Source: Litorilinea aerophila
GTDB lineage: Bacteria; Chloroflexota; Anaerolineae; Caldilineales; Caldilineaceae
Direction of reading: 5' to 3'
Length of the DNA: 64,000 bases
NCBI GenBank assembly: GCA_945897075.1
Contig: CAMDEX010000002.1
Coordinates: 1-64,000 of the forward strand
The translations under genes were made by a program, and so were the position numbers. The notes under the pieces were generated by a model, which searched no databases, was not told the origin of the DNA, and saw only the letters and a list, made by a program, of their open reading frames with translations. Positions within the stretch are counted from its first letter, which is position 1; the number at the start of each line of letters is the position of its first letter. Positions 1-64,000 of the stretch are shown here, one piece after another.

Positions 1-214
1 GTGCGCCGGACGCAGCAAGCAGCGCCCCTACGGCAAACTACGATTGTACCCCAATCGAGTGAATGAACCAACCCAGACCGACCACGCCGGTCACGGACCG
101 GCGGGGAGCGTTTGACTCCCCCGACCCGGCAGCCCGTCCGGTTGTGAGAAATCCCAACTCGCAGTATACTACGCCGTACAAATCAACTGTTGGCTGCAAC
201 CCAGGGAGCATTCT

Positions 215-3200
215 ATGAATCTGTCGTCGGCTCGAACCCAAACTCTCGGATTTTTGGCCCGTTGGTCGCTTTGCTTGGCGGTAGCGGTTTTGGCGCTGCT
301 GCTGGCGCTGCCCGCGGCGGCCCAAGAGGGCGGCTATACCTACACCGTCCAGCCGGGCGATAATTGGACAGTCGTCGCCAAGCGTGTCGGTCTGACTGTG
401 GAGGAGTTGCAGGCTGCCAACCCCCAGGCCGTGCGCGCCAGCGGCTGGCTGATTGTGGGGGAGAAGCTGCAAATCCCCACTGCGCCCGTCTCCAAAGAAG
501 AGTTCTACACCGTGCGCGCCGGGGATGGCTGGACGATCATTGCCGAACGCGTCAATGTACCCGTTGCCCTGCTACAGGCCGCCAACCCGCGCTATGTGCG
601 CTCTGACCTGATCCTCTATGTGGGGGATCGGCTGTTGATCCCCGCGCCAGCCCAGAGCCGCCCCAGCGCGACGGTCACGCCCACCGCCACCAGCACTCCG
701 CTGCCGACGCAGACACCGACGCCATCAGCGACGGCCACATCTACCGCGACGCCAAGCCCCACGGCGACAGCGACCAACACAGCCACGTCAACAGACACAG
801 CGACGCCGAACCCGACCCACACAGCCACCGCGACGGCAACCCACACGCCGAGCGCAACGGCCACGGCAACCCCGACGCCATCCCCGACGCCCACGGCCAG
901 CGACACGCCGACGCCTCTGCCCACCTCTACTGCCACGCCGCAGCCGATAGCGAAGCCCACCCACGACCCCAATCTTGGGCTGCCTGCCTGCCCGCCTGAT
1001 CTGACCGACGCTTCTGACCCGCTGCTAGAGGTTCTGAACCGGGACGACAGCGCAGACGGTTTGCTGGCTGCCTTTCTGAACGGGTGCGGTCTGGCCAGCG
1101 ATGGGCCTGTGCTGGCCGATCTCACCGGCGACGGCTTGGACGATCTGGCGCTGGTTTACCGGCTTTTGGATGAGGGCGCAGCCACGGCCAGCGCGCAGGG
1201 CGATCTGTTGATTGCCAACGGCAGCGCGGGCGGTGGCTATGCCGCTGCGTATGTGGCCGACGCTGCGGGCAGTGTACAATTGCTGAAGACTGAAGACATC
1301 AACGCCGACGGTGCGGCGGATGTGGTCTGGCTGGACACCACTTGCGGGGCCAGCACCTGTTTCGATACTCTCTACGTGCGCAGTTGGGACGGCACAGCCT
1401 GGCAGGATTGGACAGATGGCACCATTACGATGGCCTCGGCGCAAGTCGAAATCGCCGAATTAGACGAGGCTGGCAGCGGTGCGGAGATTCAATTGAAGGG
1501 GGGCACCTACGGCAGTGTGGGGGCGGGACCCCAGCGCGAGCGTACGGAGATCTGGGCCAGCAGCGCCGGCGCGCCCTACAGCCTGCTGCGCGAGAGCTAC
1601 GGCGAGAGCGCCTGTCTCTACCATTTGATTGTGGACGGCAATGGGGCCTTTGCCGAGGATCTCGACTTTGCCGCCGCGCAGACGCTCTTTTCCCAGGCGA
1701 TCACTGAAAACAAACGCAACGCCTGTTGGACGCGCACCGGTGAACTGGACGAACTGCGCAGTTTCGCCTTCTTCCGACTGGCGCAGATTGCGGGTTATGC
1801 GGGCGAAGCGGCCACGGCCCAGGCGCTGATCGAGCAGTTGGCCGACAGCTATCCGGCCCAGCCCTACGCCCAGGTCGGGCGCATCTGGTTGGATGGCTAT
1901 CTGGCCGCCGGCGACCCGGTGTCGGCCTGTGTGCTGGTGACGAATTTTGTCACCAGCAACCCCGCGGCTGTGCAAGTTCTGGCCGATTACGGCTACGCCA
2001 ACCCTACTTTCAGCGCCGATGATGTCTGCCCGATTCTCGATGTGGCTGTGGCTGCTGCGCCGCCTGCGCCCGCACCTGTGGCAGAAGCAGCCACGAAAAC
2101 ACCCCCCACAGCGACGGCGACACCAGCCGCGACAGAGGCGACAGCAAAAGTTGACCTGGCTGACCTGCCCGAATGCCCGACTGCCATCAATGGCTATGCC
2201 GAGACACTGCCCGCTGTGCTGGAGGAGACGCAAGGCGCAGTGCCTGTGATCGAAGCCTGGCTGCGCGCCTGTGATGCGCTGGCCGACAAACGGGGCGCGC
2301 TGGTCAAGTACGACCTCAACAGCGACAAGCGCGACGATCTGCTCATCTTCCCCACCATCCTCAGCGATGTGGGCTATGGGCCGGGGGGCGCGGATGGCGC
2401 GTTCCTGCTCTTTCACGGCAACGAAAAAGGTGGCTTCGATCTGGTCTTGGCCCCCGACATCTTCGGTCAGCCCACACCCCTTTTCTGGGGTGACGCCAAC
2501 GGCGACCGCCGCCCCGAGCTGCTCTGGCAGGTGGAAAGCTGCTCCACCTTCTGTGTGACCAGTCTGCTGGGGCTGGCGTGGGATCAGGCCAGCGGTCAAT
2601 ACACCCAGGCAGTGCTGCCCGGCGCGGCCCTGGCCGGGGGCAAAGTCTCGGTGGAGACGCTCACAAAAGGCACACCGGGCAAGGGTCGTCAAGTGCGGCT
2701 GGTGGGCGGGGTGAGCGGTACTGTCGGCGGCGGGCTGACTGTGCCCCACACGGAAATCTGGCAGAGTGTGGATGGCGCGCCCTTCCGCCGTATCTCGTGG
2801 CGCTACGACCGCAACGCGGATGGCAACGACTGTCTAGGGCTGCGGCTGGTGGAAGCGGATGTGGCCCTGCAAGCGTCGGATGTGTTGAGCTACACTCCGG
2901 CTATCGCTCTCTACCGGGCCGCGCTGGAGGACGCTTCCTTGCAGGCGTGCAGCCTCTTCGGTCTGGACGCGGCGAAGGAATTGACTCTCTTGCAAGGCTT
3001 GGGCAGCTTCCGGCTGATCCAGGCCCAGGCGCTGGGCGGGGATGTGGCCGCGGCCCAACGCACGCTGACCGGTCTGGTCGCGGGCCAGCCGGAGAGCGAC
3101 TATAGTGCCGCCGCCACCCAATGGCTGGACTCCTTCCTGGCCGATGGCGATGCCGCCACTGCCTGTGGTGGCGTAACCAAAATTGTCATCGGCAAGGCAG

Positions 3201-3298
3201 AGATGTGGCAGGCGACGGACCAGTACGGTTACGACCACCCGGCCCTGGCCGCGGAGCAGGTCTGTTTTGTGCCAGCAGGCGCGGCAGAGGAAAATTAA
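215..3298 (+). CDS. Secreted LysM-repeat protein with Thr/Pro linkers and two FG-GAP/VCBS-like halves
   Basis: Signal peptide; two LysM-like motifs ([41 protein letters not shown]); T/P/A-rich linker; LTGDGLDDL / [11 protein letters not shown] / [11 protein letters not shown] / [11 protein letters not shown] motifs. Confidence 0.85.
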
Positions 3299-3310
3299 CG
3301 TTGTATCTGA

Positions 3311-4348
3311 ATGGGAATGATTTTCCACAGCGAGGCATTGGCAATGACACGGTGCATTTGGACAATTTTTCTCCTGTCTCTGCTGCTGCTAAGTGGTTGC
3401 GCCCAGACAGCTACCCCGCAGGCTGACGGCCACGATACCTCTGCCGAATCCCAGACGGAAGAAGAAGGGGATCACTTGCCTCTACTGGCCGCGCTGGATT
3501 TGGTGGAAGGCGAGAAAGTGCGGGTGGTGGCGACGACCAATCTGGTGGCGGATGTGGTGGGGCGCATCGGCGGCGATGCCATCAGCCTGCGTTCGCTGCT
3601 GCCGCCGGGCGCGGATCCCCACGGCTATCAGGCCACGCCGGATGATCTGCGCGCCATCAACGACGCGCATCTGCTTTTTGTCAACGGCCTGGGGCTGGAG
3701 GAATCGCTGGAGGCGATTCTGGACGTGAGCACCCACGCCAAAACAGTCCCCGTCAATGTAGGGGTGGCGCTGATTGAAGCCGATGAGGAGGAAGAGGCGC
3801 ATCACCACACAGGCGGCAACCCCCACACCTGGTGGAGCGTCGCCGCGGTGGAGCAGTGGACTCACAACATCGAGCAGAGTCTTGCGGCGCTAGACCCGGC
3901 CCACGCCGAGGCGTACGCGGCCAACGCTGCGGTCTACCGGGGCGAGTTGGCTGCCCTTCAATCCGCATTGCAGGAGATGGTTGGTCAGATTCCGAGCGAG
4001 CAGCGCAAGCTGGCGACGGATCACGACACCCTGGCCTATTTTGCCCAGGAATTTGATTTTCAGATCGTCGGGCTGGTCGTCCCCTCCTTCAGCAGCCTGG
4101 CCGAGCCGTCAGCCCAACACCTGGCCCAGTTGCAGGATCAGATTCGCGCTGAGGATGTGCGGGCCATTTTCGTCGGTTCCACAGTCAATCCGCGTCAGGC
4201 GCAGCAGTTGGCCCAGGATTTGGGCATTGCGGTTGTGCCCATCTTCACCGATTCCCTGAGCGCAGCGGACGGACCCGCGGCGACATATCTGAATTTTATG
4301 CGTTACAATGTGGGCGCGATCGTGGATGCGTTGGGGGAGGGGAAGTAG
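3311..4348 (+). CDS. Metal (zinc/manganese) ABC transporter substrate-binding lipoprotein, ZnuA-like
   Basis: Lipobox LLLSGCAQ; VVATTNLVADVVGRIGGD, LLPPGADPHGYQATPDD, His-rich loop HHHTGGNPHTWWS. Confidence 0.9.
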   Translation: MGMIFHSEALAMTRCIWTIFLLSLLLLSGCAQTATPQADGHDTSAESQTEEEGDHLPLLAALDLVEGEKVRVVATTNLVADVVGRIGGDAISLRSLLPPGADPHGYQATPDDLRAINDAHLLFVNGLGLEESLEAILDVSTHAKTVPVNVGVALIEADEEEEAHHHTGGNPHTWWSVAAVEQWTHNIEQSLAALDPAHAEAYAANAAVYRGELAALQSALQEMVGQIPSEQRKLATDHDTLAYFAQEFDFQIVGLVVPSFSSLAEPSAQHLAQLQDQIRAEDVRAIFVGSTVNPRQAQQLAQDLGIAVVPIFTDSLSAADGPAATYLNFMRYNVGAIVDALGEGK

Positions 4349-4406
4349 CGATTGGCTGGTGATGGTTTTGGAGCAGAAACGGGAAACGAGTGATTAGACA
4401 GCAATT

Positions 4407-4715
4407 TCACGCCCGCAGCGAAAATGCGTCGTCAATGGGAGACAAATGCACCTCCACACGCGCGCCAAGTGCCGCAGCTACTTTGTTCAGGAAGGAAAGG
4501 TTGGGGGGTGTAGTGCCACTTTCAAGACGGGCAATGCTTGATTGCCCGGTGCCCACCAATTCCGCCAGTTGTTTTTGCGTCAAGCCGCGCAGGATGCGCA
4601 GGCGAGCCACCTGATAAGCGGGTTCACGCGCGGCCAATGCAGCAACGAACTCGGGATCCCACAGCCGTTCGGCCTCCCATTCTTCGAATGCTATAAATCG
4701 CTCATCCATCTTCAA
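4407..4715 (-). CDS. XRE/HigA-like HTH regulator (orphan antitoxin-like)
   Basis: HTH: RILRGLTQKQLAELVGTGQSSIARLESGTTPPNLSFLNKVAAAL. Confidence 0.85.
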   Translation of the reverse strand: MKMDERFIAFEEWEAERLWDPEFVAALAAREPAYQVARLRILRGLTQKQLAELVGTGQSSIARLESGTTPPNLSFLNKVAAALGARVEVHLSPIDDAFSLRA

Positions 4716-4730
4716 CCCCTCTCTTCGACT

Positions 4731-7148
4731 TCAGGCAATCTCCGCCCCATTTGGCCGGTGGAAGGCGGACCAGCGGCGGGCAAACTCACGCAGGCGATCC
4801 TGCACCAGCCGGTTGATTGACCCCTCCGGGTAGATGCCCGTGTCGTCCGCCACGCCCGCGGGGACGCCGGTGAGCAGTTCGATGCCCTCGTCTATGTGGG
4901 AAACGGGGTAGATGTGAAACTGCCCAGCCGCCACCGCCTCCACCACCTCCTGGCGCAACATCAGATGGCGCACATTTGTGGCCGGGATGAGTACTCCCTG
5001 CTCGCCGGTCAACCCCCGCTGCTGGCAGATGGCGAAGAAGCCCTCGATCTTCTCGTTCACCCCGCCAATAACCTGCACATTGCCAAACTGATCTACGGAA
5101 CCGGTAACAGCGAAGGATTGATGGATGGGTACGCCAGAAATGGCCGAGAGCAACGCGTAGAGTTCGGTGGAGCTGGCGCTGTCCCCGTCCACGCCGCCGT
5201 AGGATTGCTCGAAGACCAGCCCGGCGTACAGGGAAAGAGGGGTGTCTACGGCATAGCGGGCGGCCAAAAACGAGGCCAGAATCAGCACGCCTTTGCTGTG
5301 GCTCGGCCCGCTCATCGCCACCTCGCGCTCAATGTTCACCACTTCGCCCCGGCCAATCGTCACGCGGGCTGTAATACGGCTGGGCTGACCGAAGGTCAGG
5401 CTACCCAACTGCATCACCGCCAGCCCGTTGATCTGCCCGACGGCCACCCCGTCGGTCTGTACATTGACTGTGCCGTCCAGAATGAACTCCTGGCTGCGTT
5501 CGGGGATGCGCCAGGCCCGGTAGCGCTGGGCTTCCAACGCCTGCTCCACGTGGGCCAGATGGATGATCGTCTCCCCGGCTTTGTCGGCAAAGTAATCGGC
5601 CTCCTGCAACAGGTCCACCGCCGCCGCCACGCGCATAGAGAGTTTGCCCGCATCCCCGGCCCCCCGGCTGCACTGGTCAATCACCCGGGCTGTGGCCTCC
5701 CGGTCCAGATGGCGCAAGGCCCGTCTGGTCGCCATGGAACCGATGAGCCTGGCAAAGAGCATCTGGTTTTCCGGTGTGCGTTCGATTTCGTCGTTGAAAT
5801 CGGCCATCACTTTGAACAACTCGTCGAAGTCCGGGTCCGACTGGCTGAGCAGATAGTAGAGGTCGCGGTCGCCCATCAGCGCCACTTTCAGACGCAGGGC
5901 GATGGGTTCTGGCTCAAGGGAGACGGCGTTGGCCTGGCTGAGCATCTGGCCCGGCGTTTCGATGCGGATGGATTCGGCACGCAAGGCCCGCTTCAGCCCC
6001 TCCCAAGCGTAGGGCTGGGAGAGGAGTTTCAGCGCGTCAATCATCAGATAGCCGCCGTTGGCGATGTGCAGTGCGCCGCATTTGATGTGGGTAAAATCGG
6101 TGAGCAGCCCGCCCATGTGGGGCACATATTCCACCCGCCCCACCAGATTCTGATAGGCCGGGTTGTCCTCGTAGATCACCGGCGCGCCGGAACGCCCGCT
6201 GTGATCCACCAACAGGTTGACCTGGTAGCGGATGAAGTGATCGCCGTCATCCACCGGGGGCGCAAGGGGCTGGCTGCTTTGGGCCTCGCTCTCCTCGCCG
6301 CGCAGAAACATGGGCAGATTTTCGACAATATCCGCCTGCACCGCGTCCAGATAGCTCTGCACGGCGGGTTGGGGTGTGTACTGTTCGTGGAGTTCGTGGA
6401 AGAGGGGGTCTATTGTAAAGTGGGCCAACTCCTCGTGAAAGGACTGCAACTCCTTGCGCAGCTCCCGCTCCCAACGGGGTAGCTGGATCACCACCCGTTG
6501 CAACTTCTCTTGCATCTCTTCAATGGCGGCCGTGATGGCCTCCTGCTCGGCCTGGGTCATCTGTTGAAACTCCTCGGTTTTCAGCACCTCTCCGTTGCGT
6601 ACAGGGGCAAAGATTAGCCCGTTGGGTGTGCGCAGCAGATTCAGCCCTTTGCTCACCGCCTCGGCCTGCAAGCGGGCGAACTCGGCGTCCTGGCGCTGCT
6701 GGTAGGTAGATTCCACGGCCTGGCGGCGCACCCGGTAGTCATCGGTCTCGAAGGCGGCGGGCAGAACCGTGCGGATCTCGTCGAGCAGTTCATCCATTGC
6801 CTTGCGCAGGTCCGCGCCACCGCCCGCGGGCAATTCCAGCGCCACAGGCCGGTGGGGTTCCTGGAAGTTGTAGACGTAGCACCAGTCGGAGGCGGGCGGG
6901 TCGTCGGCGGCCTGCTGGGTCAAATAGTCGCGCACGACGGTATGTTTGCCGACGCCGGGACCGCCCAGAGCAAAAATGTTGTAACCGGGGCGACGGATGT
7001 TGATGGCAAACTCGACCGCGGCCACCGCCCGCGCCTGGCCGATGATGTCGGAGATAGGTTGCAGTTCGGCGGTGGTGGCAAAAGTGAACTGCGCCGGGTC
7101 GGTACGGATGTTGAGTTGGGCGGGTGTCAGGGCTGGGACGGGTGTCAT
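4731..7148 (-). CDS. ATP-dependent Lon-like (S16) protease with AAA domain
   Basis: Walker A GGPGVGKHT; catalytic GVDGDSASSTELYALLSAISGVPIHQSFAVTGSVDQFGNVQVIGGVNEKIEGFF; start chosen at MTPVPALTPAQL. Confidence 0.92.
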   Translation of the reverse strand: MTPVPALTPAQLNIRTDPAQFTFATTAELQPISDIIGQARAVAAVEFAINIRRPGYNIFALGGPGVGKHTVVRDYLTQQAADDPPASDWCYVYNFQEPHRPVALELPAGGGADLRKAMDELLDEIRTVLPAAFETDDYRVRRQAVESTYQQRQDAEFARLQAEAVSKGLNLLRTPNGLIFAPVRNGEVLKTEEFQQMTQAEQEAITAAIEEMQEKLQRVVIQLPRWERELRKELQSFHEELAHFTIDPLFHELHEQYTPQPAVQSYLDAVQADIVENLPMFLRGEESEAQSSQPLAPPVDDGDHFIRYQVNLLVDHSGRSGAPVIYEDNPAYQNLVGRVEYVPHMGGLLTDFTHIKCGALHIANGGYLMIDALKLLSQPYAWEGLKRALRAESIRIETPGQMLSQANAVSLEPEPIALRLKVALMGDRDLYYLLSQSDPDFDELFKVMADFNDEIERTPENQMLFARLIGSMATRRALRHLDREATARVIDQCSRGAGDAGKLSMRVAAAVDLLQEADYFADKAGETIIHLAHVEQALEAQRYRAWRIPERSQEFILDGTVNVQTDGVAVGQINGLAVMQLGSLTFGQPSRITARVTIGRGEVVNIEREVAMSGPSHSKGVLILASFLAARYAVDTPLSLYAGLVFEQSYGGVDGDSASSTELYALLSAISGVPIHQSFAVTGSVDQFGNVQVIGGVNEKIEGFFAICQQRGLTGEQGVLIPATNVRHLMLRQEVVEAVAAGQFHIYPVSHIDEGIELLTGVPAGVADDTGIYPEGSINRLVQDRLREFARRWSAFHRPNGAEIA

Positions 7149-7330
7149 TGGGTGGGCCTCGGTGGGTGACGGGTTGCGGGCGTTGCGTCTGGTGGATGAT
7201 ACACCGTTCGATAGGGTGAGCGCAAAAGGAGTTTGTGATCCACTTGACACAGCGCAGATGTTCCTGTAGGATCGGTGTTACCTGCTATGGCAGCTTTGTG
7301 TCGGGTGGACGCCAAAATGAGGGAACAAAC

Positions 7331-7612
7331 GTGAATTTGCGTTTTTACATAGACCCGGCCACGGATGAAGCGCACATCTACAATCACGATGTTGACGAAG
7401 ACGAAGTCCATGATGTTCTGACTCGCCCTGGCGAGGATCGACCAGGACGGGAAGGCTCACGTGTCGCAATCGGACAAACGCAAAGTGGACGCTATCTGCG
7501 CGTGATTTATGTGCCCGATCCTGAACCAGGCAGTGTTTTTGTCGTGACGGCGTATGAGTTAAGTGGCAAGCCTTTGGCAGCTTATCGTCGGAGACAACGT
7601 AGACGGAGATAA
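7331..7612 (+). CDS. DUF4258-like small protein (putative toxin of a TA-like pair)
   Basis: GTG start after AACAAAC; MNLRFYIDPATDEAHIYNHDVDEDEVHDVLTRPGEDRPG...RYLRVIYVPD. Confidence 0.65.
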   Translation: MNLRFYIDPATDEAHIYNHDVDEDEVHDVLTRPGEDRPGREGSRVAIGQTQSGRYLRVIYVPDPEPGSVFVVTAYELSGKPLAAYRRRQRRRR

Positions 7613-7615
7613 ACG

Positions 7616-7831
7616 ATGAAACAAACTAGACTTCCTCGTGGATGGGATGCGCATCGCGTACAGAGAGTACTCTCCCATTACGAAAAACAAACAGAGGACG
7701 AGGCGATCACCGAAGATGAAGCGGCGTTTGCGGATCAGACGCAAACAGTGATGGAAATCCCGATTGAGTTGATTCCTGCTGTCCGAGAGTTGCTCGCCAA
7801 GTATTATGGGGACCAGAGAGTTCCTGCATAA
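7616..7831 (+). CDS. Small acidic protein, putative partner/antitoxin
   Basis: Starts 4 nt after the upstream stop; 71 aa, acidic. Confidence 0.6.
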   Translation: MKQTRLPRGWDAHRVQRVLSHYEKQTEDEAITEDEAAFADQTQTVMEIPIELIPAVRELLAKYYGDQRVPA

Positions 7832-7961
7832 GCGATGGCGGATTACGCAAATCGGTGCAGTGCTTGCGGCGGGTGGCGTTGGATACCCGTTTAAGCAGAT
7901 TTTTCGGATGTCGGAACACGGTTCGCGTTACACTAAGACAAAAGTAATGGAGATTTCAGCT

Positions 7962-9233
7962 ATGTTGTCCTCATTTAAGTCTTTGATTGTAGCGGTATCA
8001 ATTTTCGCTACCATTTTGCTGGCAGGTTGTGGTAATGATCCAATTGAAAACACATCTGGATCGTCTATTATCCTAGCTGAACTTGGAGAACCATATGTTC
8101 AGATAGCTACAGAAACCCATCGCCAAAATAATTGTGATGGCTCAGATCAAGGACTAAAAATAGCCCGAAATCTGCAACTCGAGCAAAACGTTAATTACTA
8201 TGTTGAAACAGGGATCACCGGCTTAATTGAGGGAGAAGTACCTGCCGTGCTAAAAGCACAGATACAGGCAGCCATTGACAGCGGAGTGTCACAGTCGTGG
8301 GGGGAATATTCAAGTCGAGGAGTAGAATTTACAGTCAAAATTGATCCTGGAAAAGTTGCTGAGCATACAATTGCTTGGAAAGAGACTAAAGTTGATGGCA
8401 TTGTTGAAATCCGTGCTACGGCTGGCATCGGGAGGGTACGGTTCATCAAAACCGTAGCCGTTGAACTGGAAAATAGAACCAGCACAGAGCGCACTTGTGA
8501 TGAGGTTAAAGAGCCATTACCAGTAAGTTGTACAGTTCCTAACCTTGTTGGCGTAGAGCAATCGGCAGCACAATTTAGTATTCAGCAACTTGGTCTCAAC
8601 GCTACCATTTCAACTCAATACAGTGAAGACGCATCTTTAGGCATCGTATTATCACAAAGCCCTTCGCCTCAAACGGAGTTATCCCCTTGTCAAGGCTCTA
8701 TAGGGATTCTTGTTAGCCTTGGAAGCGTGCTGACTCCAACACCGACGATACCGAATACACCCGTACCGCCTACAACTACACCAGTTCTGCCTACATCTAT
8801 ACCACCAACTACTATAGCATCTCAAAATCAAGGACCTATTCGAGAACACTATCAGACCGTGATTGGAGACGGCCTGTTTTCCGAAGCTACTTTTTCTGAC
8901 GGTCTAGCTCCTTACTCTAATGAATGGCTTGGAGAAAATAACCACTACAAAATCCAGATAATTCGACTTGAGGAACAACCTGATGGTTGTGACGCTGCTA
9001 AATATGATTCAGAGTTGATATGGATATCTGCTGGTACAAATACCTACATCACTATCAATGGAGAATATGTTGGTACCTACACCAGCCCTGGGGATCGTCA
9101 TGGATATGTTTTCAAATGGCCAATCCGACTAGGGGATCGGATTTGTGCAGTTAATACCACAGGATTCCACATTGTTATCGGACCTGACATTTATTATCAT
9201 TATGACAGTTATTGCTATCGCGGCAACTGTTAA
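7962..9233 (+). CDS. PASTA-domain lipoprotein
   Basis: Lipobox ILLAGCGN; PASTA-like VPNLVGVEQSAAQFSIQQLGLNATISTQYSEDASLGIVLSQSPSP; T/P linker. Confidence 0.75.
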   Translation: MLSSFKSLIVAVSIFATILLAGCGNDPIENTSGSSIILAELGEPYVQIATETHRQNNCDGSDQGLKIARNLQLEQNVNYYVETGITGLIEGEVPAVLKAQIQAAIDSGVSQSWGEYSSRGVEFTVKIDPGKVAEHTIAWKETKVDGIVEIRATAGIGRVRFIKTVAVELENRTSTERTCDEVKEPLPVSCTVPNLVGVEQSAAQFSIQQLGLNATISTQYSEDASLGIVLSQSPSPQTELSPCQGSIGILVSLGSVLTPTPTIPNTPVPPTTTPVLPTSIPPTTIASQNQGPIREHYQTVIGDGLFSEATFSDGLAPYSNEWLGENNHYKIQIIRLEEQPDGCDAAKYDSELIWISAGTNTYITINGEYVGTYTSPGDRHGYVFKWPIRLGDRICAVNTTGFHIVIGPDIYYHYDSYCYRGNC

Positions 9234-9330
9234 GAATGCCCAACATCCGGTGCAGCCGGTCGGGGATGATCTCGGCTCACTTGTGAGGTTGACTGTACTT
9301 AGCAGTTGACGCTAACGTTCGTAACTTCGG

Positions 9331-9360
9331 AAAGAGAGACCCAATCGGGCCTCTCTTTTT
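9331..9360 (+). terminator. Probable rho-independent terminator
   Basis: aaagagagaccc-aatc-gggcctctcttttt. Confidence 0.7.
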
Positions 9361-9547
9361 CATCGCGGGCCGGGCGGTTGTTCTGGTAGAGTACGCCTGC
9401 TCAGCCCAAAGTCCCCGGCGCTTTCTGTCCCGGCGCGTCGGGAGCGGACGTAGCCAGCGACGAAATGCCTACCGATTCCGGGAATCGAGCGAACCCACCC
9501 TTTGCAAAGTGCTTGCGTACCAGTGCCTGTAGTGCTATAATCAGCCC

Positions 9548-9820
9548 ATGACACCACCCGAGAGCGGCAAAATCCCCGCATCGTTGCGCCGTGCCATCGA
9601 AACTGCTCCCCAGCAGCCGCTCGATGCGATTGTGCGCGTGCGCAGCGCGGACGACGAAACCCAATCTCGTCTGGAAGCTGCCGGGCTGACCGTGCGCTAT
9701 CGCCTTAACCTCGTGCCCCAATTTGTCGTCACCGGCCCCGGTCAGGCGCTCCTCTCCCTGGCAGACGCCGAGTGGCTGGTTGGCGTCGAAGTGGATCGTT
9801 CTGTTCATACGTGGCAGTGA
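9548..9820 (+). CDS. Stand-alone subtilase propeptide-like (I9-like) protein
   Basis: 90 aa; LDAIVRVRSADDETQSRLEAAGLTVRYRLNLVPQFVVTGPGQALLSLADAEWLVGVEVDR resembles a propeptide fold; directly upstream of a subtilase. Confidence 0.5.
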   Translation: MTPPESGKIPASLRRAIETAPQQPLDAIVRVRSADDETQSRLEAAGLTVRYRLNLVPQFVVTGPGQALLSLADAEWLVGVEVDRSVHTWQ

Positions 9821-9937
9821 CACGGAGGAGACGTGAAAGGTGAAACGTGAAACGTGGGATTACACGACGCAACCTCACGTAGCAAGCAGCACGCACCTCG
9901 CCTTACGTTTCACTCATTATCAGCAAGGAGAAACCCT

Positions 9938-11230
9938 ATGGCTTCGGATGAAAGCGACAAACTGACCCCCCGCACGCGTAGCCTGATTGCATCCGCCAGA
10001 GGCGGCAGCGAACCGGTACCTGTGATTGTGCAGTTCAAAGCGGGCCGCGGCCGCGAGGTCTTCGCCACGGGCAGCCGGGCCATCTCTACAATGAATGTAA
10101 CCCAGAACTACAGCATCATCCCCGCGGCCGCGGTGAATGTGGATCCCAACCAGATCGACGCCCTGGCCGCGTTGGAGGGCGTGGAGAATGTCTGGTACGA
10201 CGAGCCTGTGCATACGATGATGGATTTTTCCGTCCCCCATATTGGTGCGGACAAAGTGTGGCAGCAGTTGGGCAACCGGGGCGCAGGCGTCACCGTCTGT
10301 ATCGTTGACACGGGCATTGACAGCGACCACCCGGATTTTGCCGGGCGCATCGGGCTGAGCAAAGACTTTTCCGGCAAAGGTTCGGTGGAGGACGGCAACG
10401 GTCACGGCAGCCACGTAGCCTCCACCGTGGCGGGGACGGGCGCGGCCAGCAACGGCAAATATGCGGGCGTGGCCCCCGCGGCCACGATTATGGTGGCGAA
10501 AGTGCTCTCCGATTCCGGTGGCGGGCGTATGAGCGATGTGATGGCCGGCGTGGAGTGGGCCGTGCAGAACGGCGCGCACGTTCTCAATCTTTCGTTGGGT
10601 TCGGACGGCAATAGCGATGGCAAAGACGCGCTGAGCACAATGTGCAACGCAGCTGTGGATGCGGGCAAAGTGGTGGTGGTGGCGGCGGGCAACGCGGGGC
10701 CGGGGGCCAATACAGTGGGCAGCCCCGGCGCGGCCGACAAAGTGATTACCGTCGGGGCCAGCACAGATAGCGACGGCATCGCCAATTTCAGCAGTCGGGG
10801 GCCAACTGCGGATGGTCGGGTCAAGCCCGACATCGTAGCGCCGGGCAGCAAAATTATCGCGGCGCGGGCCACGGGCACCTCTATGGGCACGCCGCTGGAC
10901 GACAACTATACCAGCGCGCAGGGCACGAGTATGGCCACGCCCCATGTGGCTGGTCTCTGTGCGCTCATCCTGAAAGCGAATGGCAGATTGTCACCGGCTG
11001 ACGTCAAACGCATCCTGCGCGATACAGCGGTGAACCTGAATCTGGACGCCAACAGCCAGGGGCAAGGCCGGGTTGACGCCTTGGCCGCGGTGCAAGCCAG
11101 CGCGCCCGCCCCAACCCCAACGCCGCCACCCGCACCCACACCGCCGCCCGCACCCACGCCGCCGCCCGATCCGACAAAGCCGCCGCTGGGTTGTCTGGGC
11201 GCGATTCTGCATCTTTTGGGACTGCTATAG
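9938..11230 (+). CDS. Subtilisin-like S8 serine peptidase
   Basis: Catalytic motifs VCIVDTGIDSDHPDF, GHGSHVASTVAGTG, GTSMATPHVAGLCALI; Pro-rich C-terminus. Confidence 0.95.
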   Translation: MASDESDKLTPRTRSLIASARGGSEPVPVIVQFKAGRGREVFATGSRAISTMNVTQNYSIIPAAAVNVDPNQIDALAALEGVENVWYDEPVHTMMDFSVPHIGADKVWQQLGNRGAGVTVCIVDTGIDSDHPDFAGRIGLSKDFSGKGSVEDGNGHGSHVASTVAGTGAASNGKYAGVAPAATIMVAKVLSDSGGGRMSDVMAGVEWAVQNGAHVLNLSLGSDGNSDGKDALSTMCNAAVDAGKVVVVAAGNAGPGANTVGSPGAADKVITVGASTDSDGIANFSSRGPTADGRVKPDIVAPGSKIIAARATGTSMGTPLDDNYTSAQGTSMATPHVAGLCALILKANGRLSPADVKRILRDTAVNLNLDANSQGQGRVDALAAVQASAPAPTPTPPPAPTPPPAPTPPPDPTKPPLGCLGAILHLLGLL

Positions 11231-11242
11231 TTGTTTAGATAT

Positions 11243-11306
11243 GTGTAGGGACGCTGCTTGCTGCGCCCGTCTCCTGCGTACCGGGCGCAGCAAGCAGCGC
11301 CCCTAC
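11243..11306. repeat. Intergenic inverted repeat (GTAGGG[A/G]CGCTGCTTGCTGCGCCCG ... CGGGCGCAGCAAGCAGCGCCCCTAC)
   Basis: Near-perfect ~25-nt arms; half-copy also at about 9-32. Confidence 0.85.
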
Positions 11307-11324
11307 AAACGAGTACCCGAACTT

Positions 11325-12161
11325 ATGCAACTGATTACGAACAAGCAACCCACGCCAGAAGAAGCGGCCCAAGACGAGCGGGCACGCAAGCGACAGGCCA
11401 TCGGTCTCTCGGCTGCGCGCCCCACGGCCAAGACGGTGATTTCCCAACCGCCGGTGGATCGGGAGAGGGGCGCTCTCGTCTGGCTGTCGTTTCTGTTGCT
11501 GGCGGGGATGCTGGCGGTCACGGCCTGGCTGTTGCTGCGCAACCTCCAACCCGGTGTGGCGATGACGAGCGCGGGCGTTGGACAACCCAGCGTCCTCCTG
11601 CGCGACGATTTTGTACAGCCTGTGCTGGGGTTGGCCCCGGAAGTGGTGACAAAAGAGTGGGCGATGGGCTTCGTCGGCGATCTCTACCAGATTCGCATCG
11701 AGCAGCCAGGCGTGCTGGCCTGGACAACACTGGGACAGATCGATCTGGGCGCATACCGCTACGACAGCAGTCTGATGCTCACCGGTTCGTCCGCGGACAA
11801 CTCGGCCTGGGGCTACGCCGGTCTGCTTGTGCGCTACCAGAACGACCAGAACTTCTATCTCTTTGTAGTGGATGGCCGCGGCAAATTCCAGGTGCAGGCC
11901 CAGGAAAACGGGAACTGGCGCACCCTGCAGCCGTGGAGCGATAGCCCACTCCTGGCGACCGTCGGCGGCGAAAACCTGCTGGCGGTGGAGGATGACGGGC
12001 AACAACTACGTTTTTATGTCGGGCCGGAGCTGCTCTTTGCCACGAATGACCTGCGCCTGCCCGTAGGCGATGTGGGGCTGCTGGCCGGTTCGCGCAGCCA
12101 GGGCACATCCCGCGCGCTCTTCGATTGGGTACAGATGACAGAGATACCCCTGGCTCGATAA
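11325..12161 (+). CDS. Single-TM protein with extracellular LamG/DUF1080-like domain
   Basis: TM segment GALVWLSFLLLAGMLAVTAWLLL; WAYAGLLVRYQNDQNFYLFVVDGRGKFQVQ-type beta-sandwich. Confidence 0.7.
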   Translation: MQLITNKQPTPEEAAQDERARKRQAIGLSAARPTAKTVISQPPVDRERGALVWLSFLLLAGMLAVTAWLLLRNLQPGVAMTSAGVGQPSVLLRDDFVQPVLGLAPEVVTKEWAMGFVGDLYQIRIEQPGVLAWTTLGQIDLGAYRYDSSLMLTGSSADNSAWGYAGLLVRYQNDQNFYLFVVDGRGKFQVQAQENGNWRTLQPWSDSPLLATVGGENLLAVEDDGQQLRFYVGPELLFATNDLRLPVGDVGLLAGSRSQGTSRALFDWVQMTEIPLAR

Positions 12162-12254
12162 AAAGAGACGTAAAACGTAAAACGTAAAACGTGAAATTAT
12201 CGCCTTCTCACGTTTCACGCCTCACGCCTCACGCCTCACGCCTCTTCTTTCCCC

Positions 12255-13040
12255 CTACGAACCCATATACAAATTGTCGTGGATGGCCCGCGCATAACGT
12301 TCGACACTGGCTTCGGGTGTATTGCGGCTGCCTGTCTCTTCCAACATCCGGCCGCGGGCGGTGGCGGCGGAGCCGCCGACCGCGGATGGCCCCATCCCCG
12401 GCACGTCAATGCTGTAGGCGGCGGGCTGCTGCTGGCTCTGCCCCAATTTCAAAATGCCATCGGCCAGGGCCGCGCCGGCCTCTTCCCGCTGTTTCAGCGC
12501 CGAGTTGCCAGCAAAGTTCTTCAGTTGGGTGATGATGCCCAGAATGTCGTGGGCTGGTTTCGATCCAGCGCCCACCACTGCGCCGGTGATCAGCACATCC
12601 CACAGCCCCATCTGGCTGGCGTCGCCCACAAAAAAGGTGGGGATCAGCGGCTGGATATGGGCGAGCAGACGCATACTGCTGTAGTTGACCACAAGAACCC
12701 CCAGCACAACCCCGGCCAGCAGACTCGTCCCGCTCTTGAACTGGCTGTAGCTCGCCGTCTTCAGGTCGCTGGGCCGCCAGCCAACAAAACGCATCAGCGC
12801 CCACTCCACATAATTCCAGCCCAACTCCACCGCCCGCTCCACACTGGCCGCGGCCGCCAACAGAGGCAGCAGCACCGGCCAAAGCGCTGGCCCAGCAGCG
12901 GCTTCCTGGGCCACGCCGGCCGCAACAGCCAGCGGTGCGGTCAGCCCAATCAACACCAGCGCGGCGCTGGTGGCCCACACCAGCCGTCTGCTTGTGCGCG
13001 CCAGCCGTCCCATCTGTTGCATTCCATTTCGTTTCTTCAT
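12255..13040 (-). CDS. Hypothetical membrane protein
   Basis: N-terminal signal/TM, further hydrophobic segments, intact ORF consistent with neighbours. Confidence 0.65.
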   Translation of the reverse strand: MKKRNGMQQMGRLARTSRRLVWATSAALVLIGLTAPLAVAAGVAQEAAAGPALWPVLLPLLAAAASVERAVELGWNYVEWALMRFVGWRPSDLKTASYSQFKSGTSLLAGVVLGVLVVNYSSMRLLAHIQPLIPTFFVGDASQMGLWDVLITGAVVGAGSKPAHDILGIITQLKNFAGNSALKQREEAGAALADGILKLGQSQQQPAAYSIDVPGMGPSAVGGSAATARGRMLEETGSRNTPEASVERYARAIHDNLYMGS

Positions 13041-13224
13041 ACAGTCTCCTCCTCTGCCCGAAAGTTGTAAACGAACGCACTGCTTTCACCGGATGGAACA
13101 ACCACAAAGACACCGAGACACGAAGAAGAAAAACGTCCGACCTTTAGAAGTTCGACTTTTTCTGAAAAGTCGAGCTTCTAATTCCTTTGTGTCTTGGTGG
13201 TTACCTTTCCAGTTTGGTTATCAC

Positions 13225-14724
13225 TTATATCGCGCCGGCCAATTCCACCAGCAGGCGCACCCCATAGCCGGTAGCGCCTTTGGGCGTCTCCGCGCCCTTT
13301 TCCGTGTCGCTCCAAGCCATAGCGGCGATGTCCAGATGCGCCCAGGCATAGCCTTCGGTGAAGTGTTCCAGGAATTTGGCGCTGCTGCTCAAACCGCTGC
13401 CCTTGCCGCCGCTGTTCTTCACCTCCGCCATATCGCTTTTGATCCCCTCCAGATACGCCTCGTCCATCGGGAAGGGCCAGAGTTTATCGCCGCTGCGCTC
13501 GCCCGCGGCCATCAGCGCATCCTGCAATTCGCTGTTGTTGGAGAAAAGCCCGCCGCGCACAGTGCCCAGGGCGACACCCACCGCTCCGGTCAGCGTCGCC
13601 AGATCAACCACCGCCGATGGGTTGAAGCGGGCCACATAGGCCAGGGCGTCGGCCAGGACCAGCCGCCCCTCGGCGTCGGTGCTGATAATTTCGGCGGTCT
13701 TGCCCGTCATCCCTGTCACAATATCCGCAGGGCGGAAGGCGTTGCCGTCGGGCATATTTTCCACACAGGCGGCCACGCCGATCACCCGCCTGGGCAGGTT
13801 CAGGCGGCCAATCGCTTCCAGCGCGCCGATGACCGCGGCCGCGCCGCCCATATCGTTCTTCATACGCCACATCTCGGCTTCCGGCTTCAGGCTGATGCCG
13901 CCGGTGTCAAAGGTGATGCCCTTGCCCGCAAAAATGAGGGGCTGTTCGTTCTCGTGACCGACGGGCGCGTGTTCCAAAATGAGAAACTGGGCTTCGTTGG
14001 CGCTGCCTTTGCTCACAGCCAGGAGGATATTCATGCCCAATTCGCGCATGGCGGCCTCGCCCAGGACAGTACTCTTCAGCCCAACCTCCTCGGCCATGCG
14101 CCGGGCGCGGGCGGCCAGCTCCACCGGAAAGAGAAGGTTGGGTGGTTCGCTGACCAGCGTGCGGGCGGTGTAGACGGCGCGGGCAATCAGCTCGCCCCGG
14201 CGCACACCCGCGCTCACATCAGCCAGCTTCTCCTGGCTGAACTCGACGACGACGCAACTCTCCAGCCCGGCTGCCTTCTGTTCGCGTTTGTACTGGGTGG
14301 CCTGGTAGACGGCCAGCAGCATGCCCTCGGCCACGGCCTGGCTGGCCTGGGCCACATCCAGACCGGCTATGCCCGCGCCGTGGACGATTGTGGCGTAGCT
14401 TTTGACCCCATCCAGCTTTGCCAGCGTCTTGGCAGCCAGCGCGCTGGCTGCACGCACGCCGTGCAGATCAAACTTCTCGGCCTTGCCCAACCCGACCAGC
14501 AGTACACGGGGCGCAGGAATTTTGCCGTCGGTGTAGAGCAGGGCTGTGCTGGCAGCCTTGCCCGTAAAGTCACCGCTGGCGATGAGACGGGAAATCGCCC
14601 CGCCCAGCGCCTGATCCAGCGCGCCGGTCGCACCCCCGGGCGCTGTCACTCCTTCGAACAGATTGACAACAATACAGTCACTCTCCAACTGGGCGATATT
14701 GCTCTGCACAACTCGAATTTCCAT
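13225..14724 (-). CDS. pepA: Leucyl aminopeptidase (M17)
   Basis: GKGITFDTGGISLKP, NDMGGAAAVIG, STDAEGRLVLADALAY signatures. Confidence 0.96.
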   Translation of the reverse strand: MEIRVVQSNIAQLESDCIVVNLFEGVTAPGGATGALDQALGGAISRLIASGDFTGKAASTALLYTDGKIPAPRVLLVGLGKAEKFDLHGVRAASALAAKTLAKLDGVKSYATIVHGAGIAGLDVAQASQAVAEGMLLAVYQATQYKREQKAAGLESCVVVEFSQEKLADVSAGVRRGELIARAVYTARTLVSEPPNLLFPVELAARARRMAEEVGLKSTVLGEAAMRELGMNILLAVSKGSANEAQFLILEHAPVGHENEQPLIFAGKGITFDTGGISLKPEAEMWRMKNDMGGAAAVIGALEAIGRLNLPRRVIGVAACVENMPDGNAFRPADIVTGMTGKTAEIISTDAEGRLVLADALAYVARFNPSAVVDLATLTGAVGVALGTVRGGLFSNNSELQDALMAAGERSGDKLWPFPMDEAYLEGIKSDMAEVKNSGGKGSGLSSSAKFLEHFTEGYAWAHLDIAAMAWSDTEKGAETPKGATGYGVRLLVELAGAI

Positions 14725-14865
14725 TGACGTTTCTCCTGACAGAAAGAGGGACGCAGATTTTCATGATTGAAATTGATCTGCGCTGATTTTCTTGGACTGG
14801 CTGATTTGGGTGAACGCGAAAAAATCTGCGTAAATCTGTCTTTTCTGCGCAATCTGCGTCCTCTG

Positions 14866-16101
14866 TTATCCGAAATTCTGGCGCAGACGCTGGGCCGCGG
14901 CGTCCAGGACAGCGTCGGTTTTGCAGAAGCAGAAACGGGCCACGTCTTTTGCCAGGACTTTGTGGCCGGGGCTGTAGAAGGCCGAAGGCGGGATGGCGGC
15001 CACGCCGATCTCCCGCGTCAGCCAGCGGCAAATCTGTACATCGCGCGGGTCGTCGGTGGGTGTAGGAGCGTCCCGATGGGCCGGGTCCAGATGGGCCGTG
15101 TCCACCAGAATAAAGTAGGATCCCTGGGGGATCACCGGTGTCAAGCCCACCGCGGCCAACGCCTCGGCCAGTTTGTCGCGCTTGGCGTTGTACATGCGAG
15201 TCAACTCGGCAAAATAGCCCCGCTCCTCCACCTGCTCGAAGGCCGCACCGACCGCCTCTTGCAGGGGCGTCGTCACCGCAAAGGGAATCCACTGGTGGGC
15301 CATCAACACGGCGTGGGCCAGCGGGCGGGGGGCGATGGCCCAGCCGATCTTCCAGCCGGTGACTGAGAAGGTCTTGCCCGCGCTGCCCAGCGTAATCGTG
15401 CGTTCCCACATGCCGGGCAGGGTGGCCAGGCGCAGGTGCGGGATGCCGTCGTAGGTCATCCACTCGTAGACCTCGTCGCTGAGGACGACCAGATCGCGTT
15501 CCTGTACCAGGCTGGCGATGCTCTCCAATTCGGTTTGACTGAAGACTTTGCCCACCGGGTTGTTGGGGGTGTTGACCACCAGCAGCCGGGTGCGCGGGGT
15601 GATGGCCGCGGCCAGTTCGTCCATATCCAACGACCAGTCGGCGGCACTGGTGGCCCCAGGCGCGGGGCGCAGGGGCACATAGACCGGCGTGCCCCCGGCC
15701 ATCAACACCGCGGCGGGGTAGCTGTCGTAGAAGGGTTCGATGAGGATCACCTCGTCGCCGGGGTTGACCAGCCCCTGCATTGTGGCGAAGATGGCTTCGG
15801 TGGCCCCGGTGGTGACGACGATTTCCGTCAGCGGATCGAGATCGCGGCCATAGAGCGGGCTGTAGACGGCGGCGATGGCTTTGACCAGCCGGGGATGGCC
15901 GGCGCTGCGCGCGTATTGGTTGTAGCCGCTGATCAGGGCTGTGCGCGCCGCCTCTATTACAAAGTCGGGGGGCGCAAAGTCGGGGAAGCCCTGGCCCAGA
16001 TTGACGGCGTTGTATTGCAGGGCCAGAGCGCTATACTCGGCAAAGACTGTTGTGCCGAAAGAGCGTACCCGTTCGGCGGGTTGAAAATTGGCAACAGACA
16101 C
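14866..16101 (-). CDS. Class I/II PLP-dependent aminotransferase (methionine/kynurenine type)
   Basis: VNLGQGFPDFAPP, VVNTPNNPVGKVFS, GSAGKTFSVTGWKIGW; GTG start at VSVANFQPAERV. Confidence 0.92.
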   Translation of the reverse strand: MSVANFQPAERVRSFGTTVFAEYSALALQYNAVNLGQGFPDFAPPDFVIEAARTALISGYNQYARSAGHPRLVKAIAAVYSPLYGRDLDPLTEIVVTTGATEAIFATMQGLVNPGDEVILIEPFYDSYPAAVLMAGGTPVYVPLRPAPGATSAADWSLDMDELAAAITPRTRLLVVNTPNNPVGKVFSQTELESIASLVQERDLVVLSDEVYEWMTYDGIPHLRLATLPGMWERTITLGSAGKTFSVTGWKIGWAIAPRPLAHAVLMAHQWIPFAVTTPLQEAVGAAFEQVEERGYFAELTRMYNAKRDKLAEALAAVGLTPVIPQGSYFILVDTAHLDPAHRDAPTPTDDPRDVQICRWLTREIGVAAIPPSAFYSPGHKVLAKDVARFCFCKTDAVLDAAAQRLRQNFG

Positions 16102-16405
16102 GGGATTCTTCCTCTGCAAAGTGCTGGTTCGGTCAGTGGATAGGGGACAGATTTCTGTAGACAGATGATAGCACAAGCCGTGCGGAATGTCATCTCGTAG
16201 GTTGGGTTCTTGCCGCACACGCGCCAGGACGCTCGACGATCTCCGGCGGCAAGAACCCAACAGAGCGCGGGTGTGTGGCTGTTGGGTGAATGCCTGTTCT
16301 GTTGGCGGGACATTCGGTGTTGGAGGGACGGCATTCACCCAACCTACGCAATTTGCTCGTCTCCCCTCGGATGTGCTATAATTCTGTCGCAAATCCGGTT
16401 GTTCT

Positions 16406-16477
<72 letters not shown>

Positions 16478-16483
16478 CTGAGT

Positions 16484-16516
16484 AAGGCCCGTCATCGGTC
16501 AGATGGCGGGCCTTTT
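16484..16516 (+). terminator. Rho-independent terminator after tRNA-Arg
   Basis: aaggcccg...cgggccttttt. Confidence 0.8.
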
Positions 16517-16520
16517 TGAT

Positions 16521-16713
16521 TGGAGATAGGGGAGCGGGGATTGGGGATTGGGAGATTTGGAGATTGGGAGATTGGCGCTCCCCAGTCACTAATCTCCCAG
16601 TCCCCGCTCCCCAGTCCCCAGTCCCCCCTCCCCAATCCCCAATCCCCAGTCCCCCCTCCCCAATCCCCAATCCCCAATCCCCAATCCCCAATCCCCAATC
16701 CCCAATCCCCAAT
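16521..16713. repeat. Heptanucleotide tandem repeats (GGGGATT / CCCCAAT / CCCCAGT), inverted halves
   Basis: Left arm ggggattggggattggga..., right arm (ccccagt/ccccaat)n with >12 units. Confidence 0.95.
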
Positions 16714-16749
16714 TTGCCCAATTTAGTTCGTTGACGTACAATTCTATGC

Positions 16750-17304
16750 ATGACCAGTACGCCGACGAATCAAACTTCCCATACTGAATACCGGGCCGCC
16801 TTTTCTCATTTGCTCGCCGAAGTTGGCATGACGGAGACCCACGGGCTGGAACTGTTGCGTCTGGTGAAGATGTGCAACGGGGCTTATGACACGATTCTGG
16901 GCGAACAGATGCGCCAGGATTCAATGTCGTCGCCCCAATGGCGGCTGCTGGTGCGGCTGCTGGTGGCCGCGCAGGGTGCGAACAAAAGTTTGACGCCCAC
17001 GGAACTGGCGCGCAGCCAACGGTTGAGCAAAAACACCGTCAGCGCACACCTGCGCAGCCTGGAGGAGCGGGGGCTGATCGAACGGCAGATCGACCCGGAC
17101 GATCTGCGCGCCTTTCGTATTCAATTGAGCGCGGAAGGGCTGCGCGTCATGCGCCATTCCTTGCCCATTCACATCCGATTTTTGAACGATCTCGCCACGG
17201 GTCTGAGCAGCGACGAGATCGAACAATTGCAAACTTTGCTGGAAAAACTGCATCTCTCTCTGCTACGTTGTATAGAGAATGATGCCAACACAACTACCGC
17301 ATAG
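16750..17304 (+). CDS. MarR-family transcriptional regulator
   Basis: wHTH: LTPTELARSQRLSKNTVSAHLRSLEERGLIERQIDPDDLRAFRIQLSAEG. Confidence 0.92.
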   Translation: MTSTPTNQTSHTEYRAAFSHLLAEVGMTETHGLELLRLVKMCNGAYDTILGEQMRQDSMSSPQWRLLVRLLVAAQGANKSLTPTELARSQRLSKNTVSAHLRSLEERGLIERQIDPDDLRAFRIQLSAEGLRVMRHSLPIHIRFLNDLATGLSSDEIEQLQTLLEKLHLSLLRCIENDANTTTA

Positions 17305-17319
17305 ACAGGAGGAACGAAA

Positions 17320-19239
17320 ATGTTCCAACGGCCTTCACGCCCAGAAGGACGCGGCCAACGACCGCGTCCCAACTTTGGTGGATTGGGGCGCGCCATCCGC
17401 TACTTGGGCCACTATAAGAAAATGACGATTTCCGCCTACATTTTCCTGTTTGTCAGCACAGGCGCACAATTGGTGGTGCCCCAACTGGTGCAAAACATTC
17501 TGGACGCAGTAACGAACGGGATGATCGCCCAGCAGATCGCCAGTGTGCCAGCCCAGTTTTTGCCAGCCATATTGAGAAAACTGGCCTGGAGCGCTGAACA
17601 ATTCGATACCTACGCCAACCGGCCCGAACTCGCGCTCTACTGGGCGGTGGGGCTGATTGTCGTCTTTGCTATCGCCCGGGGTCTCTTTGCCTTTGCCCAG
17701 ACTTATATGTCCGAGCAGGTGAGCCAGAGTGTGGCCTTCGATTTCCGCAACGAGCTTTTCGCCAAAATTCAGCGCCTCTCCTTCAGCTACCACGACCGCA
17801 ACCGCACAGGCCAGTTGATGATCCGCGCCACTGATGATGTGGAAAAGGTACGCGTCTTCATCGGTCAGGGTCTGCTGATGGCTTTGCAGGCATTGGTACT
17901 GCTGTTGGGCACGCTGGTTATTCTCTTCTTTACCAACTACAAACTGACGCTGGTAATTCTGCCCGTTCTGCCCCTGGCGCTGGTTCTATTTATGATCTTT
18001 GGCGCAGTGGCCCAGCCCCTCTTCGCCGCGGTACAGACGAAACTATCGAGGCTGAATACAGTCCTGCAAGAGAATCTGGCCGGCATCAAAGTGGTCAAAG
18101 CCTTTGTGCGCGAGCCGGAACAGCAGAAGGTTTTCCACAGCGCAGCCGAAGATCTGATGAACCAGAGCATTACCGTAGCCAAGGTCTTCAGCTTTCTCTT
18201 TCCTTTTATCTTTCTCCTGGCGAATCTGGGCCAGGCGGCAGTTATTTACTATGGCGGCGCGCAGATCATCAACGGCACGTTGACCTTTGGCGAATGGCAA
18301 AAGTTCAGCCTCTATCTGGTCTACGTCTTCTTCCCCATCGGTCAACTCGGCTTTATCATCAGCCAGATGAGCCAGGCCAGCGCCAGCGCGCAACGCATCT
18401 TTGAAATTGTGGACGCCAAGAACGACGTCACCGACAAGCCGGGGGCGCGGCCACTGCCCGCCACACGGGGCAAACTGGCCTTTGAAAATGTCACCTTCCG
18501 CTACTTCGACAGCGGTGATCCGGTGCTGGCCGACATCAGCTTCGAGGCCAAACCGGGCCAGACAGTAGCGCTGCTGGGCGCGACGGGCAGCGGCAAATCC
18601 ACAGTCATCAACCTCATCCCCCGCTTCTACGATGTGAGCGAGGGCAAAGTGACGATTGACGGCGTTGATGTGCGCGATGTGACGCTGGAATCTCTGCGCA
18701 GCCAGATTGGAATTGTGCTGCAAGAGACGAATCTTTTCAGCGGCTCCATCCGCGACAACATCGCCTTTGGCCGGCCCGACGCCACGGATGCCGAAGTCAT
18801 GGCCGCGGCCAAAGCCGCCGCGGCCCACGACTTCATCACCGCCTTTCCCGAAGGCTACACTACGCCGGTGGGCGAACGGGGTTCGACGCTGAGCGGCGGT
18901 CAAAAGCAGCGGGTAGCGATTGCCCGCGCCCTGCTCCTCGACCCGCGCATTCTCATTCTGGACGACTCGACGAGCAGCGTGGACCTGGCGACCGAAGCGA
19001 CGATCCAGCGCGCGCTGGATCGTCTGATGCAAGGGCGCACGAGTATCGTCATCGCCCAACGCATCAGCACTGTGCGCAACGCCGACCAGATCATCGTGCT
19101 GGAAAAGGGCCGCGTCGTCGGCGTGGGCACTCACACCGAACTGATGGAAACCAACCCGGTCTACGTGGAGATTTTCAGCAGTCAATTGGTGGAAGATGCA
19201 GTCGTGGATGTGGAGCAGTTGGCCGCTGTCACTGGATAA
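17320..19239 (+). CDS. ABC exporter (TMD-NBD), half-transporter 1
   Basis: Walker A GATGSGKST; signature TLSGGQKQRVAIARALL; Walker B ILILDDSTSSVD. Confidence 0.96.
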   Translation: MFQRPSRPEGRGQRPRPNFGGLGRAIRYLGHYKKMTISAYIFLFVSTGAQLVVPQLVQNILDAVTNGMIAQQIASVPAQFLPAILRKLAWSAEQFDTYANRPELALYWAVGLIVVFAIARGLFAFAQTYMSEQVSQSVAFDFRNELFAKIQRLSFSYHDRNRTGQLMIRATDDVEKVRVFIGQGLLMALQALVLLLGTLVILFFTNYKLTLVILPVLPLALVLFMIFGAVAQPLFAAVQTKLSRLNTVLQENLAGIKVVKAFVREPEQQKVFHSAAEDLMNQSITVAKVFSFLFPFIFLLANLGQAAVIYYGGAQIINGTLTFGEWQKFSLYLVYVFFPIGQLGFIISQMSQASASAQRIFEIVDAKNDVTDKPGARPLPATRGKLAFENVTFRYFDSGDPVLADISFEAKPGQTVALLGATGSGKSTVINLIPRFYDVSEGKVTIDGVDVRDVTLESLRSQIGIVLQETNLFSGSIRDNIAFGRPDATDAEVMAAAKAAAAHDFITAFPEGYTTPVGERGSTLSGGQKQRVAIARALLLDPRILILDDSTSSVDLATEATIQRALDRLMQGRTSIVIAQRISTVRNADQIIVLEKGRVVGVGTHTELMETNPVYVEIFSSQLVEDAVVDVEQLAAVTG

Positions 19240-19420
19240 GATGGTACTGCGTGTTACGGATTGCATAAGGCGGCGTAGCCGACAGCCAAAATGTGCGGGC
19301 CGAAAAGTGAAACGTGAAATGTGAATTCACGTCACATACTCTCACGTTTCACGTTTCACGCATCTACACGACCAGACGCAATAGGCAATACACTATAGCG
19401 TACACGGAGGAAAGACAATT

Positions 19421-21406
19421 ATGATGTCACCCCAGCGTCTTCTGCAACAGGAGACCTCCAAGCCAATCCGAGTCGGGGCAACCCTCGCCCGGTTAGGCGG
19501 ATTATTCAAACCCTACACAACGGTGCTGCTGCTTGTGGCCCTGCTGATCGTTGTCGGCACCTGGACACAGGTGGCCGCTCCGGAGCTGATCGGTCAGGCC
19601 ACCGACTGTTTCATTGCCCCGGCTGTCGCCCGCTCCGCAGTGGAAAACAGCACGAGCGGCGCGACCGCTCTGCCCGGCGCAGACGACCTTACCCAGCAAT
19701 TCGGCAAGAACAGTGCCTCGCAGCTCAACTGTTGGCTTTCTACACTCCCAGCGGATGCGCCGACCAGTGATCTGGTCAGCGGATTGGCCCGGCTGGTGCT
19801 GTTGATCGCCGGTCTCTTTGTGGCTGGGGCACTGCTCGGCGGTCTGCAATTCTTTCTGATGAGCTGGGCGGGCAATCACGTCCTGCGCAACCTGCGCGAG
19901 ACGGTTTTTGCCCACATCCACCGCCTCTCGCTGGGTTACTACGCCAAAAACGAGGCGGGCGATGTGATGAGCCGCATCACCAATGATATGGACACCCTGC
20001 AACAGGCCATCAGCTTCGCCCTGCTGCAAGTGTTGGGCGGTATTCTGCTGGTGGTCTGGATCATCTACAAGATGCTGACCCTGAACACCGTCTACGCCCT
20101 GCTCAGTATGCTCGTTGTGCCAGTGATGATCGTCACGACGCTCTGGTTCAGCGGCCAGGCGCGCAAAGCCTTTCGCAAGACCCGCAAAGAGATCGGCAAC
20201 GTCAACGCCAACCTGCAGGAGAGCATCTCTGGCGTGCGCGAAGTGCAAGCCTTTGCCCGCGAAGATGCCAACATCGAAAACTTCCGCCAGAGCAACGCGG
20301 CCAACCGCGACGCCAACATCAGCGCCGTGGCCTACACCGCGGCCCTGGCCCCTGCCCTGGAAGCGCTGGGTTATGTCGCCATCGCCATTGTGGTGGGTGT
20401 GGGCGGTGTCCTGCTCCTGCGCGGCCAGACGCTGGGCGGCGCTGCGGTCTCGCTGGGGCTGATTGTGACTTTTCTGGGCTACGTCCAGCGTTTCAACCAG
20501 CCCATTCAACAGGTGAGCGTGCTGTGGACAAATATCCAGAGCGCCGTCGCCGGTGCCGAACGCATCTTTGGGTTATTGGACGAGGTGCCGGATATTGTGG
20601 AAGCGCCCCATCCGGTGGAGATGCTCCAGATTCGCGGGCTGGTGGAGTTCAAAGACGTGACGCTGGAGTACAACCCCGGCGAACCGGTGCTGCGCGGGGT
20701 CAACCTGACCGCGCAGCCAGGGCAGACCGTAGCGATTGTAGGACCGACAGGCGCGGGCAAGACGACGATCATCAATCTCATCCCCCGCTTCTACGACGCC
20801 AAAAGCGGTTCTGTCACTATTGACGGGGTGAATGTACGGGATGTGCGGCTGGCTGATCTACGCAGACAGATCGGTATTGTCCTGCAGGATTCGTTCCTCT
20901 TCAGCGATACCGTGATGAGCAACATCCGTTTTGGCCGCCCCGACGCCAGCGACGCCGAAGTGCTGGCCGCAGCCGAGCTGGCCCACGCCGATGAGTTCAT
21001 CCGTTCCCTGCCCGATGGCTACGAGACTGTGCTGGGCGAGCGGGGCAGCGGTTTGAGCCAGGGCCAGCGCCAATTGCTCGCCATTGCACGGGCTGCCCTG
21101 GCCGATCCCCGCATTCTGATTCTGGACGAGGCGACCAGCAGCGTGGACACGCGTACCGAGCGGCAGATTCAGGCCGCGCTGGAAAAATTGTTGGAAGGGC
21201 GCACCAGCTTCGTCATCGCCCACCGACTGAGTACCATCCGCAATGCCGATCAGGTGCTGGTGTTGGCGGACGGGCTGATTGTGGAGCGGGGCACCCACAC
21301 CGAACTGCTCGATCGCCGGGGCGCCTACTACGACCTCTATATGAGCCAGTTCCAGCGCGAGGAAGCCGTGCCAGTGGCGATGAATGATGATGGGCCACGG
21401 GTGTAA
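19421..21406 (+). CDS. ABC exporter (TMD-NBD), half-transporter 2
   Basis: Walker A GPTGAGKTT; signature GLSQGQRQLLAIARA; Walker B ILILDEATSSVD. Confidence 0.96.
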   Translation: MMSPQRLLQQETSKPIRVGATLARLGGLFKPYTTVLLLVALLIVVGTWTQVAAPELIGQATDCFIAPAVARSAVENSTSGATALPGADDLTQQFGKNSASQLNCWLSTLPADAPTSDLVSGLARLVLLIAGLFVAGALLGGLQFFLMSWAGNHVLRNLRETVFAHIHRLSLGYYAKNEAGDVMSRITNDMDTLQQAISFALLQVLGGILLVVWIIYKMLTLNTVYALLSMLVVPVMIVTTLWFSGQARKAFRKTRKEIGNVNANLQESISGVREVQAFAREDANIENFRQSNAANRDANISAVAYTAALAPALEALGYVAIAIVVGVGGVLLLRGQTLGGAAVSLGLIVTFLGYVQRFNQPIQQVSVLWTNIQSAVAGAERIFGLLDEVPDIVEAPHPVEMLQIRGLVEFKDVTLEYNPGEPVLRGVNLTAQPGQTVAIVGPTGAGKTTIINLIPRFYDAKSGSVTIDGVNVRDVRLADLRRQIGIVLQDSFLFSDTVMSNIRFGRPDASDAEVLAAAELAHADEFIRSLPDGYETVLGERGSGLSQGQRQLLAIARAALADPRILILDEATSSVDTRTERQIQAALEKLLEGRTSFVIAHRLSTIRNADQVLVLADGLIVERGTHTELLDRRGAYYDLYMSQFQREEAVPVAMNDDGPRV

Positions 21407-21410
21407 GACA

Positions 21411-21450
21411 AAAAAGTCCCCGGCACTTTCCGAAGTGCCGGGGACTTTTT
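21411..21450 (+). terminator. Strong symmetric rho-independent terminator
   Basis: aaaaagtccccggcac-tttccgaa-gtgccggggacttttt. Confidence 0.9.
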
Positions 21451-21625
21451 TGGGGCAGTGAACAATCAATCCGTCAGCGCATTGGCAAAATCCATTCTGC
21501 CCTATTATCAGTGACAGCGCAAGCTGACAGCTTGCGTTACTGTTCTCCTACTTTGCCTCCCTTCGCCGCTTGTGCTAGGATCAACCAGCATTCATCCATT
21601 CCAACCACCCGAATCTGCGTCTCCC

Positions 21626-23068
21626 ATGATCACACCGATCCAGTCGCCAGTCGCAAATCCCCAGTCCCCTCTCCCCATCCCGCATTCTGGATTCCACATT
21701 CTCCAGTATTGGGACACCCCTTTCTTTGTCGAGATCCTTCTCCTGGCCCTGACCGCGCCGGTACTCTATTTCCCTGGCCGCTTCCAGGCCCAGGAGATCG
21801 CCTTCGCCATCGGCATCCTGGCGGCGGGCTGGTTCTGGCGGCGGCTGACCATCGGCGTCTGGTTTCGGCGCACCCCGGCCGACTGGCCCATCTTTTTTCT
21901 TTTTTTTGTGATGCTGCCTGTCTCGATCTGGGCCGCGCCTGGAACGCTGCGCGAGCAATATGCCATCCCCCGTACACTGATTCTAATCTGGAACTTCTTT
22001 CTCTTCTGGACGATTGTCAGCCACGCAGGGCGGCGGCGGGAGTTGTTCGATCTTTGCGTGGCAGGTTTTGGGGGAATTGGGGTGGGGATTGCGGTGGCGG
22101 CGCTCTTTGGGACTCAATGGTCAAACAAGTTTCCGGTGATTGGCCCGCTGTTGGACCGCTTGCCCAAGCCGCTGCTTGGGGTATTGGCTGGGGCAGAAGA
22201 CGGACTCAACCCCAACCAGTTGGCAGGGACACTGCTCTATGTGCTGCCTTTACTGGTGGCGTTGGCCGGTTATACATTCCTGCATCACCGCAAAGAATGG
22301 GTCAATTGGCTACCGGCGGGGGTGGCCGCTGCTATCATCGGCACGGTACTCATCCTCAGCCAATCCCGGGGCGCGCTGTTGGGTATGGGGGTGGGAACGG
22401 CGTCTATGTTGTTGGTCAACTGGCGCTGGGGACGCTGGCTGCTGCTGGCAGGGGGTTTGGCTGTTCTGCTCGGGCTGACGGTTGTGCCCCTGGATGCGCT
22501 GTCGAGCAGCCTGGAAACCGCAGAGAACGTGGAAGAGGTGGCCGGCTCCCTCACCCTGCAAGGACGTATCGAAATTTGGAGCCGCGCCCTCTATGGCATC
22601 CAGGATTTCCCTTTCACGGGGATGGGGTTGGGCAGCTTTCGGCGCATCGTCAATCTGCTCTACCCACTCTTCACGATTGCCCCCGACTACGATATCGGCC
22701 ATGCCCATAACTTCTTTTTGCAGATGGCCCTGGACTTTGGCATCCCTGGGCTGCTCGCCCTGCTTGTCCTCTATATGATGGCAGGCGCAACGATAGCAAG
22801 TGTTTGGAAAAGGGGTGACAAAGTCTGGGCCAGCGCGCTGCTCGGTGTCCTGGTGGCCCAGACAGTTTATAGCATGGCCGACGCGGTGGCGATGGGGTCT
22901 AAGGTCAATTTCCTCTTCTGGTGGCTTTTTGCCCTGATCTTTGCCGTGGGTAAGATGCAAAGACAACCATCCACACTCGATTACAGCAGGGCCACACCGT
23001 TGGAAGAAATCTCTCTTTCCAATGGTGCGACCCGGCCATTCCCCACTACACTGCGCCCGACGGGCTGA
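21626..23068 (+). CDS. O-antigen ligase/polymerase (Wzy_C-like) membrane protein
   Basis: Multiple TM segments; GRIEIWSRALYGIQDFPFTGMGLGSFR..., GHAHNFFLQMALDFGIPGLLALLVL. Confidence 0.88.
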   Translation: MITPIQSPVANPQSPLPIPHSGFHILQYWDTPFFVEILLLALTAPVLYFPGRFQAQEIAFAIGILAAGWFWRRLTIGVWFRRTPADWPIFFLFFVMLPVSIWAAPGTLREQYAIPRTLILIWNFFLFWTIVSHAGRRRELFDLCVAGFGGIGVGIAVAALFGTQWSNKFPVIGPLLDRLPKPLLGVLAGAEDGLNPNQLAGTLLYVLPLLVALAGYTFLHHRKEWVNWLPAGVAAAIIGTVLILSQSRGALLGMGVGTASMLLVNWRWGRWLLLAGGLAVLLGLTVVPLDALSSSLETAENVEEVAGSLTLQGRIEIWSRALYGIQDFPFTGMGLGSFRRIVNLLYPLFTIAPDYDIGHAHNFFLQMALDFGIPGLLALLVLYMMAGATIASVWKRGDKVWASALLGVLVAQTVYSMADAVAMGSKVNFLFWWLFALIFAVGKMQRQPSTLDYSRATPLEEISLSNGATRPFPTTLRPTG

Positions 23069-24999
23069 AATTCGGGCACCAACCGGCGAAAGCTCTCCAG
23101 AATGGCCGTCTCGTCTGCTTGCAGCGCCCCCCTGTAGAGGGCAGCCAATTTGGTATCCAAATCGTTGGGCAGCAGCAGCCCGGCGTTGGAGGCCAAAAAT
23201 ATCTTTGCGTGGCGGGTGCGCACATAGCGCTCACCGGGGATAAAGAGTTCCTCGAAGAGTTTCTCGCCCGGCCGCATCCCGCTGTAAACGATCTCCACAT
23301 CCTCCCCCACGCGCAAACCAGACAATTCAATCAGATCACGGGCCAAATCAGCGATACGCACTGCTTGGCCCATATCCAGCACAAAGACTTCGCCCCCACT
23401 GCCCAGGACAGCCGCCTGCAAGACCAATTGCACCGCTTCGGGGATGGTCATAAAGAATCGCTTCATCTCCGGGTGGGTCACAGTCACCGGGCCGCCCGCT
23501 GCAATCTGGCGCTGGAAAGTGAGAACGACGCTGCCCCGACTGCCCAGCACATTGCCAAAACGCACGGCCACATAAGGTTTTCCGCTGACTTTGGCTGCCC
23601 GGTGTACGACCAATTCGGCGCTGCGTTTGCTGACACCCATAATGCTGGTGGGGTTGACTGCCTTGTCCGTGGAGATCATCACAAAGCGTTCGACACCCAC
23701 GGCCAGGGCCGCCGCCACCACATTCTCAGTCCCTTGCACATTGTTGGTCACTGCCTCCACCGGGTTCATCTCCATCAGCGGCACATGTTTGTGGGCAGCG
23801 GTGTGGAATACAACTTGGGGTCGGTATCTCTCGAAGACCTGGCGTATCCTCTCGCCAAAACGAATATCAGCAATGATTGGCGTCAACTGGGGACCGTCTC
23901 GATGTCCATTTTCATCGCCAACACCCGGCTCCTCGCCGCGCAACTCGTTGTGAATATCGAAAATGCTGTTCTCGCCGTGGCCGAGGATAATCAACTCGGC
24001 CGGGTTGGAACGCCAAATCTGTCGGCAGAGTTCGCTGCCGATGGAGCCGCCGCCGCCGGTCACCAAAACCCGTTTGCCGCGCAACAGCCCAGCCACAGCC
24101 TCCACATCGGTCTGCACCGGCTCCCGGCGCAGCAGATCCTCGATGCGTACATCGCGCACCTGCTTCAGGGTCACCCGACCATCCAGCAGTTCGCCCAATC
24201 CGGGCATAATCCGGGCGCGTACACCGGTCTGATCGCAGATGCGCACGATCTCCCGGATGGTGACGCCGGTGGCCGTAGGCATGGCAATGATGACCTGGCT
24301 AACCTTGTATTCCTGGGCTGCCATTGGGATATCCGAGCGCGTCCCCAGCACAGGCACATCGTGGATGCGCACATTCTGCTTGGTAGGGTCATCGTCAATA
24401 AAACCCACTGGCTCCAACCCCAGGCTTGGGTTCTGGCGCATCTCGCGCACGATCATCGCCCCCGCATCCCCCGCGCCCACCACCAGCACCCGGCGCACCT
24501 GTACGCCACGCGCAAAAGGCTGCCAGCGGGTGGCCAGGCGCACGCTGAAGCGGATGCCCCCCACGCCGAGCAAGAGCAAAAGACCGTCAATGAGCACCAC
24601 CGAACGGGGAAAGTTCCAGAGCGGAAAGCCAAACGCGGCCACCAGCGGCAGACGGGAAGCCAGTACTATGCAGAGGAGCAGCAATGTGGAGAGAACGACC
24701 GCCCAGGCGATGCGCCCCAACTCTTCGATGCTGGCATAGCGCCAGAAGCGGCGATAGAGGCCCATACGCTGAAAAACGAGCAGCCGCAGCCCAATCGAAA
24801 GCAACGTATAGAAGACCAGACCGTCGGCATAGCGGGAGAGCATATCCCAACCGGTTGGCTGGACGGTCAGACTATCGGTACGCAGGAGAAAAGCGAGGAA
24901 GGGGGTAATGACAAGCAGTACAAGGTCCAGAATCAAGAAATGGCGGTTGCGCAGGGCAAGCAGACCGGAGATGAAAAAGCGAGGCGATTGGATGGACAC
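22981..24999 (-). CDS. CapD/WbpM/PglF-like nucleotide-sugar 4,6-dehydratase (membrane)
   Basis: N-terminal TM bundle; VTGGGGSIGSELCRQI, STDKAVNPTSIMGVSKR, VRFGNVLGSRGSV. Confidence 0.94.
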   Translation of the reverse strand: MSIQSPRFFISGLLALRNRHFLILDLVLLVITPFLAFLLRTDSLTVQPTGWDMLSRYADGLVFYTLLSIGLRLLVFQRMGLYRRFWRYASIEELGRIAWAVVLSTLLLLCIVLASRLPLVAAFGFPLWNFPRSVVLIDGLLLLLGVGGIRFSVRLATRWQPFARGVQVRRVLVVGAGDAGAMIVREMRQNPSLGLEPVGFIDDDPTKQNVRIHDVPVLGTRSDIPMAAQEYKVSQVIIAMPTATGVTIREIVRICDQTGVRARIMPGLGELLDGRVTLKQVRDVRIEDLLRREPVQTDVEAVAGLLRGKRVLVTGGGGSIGSELCRQIWRSNPAELIILGHGENSIFDIHNELRGEEPGVGDENGHRDGPQLTPIIADIRFGERIRQVFERYRPQVVFHTAAHKHVPLMEMNPVEAVTNNVQGTENVVAAALAVGVERFVMISTDKAVNPTSIMGVSKRSAELVVHRAAKVSGKPYVAVRFGNVLGSRGSVVLTFQRQIAAGGPVTVTHPEMKRFFMTIPEAVQLVLQAAVLGSGGEVFVLDMGQAVRIADLARDLIELSGLRVGEDVEIVYSGMRPGEKLFEELFIPGERYVRTRHAKIFLASNAGLLLPNDLDTKLAALYRGALQADETAILESFRRLVPEFQPVGRSVVGNGRVAPLEREISSNGVALL

Positions 25000-25228
25000 G
25001 CGGGAGGTCCTTCAAAGCGAGAATGGACGCTCGGTTGTGGGAGCAGCCAGAGATGTCAATGTGATGCTCTTCCATTTTACCCAATCAAAGGCTGCTTGCC
25101 CAATCCCAAGCGGGCAAATGAGAACAAATCAGGTGTACAGCGAGTGATTCCACGAAAATTTTGGGGACGCAGATTTTCGCAGATGAACGCTGATTAGGCA
25201 GAGAAGATCCGTCAATGACATTTTGCGC

Positions 25229-26950
25229 TTACAGCGCAAAAACACGAAAGCCCTGGTTGCCAAAACAGTAGATGACAAAGAGGGCAATCCGCGCCTCTGG
25301 ATACTCCTGGCGCAGACCCTGGGCATAGCCCTCGATCTGCTGGCTGTCCTCCACCGGCAGCACAAAGCGCTCGATGTCGATCTTCTCTGTGTGCAGCTTG
25401 CTGTTGGAGAGATACTTAAACTCGATCACCCAGCGCAACCCGGCAAACTTTTCGTGATACTTACCGACAAACTCCAGGTCGCTCTTGCCCTGCGCGTACG
25501 AGCGTTCCACATTCCAGGTGAACCAGGGCGAAAGATGGCGGCTACACAGTTCAAAGAAGGTTGTCCGGTAAAAATTTTCGTTGACCTGTTGAAAGAGCGC
25601 TTCCGGCAACTGCGAAATATAGTGCTGCCAGTAGCCAGCAAAGAGGCGCTCCAGATTGGGTTCGTTGACAAACGCTTGCATCAGCTCGGCGTAGCGGGTG
25701 GAGACATCAATCTGATGCAGTTCGTTGAAGTATTGCACAAAAATCTGGCGCAAATTGAGATTGGGCAGCCGCATAAAAAAACGATCTTCTTTGGTCAACA
25801 TCCCGAGATAGAAAAACGAGATAGGATAGAAGCCCTTTGCGAAGAATTGGCTGATGTCAAACTTGGTGACGAGAAAGTCACGATCGTAGGCAATCCGGTT
25901 TTCACGGGTCAATTGACCGACAAACTCCTCTGTATCACCGGGGCGGGCGCTGGTGATGCGTCGCACCCACGAGAGATCGGTCTTCAGATTGAGGTCGGTC
26001 AGAGCTTCGGGTATCTCCTTGTACTGTACAAAATAGCGCAGGAAGTAGATCAGAATGGTCGAATTGTAGAGCGCTTCGCCTTCTGGATCGACAAAGTGAT
26101 AGCCGTTGTAGTTGCTCTTGATCAGCGCATTGACTTCGTTGCGCGTGGCCGGGTCCAGTTCGTGTTCCCGGTAGATATCATCAAGCAGGTGGTCAACCTC
26201 GGCCTGGGTGAAGCCCAACATTGATTCAAAGCCTGGCTCCAACGTCAAAAAGGTGGCAATGTTGAAAGCAGATGCCAACTCGTCAATCGTGATGGGCAGT
26301 ACACCGGTGATAAAAAGATTGGCAATCGCTCCCCGCTCACGCCCCGCTTTGAGTGTCTTGAAAAAGGTCTTGAGAAAGCCATCAGCAGCCACCAGTTCCT
26401 GGTAGTGCAGATCACGATTGCCTGTGATTAATTGGTTGGCGAAGTTGTCATATTCATCAATGATGACATAGACCGGCGGCAATTGGTTGCTGGCAACGTA
26501 ATTCAACAGATGGTTGAGATTGTCTGAAACAGGGGCATCGAATAGAATTTCGGGCATCTCATCGAGCAAAGGCGCATATTCGATGCGCAGCAAGCTGAGC
26601 GTGCTATTGCAATGGCGGCGAAAACTGCTTTCGATCTGCGCCACGTTCCCGCCGACATCAATGACCGAAAAATTGAAAAAGAGCAGAATGTACTGATTGT
26701 GGCTCGGTGTTGGGTGCTGACCGATCCAGGTTTGACCAAAAAGTTCGTCAAAGCTGCTGGCGTAGTTCAAATCGTAGTAATAACGCAGGGTTGAACAGAA
26801 GAGCGACTTGCCAATCCGTCGTGGACGTAGGAAGACCGGGTTTTTGATTGCTTCCAGTTTGGCAATATATTCTGTCTTATCGACAAAGTAGCCGTTCTCT
26901 CGTACAATTGCCGCGTAGTTCGATTCGCCGTAGATCACCCGTCGCTTCAT
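25229..26950 (-). CDS. AAA-ATPase-like + PD-(D/E)XK nuclease-like protein (PF09820/DUF1703 type), copy 1
   Basis: IYGESNYAAIVRENGYFVDKT, FLRPRRIGKSLFCSTLRYYYD, VYVIIDEYDNFAN; C-terminal LEFVGKYHEKFAGLRWVIEFKY. Confidence 0.85.
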   Translation of the reverse strand: MKRRVIYGESNYAAIVRENGYFVDKTEYIAKLEAIKNPVFLRPRRIGKSLFCSTLRYYYDLNYASSFDELFGQTWIGQHPTPSHNQYILLFFNFSVIDVGGNVAQIESSFRRHCNSTLSLLRIEYAPLLDEMPEILFDAPVSDNLNHLLNYVASNQLPPVYVIIDEYDNFANQLITGNRDLHYQELVAADGFLKTFFKTLKAGRERGAIANLFITGVLPITIDELASAFNIATFLTLEPGFESMLGFTQAEVDHLLDDIYREHELDPATRNEVNALIKSNYNGYHFVDPEGEALYNSTILIYFLRYFVQYKEIPEALTDLNLKTDLSWVRRITSARPGDTEEFVGQLTRENRIAYDRDFLVTKFDISQFFAKGFYPISFFYLGMLTKEDRFFMRLPNLNLRQIFVQYFNELHQIDVSTRYAELMQAFVNEPNLERLFAGYWQHYISQLPEALFQQVNENFYRTTFFELCSRHLSPWFTWNVERSYAQGKSDLEFVGKYHEKFAGLRWVIEFKYLSNSKLHTEKIDIERFVLPVEDSQQIEGYAQGLRQEYPEARIALFVIYCFGNQGFRVFAL

Positions 26951-27042
26951 CGCCAAAGTCCTCTTCCGTCATGCGCCGTAGCTGCCACCCGATTGGTCTG
27001 TATAATAGCACAACGGTTCCTGTTCGTCACGGTGTAGATACA

Positions 27043-28764
27043 TTACAGCGCAAAAACACGAAAGCCCTGGTTGCCAAAACAGTAGATGACAAAGAGGGCA
27101 ACCCGCGCCTCTGGATACTCCTGGCGCAGACCCTGGGCATAGCCCTCGATCTGCTCGCTATCCTCCACCGGCAGCACAAAGCGCTCGATGTTGATCTTCT
27201 CTGTGTGCAGCTTGCTGTTGGAGATGTACTTGAACTCGATCACCCAGCGCAACCCGGCAAACTTTTCGTGATACTTGCCGACAAATTCCAAATCGCTTTT
27301 GCCCTGCGGGTACGAACGTTCCACATTCCAGGTGAACCAGCGCGACAGGTAACGGCTGCACAATTCAAAGAAGGTCGTCCGGTAGAAGTTTTCATTCACC
27401 TGTTGGAAGATCGCTTCCGGCAGTTGCGAAATATAGTGTGCCCAGTAACCAGCGAACAAGCACTCCAGATTGGGGTTGTTGACAAATGTCTGCATCAACT
27501 CGGCATAGCGGGTGGAGACATCAATCTGATGCAGTTCGTTAAAGTATTCAACAAAGATCTGGCGCAAGTTCAGGTTGGGCAAACGCAGGTTGAAATCATC
27601 CTCTTTGGTCAGCATACCCAGGTAGAAAAAGGAGATGGGAAAAAAACTGGGGTTGAAAAATTGCGAGACATCAAACTTTTCAACCAGAAGAACCTCGTCA
27701 TAGCGGATATGATTGTAGAAGGTGAGCTGCTCGACAAAGGCTGCGGTCAATTGTGGGTTCGAGGCTGTCAGACGGCGTACCCACGCCAGATCCACCTTCA
27801 AATTGAGATCGATCAAACGCTTGGGAAACTCTCTGTACTGTACAAAGTAGCGCAGGAAGTAGATCAGAATGGTCGAATTGTAGAGCGCCTCGCCTTCTGG
27901 ATCGACAAAGTGATAGCCGTTGTAGTTGCTCTTGATCAGCGCATTGACTTCGTTGCGCGTGGCCGGGTCCAGTTCGTGTTCCCGGTAGATATCATCGAGC
28001 AGGTGGTCAACCTCGGCTTGGGTGAAGCCCAACATTGACTCAAAGCCTGGCTCCAACGTCAAAAAGGTGGCAATGTTGAAGGCCGAGGCCAACTCGTCAA
28101 TGGTGATGGGCAGTACGCCGGTGATAAAGAGGTTGGCAATCGCTCCCCGCTCACGCCCCGCTTTCAGTGTCTTGAAAAAGGTCTTGAGAAAGCCATCGGC
28201 AGCCACCAGTTCCTGATAGTGCAGATCACGGTTGCCCGTAATCAACTGATTGGCAAAGTTGTCATACTCATCAATAATCACATAGACGGGCGGCAAGCGG
28301 TTGCTCTGGATGTATGTCAAGAGTTTTTCCAGATTGTCAGAAACTGCGTCTGCCATAGCCAGCGCTGGCATTTCGCCCAACAGACTGGGATAGACCGTGC
28401 GCAGTGCGTCTAGGATGGTGTTGCAGTGGTTTTTGAAGCTATGTTCAATCTCCCCCACCGTCCTGCCCACATGTACCACCGAAAAGTTGAAAAAGAGCAG
28501 GATGTACTGGTTGTGGCTAGGCGTCGGATGCTGGCCGATCCAGGTCTGGCCGAAGAGTTCGTCAAAATGGGCGGCCTCGTTCAGATCGTAGTAGTAGCGC
28601 AGGAGCGAACAGAAGAGCGACTTGCCAATGCGCCGCGGACGCAGAAAGACCGGGTTTTCAATTGCTTCCAGTTTGGCAATGTAGGCGGTCTTGTCGACAA
28701 AATAACCCTCTTTGCGCACAATGGCCGCATAGTTCGATTCACCGTAGATCACCCGTCGCTTCAT
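27043..28764 (-). CDS. AAA-ATPase-like + PD-(D/E)XK nuclease-like protein, copy 2
   Basis: Same length (1722 bp) and architecture as copy 1; shared promoter-proximal sequence. Confidence 0.85.
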   Translation of the reverse strand: MKRRVIYGESNYAAIVRKEGYFVDKTAYIAKLEAIENPVFLRPRRIGKSLFCSLLRYYYDLNEAAHFDELFGQTWIGQHPTPSHNQYILLFFNFSVVHVGRTVGEIEHSFKNHCNTILDALRTVYPSLLGEMPALAMADAVSDNLEKLLTYIQSNRLPPVYVIIDEYDNFANQLITGNRDLHYQELVAADGFLKTFFKTLKAGRERGAIANLFITGVLPITIDELASAFNIATFLTLEPGFESMLGFTQAEVDHLLDDIYREHELDPATRNEVNALIKSNYNGYHFVDPEGEALYNSTILIYFLRYFVQYREFPKRLIDLNLKVDLAWVRRLTASNPQLTAAFVEQLTFYNHIRYDEVLLVEKFDVSQFFNPSFFPISFFYLGMLTKEDDFNLRLPNLNLRQIFVEYFNELHQIDVSTRYAELMQTFVNNPNLECLFAGYWAHYISQLPEAIFQQVNENFYRTTFFELCSRYLSRWFTWNVERSYPQGKSDLEFVGKYHEKFAGLRWVIEFKYISNSKLHTEKINIERFVLPVEDSEQIEGYAQGLRQEYPEARVALFVIYCFGNQGFRVFAL

Positions 28765-28944
28765 CGCCAAAGCCCTCTCTGTCATGCGCCGTAGCCGCGC
28801 CCAATTGGTCTGTATGATAGCACAACGGTTCCTGTTCGTCATACGACGCCTTGCCAGGTCGCAGCTACACCGCAAACAAAACGCCCCCGGCCACGGAGGA
28901 TGGCCAGGGGCGATAACCACTTGACTTCGCCTATGTCAATTTGA

Positions 28945-29115
28945 ACCGAAGACCAGGCAGAGGCCACGCCCCCGCCGACAGTTTCACAGCCGCCAAAGAC
29001 CGGCTGCAGGTGCATGGGTTTCCAGACGGAACGGTGTTGATCTTCTGCGTCTCCAGGGCTAGGCGGAAGGACTCCTGATCGGCAGCGAATTCTGAGTGAT
29101 CGACGGTGATGTCAA
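28945..29115 (-). pseudogene. Relic of DegT aminotransferase C-terminus (relic 1)
   Basis: Reverse strand reads DITVDHSEFAADQESFRLALETQKIN / shift / VWKPMHLQPVFGGCETVGGGVA, matching the intact gene at 30750-31874. Confidence 0.8.
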
Positions 29116-29427
29116 ACTATCTGTGCTGTCCTCAACCGGGTTGAAGTGAATCTCGATCTCTGCATTCAACGCCGTGGCAACACGTTGCAGAAAGGAGAGA
29201 GAAGGGTTGATGGTTGCCCGCTCCAAGCGCGAAATATTGGGCTGGGCGGTGCCAACCCTCTTGGCCAGCTCCGCCTGGGATAGGCCATGTATCAGCCGCA
29301 ACCGCAGCACCTGGCGGGCGATCTGAAATTCAGGTTCCAGGGCATAAAAAATAGCTGCGAACTCTGGGTTACGCAGTTGCTCTTGTCGGTATTCGTCGAA
29401 AGGGCGACTTCTGTTAATATCCGTCAT
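29059..29427 (-). CDS. XRE/HigA-like antitoxin
   Basis: LRLRLIHGLSQAELAKRVGTAQPNISRLERATINPSLSFLQRVATAL. Confidence 0.88.
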   Translation of the reverse strand: MTDINRSRPFDEYRQEQLRNPEFAAIFYALEPEFQIARQVLRLRLIHGLSQAELAKRVGTAQPNISRLERATINPSLSFLQRVATALNAEIEIHFNPVEDSTDSLTSPSITQNSLPIRSPSA

Positions 29428-29777
29428 GGTTGAGCCTCCTGCCGAAGGAAGTCTGTCAATCGCCGCTCGGCGATCTCAAGTTCCTTCTTCGGCGTCTTTT
29501 GTGTCTTCTTCAAGAACGCATGCAAAAGGATGAATCTGCGTCCTGTGTAAGCCATGTAAATCACACGATACGCGTTCCGACCGACGGGCACTCGCAATTC
29601 CCAGAGCTTATCTTGGAGATGCTTCACGTAAGGAGTGCCAATCTGTAGACCGAACTCCTCGAGCAGCCCAACGGTCTGCACGATACGAGCGCGGTCTGCG
29701 AGCGGCAATTGATCCAAGAAGTCTTCTACCGGCACACGTCCGCGTGCGTCTATGTAGCTTTCGACTGTCCAATCCAT
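29424..29777 (-). CDS. HigB/RelE-like toxin (phage Gp49-like)
   Basis: DFLDQLPLADRARIVQTVGLLEEFGLQIGTPYVKHLQDKLWELRVPVGRNAYRVIYMA; overlaps the antitoxin start by 4 nt. Confidence 0.88.
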   Translation of the reverse strand: MDWTVESYIDARGRVPVEDFLDQLPLADRARIVQTVGLLEEFGLQIGTPYVKHLQDKLWELRVPVGRNAYRVIYMAYTGRRFILLHAFLKKTQKTPKKELEIAERRLTDFLRQEAQP

Positions 29778-29847
29778 AGGCTCACTATAGCATATTTACT
29801 ATAAACAATCAAGGCGAAGTCTTCACTTTCTCGTATCCAAAGCTCCC

Positions 29848-29915
29848 CGACGGGGGCGGGTTTCGATGTTCTCCGCTTCCAGCGCCAGGCGGACCGCCTC
29901 GTTGACTGCGCTTCG
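29848..29915 (-). pseudogene. Relic of DegT aminotransferase C-terminus (relic 2)
   Basis: Reverse strand encodes AVRLALEAENIETRP, matching RLALEAENIEARP of the intact gene. Confidence 0.7.
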
Positions 29916-29924
29916 GGTTTCTCG

Positions 29925-30314
29925 TTAGCGATTCCAATCCTCAATGGTTAATCCTGGTACCTTCTCGAAATCCCTGCGGTTGCTTGTGACCAACGTCCCC
30001 CCAACCGCCAACACGATGGCGGCAATACGCAGGTCTTGCGTGCCTATACGTATTCTCTGATCACGGAACTTCTGTAACGTCGCCGCTGCTGCTGGTGTAA
30101 AAGGCAACACATTGACTTGCGCAAAATAGCGCACGGTAGCCAGCAGTCGATCATAGGCCAGCAGCAAGTCATCTCCTTCGCTTGCCTGATCGACAGCAAC
30201 CAACCGGCCTCTCACTTGTTCGCGCAAAGTGACAACAGTCGTGAAGACCAGATCAGGTGACACGGAAGTAAGTCGCCGCAACACGGACTCTCGCCCCATT
30301 TGTTGATGCGTCAC
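29925..30314 (-). CDS. PIN-domain (VapC-like) toxin; N-terminus uncertain
   Basis: TVVTLREQVRGRL...RIRIGTQDLRIAAIVLAVGGTLVTSNRRDFEKVPGLTIEDW; upstream codons read YVLDTDT without a usable start. Confidence 0.8.
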   Translation of the reverse strand: MTHQQMGRESVLRRLTSVSPDLVFTTVVTLREQVRGRLVAVDQASEGDDLLLAYDRLLATVRYFAQVNVLPFTPAAAATLQKFRDQRIRIGTQDLRIAAIVLAVGGTLVTSNRRDFEKVPGLTIEDWNR

Positions 30315-30655
30315 CGTATCCGTATCGAGGACATACTGCGGCGTAGTCTCGCCGCCAGCCTCTCAGCGGCACGCTCAACATAGATTTCTTGCAGCATTGG
30401 TTGCAGTGTTGCATCATCGGCAAATAAACCCGCTGTACCCAGCCACGGGTTTCTTTGCGCGCCTGGATCCGTCGAGGGTGTAGATACCTCAACCGAAGTC
30501 ACCTCGATCCCGCGCAGCCAATCTTCCAGCGTTAGTCGCAAACGTTCTAAGGCTTCGTGTCGCGTTCTCCCCTCCCCCCGACAGTCGGGGACGGCAGGTG
30601 CCACAGCAATGTACCTTCCAGTTGAGTGTTGTCGTAACATGACCGTGTATCTCAT
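30311..30655 (-). CDS. HicB-fold antitoxin-like partner of the PIN protein
   Basis: TGRYIAVAPAVPDCRGEGRTRHEALERLRLTLEDWL; GTGA overlap with the PIN ORF. Confidence 0.75.
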   Translation of the reverse strand: MRYTVMLRQHSTGRYIAVAPAVPDCRGEGRTRHEALERLRLTLEDWLRGIEVTSVEVSTPSTDPGAQRNPWLGTAGLFADDATLQPMLQEIYVERAAERLAARLRRSMSSIRIR

Positions 30656-30749
30656 CGCAAACCTCCAGTTCACGCGCCAACAAAAACTGAGCGATCATCC
30701 CATTATACGTACCCCAACCCAGCCGGTCAACCGTAGCGGGGCTGTTGCC

Positions 30750-31870
<1,121 letters not shown>

Positions 31871-31874
<4 letters not shown>

Positions 31875-32263
31875 AGGGGTCCACCCAACTCTTGCTCTAA
31901 CAGATCAATGAGTTCAACGATACTCATAGGAACTCCCGGTTCGATATGCTTCTCATCCTTTACATGCATATGATGTGGGAAATTGGGCAATCCCGGATGA
32001 TGGGGAGCATTGTCCCAACGCTTGCGCAGCCCCTGCTTCATAGAATCCATCCACTGGTAGCGATATTCAACGGTTCGCGTCTTCTCTTGATCGATCATAA
32101 AGAATTCAGCTACCTCTACGAAATCACCGTTAGCCAAACGCAGCCGTGCCCGAAAGAAACCCTTGTCATCCATGCCCCATTCCTGTAAAATTTCTGCATC
32201 GCTGACAGAAGGGCTGGTTACCAGTTTCAGCTTGATTGTGTTGAGGTATGCTTGGGAATCCAT
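31871..32263 (-). CDS. TumE/DUF6516-like toxin candidate
   Basis: VEVAEFFMIDQEKTRTVEYRYQWMD...RWDNAPHHPGLPNFPHHMHV. Confidence 0.7.
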
Positions 32264-32269
32264 GACGGG

Positions 32270-32584
32270 TTAGGAAGGCAAGGCATCAAGCCGAGAGCGA
32301 GCAGACAGCCACATCTGGTAGAATGCGCTCCATTCAAACAGATCGGCATCATCGCCCAATTCGCCTGAGCGGAAGAGTCGGTAGAATTCTTCAGAAGAGA
32401 GGCAAAAATTCTGTTCAAAGAGACGTAGCTTCTCTGCCAGGCTGTCAGCTTGCGCTTCAAGGCGAACCCGCTCCATGGATACGAGTTTGTCGATAGTTGC
32501 ATCTATTGTGCTGCTCTGATAGCCTGTTTGATACAAGCGGGCCAATGACTGAATTTTTGTGAGCGTTTGTGTGCTGACGGCCAT
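32270..32584 (-). CDS. Coiled-coil partner (antitoxin candidate) of the TumE-like protein
   Basis: 104 aa helical protein directly upstream on the same strand. Confidence 0.65.
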   Translation of the reverse strand: MAVSTQTLTKIQSLARLYQTGYQSSTIDATIDKLVSMERVRLEAQADSLAEKLRLFEQNFCLSSEEFYRLFRSGELGDDADLFEWSAFYQMWLSARSRLDALPS

Positions 32585-32698
32585 CGCAGTCCCCTCGGTT
32601 CATCCGCATCTATCGGTTGCTGTCGGACACAGTCATTATACTCGACTTATTCATCTGCGCGAAGCAACAGACTTCTGCTCGAAGGCATCCAAATGATG

Positions 32699-33352
32699 TC
32701 AAAGGTGTTTTCCATCTTCCAATTTGCGAATTACACGAGCTGGTGTACCGACCGCCACAACGCCAGACAGAACATTTTTCGTCACCACAGAACCAGCGCC
32801 GATCACAGACCAATCGCCCACAGAACGCTGAGGAATGACCGTAGCACCGATACCGACCAATGTCCCTACACCAATCCGCACATCACCACCCAAATGGACA
32901 CCGGGGGCAATATGGGCGTGATCGCCGATGTGATTGTGGTGGTCGACGGTACACCCCGTGTTTAGAATTGCATTCACACCGATTCTGCTACCGGTGTTCA
33001 CCACAACACCAGCACAAACTACGCTGCCAAGACCAATTGACACATTTAAGGCAATGACTGCATCTGGATGGCAAGCCAAAGCAAAAGTCTCACCACGCGC
33101 CAGCAAATCAGTATAAAGCCTGTGGCGAACTCTATTGTTCCCGATTCCAACCACAACAGCGTCGTGTTCAATCCGGGCCAGTTCGGCTATTTTTCCCAAG
33201 ACTGGCAAACCCAAAGCTGTTTTTCCCAGCAGATCAGGGTCATCATCCAAATACCCGATGGGATGCGCAGCACGACCAGACGACTGTATATGCAGCAAGA
33301 TATCGGCCACTACCTGGGCATGACCGCCTGCCCCCAAGATGACAATTCTCAT
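32699..33352 (-). CDS. NeuD/PglD-like sugar O-/N-acetyltransferase (left-handed beta helix)
   Basis: VILGAGGHAQVVADIL, TGSRIGVNAILNTGCTVDHHNHIGDHAHIAPGVHLGGDVRIG. Confidence 0.92.
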   Translation of the reverse strand: MRIVILGAGGHAQVVADILLHIQSSGRAAHPIGYLDDDPDLLGKTALGLPVLGKIAELARIEHDAVVVGIGNNRVRHRLYTDLLARGETFALACHPDAVIALNVSIGLGSVVCAGVVVNTGSRIGVNAILNTGCTVDHHNHIGDHAHIAPGVHLGGDVRIGVGTLVGIGATVIPQRSVGDWSVIGAGSVVTKNVLSGVVAVGTPARVIRKLEDGKHL

Positions 33353-33439
33353 TGGCTAGGACTCACTACCCATAAATTCGCTCGCCGTCGCCTGCCCGGC
33401 CTGGCTGATGCCCTCGCGCTAGTTTTCCAGACTACAATT

Positions 33440-33771
33440 TTAACATTTGGCGCAATCCAAGTCGAACTGCTCTACATATCGCTGCTCCAATTCGCCAACC
33501 ACGCGCAGGATGCGACGCTTATCTACCACCTGCAGTTGAAAAGCAGAACCGCCGAAGGCATACTCAAACCATTTTCGGGCGAGGGTTCCACCCGCAGCGT
33601 GTGCGGAAAGCGCAACGCAGAAAGCTGTGAAGTTAACGGTGCCACCAGTAACGTCGGCAAGCCGGGCGTGTCATCTTGGGCCACTACAGCTGGACGCCGT
33701 CCAGACTGCTCGCGTCCCACACCTCCCAAAGGCGGCGGCAGTTCCACCATGACAATGTCATTGCGTTTCAT
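33440..33771 (-). pseudogene. MazF/PemK-like toxin with a frameshift
   Basis: Frame 1: MKRNDIVMVELPPPLGGVGREQSGRRPAVVAQ...SAVLLFNCRW*; shifted frame continues FQLQVVDKRRILRVVGELEQRYVEQFDLDCAKC*. Confidence 0.8.
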
Positions 33772-34000
33772 GGAAAAATTCCTCGAAATTCATGAGCGCC
33801 TCAGCCGCTGCCATCTGCCAACTCTCTAATTCCATTGCCAATTCTTCGGGTATGTCCCGGGTATACAACAGGCGCTGACGGACAGCAAGCTGCGCATCCT
33901 TGGGCAATACTTGAAACGCAAGCCAGAAGATTTCCGTCTGCGCTTCTATAACACTCAGCGTTCCCGATTGGTTTTCTTGCTTTGCGAACAATATGTTCAT
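33758..34000 (-). CDS. Antitoxin-like partner of the MazF-like ORF
   Basis: 80 aa acidic helical ORF overlapping the MazF start by 14 nt. Confidence 0.65.
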   Translation of the reverse strand: MNILFAKQENQSGTLSVIEAQTEIFWLAFQVLPKDAQLAVRQRLLYTRDIPEELAMELESWQMAAAEALMNFEEFFHETQ

Positions 34001-34089
34001 TGATTCTCTATCCTTTGATCAAAATTGTCCCCATGCGATTACGATGTCCCAAGTCCGTTGCACCACAGGATTCCGCTCCGATTATACCC

Positions 34090-34533
34090 CTATTCGACGG
34101 TGCCTTGAAACTCGTCCATGGTTGCCTGTCCTGGTTGGCTGATGCCCTCGCGTGCGAAAATCTTCCAGACAGTCATCCCGATGATCTTAAGGTCCAACCA
34201 GACCGAGCAGTGATCCACATACCAGACATCCAGGGCGAACTTCTCTTCCCAGGAGATGGCATTGCGCCCGTTGACCTGCGCCCAGCCGGTGATACCGGGG
34301 CGCAGTGCGTGGCGTCGCGTCTGCTCCGGCGTGTAGAGCGGCAGGTAGCGCATGAGCAGCGGACGTGGCCCCACCAGCCCTTCGACTGCGCTCAGGACAG
34401 GCCTCATCTCCCCGCGCAGCACGTTCCAGAGTTCTGGCAGTTCATCCAGGCTGCTGCTGCGCAGGATCAGGGCAAGAATGGTGAGCAAGAGGTCGAAGAG
34501 CCGCTTTCCGATGCGACAATAGACGGTGGGCGT
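34090..34533 (-). pseudogene. PglC-like initiating sugar transferase with internal deletion and short repeat insertion
   Basis: [15 protein letters not shown] joins directly to [19 protein letters not shown]; insertion [10 protein letters not shown] before VGPRPLL; C-terminus [31 protein letters not shown] intact. Confidence 0.85.
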
Positions 34534-34612
34534 CTATTTTGTCTGCATGGGTTGCACACGGCCAAAACGTATCTACAGGGGAAGGCTTGCCATACCAACC
34601 GAGTACCACACG

Positions 34613-34966
34613 TCAGGACCGCTGCCAGGTACGGCCATCCTCGGTGAGGCGATACCCAGCCGGCGCTTCACCTGATTGGGCAGCGTGCCAGATCCCGGCA
34701 ACGGTGACACCGTCATCGCTCAAGGGGCGCAAATCGTCCCAACTGTAGGCGGTCAGAGCGTGTCGGAGGTTGACTCCGATCAGGTCAGGGATATGATTGG
34801 CGGCGATGGGCAGGGGGGAGTGGGCTGGGGAAGGGGTCGGGTATGCAGTGAATCCAAGCAGTTCCGCCACTGCAACGAAATCAGCAGCGCGAAACGTACC
34901 GCATTGCTGGGTGAAGAGCGCCTGCACCGATGCCGCCAACACTTGCCAGGGTTCCGTTGCTGCCAT
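34613..34966 (-). CDS. Hypothetical protein
   Basis: 117 aa ORF MAATEPWQVLAASVQALFTQQCG... Confidence 0.45.
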   Translation of the reverse strand: MAATEPWQVLAASVQALFTQQCGTFRAADFVAVAELLGFTAYPTPSPAHSPLPIAANHIPDLIGVNLRHALTAYSWDDLRPLSDDGVTVAGIWHAAQSGEAPAGYRLTEDGRTWQRS

Positions 34967-34984
34967 GGTACATAGCCTTTCTAT

Positions 34985-35110
34985 GCTAGAACAACTCTGC
35001 GGCCACGCTCTCACATCCCGGAAAGACGGGCTGCATGTGCATGAGTTTCCAGACGGGAGGGATCTTGATTTTTTTTGCTCCAACACCAGGCAGATCGTTT
35101 CTCCCAGAAT
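34985..35110 (-). pseudogene. Relic of DegT aminotransferase C-terminus (relic 3)
   Basis: Reverse strand reads LVLEQKKIKIPPVWKLMHMQPVFPGCESVAAELF*, cf. LALEAENIEARPVWKPMHLQPVFSGCETVGGGVAAEFF. Confidence 0.8.
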
Positions 35111-35192
35111 TGGGGACGGAAAGCGAACTGGTTGGAGAGATTGGTAAACGGATGCAGAAGATCCATGATGATTCCGATATGAAGACGAGTGT

Positions 35193-36128
35193 TTACTGCC
35201 CAGAAAACAAATCAGAAAGAAGCTTCCAGTCTTCGACCGATAACTGCCAGTCCAGTGCCCCAACATTCTCTTCAATGTGGAGCGGTTCGATTATCCCAAC
35301 CAATGCGGCAGAAACAGTAGGATTGTCCAGAATCCAGCGAATAGCAGTCTGAGAAGGTGACTTTCCATATTTGGCTCCAATTCCTCGCAACTGGTCGATC
35401 AATAGTAAGTTGCGCGCCAACGTATCTTCCTGGAAATTACCGTCTCGTCCCCGTTTGTCGGTGGCATCAAACTGCTCGACTGAACGGTACGCACCAGACA
35501 GAAGTCCCTTGGCCAGGACTCCATAAACCAACAAGCCTAGTCCAAGTTCGTCGCACAGAGCGAGATAGCCATTCTCAATATCACGCGAAAGCATGCTGTA
35601 CGGCATCTGAGCCGATATGACAAGGCCAGATGAGGCAGCTTCTCGGAGCAACGGCTCAGGGAAATTTGAGCAGCCAATGTAGCGCACTTTGCCTGCTTGT
35701 TGACACTTCGCCAAAGCGGCTAGAGTTTCCGCAAGGGGGGTAAGAGGATCAGGCCAATGGACCTGATAGAGCGGAATACAATCTATACGGAGGCGGCGCA
35801 AGCTAGCCTCAAGTGCATCAACGATATATAGTGCGCTGCTGTTTCGGCCAGTGTTGCCGTGTGAATCCCAAGACACGCCAAACTTGGTAGCAATGACAAC
35901 ATCATGCCGTTTTGCGCCCAGGGCTTTACTTAGGATTGTCTCAGAGTGACCAAAACCGTAGACATCGGCGGTATCAAAAAAGTTGATACCCAACTCCAGA
36001 CTACGTTGTATGGAAGCAATAGACGTAGAATCGTTGATCGGCCCCCAACCGTGCCCTCCAATAGCCCAACAACCAAAGCAAAGACGTGAAACGCGCAGAT
36101 CGGTTCGATCCAACTGTCGATATTCCAT
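35193..36128 (-). CDS. Aldo/keto reductase
   Basis: LRVSRLCFGCWAIGGHGWG, NFFDTADVYGFGHSETILSKAL, ALAKCQQAGKVRYIGCSNF. Confidence 0.92.
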   Translation of the reverse strand: MEYRQLDRTDLRVSRLCFGCWAIGGHGWGPINDSTSIASIQRSLELGINFFDTADVYGFGHSETILSKALGAKRHDVVIATKFGVSWDSHGNTGRNSSALYIVDALEASLRRLRIDCIPLYQVHWPDPLTPLAETLAALAKCQQAGKVRYIGCSNFPEPLLREAASSGLVISAQMPYSMLSRDIENGYLALCDELGLGLLVYGVLAKGLLSGAYRSVEQFDATDKRGRDGNFQEDTLARNLLLIDQLRGIGAKYGKSPSQTAIRWILDNPTVSAALVGIIEPLHIEENVGALDWQLSVEDWKLLSDLFSGQ

Positions 36129-36197
36129 TTTTCCCAAGCAACTTGAAAAGTCTACTTCGTGGTTGGCAAATTCTTGGTCCTACACAACATGCTCAAC

Positions 36198-36950
36198 CTA
36201 GGCCGGAGGAGCGTCCCGATTGGTGACAATTTCTGTGGCCCCAGGCGGAGGGTATGGCACGAGCTTATCCGTACGTCTGGAAACTCGTCGGAGTTCTGGT
36301 TCTGCTCCTAGCTTTACCAGTATTTTTTGGACGCTGGCTAGGGCGCGCTCGCGTGAGCCAATCGCGACGGCGGTCAGATAGATGAGATTGATATCCAAAG
36401 TCAGAGAATGATTGTCCACGTATAACAAACCAAGCCGACTCTTCCAGGGTCGAATCAATTGGTTATAGTCCAAGTCCGGGTCTTGGCTATCCTTCAGAAT
36501 TTCGTTCTCGTCCGAGAAAACTATGGACGCAATATCTGTAATTCCCGGACGCATACTAAGCAGCCGCTTCTCTTCTCTAGTGTAGATATCCGTTTCGCGC
36601 TTGACATTGGGCCGCGGCCCCACCAAACTCATGTCACCGCGCAGCACATTCCAGAGTTGCGATAATTCATCAAGCTTATAGGAACGTATGAACTGACCTA
36701 CACGTGTTATACGTGGATCTTTTGTTGACGTGGAATCCACTCCTGATTTGTCAGCGTTGATTACCATCGAACGCAATTTGACCATACGAAACAGTTTTTC
36801 ATTTTGTCCTACCCGTGTTGCAATGTAAAACGGTGAATGGAAATCCTGCAACCAGATAGCAACAATGGTGGGAATGAGAACCACGCTGCCGACAAGCAAT
36901 CCGAAAAATGACAAGACAACGTCCAAAAGCCTCTTCAACATACTCTTCAC
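36198..36950 (-). CDS. Undecaprenyl-phosphate sugar phosphotransferase (initiating transferase)
   Basis: KRLLDVVLSFFGLLVGSV, FRMVKLRSMV, YKLDELSQLWNVLRGDMSLVGPRP. Confidence 0.93.
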   Translation of the reverse strand: MKSMLKRLLDVVLSFFGLLVGSVVLIPTIVAIWLQDFHSPFYIATRVGQNEKLFRMVKLRSMVINADKSGVDSTSTKDPRITRVGQFIRSYKLDELSQLWNVLRGDMSLVGPRPNVKRETDIYTREEKRLLSMRPGITDIASIVFSDENEILKDSQDPDLDYNQLIRPWKSRLGLLYVDNHSLTLDINLIYLTAVAIGSRERALASVQKILVKLGAEPELRRVSRRTDKLVPYPPPGATEIVTNRDAPPA

Positions 36951-37933
36951 TCTTTCATCAGGCTGGAGACAACAGCGACGATATCACTAGGTTTCAGATA
37001 GTAAAGATCTTCCAGCACCTTGCTAGTGGGGGACGGCGCATCAGGCAATGTAAGTCGTCTCGGAGACGATTTCCACACGGAGGGGGCAATGCGTTCAGCA
37101 ACGCCGGCGATTACCTCACCCGCCAAGCCACAAGTTTTCCAGCCACCATCCACAGCGCAAAGACGACCAGTTTTTTGGACGGAATCGATCACTGGTGCAT
37201 AGTGAAGCGGATTGATCACGCGCAGATCGACGACTTCGCAGTCGATGCCTTCGGCAGCTAGTTGCTCTGCAGCTTGCAGGCATAACTGAGTAGAGAAGCT
37301 ACAGGCAACCAGAGTACAGTCGCTGCCCTGGCGCAACACCTGCGGACATTGAATGCTTAGGTCGATCTCCACAATCGGCGTAAACTCTTGTTCAATATCA
37401 TACAGCCAGCGATCATCAATGTAGAGAACAGGGTCGTCACATAGAATACTGGCGATAAGGAGATCCCGGGCATCTGCCGGTGTGGCAGGCATGACGACGC
37501 GTAAACCCGGGATATGCGCAAACCAGGAGTGAAGTGCCTGAGAATGTTGAGCGCCCTGTTCACCGCCCCGGTTGATAATGCCTCGAATCGTGACAGCTGG
37601 ATGAGCCTGACCGCCAAACATGTACGACCATTTGGCCGCCTGAGAGACGATCTGATCGATGGCCAGAATCATGAAATCCATGCGCGGATGTACAACCACA
37701 GGCCGATATCCACACAATGAGGCTCCTACTGCTGCTCCGGTTACAGCAACCTCTGAAACTGGACTATCAATGACCCGGTGTTTTCCAAATTCTAAGTCCA
37801 AGTCCTTCATGGATGCGCCTACATACCACGGACTCCACAAACCCTGTCCAAACACAAAGACCTTGGGATAATTCCTCATTGTGTACTGAAATGCAGCAAG
37901 AATGCCCTGCGCATATGTAAAAGAAGTCGCCAT
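36947..37933 (-). CDS. TPP-dependent dehydrogenase E1 beta-like / transketolase C-terminal-like subunit
   Basis: VIDSPVSEVAVTGAAVGASLCGYRPVV, DDPVLYIDDRWLYD, DCEVVDLRVINPL. Confidence 0.9.
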   Translation of the reverse strand: MATSFTYAQGILAAFQYTMRNYPKVFVFGQGLWSPWYVGASMKDLDLEFGKHRVIDSPVSEVAVTGAAVGASLCGYRPVVVHPRMDFMILAIDQIVSQAAKWSYMFGGQAHPAVTIRGIINRGGEQGAQHSQALHSWFAHIPGLRVVMPATPADARDLLIASILCDDPVLYIDDRWLYDIEQEFTPIVEIDLSIQCPQVLRQGSDCTLVACSFSTQLCLQAAEQLAAEGIDCEVVDLRVINPLHYAPVIDSVQKTGRLCAVDGGWKTCGLAGEVIAGVAERIAPSVWKSSPRRLTLPDAPSPTSKVLEDLYYLKPSDIVAVVSSLMKE

Positions 37934-37950
37934 CTATAATCCTCAAGTGA

Positions 37951-38997
37951 TCATGCGTAGACTAGATTGAGCAAAGCTGAAGTGTCTGGATACGGTGCTT
38001 GTTCCGCGCACCCCCACGCATCATTAATTGCTACCTGAACTTCAGCATCCAGGCCAATAAACTCTTCCGTCGATAGCCAACCAACAGCCTCTAATGCCTG
38101 TGCCAAACGACGTACAGGGTCTCTCTGTTTCCACAGGCCCAAGTCATCACTACGTCGAACACCCACATCGAGGTCTTCGCGAGGTCCTACATGACCACGC
38201 CAGCGATAGGTGACTGCTTCAATGAATGATGGTCCCTCAGCGTCTCTGGCGCGCTGAACAGCAATTTGTGCTGTCTTCGAGACAATTTGTATATCATTAC
38301 CCTCTATTACATGTGTAGGCATTCCGTGGGATCTGGCAAATCGAGCCACAGAATTAGCCGGCTGGCGAAGTGAAATATGCATATGGCTGGCAAAGAAGTT
38401 ATTTTCACAGACAAATAGGATCGGCAGTCTCATGGTTGCGGCTAAATTCAGAGATTCGTGCAATGCACCCTCTTCCATAGCACCATCGCCGAAATAGCTG
38501 ACGGCAATGTCGCCCTCCCCATCCATCTGAGCGGCTAAGGCTGCGCCGACAGCAATAGGCACCGACGCGGCCACAATGGGCACCGATCCAAGAAACCCAT
38601 GCGCAGAATCGTATAGATGCATAGAGCCACCCATACCCTTCGACGCCCCAGTTGCACGCCCTAAGACCTCAGCGAACAGTGCGAACACCGATCCCCCAGC
38701 AGCCAAAAAGTGACTATGGGAGCGATGGGCACCGAATATCCGATCACTGGGACGAAGCTGGCTGGAGATCCCGACAGCTATCGCTTCCTGCCCAATACCC
38801 AAATGAGCAGGACAATGCACCTTCCCTGCCGTGATCATGTCGCCGATACGTTCTTCTGCTTTACGGATAACAAGCATTGCGCGTAGCTGATCAATCAATT
38901 GTTGGGGAGTCGCATCAACAACATTGATTGGCTGGCAATAGTTGGTCGCGCTATCCAACTGATCGGGAAGTTCCAATAAACTTTGTTCAACATACAT
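37951..38997 (-). CDS. TPP-dependent dehydrogenase E1 alpha-like subunit
   Basis: HLGIGQEAIAVGI, GSMHLYD, YFGDGAMEEGALHESLNLAATMRLPILFVCENN. Confidence 0.93.
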   Translation of the reverse strand: MYVEQSLLELPDQLDSATNYCQPINVVDATPQQLIDQLRAMLVIRKAEERIGDMITAGKVHCPAHLGIGQEAIAVGISSQLRPSDRIFGAHRSHSHFLAAGGSVFALFAEVLGRATGASKGMGGSMHLYDSAHGFLGSVPIVAASVPIAVGAALAAQMDGEGDIAVSYFGDGAMEEGALHESLNLAATMRLPILFVCENNFFASHMHISLRQPANSVARFARSHGMPTHVIEGNDIQIVSKTAQIAVQRARDAEGPSFIEAVTYRWRGHVGPREDLDVGVRRSDDLGLWKQRDPVRRLAQALEAVGWLSTEEFIGLDAEVQVAINDAWGCAEQAPYPDTSALLNLVYA

Positions 38998-39001
38998 GGA
39001 A

Positions 39002-40123
39002 TCAATCCTTTGAATAGAAGCGGCGGATTTTTTCGCAGACGTACTCCACGTCTTGATCAGACAAGGATGTATTCATCGGAAGCATGAGACACCGGGTAAA
39101 CATCTTTTCAGTATAGGGCAGGCTTGCTGACAGACCGAGGACGTCAATCTGATGCACAGCCTTGCCGCCCCACTGTATGAGTGTCCCAATTCCCTGCTCT
39201 CGTAGATCAGCTTTCAATTCGTCTCGACATTCAGCTTCGATTTCATAATTCTGGAAAACATCAAAGTGATCCGGTTCACTGCCGGGAGCAGGAGGTAACA
39301 GGAGTGCTTGGAGATCAGCAAGGTGTTCTTGATAGATTGACGCGATCTCTCGGCGGCGGACCATTTCCTGATCGTAACGCTGCAGTTTGAAATTCAGGAT
39401 TGCTGCCTGCAAATTGTCCAAGCGAGAGTTAAGACCCCAACCCACGACGTCCCCCTTACTGTTACGCCCATGATCTCGCAAGGCGTAAAGGTCCTCATAT
39501 AGCGTGTCGTCATTCGTTAGAATCGCGCCACCGTCACCGAAGCATCCAAGCACTTTGGCCGGATAGAAACTGATCGTGCCGGCCAGTCCAAACGTACCAG
39601 CGCATTTGCCCTTATATTGCGCTCCCAACCCCTGTGCGGCGTCCTCAATGATCAACAGGTTGTACTCATCGGCAATCGCCTGCAACGAATCCATATCACA
39701 GGCACGCCCGTTGAGTTGTGTTGGCATGATCGCTTTTGTGCGGGGCGTGATCGCTGCCTTTACGCTTTCCGGGTCGATCAGGTGATCAGTCCGGCAGTCT
39801 ACGGGCACCGGTGTGGCACCAACAAAGTGAACAGACGCCGCCGTCGCCACATAGGTATGGGAGGCAAAGATCACTTCGTCGCCCGATCCAATACCGGCTA
39901 CGCGCAAGGCTAGAATCAGTGCGTCCGTACCATTGGCAACGCCGAGAGCGTGTTTCGCCCCTGTGAATTGAGCAAGATTTTGCTCGAATTCCTCCAGGTC
40001 TCTCTGCAGGATGTAGGCGCCTCTACGTCCGACGTCTTGGATCACTGACATGAGTTCTTCTTCGTGTGCAACGAATACGTGCGGATAATTAAAGAAAGGT
40101 ACTGAACGACTACCCATAATCAC
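39002..40123 (-). CDS. DegT/DnrJ/EryC1 aminotransferase
   Basis: IIEDAAQGLGAQYKGKCAGTFGLAGTISFYPAKVLGCFGDGGAI. Confidence 0.93.
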   Translation of the reverse strand: MIMGSRSVPFFNYPHVFVAHEEELMSVIQDVGRRGAYILQRDLEEFEQNLAQFTGAKHALGVANGTDALILALRVAGIGSGDEVIFASHTYVATAASVHFVGATPVPVDCRTDHLIDPESVKAAITPRTKAIMPTQLNGRACDMDSLQAIADEYNLLIIEDAAQGLGAQYKGKCAGTFGLAGTISFYPAKVLGCFGDGGAILTNDDTLYEDLYALRDHGRNSKGDVVGWGLNSRLDNLQAAILNFKLQRYDQEMVRRREIASIYQEHLADLQALLLPPAPGSEPDHFDVFQNYEIEAECRDELKADLREQGIGTLIQWGGKAVHQIDVLGLSASLPYTEKMFTRCLMLPMNTSLSDQDVEYVCEKIRRFYSKD

Positions 40124-40926
40124 ATCGCTCCTTTTGAATCAAACTCTGATCTACGGTTTTTTCTTGCAACACAATAGATTACTTTATGTTCTTTGTCCGG
40201 TTTGTTAGGTGACAGTAGCACAGGCTCTGTATATTCACTCATGCCCTCGTCAATTTCGGCCGGCATAGGTATGAGGTTTCCAAACATGACCTTTTTCAGT
40301 AGTTTTTTGCCAGCCATGCTGCGGGGCATTAGGTTCAAATCGGTGGCGAGTTTTTTGAGCGGCCGGAGTAGCCTTTGGCGCAACGAAACAGCGTATACAG
40401 ACAAGTAGCCATACAACTCAACGGAAAAACCATGATTCAGGAATCGCTCGTTGAGTTCGGTTACACCATAATATTGATGGCTAAACGGGCTAGGATTGAA
40501 ATCGAACAAGTCCTTGTTGGCAGTTGCGATGAGAACACAGCCGTCGTCTCTCAGCACGCGCCGACATTCATTGATAAAACGGTCTACGTCAGGTATGTAA
40601 TAGATTGCCTCAAACAGAATAATGACGTCGGCAGAGCGATCCTCGAATGGCATATCCTGCGCGTCGAAGTTTCTCAAATCAATTCGATCGCCATAGTGTT
40701 GTTGGGCAATCTGTAGAACGCTTTGGGTATAGTCTCCCGCGCGAATGCTCCTTGCTCGTTTAGCCATATATCCTAGACCCGGTCCTGTGCCGCAGGCAGC
40801 TTCAATGACATCTTTGTCGCCACAGTAAGCTCCTGCCCAGTAGTAACGATGGCACAGACGTTCGATCTGCTCTTGGGAAATCTCGTCACCGGCTAGTTCT
40901 GTTACAGTGGAATAGTCTACGGTCAT
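40120..40926 (-). CDS. SAM-dependent class I methyltransferase
   Basis: VIEAACGTGPGLGYMAKRARSIRAGDYTQSVL, FEDRSADVIILFEAIYYIPD. Confidence 0.88.
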   Translation of the reverse strand: MTVDYSTVTELAGDEISQEQIERLCHRYYWAGAYCGDKDVIEAACGTGPGLGYMAKRARSIRAGDYTQSVLQIAQQHYGDRIDLRNFDAQDMPFEDRSADVIILFEAIYYIPDVDRFINECRRVLRDDGCVLIATANKDLFDFNPSPFSHQYYGVTELNERFLNHGFSVELYGYLSVYAVSLRQRLLRPLKKLATDLNLMPRSMAGKKLLKKVMFGNLIPMPAEIDEGMSEYTEPVLLSPNKPDKEHKVIYCVARKNRRSEFDSKGAM

Positions 40927-42221
40927 TATGCCTTCCTTTGCAGGCGTGACTTCCCGGAATTTGTCGTAATAGCGTTGGCCGCGACCTGCTCCAGATGCGC
41001 CACCAACCTCGGGTAAATGATATCAGCGCTGAAACGCTCCTCAAAAAGCTTGCGGGCCCGCCGGCCTATTGCAATTCGTTCCGCTGGATTGGCAGCCAAC
41101 CAGCGAATTCTCTCCACCAGCGAGTCTACATCGCCAGCCTGGTACTGAAGACCGATCTGCTCGTTACGGATCAGGTCTTCCAGTTCGCCGCGCAGGGATG
41201 AAAGCAAAGGCAATCCGAACGACATATACTCAAAAGACTTGTTGGGCATAGATCCATTGACTGAACGACCTTCAGCATAAGGTGCCAAACCGACAGAGGC
41301 CAAACTGAGTACCGCCTGGATCGAAGTTTGATCGAACCATCCCGTCAAGACAACATTTCGCAGCCCCTGCGCAAGACTACGTACCTGCGCACCATTGCTA
41401 CCATCACCTACCAGCACGAACTGAACATCTTCTTGTCCGGCATCATCCAGCACTCGAGCTGCATCTAGGACTGTTTCGAAGTCGAAGATAGAATTCAAGC
41501 TTCCAACAAATGCTACGATCAGGTTTTCGGTCTTCAAGTTGTGATATGAGACAATTTCGGTCTGACGTGCGATGATTTGATCGCTTGGAGAGCAAGACGG
41601 GTATCCCATTGGAAAAACACCATCTGCTTTGGTTTGTCGTCGTCCTGCGTTGTATAATCCCCAACTCAAGAATGAATCAGAGATGGCGGTCACTCCTGTA
41701 ACGGCACTCAGCCCTCGCCGCGCTCGTCGGAATTCAACTTGAAGCAATATGCGTAAGAAACTCCGCCATCTCTCAGGCACCAAAGTTAAATAATGATCCG
41801 GCCATAGGTCACGAACATCGATTATTACCGGTGTCTCCATATTCTTACCGTAAGCTGCCGCCTGCTCCACAAGTTCCACAGTAGGCAAGCTGCCAAATAT
41901 CACGTCGGGTTTTAATTGACTGACTGCCTCCGCTGCAAACTGTCTAGCCAATATACGCTGATGCAGAAAACGTTTGGGGGATTTATTATGACCATAGCCT
42001 GGCCCATGCAGCAACCAGACCTTCAAACCTGGTTGAATCTCCACAACAGTAGGGTGATCAAAACGATGACGTTTCTGGGCGTGGTCAAAAGTAGATGCCC
42101 ACCACAGCACTTCGTGTCCGCGGGCAACCAATGCTCTGGAGAGCATTGCTGCGCGCCAGTCCCGTGCGCCCAAATCTATGCCAGGGAGAGGTTCTCCATC
42201 CTGAATGACCCATGCCAGCAT
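40926..42221 (-). CDS. Glycosyltransferase, GT4/WbuB-like
   Basis: C-terminal GT-B: VAFVGSLNSIFDFETVLDAARVL, FVLVGDG, MPNKSFEYMSFGLPLLSS. Confidence 0.88.
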   Translation of the reverse strand: MLAWVIQDGEPLPGIDLGARDWRAAMLSRALVARGHEVLWWASTFDHAQKRHRFDHPTVVEIQPGLKVWLLHGPGYGHNKSPKRFLHQRILARQFAAEAVSQLKPDVIFGSLPTVELVEQAAAYGKNMETPVIIDVRDLWPDHYLTLVPERWRSFLRILLQVEFRRARRGLSAVTGVTAISDSFLSWGLYNAGRRQTKADGVFPMGYPSCSPSDQIIARQTEIVSYHNLKTENLIVAFVGSLNSIFDFETVLDAARVLDDAGQEDVQFVLVGDGSNGAQVRSLAQGLRNVVLTGWFDQTSIQAVLSLASVGLAPYAEGRSVNGSMPNKSFEYMSFGLPLLSSLRGELEDLIRNEQIGLQYQAGDVDSLVERIRWLAANPAERIAIGRRARKLFEERFSADIIYPRLVAHLEQVAANAITTNSGKSRLQRKA

Positions 42222-42238
42222 CTACGCGTCCTTGCAGC

Positions 42239-43474
42239 TCACTTGCCTGCGTCAACAGTTGCTCTTCTACTCTCTGGAGACGTCATTGGCGTGAAAGAGT
42301 GATCGAGCAACTGTTGATAAAGGTTCAAAAGTTTCTGTGATTCTGATTCCCAATTGTACTTCTCCTCTATTGCTGCTCTTCCTCTGCGTCCCATTTCCTC
42401 AGCTTCGGCCGGATGTGTAATCACGTATTCGATGGCTGCCGCAATATCTTTTGCACTGAGTGGATCGACCAGCAGACCGCATTGATGTCGTTCGATCAAA
42501 TCGCGCCAGAGCGGAAAATTCGATGCAATGACAGGAATACCTGCACTCATATATTCGAACAGTTTATTGGGCTGCGCCTCCATATGGTTGGGCGCTGGAT
42601 GAAAGAGGACAAGACCTGCCTGAACCGTACCTAAAAGTGATGCTAACTGTGCGCGATCCAGAAAACCAACTTCGTCGACACACTTCCAGCCGGACGACTC
42701 TATGATCTGGGATCGCAACTCCAGCGGTGAAAATTGACCAGCCAGTTGCAGCCGCACGCCTAGATCGTCGGCCAGGAAGTCCACGGCGTCTACCATCTGT
42801 TGGATGCCGCGCACCGCAGCGATTACGCCCACATAAGCAACCGAACGTAAACGCTCCCCCCAGGGTCTCTCTTTAGGGGCGACCAGTTCGTCGAGCAAAG
42901 GATAGTTGTTGATATTGTGTGTATGAGTTTGAAATAGCTGCAGGCGACTTGTAATGGCCGGGGTTGCGGTTACCAGCGCCGAAAACTGCTTCACCGCATT
43001 CACTTCAAGCTTTTCCAACAACCAACTCATGGGTTTTCTGATCTGAATCGGCAGATAGTTGCGTCCTGGTGAAAGCAGCGCGCGCGGCGCATCTTCGTGA
43101 ACATCGTAGATGACTCGATGGCCCTGAAAATGTAACAGCAATCCTACGGGGATCAATTCTGGGTCATGAAAATGATATAAGTCACCCTTAAGCCCTAATG
43201 CCTTTTGATACACTCGGTTAACAGAAAGTGTCATTCTTGGAAGACGTCGTTGCAAGCCAGGTATCGCCTCAATGCGAACACCATCGCTTATCTCATTCCT
43301 GATATGCGGAGCAACCAGCGATACCTCATAACCTGCCCGCGCCAATGAAATACACTCTTTACGAAAGATACGGGTGTCGAATGGAGAGTGAGCCGAAGTG
43401 AGATGCACGACATGTTGCTTGCTTGATGAATGAGTCAATGTCGTATTACACCCTTTGTAAATGCAGTCCAGCAA
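42239..43474 (-). CDS. Glycosyltransferase, GT4 family
   Basis: LYHFHDPELIPVGLLL, RSVAYVGVIAAVRGIQQMVDAV, QPNKLFEYMSAGIPVIAS. Confidence 0.9.
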   Translation of the reverse strand: MLDCIYKGCNTTLTHSSSKQHVVHLTSAHSPFDTRIFRKECISLARAGYEVSLVAPHIRNEISDGVRIEAIPGLQRRLPRMTLSVNRVYQKALGLKGDLYHFHDPELIPVGLLLHFQGHRVIYDVHEDAPRALLSPGRNYLPIQIRKPMSWLLEKLEVNAVKQFSALVTATPAITSRLQLFQTHTHNINNYPLLDELVAPKERPWGERLRSVAYVGVIAAVRGIQQMVDAVDFLADDLGVRLQLAGQFSPLELRSQIIESSGWKCVDEVGFLDRAQLASLLGTVQAGLVLFHPAPNHMEAQPNKLFEYMSAGIPVIASNFPLWRDLIERHQCGLLVDPLSAKDIAAAIEYVITHPAEAEEMGRRGRAAIEEKYNWESESQKLLNLYQQLLDHSFTPMTSPESRRATVDAGK

Positions 43475-43572
43475 ACACAGAAGTATATTTACGCATGTCG
43501 CAATTGCTTGACAGCAACATCAAACATGCCGCATATTTTAGCGTAAAGCAGTCCATCCTATTGGCGCTCACG

Positions 43573-44754
43573 CTAACTACGTTTCAACGAGTGGTAAACC
43601 TGCATCAGCAACCGGCTTTTGCCTAGAATGCGTTTGTAAGAGGGGTAATCCCAAAAACTCTTCGGTGGCATTTGCATGATTTGTCCGAATTCCTCGGCTG
43701 AAATACCGAGTTTTTTGATTACGTACTGTTTGTCCTGCTCTTGCAGTTCTACAGGATAGTCTACTTTATCCATTTCTTCCAGGGCTGTCTCTCTGGACAT
43801 CTGACCTGACCATATGAGTGATGCCAAATGGAGTCTCTTCTTGTTAAAACCAAATTTGGTAGGTAGAATAAACCCCTGGTAGAACCTGGTGTATATTGAT
43901 TCATAGTGCTTGCCACCGTAGTAGCGCCATCCAAGTTCATTCTCTAACACGTCAAGCGCCTCGACTTTATCGTAATCCAAGTAATCCAAAAGCGGAATCC
44001 AACGTATGCCACGAATGATCGAATAGTAGATAAAACTGAGAATTCCGTAATGGACAAAGGACTTGATAGGCCGAACTCCGAATTGGGCATGTACGCTCTC
44101 GATGTACCGCCAGTCTCCATGTCCCTGCGACCAAGCTGCAACACCCCCGCCTTCAGTCGCCATGTTGTGACCGTTGATGATGTAGCGCACATGTTCTTCA
44201 GCAGCTACCTTATACAGGACTGCCAGAATCGCATGATCCGTCGGGATCTCCGAATCGGGTGTTGATGATTTGAGAAAGGCAAGCTGCAGATCTTTGAACT
44301 CGTCCCAGTCTAACACATACGTATAAAGGTCGATATCCAGATTCTTCAACACTTTCTCGATGTTACTGACAGCCAACTCCGAATCCCAGCCGTTATCCAA
44401 ATGAACTGCCAGGGGCCGGAGTCCCAATTTCTTCACAAGATAAGCCGTATACGTGCTGTCAACGCCACCACTCACGCCGATGATGCAATCATAGCGCTTG
44501 TTCTTACCGGCCTGTTTGATAACCCGCACTATTTCATCAAGGGCACCCGACTGCCGTTTCTTGACGTATGATTCGACGCTGAGCATCTGCTCGTAACGAT
44601 GGCAGTGGCTGCAAACACCCCTTTCGTCAAAGACAATATCAGGATCACTTGTATCCATGATGCATCTGCGGCAGATACGATATGATTTACCCTGCGTTGT
44701 CAATGCAGAGATGTTGACAGTTACATCAATTGCCATGTTTTTCTCACTCATCAA
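43573..44754 (-). CDS. N-acetyl sugar amidotransferase (WbpG/PseA-like)
   Basis: YRICRRCIMDTSDPDIVFDERGVCSHC; PP-loop ATPase IIGVSGGVDSTYTAYLVKKLGLRPLAVHLDNGWDSE. Confidence 0.92.
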   Translation of the reverse strand: MMSEKNMAIDVTVNISALTTQGKSYRICRRCIMDTSDPDIVFDERGVCSHCHRYEQMLSVESYVKKRQSGALDEIVRVIKQAGKNKRYDCIIGVSGGVDSTYTAYLVKKLGLRPLAVHLDNGWDSELAVSNIEKVLKNLDIDLYTYVLDWDEFKDLQLAFLKSSTPDSEIPTDHAILAVLYKVAAEEHVRYIINGHNMATEGGGVAAWSQGHGDWRYIESVHAQFGVRPIKSFVHYGILSFIYYSIIRGIRWIPLLDYLDYDKVEALDVLENELGWRYYGGKHYESIYTRFYQGFILPTKFGFNKKRLHLASLIWSGQMSRETALEEMDKVDYPVELQEQDKQYVIKKLGISAEEFGQIMQMPPKSFWDYPSYKRILGKSRLLMQVYHSLKRS

Positions 44755-45508
44755 ATATCTGGTGCAGTTCGCTGCTCGACGGATAGCTGATCAACACCGC
44801 ACGATGGGGTCCTTGAAAGACAAACATACTACCAGCAGCAGCGGCTGCCGCCCCGGCATCCTTGACTGCTGAACGCAGGTCCTGGATTGTCCGTGCGCCG
44901 CCACATGCGACAACAGGCACGTTGACGGCTTGGGTGACGCGCTTGATCAACTCTAGATCATAGCCTTGCATCCTGCCATCCCGGTCGATGGAGTTTAGAA
45001 GAATTTCGCCAGCACCAAGTTTTTCAAGAGTTTTGGCGTGTTCGACCGGGTCCATGCCTGCAGATTTACGTCCGCTGTGCGTCCTCACTTCATACCGACC
45101 CCAAAGAGTTTGCTTGACATCAATTGAGGCAACGATGCTTGAACTGCCGGCAAAATCGGCTGCCTGCGTCACAAAGTCTGGGTTCTCGACAGCATAGGAG
45201 TTGATAACGATCTTTTCAACGCCCAATCCAAGAATTGTCTTGACATCTTCCAAACTGCGAACGCCACCGCCATACCCCAGCGGCATGAATGCTTCGCTTG
45301 CCACTTCTTCAATCAACTTGAAGCAAGGCTTGCGGTTTTCAACTGTCGCTGTGATATCAAGCAACATCACTTCATCGACTTCTTTATCATTAAAAAGCCT
45401 GACAATATTGATTGGATCGCCCAAGTATTTGGGATCCTTGAACCGTACAGTCTTTACCAAGCCTTGATTGCGCAATAACAAGCAGGGGATCGCACGTGGT
45501 ATCAGCAT
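44744..45508 (-). CDS. HisF-like cyclase/ammonia partner of the sugar amidotransferase
   Basis: MLIPRAIPCLLLRNQGLVKTVRFKDPKYLGDPINIVRLFNDKEVDEVMLLDI. Confidence 0.92.
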   Translation of the reverse strand: MLIPRAIPCLLLRNQGLVKTVRFKDPKYLGDPINIVRLFNDKEVDEVMLLDITATVENRKPCFKLIEEVASEAFMPLGYGGGVRSLEDVKTILGLGVEKIVINSYAVENPDFVTQAADFAGSSSIVASIDVKQTLWGRYEVRTHSGRKSAGMDPVEHAKTLEKLGAGEILLNSIDRDGRMQGYDLELIKRVTQAVNVPVVACGGARTIQDLRSAVKDAGAAAAAAGSMFVFQGPHRAVLISYPSSSELHQIFDE

Positions 45509-46132
45509 TCAATGCCATTCCCAATTGACGAAATTCTGTAACAGGCGCATACCAAATTTGTGGCTTTTTTCCGGATGAAACTGAACGCCGACAATATTCT
45601 CGCAAGCAACCACTGAGGTGAACAGTCCACCGTATTCCGTTTCACCCAACACTGCGCTTTCAGGTATGCACCTCATATGATACGAATGAACAAAATAGAA
45701 GCGGTTGTTTTCTTCTAAACCTGAGAGCAATGGATGGGAGGAGCGTGTATGCACAGTGTTCCATCCCATGTGGGGCACTTTCAAGCTGTCGTGCGTTCCA
45801 TCAAACCGAAACCTTATCGTCTCTGCATCCAGCCAGCCTAGACCACTTAATTGGCCTTCTTCGCTGCATTGGGAAAGGAGTTGCATGCCAAGACAAATAC
45901 CTAATATCGGAATCTTGCACTCTAGAACTTGTTGATTGAGAACATCAACAAGCCCCATGTGATTCAAGTTTCTCATGCCATTATCAAATGCTCCGACACC
46001 GGGCAGGATTAACTTTTCTGCCTGTGCAATTACATCTGTATCTGAAGAAAGAATCGCAGCAATGCCAACTCTCTTCAACATATTGACAATTGAACCGAGG
46101 TTCCCCATACCATAATCAACTATAACCAGCAT
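45509..46132 (-). CDS. HisH-like glutamine amidotransferase
   Basis: MLVIVDYGMGNLGSIVNMLKRVG, ILGICLGMQLL, VQFHPEKSH. Confidence 0.93.
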   Translation of the reverse strand: MLVIVDYGMGNLGSIVNMLKRVGIAAILSSDTDVIAQAEKLILPGVGAFDNGMRNLNHMGLVDVLNQQVLECKIPILGICLGMQLLSQCSEEGQLSGLGWLDAETIRFRFDGTHDSLKVPHMGWNTVHTRSSHPLLSGLEENNRFYFVHSYHMRCIPESAVLGETEYGGLFTSVVACENIVGVQFHPEKSHKFGMRLLQNFVNWEWH

Positions 46133-46247
46133 TAGCACCCTCCTCAGTCCAGGTACAAATATCGATGCCGAACAACTTTTCATCGGAAGGACTGCAGTTT
46201 ACAATACGTATACTCAGTTTAAAATGTCCTGGAACATTCACATCTAA

Positions 46248-47759
46248 TTATTGATCAAGTTTGTGCAATACCAGAAGTGGAGCGCCCCTGATTTCGCTTG
46301 AGGCCCTGGCGCTGCGCAGACGTATATTTCCCAGTGTCCATAAGACGAACGCGAAGGCTGTTTCCCAAATTGCCCAATCAAGCCAACCGCCAAACGAAGC
46401 TGAAGTGAGCATAAATGTCCGCCAAATGAGGAGTGATTGCAATGCAATTGTTGGAGCTGATTTAGGCACACGCATAACAAGCACCTGGATGCTCTGTAGA
46501 ATAAGGCCAACAACAAAACCCCCAACAATCACGCCAAACCAGCCAAAATCCGCCCATAAATAGGCTGGATACCCGCCATTGGCGTTGATGCTGTCGATAC
46601 CAGTGTAAAAATAGCGCAGACCGATGATGTTCTCGATCCACACAGGGCCACCTGGCAGCAGCTTACTGATATAGGGCAGGGTTCGTCCCCAGAGAAAACC
46701 AGCAGTTCCCGAGAAATAATCAACATAGGCAAGGATCACCTCGGTGGGTGCATAGAATATACGCCTGAACAGTAGCTGAGAAAGCCGTTGGGCATCAACG
46801 CTGAATCCATAATTAGCAGATACCACGAAGATTGGAAATGCAAGTCCCATTACGGCGATAACAATCGCCACCCGCGGCGATACTGTCCATCCGCCCGTGA
46901 TCAGCCAGGTAGCAAAGATCATGATAACCAGAGCCATGACGGGGGATTTCTCAAGCGTTGCGCCAGCAAGGATCAAATTACCCAGCAACGACACTACAAA
47001 CAAGGCGCGCCATATAGGGCGTCGGGTTTGTATGGCCAGAACCAGCGACATTAGTGTGGCAAATGGGAATAGCATAGTGCGCAGGTAGCTTATCGGCGTG
47101 CGTAGCGATTTGTCAAGCAGCTTAAACGCGTCTTCCCGAGCCTGCGCCAATTCGAATTTTGAACTGCCGCCCATGATCGCACTGATCACGGGCAGAGTTC
47201 CGATCTTTAGAATGTAGATAGTTAGCAGAAGCAGGCAAAAAACCAGCAGACTAAAAACCAGGATACCTAATGATGGGATATGGAAAGCAGGCGCTGCCAT
47301 CCATTGACGAATACGATGGGCAGGAAGATAAAAAATCATGTTGCCTGCCAAAATCCCTAATAATGTGCAAATGAGTGTCAGAGTGATGACAATCACATAA
47401 TTGTTTCTGGCGAGATTCGGAAAATCGGCATACACCCAGGGCATAGGCAAAACGATCATGCCCAGATAACCGACTACCAGTATGCCTGGGAGTCTAAATG
47501 TGCGAATATCAAAGAGGTGTGGCCAACCTGCCATGATCGCCAGTGTCCCGGTTGCTGTCAATGCAGCAATTGATGCTCCAAAACTCCAATCCATGATCCA
47601 TCTCGAAAGCGGCAGCAATTGTAGTAGAAAGCAAAATAACAAAAATGCAACCGACAGCACCATGAAGAGAATGAGCGTAATGCGAAAGCCGCTCATGCCC
47701 CGCAGATCTGATTCGGGGAGTACCCTGATAGGCGTCAGCAACGTCGTGTGTTGGGCCAT
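46248..47759 (-). CDS. O-antigen polymerase (Wzy-like)
   Basis: ~12 hydrophobic TM segments; cluster context. Confidence 0.75.
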   Translation of the reverse strand: MAQHTTLLTPIRVLPESDLRGMSGFRITLILFMVLSVAFLLFCFLLQLLPLSRWIMDWSFGASIAALTATGTLAIMAGWPHLFDIRTFRLPGILVVGYLGMIVLPMPWVYADFPNLARNNYVIVITLTLICTLLGILAGNMIFYLPAHRIRQWMAAPAFHIPSLGILVFSLLVFCLLLLTIYILKIGTLPVISAIMGGSSKFELAQAREDAFKLLDKSLRTPISYLRTMLFPFATLMSLVLAIQTRRPIWRALFVVSLLGNLILAGATLEKSPVMALVIMIFATWLITGGWTVSPRVAIVIAVMGLAFPIFVVSANYGFSVDAQRLSQLLFRRIFYAPTEVILAYVDYFSGTAGFLWGRTLPYISKLLPGGPVWIENIIGLRYFYTGIDSINANGGYPAYLWADFGWFGVIVGGFVVGLILQSIQVLVMRVPKSAPTIALQSLLIWRTFMLTSASFGGWLDWAIWETAFAFVLWTLGNIRLRSARASSEIRGAPLLVLHKLDQ

Positions 47760-47785
47760 CTTACCATCCTAATCGGCTGTGCTTC

Positions 47786-48952
47786 TCAGCAATTGCTGTC
47801 ACTCAGCGCAAGATGCTGATAGACGCTGCGGAGGATTTTCGCTTCTTCATGCCAGCCGATTGTTAGTCGATATTCAGAGGCATGGCGCTGGGCGACCTGA
47901 ATATCTTCCCAGGTGATCTGACTGATTAGCGCATATAATCGATCACGATCGACTGGGACAGCCCAGCCAGCTTGACTTTTCTGGATTACATACGCCATTT
48001 CAGGAAAATCGCTGACGATGATCGGTAAGCCGGCCAGCAGGTATTCGAAGACCTTGTTAGGCAGCGAGAGATAGTAGCTCAAACTGATATTTTCGATGAT
48101 GCTGAGACCGACATCTGCACTACATGTATACTCCAGGAGTTGTGCGGGGGGCACGGCAGGGATGAAATGAATATTGGGAAAACGTTGTGCGCAGGCTTTG
48201 ACGGCATCAATAAGCGTTCCCATCCCCATAAAGACGATATGTTTGTCGGGTGGGAGGCGCTGGAAAACATTCAACAATAGATATATTCCACGTCCCTCCT
48301 CAAGCGCACCTTGATAGATGAACAACATCTGCTCTGTCGTCAACCCCAGTTTGTCTTTCAGTACGTTGGATTTGGGCAGATGCTTTGGTTGTATGGGGAT
48401 ATTGCGCACAATAAATACCTGATCCAGATTATAGGTATCTTTGTACCATGCTGCAATCGAGCCATTAACTGTAATGATTGCACTGGCAAAGGGAATGAGA
48501 CTTCTTTCAATGAGCCTGAGTGCTTTCTGCAAATGTCCGGTTAGACCCGTTGTCTCTGTTTCCAGTTCATGGGTGTCGTAAATGATCTTTGATCCACGCA
48601 GCAGCTTGAAAAGTGGAGCAATCGGCAACTCCATGACCGAGTGGCAGTTGACGACCGTCACCCGGCATTTTCGATAACGCCAGAATATCCTGGCGAACCA
48701 TTCCACATAACGGATCACTTTGACCAATCTACTACTCGAATTAGCACCGATGCGCATACGTACCCGCCATATCTGGCGTTTGGCGTCGATATGTTCACTT
48801 TCCAGCAACCCTTCCCGCCAGCGTCCAATCAGCACCACCTGGTCCGCAAATCCTGCCTCGGCTACAGTTTGCGTTTCTTTTAGCATACGACTTTCGTGGG
48901 TAATAGACGAGTGATAGATATGGAGGTTGATGTTTGGCATTACTGTGTTCAT
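47786..48952 (-). CDS. Glycosyltransferase, GT4-like
   Basis: IIYDTHELETETTG, MLFIYQGALEEGRGIYLLLNVF, LPNKVFEYLLAGLPIIVSDFPEM. Confidence 0.9.
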   Translation of the reverse strand: MNTVMPNINLHIYHSSITHESRMLKETQTVAEAGFADQVVLIGRWREGLLESEHIDAKRQIWRVRMRIGANSSSRLVKVIRYVEWFARIFWRYRKCRVTVVNCHSVMELPIAPLFKLLRGSKIIYDTHELETETTGLTGHLQKALRLIERSLIPFASAIITVNGSIAAWYKDTYNLDQVFIVRNIPIQPKHLPKSNVLKDKLGLTTEQMLFIYQGALEEGRGIYLLLNVFQRLPPDKHIVFMGMGTLIDAVKACAQRFPNIHFIPAVPPAQLLEYTCSADVGLSIIENISLSYYLSLPNKVFEYLLAGLPIIVSDFPEMAYVIQKSQAGWAVPVDRDRLYALISQITWEDIQVAQRHASEYRLTIGWHEEAKILRSVYQHLALSDSNC

Positions 48953-49090
48953 TATCGTTTGACTTAGCTATACCTTTACAGATAATCATTTTCCAGCCCT
49001 CTCTGGGGAATTATGCGAACCACCAGAGAAAAGACCGTGAAAATTCTTTATCTGTAAAATTATAGCAATGCATTTTGGGAAGGAAGTCTT

Positions 49091-50554
49091 TCAGATATCG
49101 ACATGTCTGACCACTGCAATTCTGGAGAGATAGCCTCGGACAACTCGGGCAGTCAATGCGACCTCAGACCGCATGATCAGCGCAAGAATGGACATTGATA
49201 TTATGAGCACTATAATGACATTACGATTGGTTGTCGAAAGCGTGCCTTGCAGCAGACTCGTCATGCTCGCATAGGAAACCAACAACCACGCGATTACCAA
49301 GAACAGACGTCGGTTGTCATTGGGCAACGGATAGACGCGTTGGCCGACCAATCCAACCAAAAGAGATGCAAAGGTATAGGCAAATGCAAGCACGGCCGCC
49401 GCTGCCAGCGCACCCCAGTACGGAATAAAAAGTGAATTGCCTATGAAACTCAAGGCTGCCGCCAACAGCACAATCCAGGTCAAGTGATAAGTCTTCTGAC
49501 GAATCTCAATACCAGTAGAAAATATAAAATAAGCGCCGTACATGACTTGCGCTAGAGTCAACGGCACGACATAAGCCGCCGCACCGGCAAAATTCTTGGT
49601 TGTGATAACAGGCAATAACCAGGGCGTGACCGAACACATCAACAGGCCAAGACCACCCACACAAGCCCAATAGTATAACAGGATTGAGGAATAAAGCGAA
49701 CGCGCCGATGCTTTGGTCTGAATGCTCAGCGCATAGGGCCGCCAGCCGAGCTGAATGGCAACCGAAAAGATACTAAACCCGGTCGCCAATCGATTGGCGA
49801 TCCCGTATAGTCCGATTTCGGCAAGTGTTGTGAATTGGGTCAGGAAGAATCGATTTGAAAGATTGATTACCCAGTAGGCCCCACTCACGGGCAACAACGG
49901 AATACCGATACGTACCAGTGCAGGAACCGCGCTGAATGTGGGCCTGCACCTGTGGCGGGATAGGACAAGTGTGCCTGCTATCACAGTGATGATCAAGTCT
50001 CCCACCAACAAACCCGTGACATAGCCACTGACACCCTGTCCCCAGATTACGACAAAAAGAATGTTCGCTGTTGTAACTATAAATATCTGGCTCAGCGTCA
50101 TGGCGTTGTATAGCAGTGGCTGTTGGTGCAGTCGGATGTTATCGAGGAATAGCTTTAACAGAGTGATCAGCCATAGATCGGCAAGCAGGAAGCGCAGTGC
50201 CGGCACGTACTCTTCCGACTTAAAGAGGAAATTGACCAGATATGGTGCAGCAAGAGCACCAACCACAGCGCAGATACCGGCGAAGCCAGCGATAGATAGG
50301 ATAGCTGAAATCACCAGATCATCCCGTTGTTGCTTTTCTTCCAATTTGAAGAAGAGGATTTGAACGCCCATATCGCCTCCCCCCAGCAGAAAAATCGGCG
50401 ACAATAGGGTGGTCAACGTCATCAATGTGTCCAGCGCACCATAATCAGAGGGGGATAGATATCGGGTATAGAGCGGCAGTAGCAAAAGCGCTGCCAGCCG
50501 TGTCAGCGCAACGCCAAGTCCATAAGCGGCATATTGCCTAAGAAAAGTCGACAT
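49091..50554 (-). CDS. Oligosaccharide flippase (Wzx-like, MATE/MOP)
   Basis: YAAYGLGVALTRLAALLLLPLYTRYLSPSDYGALDTLMTL; 12-14 TM. Confidence 0.92.
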   Translation of the reverse strand: MSTFLRQYAAYGLGVALTRLAALLLLPLYTRYLSPSDYGALDTLMTLTTLLSPIFLLGGGDMGVQILFFKLEEKQQRDDLVISAILSIAGFAGICAVVGALAAPYLVNFLFKSEEYVPALRFLLADLWLITLLKLFLDNIRLHQQPLLYNAMTLSQIFIVTTANILFVVIWGQGVSGYVTGLLVGDLIITVIAGTLVLSRHRCRPTFSAVPALVRIGIPLLPVSGAYWVINLSNRFFLTQFTTLAEIGLYGIANRLATGFSIFSVAIQLGWRPYALSIQTKASARSLYSSILLYYWACVGGLGLLMCSVTPWLLPVITTKNFAGAAAYVVPLTLAQVMYGAYFIFSTGIEIRQKTYHLTWIVLLAAALSFIGNSLFIPYWGALAAAAVLAFAYTFASLLVGLVGQRVYPLPNDNRRLFLVIAWLLVSYASMTSLLQGTLSTTNRNVIIVLIISMSILALIMRSEVALTARVVRGYLSRIAVVRHVDI

Positions 50555-50635
50555 TACTGCTCCTCGACAATCTGCATGACGCTACACAACAGGAGGGCAG
50601 CACATGTCGTTGTATGCTTTCTGGTGAAGTCTATG

Positions 50636-51715
50636 TTATGGGTTTTGCAATGCAAAAAGGCTGGTTCTGGCTTCAGCGGCATATTTAGAATTCGGGTCTA
50701 GCTCTAGTGACCGGTTTAAGGCTTCGATTGCGGCATCTACCCGATCTGTATCAGCATAAATCATGCCAAGTTCAAACCATGCCTGCGCTTCTTGACTCCA
50801 TTCGCGCGGTTGAGCAATGGTGGTGGCTATCTGGAGTAGGGGTTCTGCCTCGGCACTGCGGCCCCAACTACGTAAGATTTGCCCTAGCATCACATAATTA
50901 TGCGTAAGATCAGACTGTAACTTTATGCTAATACGCAGTGCAGGCTCAGCAACCTCCCAATTATGGTTGAAAAAGGCAGCATAAGCGAGACAGTTCCAGG
51001 CATGTATATTGGTTTCATCTGCAATTGTCACCTGCTTGCACCAGCGAATTGCCTCTGCATATTCTTGACTACGATACTTGAGCAGACCTAACTCAAGTGG
51101 AGCCTCAATCTGATCTGGGTTCAATTCTATGCTGTGCAGAAATGGATTCTCTGCAAGCTGTACATCATGTGAAAGAAGCAGGATACCGTGCATATAGTGA
51201 AATTTCCAGTTCTCTGGCTCAATCTTCAGCGCCATATCTACCCAACGTTCTTGTAATGAATAAACCTTTCTGTCCGCCAGCGCGGCAGACATGAAATATG
51301 CGGCTATGTTTGATTGTCGCCAGATGTCAACCGCAGCCTCCGCCTGATTGTGACGATACAGCAGAACACCGTTCCAGAATATATCGATCGGTCGAGCAGG
51401 TGTGAGAAAATCAATGTCCACCGCTGCACAGTCAAGGCGTAGTGCAGCGGCAATTGCGTAATTGGACGCATGACGACGAAGATAGTCTATTACTCTAGCA
51501 TCAATAACCGCCTCATCGCATGGTGCTAGCAAGGCAGCAGCGCCTGTTTCTTCCGGCAATCCTAATATGGCGATCAGTTTGAGATTGGCTAAACTCTGCT
51601 GTACCGGAATGGTGGTAGTGGCGGTTAATATGAACAATAGACAAACAATACTGCCAACAAGTACTACAGGATATCTCCTGTAGTTATGAATGAAAGGCCA
51701 TCTTATTCGAATCAT
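50636..51715 (-). CDS. Membrane-anchored TPR-repeat protein
   Basis: N-terminal TM; TPR-like LGLLKYRSQEYAEAIRWCKQVTIAD, ELGMIYADTDRVDAAIEALNRSLELDPNSKYA. Confidence 0.8.
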   Translation of the reverse strand: MIRIRWPFIHNYRRYPVVLVGSIVCLLFILTATTTIPVQQSLANLKLIAILGLPEETGAAALLAPCDEAVIDARVIDYLRRHASNYAIAAALRLDCAAVDIDFLTPARPIDIFWNGVLLYRHNQAEAAVDIWRQSNIAAYFMSAALADRKVYSLQERWVDMALKIEPENWKFHYMHGILLLSHDVQLAENPFLHSIELNPDQIEAPLELGLLKYRSQEYAEAIRWCKQVTIADETNIHAWNCLAYAAFFNHNWEVAEPALRISIKLQSDLTHNYVMLGQILRSWGRSAEAEPLLQIATTIAQPREWSQEAQAWFELGMIYADTDRVDAAIEALNRSLELDPNSKYAAEARTSLFALQNP

Positions 51716-53541
51716 TGTTCAACCAAAGGCAGAAAGAATGTCCAGTGATCGGATTCAGTTCGCAACAACATGAGGGCTGGCACGGATAAATTCCGTCCAG
51801 TCAATGAAGTACGCTCTTGAACATGGCAAGCCAGGTAAGTCTGTGCGTTTTGCCATGCAAAAGTGACCGCTTGCTGCAAGTCAGGACTTCCCACCAAGTC
51901 CAGATGTCTGTAGTAGGGCATTCCCAAGCGGGGGGAGATTGGTCCGTCTCGACCATCGAGATGACGTAAAAAAACAGGCATAGTCTCGCTCTGATTCCAA
52001 ACCACATGTGCCAATGTTTCGGCTACTCCAGCAATGTCTTCGTCCGTAAATACCTCTCCTAATCTGCGCATTTGCCCCATGAAGCTCGCACTAGGACCAG
52101 CATGACTAATGTCCTCCACATTTGGCGATGGGGGATCGTTTGGCGCAGGATCGGTAGGTAACAATGAATCGTTGTAATTCCAGAGCAGCGCATCAGGCCG
52201 ATCAGGATTTGGGCGTAACGCGCTATGCAGCGTATTAGCCAATGCCTTAGCCTGGGATTGATATTTGGGTGCATCATTCATGTAGGGCAATTGACCAAGC
52301 CATGCCTGCGCGCTGCCAGCCAATGACATCATGTTGTAGGGTAGGGTTCGTCCGCGAAAAGCAGGAAGGCTATCATCGTACGGCGCGACATATACACCTT
52401 GGGTCTGATCTATCCAGCGCCAATATGGCTGCCATTTTTCCGCAATGTCGGCAGCTTGGGTCGCAAACTGCTCTGCTATGCTTGAATATTGGGTTAGGTT
52501 GGGGTTCTTCTCAACTATTACCGCAAATCTGGCTAGGTTGCCAGCTAGAGCAAATTCTTCGGCCAAGTATTCTTCGAATGGTGAAAGTACAACATTGTCA
52601 ATAAGAATTGCAGTACTTATGGAAGAATCGCTATACGCACCCAAAGTGAGGGTGACAATAGAACCAGGTATAATCTCCACAACTGAAGAAAAGAGCTGCC
52701 AATCTTGCGGCCCACGCAATTCATCCCTCGTCGCGTTACGATCCAACACCCTATCTTCATATCCGTCATGTGCCTGTTTTAGGCGAATGTTTAGGTGCAT
52801 ATCGGGTGGAATTTTAGCATTCATGCGCAGGTTAAACTTGGCACGGATGGGCAAGGCAGATAGCACCTGAGACACGCTCTCTTCTGAGCGTAATTGGAGA
52901 TGATATGCACCATTATTGACCCCCGGAATCACCATAGAACAACCGGGTCCCCATACCCTGAATAGGTGTACTGGATCTCCATCCGCGTTCTTGATCAGGT
53001 TTATGTCGGCGTCAATTCCTATCCAGTTCAGACCACTCTCTTCAAAACGGCTGTTTGCGACATAGTTGGTGGAGTATCGGCTAGTTGGCCAACCCACAAG
53101 ACCATCACCGTTTGCATCCCATTGATAGGTAAGTAGTTGTCTTGATCTTTCGATAAATCGCTCCAGGTATGTTTTGTCACCATTCCATTCATACATGTCA
53201 AGATAAGCCGGAAGTGCATAACTACCATCGATCCAGCCTATCAATGCACCATCACCTTGGGGTAATGAAGTTTCCTCAAATCTAACGAAATTGTTGTACC
53301 AAGTCATTCGATACATTGCTTCAAGGCGCGTGAACTCACCTAACCAGTAGTCCTGTTCTGGCCCCTCCGCCTGAGTGTTCTGAATATGTTGGTCAATGAA
53401 CTGAGTCGAGAAGGGGAGCAGGTTGATGACAAGCATGATAGGAGCAATTAACAGGCTAACCATGATGGTGTTTGTTCTTGTTTTGTGAAAGCAGTGCTGC
53501 GACAGGTTCATGCGTATGACTCCAGCAAGCGGATGACGCAA
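51712..53541 (-). CDS. Secreted (alpha/alpha)-barrel-like protein with internal beta-sandwich, possible glycan-active enzyme
   Basis: N-terminal TM; repeated Trp/Tyr-rich helices (WIDGSYALPAYLDMYEWNGD, LPYNMMSLAGSAQAWLGQLPYM); CBM-like middle. Confidence 0.55.
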   Translation of the reverse strand: MRHPLAGVIRMNLSQHCFHKTRTNTIMVSLLIAPIMLVINLLPFSTQFIDQHIQNTQAEGPEQDYWLGEFTRLEAMYRMTWYNNFVRFEETSLPQGDGALIGWIDGSYALPAYLDMYEWNGDKTYLERFIERSRQLLTYQWDANGDGLVGWPTSRYSTNYVANSRFEESGLNWIGIDADINLIKNADGDPVHLFRVWGPGCSMVIPGVNNGAYHLQLRSEESVSQVLSALPIRAKFNLRMNAKIPPDMHLNIRLKQAHDGYEDRVLDRNATRDELRGPQDWQLFSSVVEIIPGSIVTLTLGAYSDSSISTAILIDNVVLSPFEEYLAEEFALAGNLARFAVIVEKNPNLTQYSSIAEQFATQAADIAEKWQPYWRWIDQTQGVYVAPYDDSLPAFRGRTLPYNMMSLAGSAQAWLGQLPYMNDAPKYQSQAKALANTLHSALRPNPDRPDALLWNYNDSLLPTDPAPNDPPSPNVEDISHAGPSASFMGQMRRLGEVFTDEDIAGVAETLAHVVWNQSETMPVFLRHLDGRDGPISPRLGMPYYRHLDLVGSPDLQQAVTFAWQNAQTYLACHVQERTSLTGRNLSVPALMLLRTESDHWTFFLPLVEQ

Positions 53542-54593
53542 GATGCTGCATTTCCATCGCCGTACAGGGGTGACCGGGTAGCAGGCAGAGTAACTCTACG
53601 AACGCCAGACATAATACGATTCTTGTCGGCACCAACTAATGTGTTCCAGCCAGACTGCACAGTCTCGATCCATTCGGTCTCATCACGCATCGTAAGGCAG
53701 GGTATGCCAAGCCAATATGCTTCTTTTTGCATCCCTCCGGAATCCGTCAAAACCAACCGCGCCGATTTCATCAATTGCACCGTATCCAGATATCCAAGCG
53801 GTTCAATAAGTATAGGATTCTGAAATATGCGGTTATTCTGTGTCTTACTTGCACCAGTAAGACCTAGTTTTTCAATACATTTTCGCGTACGCGGATGCAC
53901 AACGAAGACTATTGGTTCGTCAATGGCGGTGAAAGCATCCCAGATTGCTTGCAAGTTAGACAGATTTTCGGTGTTTTCGGCACGATGAACAGTCGCCAGC
54001 AGGAATTGTTTGTCTGTTAGATCAAGACGTTCCAAGATGCGTGAACGATCGCCAGCATGTTCAACTGCATACGCCAATGCGTCGGCCATCACATCACCCA
54101 CCAGCGCCACGCCTTTCTTTATTCCTTCGACACTGAGATTATCCACAGCTACTTGTGATGGACAGAGTAGCAGATGCGAAATATGATCAGACAAAATGCG
54201 GTTGATCTCTTCAGGCATTCTCCGGTTATAGCTGCGCAGGCCAGCCTCCACATGTGCTATTTTGATATGCAACTTTGCCGCAGCCAATGCTCCAGCCAAT
54301 GTTGAATTCGTGTCACCATATATGAGTACCCAGTCTGGTTGCTCTATCTGCAGTATCTCCTCAATCCCGACAAGCATTGCCCCTGTCTGTTTGCCATGAC
54401 TACCCGATCCTACCCCTAAATGATAATCAGGTGCAGGGATATCTAACTCTTCGAAGAAAATGGCCGACATATTTTCGTCGTAGTGCTGGCCAGTATGAAC
54501 CAATACTTCGTGATGTTGAATTCGCAGAAGCCGGCTGACGGGCGAAGCTTTTATGAATTGAGGTCGTGCCCCTACGATTGTAACGATTTTCAC
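53508..54593 (-). CDS. Non-hydrolysing UDP-GlcNAc 2-epimerase-like (WecB/WbpI family)
   Basis: MKIVTIVGARPQFIKASPVSR, VLVHTGQHYDENMS, ALVGDVMADAL, LTDSGGMQKEAYWLGIPCLTMRDETEW. Confidence 0.96.
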   Translation of the reverse strand: MKIVTIVGARPQFIKASPVSRLLRIQHHEVLVHTGQHYDENMSAIFFEELDIPAPDYHLGVGSGSHGKQTGAMLVGIEEILQIEQPDWVLIYGDTNSTLAGALAAAKLHIKIAHVEAGLRSYNRRMPEEINRILSDHISHLLLCPSQVAVDNLSVEGIKKGVALVGDVMADALAYAVEHAGDRSRILERLDLTDKQFLLATVHRAENTENLSNLQAIWDAFTAIDEPIVFVVHPRTRKCIEKLGLTGASKTQNNRIFQNPILIEPLGYLDTVQLMKSARLVLTDSGGMQKEAYWLGIPCLTMRDETEWIETVQSGWNTLVGADKNRIMSGVRRVTLPATRSPLYGDGNAASCVIRLLESYA

Positions 54594-54811
54594 AGATATT
54601 TCATCCTCATGTACTCAACCACCTATCGCAGTCAATGTAAATCTGCGTGCGGTCAAGTGTAAAGATTATGATTATGGAATAGCGATTAAATAACTTGATG
54701 ATCTTCAGGTGATTTCCTGCCTCAAGAATTAGATAAGATCCACAAGTTATTTAACAGCGAGTCCTATGAATTGGTTTCAAGCCGGTCGAATCAGACAGAG
54801 AGGATCATCGG

Positions 54812-55941
<1,130 letters not shown>

Positions 55942-55945
<4 letters not shown>

Positions 55946-56232
55946 TGATCGTTTGATGCCTTCTTTGATGACTGCGCCACGTAAATGCCAACTCGTAGTC
56001 CTTCCCGGCGAAATGTGTCACTGAGTTGCAGTGCCGTGGTGTCCATCGCCGGTTGTCGGGTTTTGACCAGCACAGTGGCATCGATCACATCTGGGTTGAA
56101 ATGAGCAACACGCACGTCAAGAATCGTGGCCGGTCCGTACTGTTCCACGAATACTTGTTCGATGAATTGCTGAAGCGATTGATAATCCACTTCTTGCACG
56201 ATATAGGGAACTACTAATTCTTGCAGCCTCAT
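55942..56232 (-). CDS. Small protein partnered with HEPN
   Basis: [48 protein letters not shown]...; ATGA overlap on both sides. Confidence 0.7.
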
Positions 56233-56726
56233 CGCTTCACTCCTCGACCTTGCAGAAAAACATAGCATGCTGCCAGCAGTGCGCTTGTATCATCCAACAC
56301 CTCCACTGCCTGTTGCGCCAGATCTATTGCCTTGTAAGGTGAATAATCTGCCTGGTTACGCGCTTTGCGCCAACGACCAAGCATTTCTCCATACTCCGGG
56401 CCAATGACCTGTCCTAGAATCGCCGGCAGACGATCGTGATCGTCCAGATCAGCCCGACGGAAATGTAGCACCACAGCGCGTGCCGCGTGATACATGGCGT
56501 AATAGCTACGCGAGACAATATGGGGCTGGTGCAACAGCGAATGTGCATTCAGTTGTTGCGCAAAGGCTAGATAATCCTCCGCCTTCGCCAAACGATCACG
56601 CACCAACCGGTTGATTAGTTCATCCATCTGAGTTCGTGTCAGGTAACCCAGATCGACGAGACAGTGGAGCAACACACCTTGAGAAGGGGTTAGTCGCTGC
56701 ATGTCATCCAGAAGCTGCTCACTCAT
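56229..56726 (-). CDS. HEPN-domain protein
   Basis: RLAKAEDYLAFAQQLNAHSLLHQPHIVSRSYYAMYHAARAVV...RWRKARNQADYSPY. Confidence 0.85.
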   Translation of the reverse strand: MSEQLLDDMQRLTPSQGVLLHCLVDLGYLTRTQMDELINRLVRDRLAKAEDYLAFAQQLNAHSLLHQPHIVSRSYYAMYHAARAVVLHFRRADLDDHDRLPAILGQVIGPEYGEMLGRWRKARNQADYSPYKAIDLAQQAVEVLDDTSALLAACYVFLQGRGVKR

Positions 56727-56738
56727 CTCACCACATCC

Positions 56739-57356
56739 TCAAGCTATAGCTGGCAACGGCTGATCCTCTGGCCAGTCCAAGCAACGCAGCACAGCGGGTT
56801 CAACTTCTCGATAGCGCCATCCGCTCTCCGAACACGTCATAATACCATCGGCATTGGGATCGGACAAGCGATGACCGTGCCGACTCATCCAGCCCTTCTG
56901 TACCGCAGGCACGCCCAGCATCAGGGCATAGTCGGGCACATCCCCGCGCACCACCGCGCCGGCACCAATGAAGGCATAGCGCCCAATCGTCGCTCCGCAA
57001 ACGATAGTGGCGTTGGCCCCAATCGTCGCGCCCCGACGCACCAGGGTTCGTTGGTATTGATCCCGCCGCACAATCTGCGAACGCGGGTTGATCACATTCG
57101 TGAAGACACAGGAAGGGCCACAGAAGACATCATCTTCCAACTCGACGCCTGTGTAGACGGCAACATTGTTTTGGATTTTGACATTGTTGCCGATACGCAC
57201 ATGGCTGGCAACCAGAACATTCTGCCCCAGAATGCAACGTTCGCCAAGTTGGGCATGCGCCATCACATGGCAAAAGTGCCAAATTTTGCTGCCCGCGCCG
57301 ATGAGACAGGGTTGATCCACATAAGAACTGGGGTGAACGAAATAGTGATCAGCCAT
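56739..57356 (-). CDS. UDP-sugar N-acetyltransferase (WbpD-like, hexapeptide)
   Basis: [57 protein letters not shown]. Confidence 0.93.
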
Positions 57357-58389
57357 GACGCCCCCATACAGACATAGCCGGTGATAGAGCGCTCTCAACA
57401 TCAAACGTGTCGATGGGTAAACTGACAGGGCTACCGTTTGTAACCAGAGAACGCTGGGCCGCTTGCAGCACGCGTAGGACACGTAGACCGCTCTGCCCAT
57501 CGGTCAACGGGGGGATGCGACTTTCCATAGCATCCAGGAAGGCCCGGCATTCGATACGCAGAGGCTCCTCACCGCTGAAGGCAATCGCGCTGCCCTCGCC
57601 CTTGATGGGAATCGGCTGCCCTTCCTGCCACTCCACCCGTTGATCATAGACGACCAGCTCTTTTGAAACGTCATCAAAACTGGCCATCTTTTGTGAGCCG
57701 ATCACCACCAGCCGTTGTTCTTTGAATGGGTGCAGCCACGAAACATGGATGTGGGCGCGCACACCGTTGTCAAAGAGCAAATTGGTCACCGTGACGTCGG
57801 CGATGTTCGGTTGCACATAATTGCCCCCGCAGGCCACAACCTCGAAGGGCAGACTGCCGACGATGCGTAGAATCACCGCCACATCGTGCGGGGCAAAACT
57901 CCACAGAATGTTCTCTTCGCGGCGGATTTTGCCCAGGCTGAGCCGATTGGAATAGATATAGAGAACTTTGCCTAACTCTCCCGCCTGGATAAGCCGCTGG
58001 ATCTTCTGAATCGCCGGGTGGTATTCGAGGACATGCCCAACCATCAAGATCCGGTTGTGCTGTGCGGCGCTGCGCACCAGCTCAGCGCCCTGCTCATAGG
58101 TCAGAGCCAGCGGTTTTTCAACAAAAACATCTTTTCCCGCCAACAACGCCGCCTTAACCAATGGATAGTGGGTCTCGGCCGGTGTGGCAATCACCACACC
58201 GGACACATCGGATACAAGCACATCCCCAGGGTCTGCCACAATCTGCGCGGTAGGGGCAAGTGACAAAGCTGTTTGTCGCCCCGCCTCTGTGGCGTCACAC
58301 ACAATTTGCAGCGCACCCAGGGCATGAAAATTGCGAACCAGATTTTTCCCCCAATATCCACAGCCGACAACAGCAACACCCATCTTCAA
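57349..58389 (-). CDS. Gfo/Idh/MocA oxidoreductase (WbpB-like)
   Basis: [37 protein letters not shown]. Confidence 0.94.
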
Positions 58390-58398
58390 TTTCCTTCG

Positions 58399-59409
58399 CT
58401 ATTTGCTGTTCGATCTATCTACGGTTACATCATCTTTGAGCAACGGCGAGTCCACAGAGAAGCGGCTACGCAGTCTGCGCGCTGGAACCCCCACAACAAC
58501 TTCATTGGACGCAACGGGGTCTATGACCACCGAACCTGCCCCAGTCATCCCGCAACGCCCAACAGTAAGCCGATTCAGAATCGTGGTGGATGGTGCAATC
58601 CATCCAAATGGCCCAACTACGACACTGCCAAGCAATGTTGCATTCGCCATAATCAACGCCCCATGCTTGATATGACAATTATGAGCGATGTAGGCCAGAT
58701 TGTCTATTTTGACTTCATCCTCGATCACGGTATCCCGGAGAGAACCCCGATCCACTGTCACATTGGCAGCAATCTCGACACGCTCACCGATTTGCACCGA
58801 GCCAAAATGAGGGAAGCGGACGACTACACCAGTCTGTTCATCCATCTCGAATCCAAAGCCATCCCCACCGATGGTACAGTTTGGCCCAATCCGCGTCCCT
58901 GCTCCGATTTTTGCATGATCGACCACCGTGTTTGGACCGATGGCACAACCTGCCTCGATTGTAACATGAGGGCCAATCATAACACCCCTGGCAATCGTAA
59001 CACCGTCTGCAATCTGAGCGGCCGGGTGAACCGCGTCACATTGCCCCGCAAAAGAAGATGGACGATCGAAGGGTGCCAGGAGCAGCGCCAGAAGCAAGCG
59101 CGGTTGCGAAGTAAGCAAGAAGACACGCCTGCGCACAAACTCATTCGGCAACCGAGCAAAAACCTCCTGTGCTGTCACGATTGCGAACGAGCGGCACTGC
59201 AAAAGCAACCGGACCAGTGATTCATCACCATTCCTGCAAAAAACCAGATGCGATTCAGTAGCCAACTCCAACCCACGGGCACCCGTAATTAACAGTGAAG
59301 CAGCCTTTTCCTCTGGATCATGGATTGCATGCAATAGCTCGTGTCCACGAATCGGCAACTGGGTGATCAAATCGCGAAGTAAGTGGGGAGGTAAATCAGT
59401 GGATTGCAT
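58399..59409 (-). CDS. LpxD-like hexapeptide acyltransferase
   Basis: LAPFDRPSSFAG...VHPAAQIADGVTIARGVMIGPHVTIEAGCAIG, FGSVQIGERVEIAANVTVDRGSL. Confidence 0.85.
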   Translation of the reverse strand: MQSTDLPPHLLRDLITQLPIRGHELLHAIHDPEEKAASLLITGARGLELATESHLVFCRNGDESLVRLLLQCRSFAIVTAQEVFARLPNEFVRRRVFLLTSQPRLLLALLLAPFDRPSSFAGQCDAVHPAAQIADGVTIARGVMIGPHVTIEAGCAIGPNTVVDHAKIGAGTRIGPNCTIGGDGFGFEMDEQTGVVVRFPHFGSVQIGERVEIAANVTVDRGSLRDTVIEDEVKIDNLAYIAHNCHIKHGALIMANATLLGSVVVGPFGWIAPSTTILNRLTVGRCGMTGAGSVVIDPVASNEVVVGVPARRLRSRFSVDSPLLKDDVTVDRSNSK

Positions 59410-59486
59410 AGTGAGGATTCACAAGAGTACATTGCAGCAAGCCAAACCGATATGTCACGTGCCATGTCAACTACAAAAAAACGATC

Positions 59487-59762
59487 CAAGAGTTCATCCG
59501 GCACCACGCCATCGCAAGGTGGGGAATCGTCAATGTCTTTCTTGTAGGCCACGTCCAGCACCAGCACCCGGCTGACCTTGACCGACTTGCCCGCCTCGTT
59601 CAGGGCGTCCCTTCACTTCGACAGGCTCAGTGCAAGCGGCAAGCTCAGGACATCGCCTGCATGTATCCTGAGCAACGTCGAAGGGCCTTCTCCACCCAGT
59701 AGCGGGGCATGTCGCTGTTGATCTCCTCGGCCAATTGGATGAAACGGGCGTTGTGGTTCATC
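59487..59762 (-). pseudogene. Relic of nucleotide-sugar dehydrogenase (WbpA-like), split by a repeat insertion
   Basis: Reverse strand: NHNARFIQLAEEINSDMPRYWVEK [insert] DALNEAGKSVKVSRVLVLDVAYKKDIDDSP. Confidence 0.85.
59608..59690. repeat. REP-like inverted repeat (CTTCGACAGGCTCAG family)
   Basis: cccttcacttcgacaggctcag...atcctgagcaacgtcgaaggg, inside the wbpA relic. Confidence 0.8.
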
Positions 59763-59954
59763 GTCTGACGATCTCAAGCAAGTTGTGGCTCGTAGTCAAC
59801 AGGAAGCGGACAGAGCAAATACTCCAAAACTTCTGCGTGCATCCGTTCGATCTCTAGCCGATACCCGCCGGTGATCGCCTCAAATTCCTCAGCACGTGCT
59901 GTCCGCCGGATGTCTGCTAACCAACGCTGAAAGCGGTCAATGCGCTCTTTGGAT

Positions 59955-60290
59955 TCAATCTGACTTTTCTTTCTCCAAAATAGCCATTACATCCTCAAGA
60001 CATGTTTCATCGGAAGGTAGTCTGATCTCCTGCCCACCCACATGCTTGTGATGGGGATAATTGTCCCACCCAATTTTCAGATTGCCTGCGGCATCAAGCC
60101 AGTAATAGCTATAACGCACTAGCTTGCGCGCTTGCCATCTTTCCACCACGCGCAACGTCATGCCATCATTGAGTACAAGAACTAATTTGAGTGTCTCCTC
60201 GGTCAAGCGTAGAACAAGCACATCTTGTAGGAGATACGCGTAAGCTCGCTCAATCTGACGGACTCGCTCTTCAACGAACGCCAACAACAA
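59955..60290 (-). CDS. TumE/DUF6516-like toxin candidate
   Basis: LVRYSYYWLDAAGNLKIGWDNYPHHKHV, cf. YRYQWMD...RWDNAPHHPG..HHMHV at 31871. Confidence 0.7.
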   Translation of the reverse strand: MLLAFVEERVRQIERAYAYLLQDVLVLRLTEETLKLVLVLNDGMTLRVVERWQARKLVRYSYYWLDAAGNLKIGWDNYPHHKHVGGQEIRLPSDETCLEDVMAILEKEKSD

Positions 60291-60609
60291 CCTCCATCTT
60301 CCCTAAGAGCGATTTTACTCTCCTAATTGTCGAACCGGTCTTATGCAAGAGATCGTTCCAGTACTCCCACTCAATAAAATCCTCATGCATCTCGTAGTTC
60401 GCATTTTCGGGCAGGCCCTGGAAAGTAAGAGAATCTAACGTCGTCGCGTACTTCTTTTCAAAGTGCCCGACCTGCTCTTGCGCCTGAAGCACGCGGCCTT
60501 CCAGATAGGGCAAGCGCAATACCGCCCCCTGCTTCACAATGGAGGTCAACTCTTCCGCCGAGAGCGCGCTCAAATCCGACATCTCCACAAACATGGCCGT
60601 TTTTTCCAT
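60271..60609 (-). CDS. Partner/antitoxin candidate of the TumE-like protein
   Basis: 112 aa helical ORF overlapping the TumE-like start by 20 nt. Confidence 0.65.
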   Translation of the reverse strand: MEKTAMFVEMSDLSALSAEELTSIVKQGAVLRLPYLEGRVLQAQEQVGHFEKKYATTLDSLTFQGLPENANYEMHEDFIEWEYWNDLLHKTGSTIRRVKSLLGKMEVVVGVR

Positions 60610-60722
60610 TGTTGCTTCCTCCTTATCCTTCATTATCGGAAGACCAGATGCCTGACGCCTGTTTCAGCCTTTGTCTACGCCACTGGCGGATAAAGACGGC
60701 GCAATGCTTCCGGTGTCTCTAC

Positions 60723-60976
60723 CTAACGCAGGCCTTCGTGTACAGTCTTGAATACACCGACATTCTCGATCTTGACGAGTTCAGGCAGCAGGCGCAAATT
60801 GTCCAAGATGATTGCCCGGATCAAGCCCACACTCACATCTCTGCTTCCATGCGCAGGAACTGGGATAATTTTCCCAGTTTGTGGATGAATCATCCGCCTG
60901 GGATCGGGCCGACATATCCCAATTGGCGCAGCTTGCGAAAAACATCCGCAGACTTAAGCGGCGTAAGCCGGGGCAT
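60723..60976 (-). pseudogene. HicA-like toxin with a frameshift, fused to another gene's C-terminal relic
   Basis: MPRLTPLKSADVFRKLRQLGYVGPIPGG* then shifted frame RRMIHPQTGKIIPVPAHGSRDVSVGLIRAIILDNLRLL...VHEGLR*. Confidence 0.8.
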
Positions 60977-61226
60977 CATGTACCTCGATCACAACATCGT
61001 CCATGGGCGGAACGGGAAGCCCGAGTTGCAAGGCCAAGACGACATTCCCCTCAATGGCATCGCGCAGGTTTTCACGCGCCTCCTCAAAGCTCTCCCCCTG
61101 GGAAAAGAAACCGCTGGCACCAGGTACATAGGCAACGATCACATCATTTTCATCAACCTCATAGCGTGCATGCTTCAGGGCCGCTTGCGCATAGTGCGAG
61201 ATCGAAAACATCCTGATTTTTGACAT
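60954..61226 (-). CDS. HicB-like antitoxin
   Basis: VIVAYVPGASGFFSQGESFEEARENLRDAIEG. Confidence 0.85.
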   Translation of the reverse strand: MSKIRMFSISHYAQAALKHARYEVDENDVIVAYVPGASGFFSQGESFEEARENLRDAIEGNVVLALQLGLPVPPMDDVVIEVHDAPAYAA

Positions 61227-61378
61227 CTTTTCCTCCTCGCCCAGCATCCGCAACCTGGGCGCTTACCGATGTCGCTCAATATGTCCCGCTACATAAATGA
61301 CGATGACCGGCAAAATCGCTCGTCACTGATCCGCCATGCGCAGCCTCCTGCTATGCGCTGTCACACCCACTGCTCCCC

Positions 61379-61804
61379 TCAGCGGAACAGCCCACTCACC
61401 AGCGCGGCAAAGGTGGGGTTGGCCAGGGTCAGGGCCAGGAGGGCAATGGCGACAAAGATGTTGAGTTTGTAGTTCAGACTCGTGAACCGTTCATTCATCT
61501 CTTTTTCTAGACTCTTGAACTTCTCGTCCACCATGTTGAACCGTTCGTCAACCCGGTTAAACCTTTCTTCAATGACGTTCATCCGCCCCTCGAACAACTC
61601 CCGCGTGACCAATTCCTGGCGCAGCTCCTCCCTCAGTTCGACCTTGATCTGCCCCTTCTTTTCGACGATGGCGGCGTCGGCCCGCTCGTCAATGGCCTGG
61701 ATCGAACGCTCCAGGGCCCGGGCAAAGGTTTCGGCTTTCTGCTTTTCGCCCAAAGCCTCCACCAGCAACTCGTAGGCGTCCCGAGGCAATGAATAGACAG
61801 CCAT
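61379..61804 (-). CDS. Coiled-coil, C-terminally membrane-anchored protein, copy 1
   Basis: RFNRVDERFNMVDEKFKSLEKEMNERFTSLNYKLNIFVAIALLALTLANPTFAALVSGLFR. Confidence 0.75.
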   Translation of the reverse strand: MAVYSLPRDAYELLVEALGEKQKAETFARALERSIQAIDERADAAIVEKKGQIKVELREELRQELVTRELFEGRMNVIEERFNRVDERFNMVDEKFKSLEKEMNERFTSLNYKLNIFVAIALLALTLANPTFAALVSGLFR

Positions 61805-61993
61805 CTCTCCCCCTTGCTCGATGGAACCCAACAAACAAGAACAACTTCACGACTGGGATCACACCCAGCGTTGAAAAAGCCGGTCAGACTACCAGTCCGA
61901 CCTACCCGCCGCTCAGGTTGGTTGGTTGGTTATCAGTCTGATTATCGCTGATTGGGTGGTTTTGCGCAAATCCTGGGGTGTAGGTGCTCACTG

Positions 61994-62317
61994 TTCTGAA
62001 AATAGACAGATTGTATACACGGATGAAAAGGAACACGGATTCAATTTGCGAAATCTGCGTCCTCTGTTCTGAAAATAGACAGATTGTATACACGGATAAA
62101 AGGGAACACGGATTCAATCTGCGTCCTCTGCGAAATCTGCGTTCCTATTTTCATCGTTATCGGTGTCAGCCGGTCGTGTCGCCTGTTCTGAAAATAGCTC
62201 CCGCAAAGACGCAAAGGCGCAGAGAAAAGCAATTTTCATCGTTAGCGGTGTCAACCGGTCGTGTCGCCTGCCCTGAAAATAGCTCCCGCAGAGACGCAAA
62301 GGCGCAGAGAAAAGCAA
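61994..62317. repeat. Two pairs of tandem direct repeats (GTTCTGAAAATAGACAGATTGTATACACGGAT... and TTTTCATCGTTAKCGGTGTCARCCGGTCGTGTCGCC...)
   Basis: Copies read at ~61994/~62067 (unit ~73 nt) and ~62150/~62233 (unit ~84 nt). Confidence 0.9.
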
Positions 62318-62326
62318 TTTTCAGCG

Positions 62327-62698
62327 TTAGCGGAAGAGCCCACTCACCAGCGCGGCAAAGGTGGGGTTGGCCAGGGTCAGGGCCAGGAGGGCAATGGCGA
62401 TAAAGATGTTGAGTTTGTAGTTCAGACTCGTGAACTTCTCATCGACCAGGTTAAATCGCTCGGCGATGACCTTCATGCGCTCCTCAAACAACTCGCGTGT
62501 CACCAGTTCCTGGCGCAGATCATCTCGTAACTCGCTTTTGATCTGCCCCTTCTTCTCGACGATGGCGGCGTCGGCCCGCGCGTCAATGGCCTGGATCGAC
62601 CGCTCCAGCGCCTGGGCAAAGGCTTCGGCTTTCTCCCTTTCGCCCAGAGCTTCCACCAACAACTCGTAGGCATCCCGAGGCAATGAATAGACAGCCAT
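62327..62698 (-). CDS. Coiled-coil, C-terminally membrane-anchored protein, copy 2
   Basis: Near-identical to copy 1 apart from a shorter coiled-coil. Confidence 0.75.
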   Translation of the reverse strand: MAVYSLPRDAYELLVEALGEREKAEAFAQALERSIQAIDARADAAIVEKKGQIKSELRDDLRQELVTRELFEERMKVIAERFNLVDEKFTSLNYKLNIFIAIALLALTLANPTFAALVSGLFR

Positions 62699-62763
62699 CT
62701 CTCCCCCCTGTCCGATGGTCACAGATTCGATTTGTATGGATAGTTTGCTTAGACCAGCGCCTG

Positions 62764-62952
62764 CTAGAGTTGACGCAACGCTTCTGCTGTCTCGGCCCGG
62801 CGCATCCCCTCATGCACGACTTTGAGTACGCCCACGTCCTCAATCTTGGCGATGTACAACTTGATCTTGTCGAGCGGTTCGCCATGTGTAAGCATCTGGC
62901 GCGCAGTGCGTATCCTTACCGCCAGTATAGTCTGATCGAGAGAAAGAAACAA
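62764..62952 (-). pseudogene. C-terminal gene fragment (KIEDVGVLKVVHEGMRRAETAEALRQL)
   Basis: Matches the tail fused to hicA at ~60690-60790 (KIENVGVFKTVHEGLR*VETPEALRRL). Confidence 0.55.
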
Positions 62953-62992
62953 ATCTGTCTACCCAAGCCATCTGTACGTCTGCGCAGCCTCT

Positions 62993-63227
62993 CGCAAAAA
63001 TTCTACAGGCATCCAGCACCTGATCGATCCCCTGTGCAAAAATTCTACAGGCATCCCGCACCTGATCGACCCCCTGCGCAAAAATTCTACGGGCATCCAG
63101 CACCTGATCGATCCCCTGCGCAAAAATTCTGCGGGCATCCAGCACCTGCTCGACCCCCTGCGCAAAAATTCTACAGGCATCCAGCACCTGATCGATCCCC
63201 TGCGCAAAAAAATTCTATGGGCCTCCA
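62993..63227. repeat. 42-nt tandem repeat, ~5.5 copies
   Basis: cgcaaaaattctacaggcatccagcacctgatcgatcccctg repeated with few substitutions. Confidence 0.95.
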
Positions 63228-63555
63228 TGAGCCTACTGCAAGAAGCCCAGCCAGCCACGGATGAACGCTGATGGACACGGATAAAAACGGATTTCTCTCC
63301 TGCGTTTCTCCGCGCCTCTGCGTCTCTGTGTCTCTGCGCCTCTGCGGGAGAATTTCCCCTTTTTCACTTTTGTCAGCACCTGCACCGCCCGCCTTGTAGA
63401 CCTCCCCACGCCCCACGCCCCTCTTTGGCTATCGCTGTGCTTGTCTTTGCACCATGACCAATGGCCTATTGCCAACCAGGAATAGGCGTATTATTGTAGC
63501 AGCAAGCGCGCTTTACTGGACAATTACCTATCGTTCAAAAAAAGGAGACTATCCA

Positions 63556-64000
63556 ATGGCAACAACAACACCGACCACCGACAGCGAACGGCTCGTCAAT
63601 CTGCGCACAGCCCTGGAGAGCAACCTGCGCGACCAGAGCGCCGGCCACCCCTATCTGGCTGCCACAACCGTGGCTGAACTGGAAGCCATCAGCGCACAGT
63701 TGGGTGCGGCTGTCCACAACATGGCCCAGTCCACAGCCACGCACAGGGCGGCTCTGGCGGCCAGCACAGAGGCCATCACAGCCCTGCAAGCCCAGGTGCG
63801 CCAGGTCTGGAGCACCATGCGTTGGCGGGTGCGCTGGCAGGGGACTCACCCTGCTGTGTTGGCCTACTACCATCTGCCCACCCACCGCACACCCTATCCC
63901 AAGCGTCGCGACGGCTGGTTGGAACTGGCCGAGCGGCTGCTGCAAGGGGATGCGGCCGCCATCCAGGCTGGCTACCCCAGCGCCGCCGACACCCCTGCCC
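63556..64000 (+). CDS. Hypothetical protein, truncated by window end
   Basis: RBS aaaggag, ATG; MATTTPTTDSERLVNLRTALESNLRDQSAGHPYLAATTVAELEAI..., open to the last base. Confidence 0.7.
   Translation, partial: MATTTPTTDSERLVNLRTALESNLRDQSAGHPYLAATTVAELEAISAQLGAAVHNMAQSTATHRAALAASTEAITALQAQVRQVWSTMRWRVRWQGTHPAVLAYYHLPTHRTPYPKRRDGWLELAERLLQGDAAAIQAGYPSAADTPA

Follow-up and report, generated by a model that had tools for sequence, protein, structure and literature searches.

Two adjacent genes for E1-like, ThDP-dependent enzyme subunits, embedded in a sugar operon of Litorilinea aerophila, most likely serve a new purpose, the attachment of a two-carbon branch to a cell-surface sugar, as judged by analogy with branching enzymes of actinomycete antibiotic pathways. 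In our main reading, to which we give a probability of a little under 60%, the pair would act as a stand-alone, E2-independent carboligase, the acetyl branch would be aminated or reduced as well as methylated, and the sugar would prime a surface glycan. This reading builds on gene content and operon layout, on intact catalytic residues, on the placement of the pair in an E2-less clade and on a recurrent cassette featuring a dedicated DegT clade and an alternation of DegT and aldo-keto reductase (AKR) genes.

The E1 pair and its operon

The genes needed for the argument are located as follows in the window, i.e., the whole stretch of 64,000 nucleotides that was analysed:

22950..25194, minus: reading-frame region of a CapD/PglF-type (PF02719) dehydratase, 676 aa; Pfam match at 23191-24069
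35193..36137, minus: AKR, placed with those from other E1 cassettes; shares 55% identity with the AKR of locus L091
36198..36950, minus: priming sugar-1-phosphate transferase, Bac_transf family; best PDB match PglC
36947..37933, minus: E1beta-like ThDP enzyme subunit, 328 aa; Pfam Transket_pyr and Transketolase_C
37951..38997, minus: E1alpha-like ThDP enzyme subunit, 348 aa; Pfam E1_dh (2.7e-61)
39002..40123, minus: DegT aminotransferase of the dedicated E1-linked clade; WbpE/DesV/QdtB-like in PDB comparison
40120..40926, minus: SAM methyltransferase of the MTw family, recurring beside the E1-linked DegT
40926..42221, minus: GT4 glycosyltransferase of a family recurring next to the cassette
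42239..43474, minus: second GT4 glycosyltransferase

The first-pass annotation had described an E1alpha/E1beta pair flanked by a priming transferase, a DegT aminotransferase, a methyltransferase and an AKR, and this layout was borne out in full, since both reading frames lie on the minus strand where it had put them and Pfam confirmed their domains as well as the neighbours. The E1 pair, DegT, the methyltransferase, a GT4 enzyme, the PglC-like transferase and the AKR form a tight minus-strand run in which most junctions are overlaps or gaps of a few bp: the priming transferase and E1beta overlap by 4 bp, as do DegT and the methyltransferase, and the gaps measure 17 bp between E1beta and E1alpha and 4 bp between E1alpha and DegT. 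The CapD/PglF-type dehydratase is the likely source of a 4-keto sugar. A second PglC-like priming transferase gene (34090-34488, minus) appears broken, as its N-terminal segment is joined straight to the C-terminal half; about 60 residues are lacking, and a repeat-like insert, RPVLSAVEG, is present. The transferase of the E1 operon may be the sole intact PglC-like priming transferase here.

Apart from this operon, the window carries two other amino-sugar pathways with DegTs of their own, which had gone unmentioned in the first-pass annotation. A WbpG/HisH/HisF-type acetamidino set and a WbpB/D/E plus WecB set (43573-46183 and 53511-58389, minus) resemble the diacetamido-uronic acid pathway of Pseudomonas aeruginosa O5, and a further UGD-DegT-WbpD-WbpB set is found on the same contig at about 67.7-72.3 kb. 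Moreover, two very similar large proteins of 575 and 625 aa are encoded in tandem at 25229-28920 (minus), with long identical stretches and long antisense reading frames, and a TumE-type toxin gene (PF20126; 31871-32263, minus) is inserted among the sugar genes.

Both subunits have the fold of PDH E1, which also provides their nearest solved structures. In E1alpha, the ThDP motif (GDG...NN) is intact and the loop YRWRGHVGP replaces the PDH-type YRxxGHxxxD. E1beta carries the signature V-H82-P-R84-M-D-F, graded as carboligase-type, and has retained E61 and H130, which align with Glu59 and His128 of human E1beta (PDH E59/H128). In the same alignment, H82 and R84 lie 5 and 3 residues ahead of the position matching Phe85. 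E61 and H130 are invariant in both the E2-less and the PDH-side sets; H82 is present in 77 of the 78 E2-less rows and R84 in all 78, and neither occurs in any of the 34 PDH-side rows. The GP of the E1alpha loop is found in 64 of 78 E2-less rows and is not among the six commonest residue pairs on the PDH side. From these residues, the enzyme looks catalytically competent but altered near the cofactor. H82/R84 of E1beta together with a GHVGP-type loop of E1alpha could offer a simple signature separating sugar-branching candidates from true dehydrogenase E1s; automatic annotation tends to label such candidates alpha-ketoacid or pyruvate dehydrogenase.

Separation from dehydrogenase E1 subunits

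In view of their fold and closest solved structures, the subunits could be an ordinary PDH, BCKDH or acetoin E1 with its E2 and E3 encoded elsewhere. The genome, a draft of 6.38 Mb, contains six E1alpha and six E2 genes, and four of the latter adjoin four other E1 pairs. E2 genes with no adjacent E1 are found at the end of contig C306 and on C51, where E2 is followed by the only E3 match of the genome; the E2-E3 pair on C51 is one example of a possible partner. The E2 on C306, however, passes the SucB cut-off and is of SucB type. All six E2 genes are placed outside the window's contig, and neither E2 nor E3 was found near the pair; the earlier statement that the pair comes without E2/E3 thus stands for the locus and, regarding E2, for the whole contig, but has to be qualified by the E2-E3 pair on C51.

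Phylogeny argues strongly against such a dehydrogenase. In a tree of 112 concatenated E1alpha/E1beta pairs, the pairs with an adjacent E2 form one group on a branch with a support of 100, which also holds three pairs with no adjacent E2 within the short stretch read, and the window's pair sits in a 38-row clade of glycan-type pairs (support 99). In a careful 28-row tree, the separation from dehydrogenase pairs received 100/100, and constraining the window's pair to group with them cost 227 log-likelihood units (p-AU 2.5e-51). Identity as a PDH, BCKDH or acetoin E1 is rejected by the tree and the AU test; the pair did not cluster with PDH and is distinct from these enzymes, as the first-pass annotation had anticipated.

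Compared with the E1 of pyruvate, branched-chain and acetoin dehydrogenases, the pair is alike in fold, ThDP motif, E61 and H130, but it falls into a separate clade, misses motifs near the active site and has no E2 partner. Consistently, both subunits score far below the NCBIfam PDH E1 cut-offs (E1beta 241.6 vs. 321 bits, E1alpha 283.6 vs. 393.85 bits), and the glycan context is consistent across loci. No E2 lies close to any E1-cassette locus of the genome scan, whereas the majority of reference E1 pairs, taken from relatives and plasmids, have one in their vicinity. We therefore consider an ordinary dehydrogenase E1 hardly credible.

Distribution of the cassette and alternation of DegT and AKR

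Among 60 near-relative genomes, only PDH-like background E1 of at most 44% identity was detected, and a sample of the phylum contained a few pairs at 46-52%, including locus L046 with the priming transferase, E1alpha, E1beta, DegT and methyltransferase in the same order. Because close kin are absent from the near relatives, the pair was most likely acquired horizontally. Across about 85,000 species genomes, 80 loci were retrieved; E1beta identity was highest (65-67%) in Alphaproteobacteria and a Legionellaceae bacterium, followed by Prochlorococcus and a few others at 54-60%; samples of three further groups added more loci. The recurrent cassette comprises GT4, the priming transferase, E1alpha, E1beta, DegT or AKR, plus an MTw or c9 methyltransferase or a class I aminotransferase, plus a CapD/PglF-type dehydratase, with neighbour labels derived from BLAST to cluster representatives rather than from full annotation, and many of the relatives are metagenome-assembled genomes with short contigs. 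With the same families of priming transferase, DegT, methyltransferase and CapD, the cassette is present in surface-glycan loci across many phyla of bacteria and in some archaea. The earlier placement of the pair in a glycan operon is hence extended by related E2-less pairs recurring in such loci, a wide distribution that the first-pass annotation had not noted. Searches of the open-licence literature did not turn up any account of E1 pairs in loci for surface glycans.

A scan of viral contigs gave no match, and phage matches were distant, the one inspected (L189) being an annotated acetoin operon with E2. Plasmid tblastn returned mostly pairs annotated as alpha-ketoacid dehydrogenase, with the exception of a Solidesulfovibrio glycan plasmid and two Streptomyces plasmids. 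A cluster on a Streptomyces griseofuscus plasmid (L044:13983-16029) combines regulators, ketosynthases and ACPs with an E1 pair that shares the HxR and GP motifs, but has no obvious sugar genes. Within the window's E1 clade, one member from Chloroflexota (L047/L098) lies beside MATE-type transporters, has no glycan neighbours and may have a different role. Another E2-less E1 lineage, mainly labelled Deltaproteobacteria (L097, L101, L105, L107, L115, L116, L120 and L129), is accompanied by two radical SAM genes, one of them B12-binding, and GT2. Regarding taxonomic labels, L083 is labelled Acidimicrobiia, and its sample includes a contig identical to L119, which is labelled Acidobacteria.

With a support of 100, 37 rows make up an E1-linked DegT clade, 36 of them adjacent to E1; the remaining DegTs of these loci, among them the window's copies at 30750-31874 and 54815-55945, fall outside it. 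The E1-linked AKRs, including that of the window, also group together, with weak support and few rows. Of the 54 loci that could be classified, 38 carry DegT but not AKR, nine AKR but not DegT, and six neither, and the window departs from this alternation as the single locus with both (Fisher p 8e-6 for exclusion, kinship uncorrected). The AKR label changes at least seven times on supported branches of the tree. In seven independent pairs of loci, DegT and AKR differed in opposite directions in 5.3-5.8 and the same way in 0.1, the sign test giving borderline median p values of 0.06 and 0.03 in the two directions after loci had been added. This alternation, absent from the first-pass annotation, points to DegT and AKR as alternative treatments of one ketone intermediate, borderline as the test is.

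Proposed pathway and known systems

The proposed pathway would start from UDP-2-acetamido-2,6-dideoxy-hexos-4-ulose (UDP-4-keto-6-deoxy-HexNAc), provided by the CapD/PglF-type dehydratase of the locus. The E1 pair would decarboxylate pyruvate, the donor that we infer, and transfer a two-carbon acetyl unit to the ketone of the activated sugar, most likely at C4, yielding a tertiary alcohol with a 4-C-acetyl branch. The E1-linked DegT could then aminate the ketone of this branch, or the AKR could reduce it, the adjacent methyltransferase would methylate the branch, and the PglC-like transferase would load the sugar phosphate on undecaprenyl phosphate, whereby the branched sugar would start the surface glycan unit. 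We propose 4-C-acetylation followed by amination or reduction and methylation because the parts of the cassette match the chemistry reported for alphaKADH2 enzymes, which use pyruvate to attach an acetyl branch to C3 or C4 of deoxy-keto sugars, the branch ketone being subsequently reduced, methylated, oxidised or transaminated (PMC12247030). The branched sugar suggested by the first-pass annotation is upheld in part, as far as a glycan operon, a pair not of PDH type and neighbours matching known fates of an acetyl branch are concerned (PMC12247030), and the chemistry itself would follow by analogy.

Some features of the window count against the main reading. About half of the classified relatives have no CapD within 4.5 kb; in the window it is 12 kb off and might be dedicated to the bacillosamine genes, and the co-occurrence of DegT and AKR fits the alternation poorly. 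In addition, the nearest PDB relatives of DegT, namely WbpE, DesV and QdtB, act on a C3 ketone of the ring and not on a side chain, and the AKR, judged by its nearest solved relatives, apparently falls outside the Pau7 subclass. To our knowledge, no enzyme of the window's E1 clade has a known product.

These affinities of DegT would suit a C2 carboligase acting on a sugar together with a WbpE/QdtB-like ring C3 aminotransferase and an AKR reducing a ring ketone, resulting in a 3-amino sugar whose C4 acetyl branch is left as it is or modified in another way, or in a C3 branch; alphaKADH2 branching is indeed known at both positions (PMC12247030). The repeated swap of DegT and AKR beside the same E1 lineage, however, is most easily explained by both enzymes acting on the ketone made by E1, and a 3,4-ketoisomerase is not among the families identified in the cassette by general labelling. 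Ring amination consequently appears unlikely to us. Still another option could be an E2-independent ThDP enzyme making a small acyloin or other non-sugar block, e.g., an acyl or amino-ketone substituent, that is later put on the glycan, as the Streptomyces plasmid cluster lacking obvious sugar genes and the clade member lacking glycan neighbours might suggest. Against this, the link to a 4,6-dehydratase, a priming transferase and a dedicated DegT is recurrent, and the cassette contains no recurrent ligase or acyl carrier, which makes such a block quite improbable.

Returning to branching of the sugar itself, we tentatively envisage, as possible rather than probable, a widespread and so far undescribed surface-glycan pathway to 4-C-(1-aminoethyl) and 4-C-(1-hydroxyethyl) 2-acetamido-2,6-dideoxyhexoses as priming sugars, in which an E2-free E1 carboligase is combined with DegT and AKR as interchangeable finishing modules. 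The window, having both modules, may make both sugar forms or one that is doubly modified. If true, E1-type chemistry would extend to the surface glycans of numerous phyla, with Prochlorococcus as one example, and one would expect a class of amino or hydroxy sugars with C2 branches that has so far not been sought; ketone-accepting carboligases are also useful in biocatalysis.

Among known systems, bacillosamine biosynthesis (PglF-PglE-PglD-PglC) and the WbpB/D/E/I and WbpG/HisH/HisF pathways share the logic of 4,6-dehydratase, DegT and priming transferase. Both sets, bacillosamine on the one hand and WbpB/D/E/I plus WbpG/HisH/HisF on the other, are also present in the window, but these pathways have no ThDP enzyme, and the DegTs serving them here are separate paralogues. 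YerE-like enzymes of yersiniose and erwiniose formation carry out ThDP-dependent C-branching of 4-keto sugars in surface polysaccharide (PMC12247030), which is what the cassette is predicted to do. In contrast to the window's two subunits (E1_dh and Transket_pyr/Transketolase_C), they are single polypeptides of the decarboxylase superfamily, YerE of Yersinia being a flavoprotein, and a YerE-like single-chain decarboxylase was ruled out on these grounds.

The closest resemblance is to the alphaKADH2 enzymes of actinomycete antibiotic pathways, namely AviB1/AviB2, Pau11/Pau12 (= Plm8/Plm9), the kosinostatin and aldgamycin enzymes and KbDH of kibdelomycin, a likeness drawn from architecture and gene context, with the named enzymes compared by description. 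Of these, Plm8/Plm9 is flexible towards the sugar (PMC4802897), and the acetyl branch of paulomycose is reduced by Pau7, an AKR (PMC4753412). Shared features are separate E1alpha and E1beta subunits in a two-subunit ThDP architecture, intact catalytic residues, a locus with no E2/E3, separation from PDH-type E1, and linkage to deoxysugar genes and to a branch-tailoring reductase, transaminase and methyltransferase. Unlike them, the window's cassette lies in surface-glycan operons with a priming transferase and a CapD dehydratase rather than in antibiotic clusters. A 2025 review locates alphaKADH2 branching mainly in antimicrobial specialised natural products and assigns surface-sugar branching to YerE-like enzymes (PMC12247030); the system described here is best called putative E1-type sugar branching shifted from antibiotic clusters into a widespread surface-glycan cassette.
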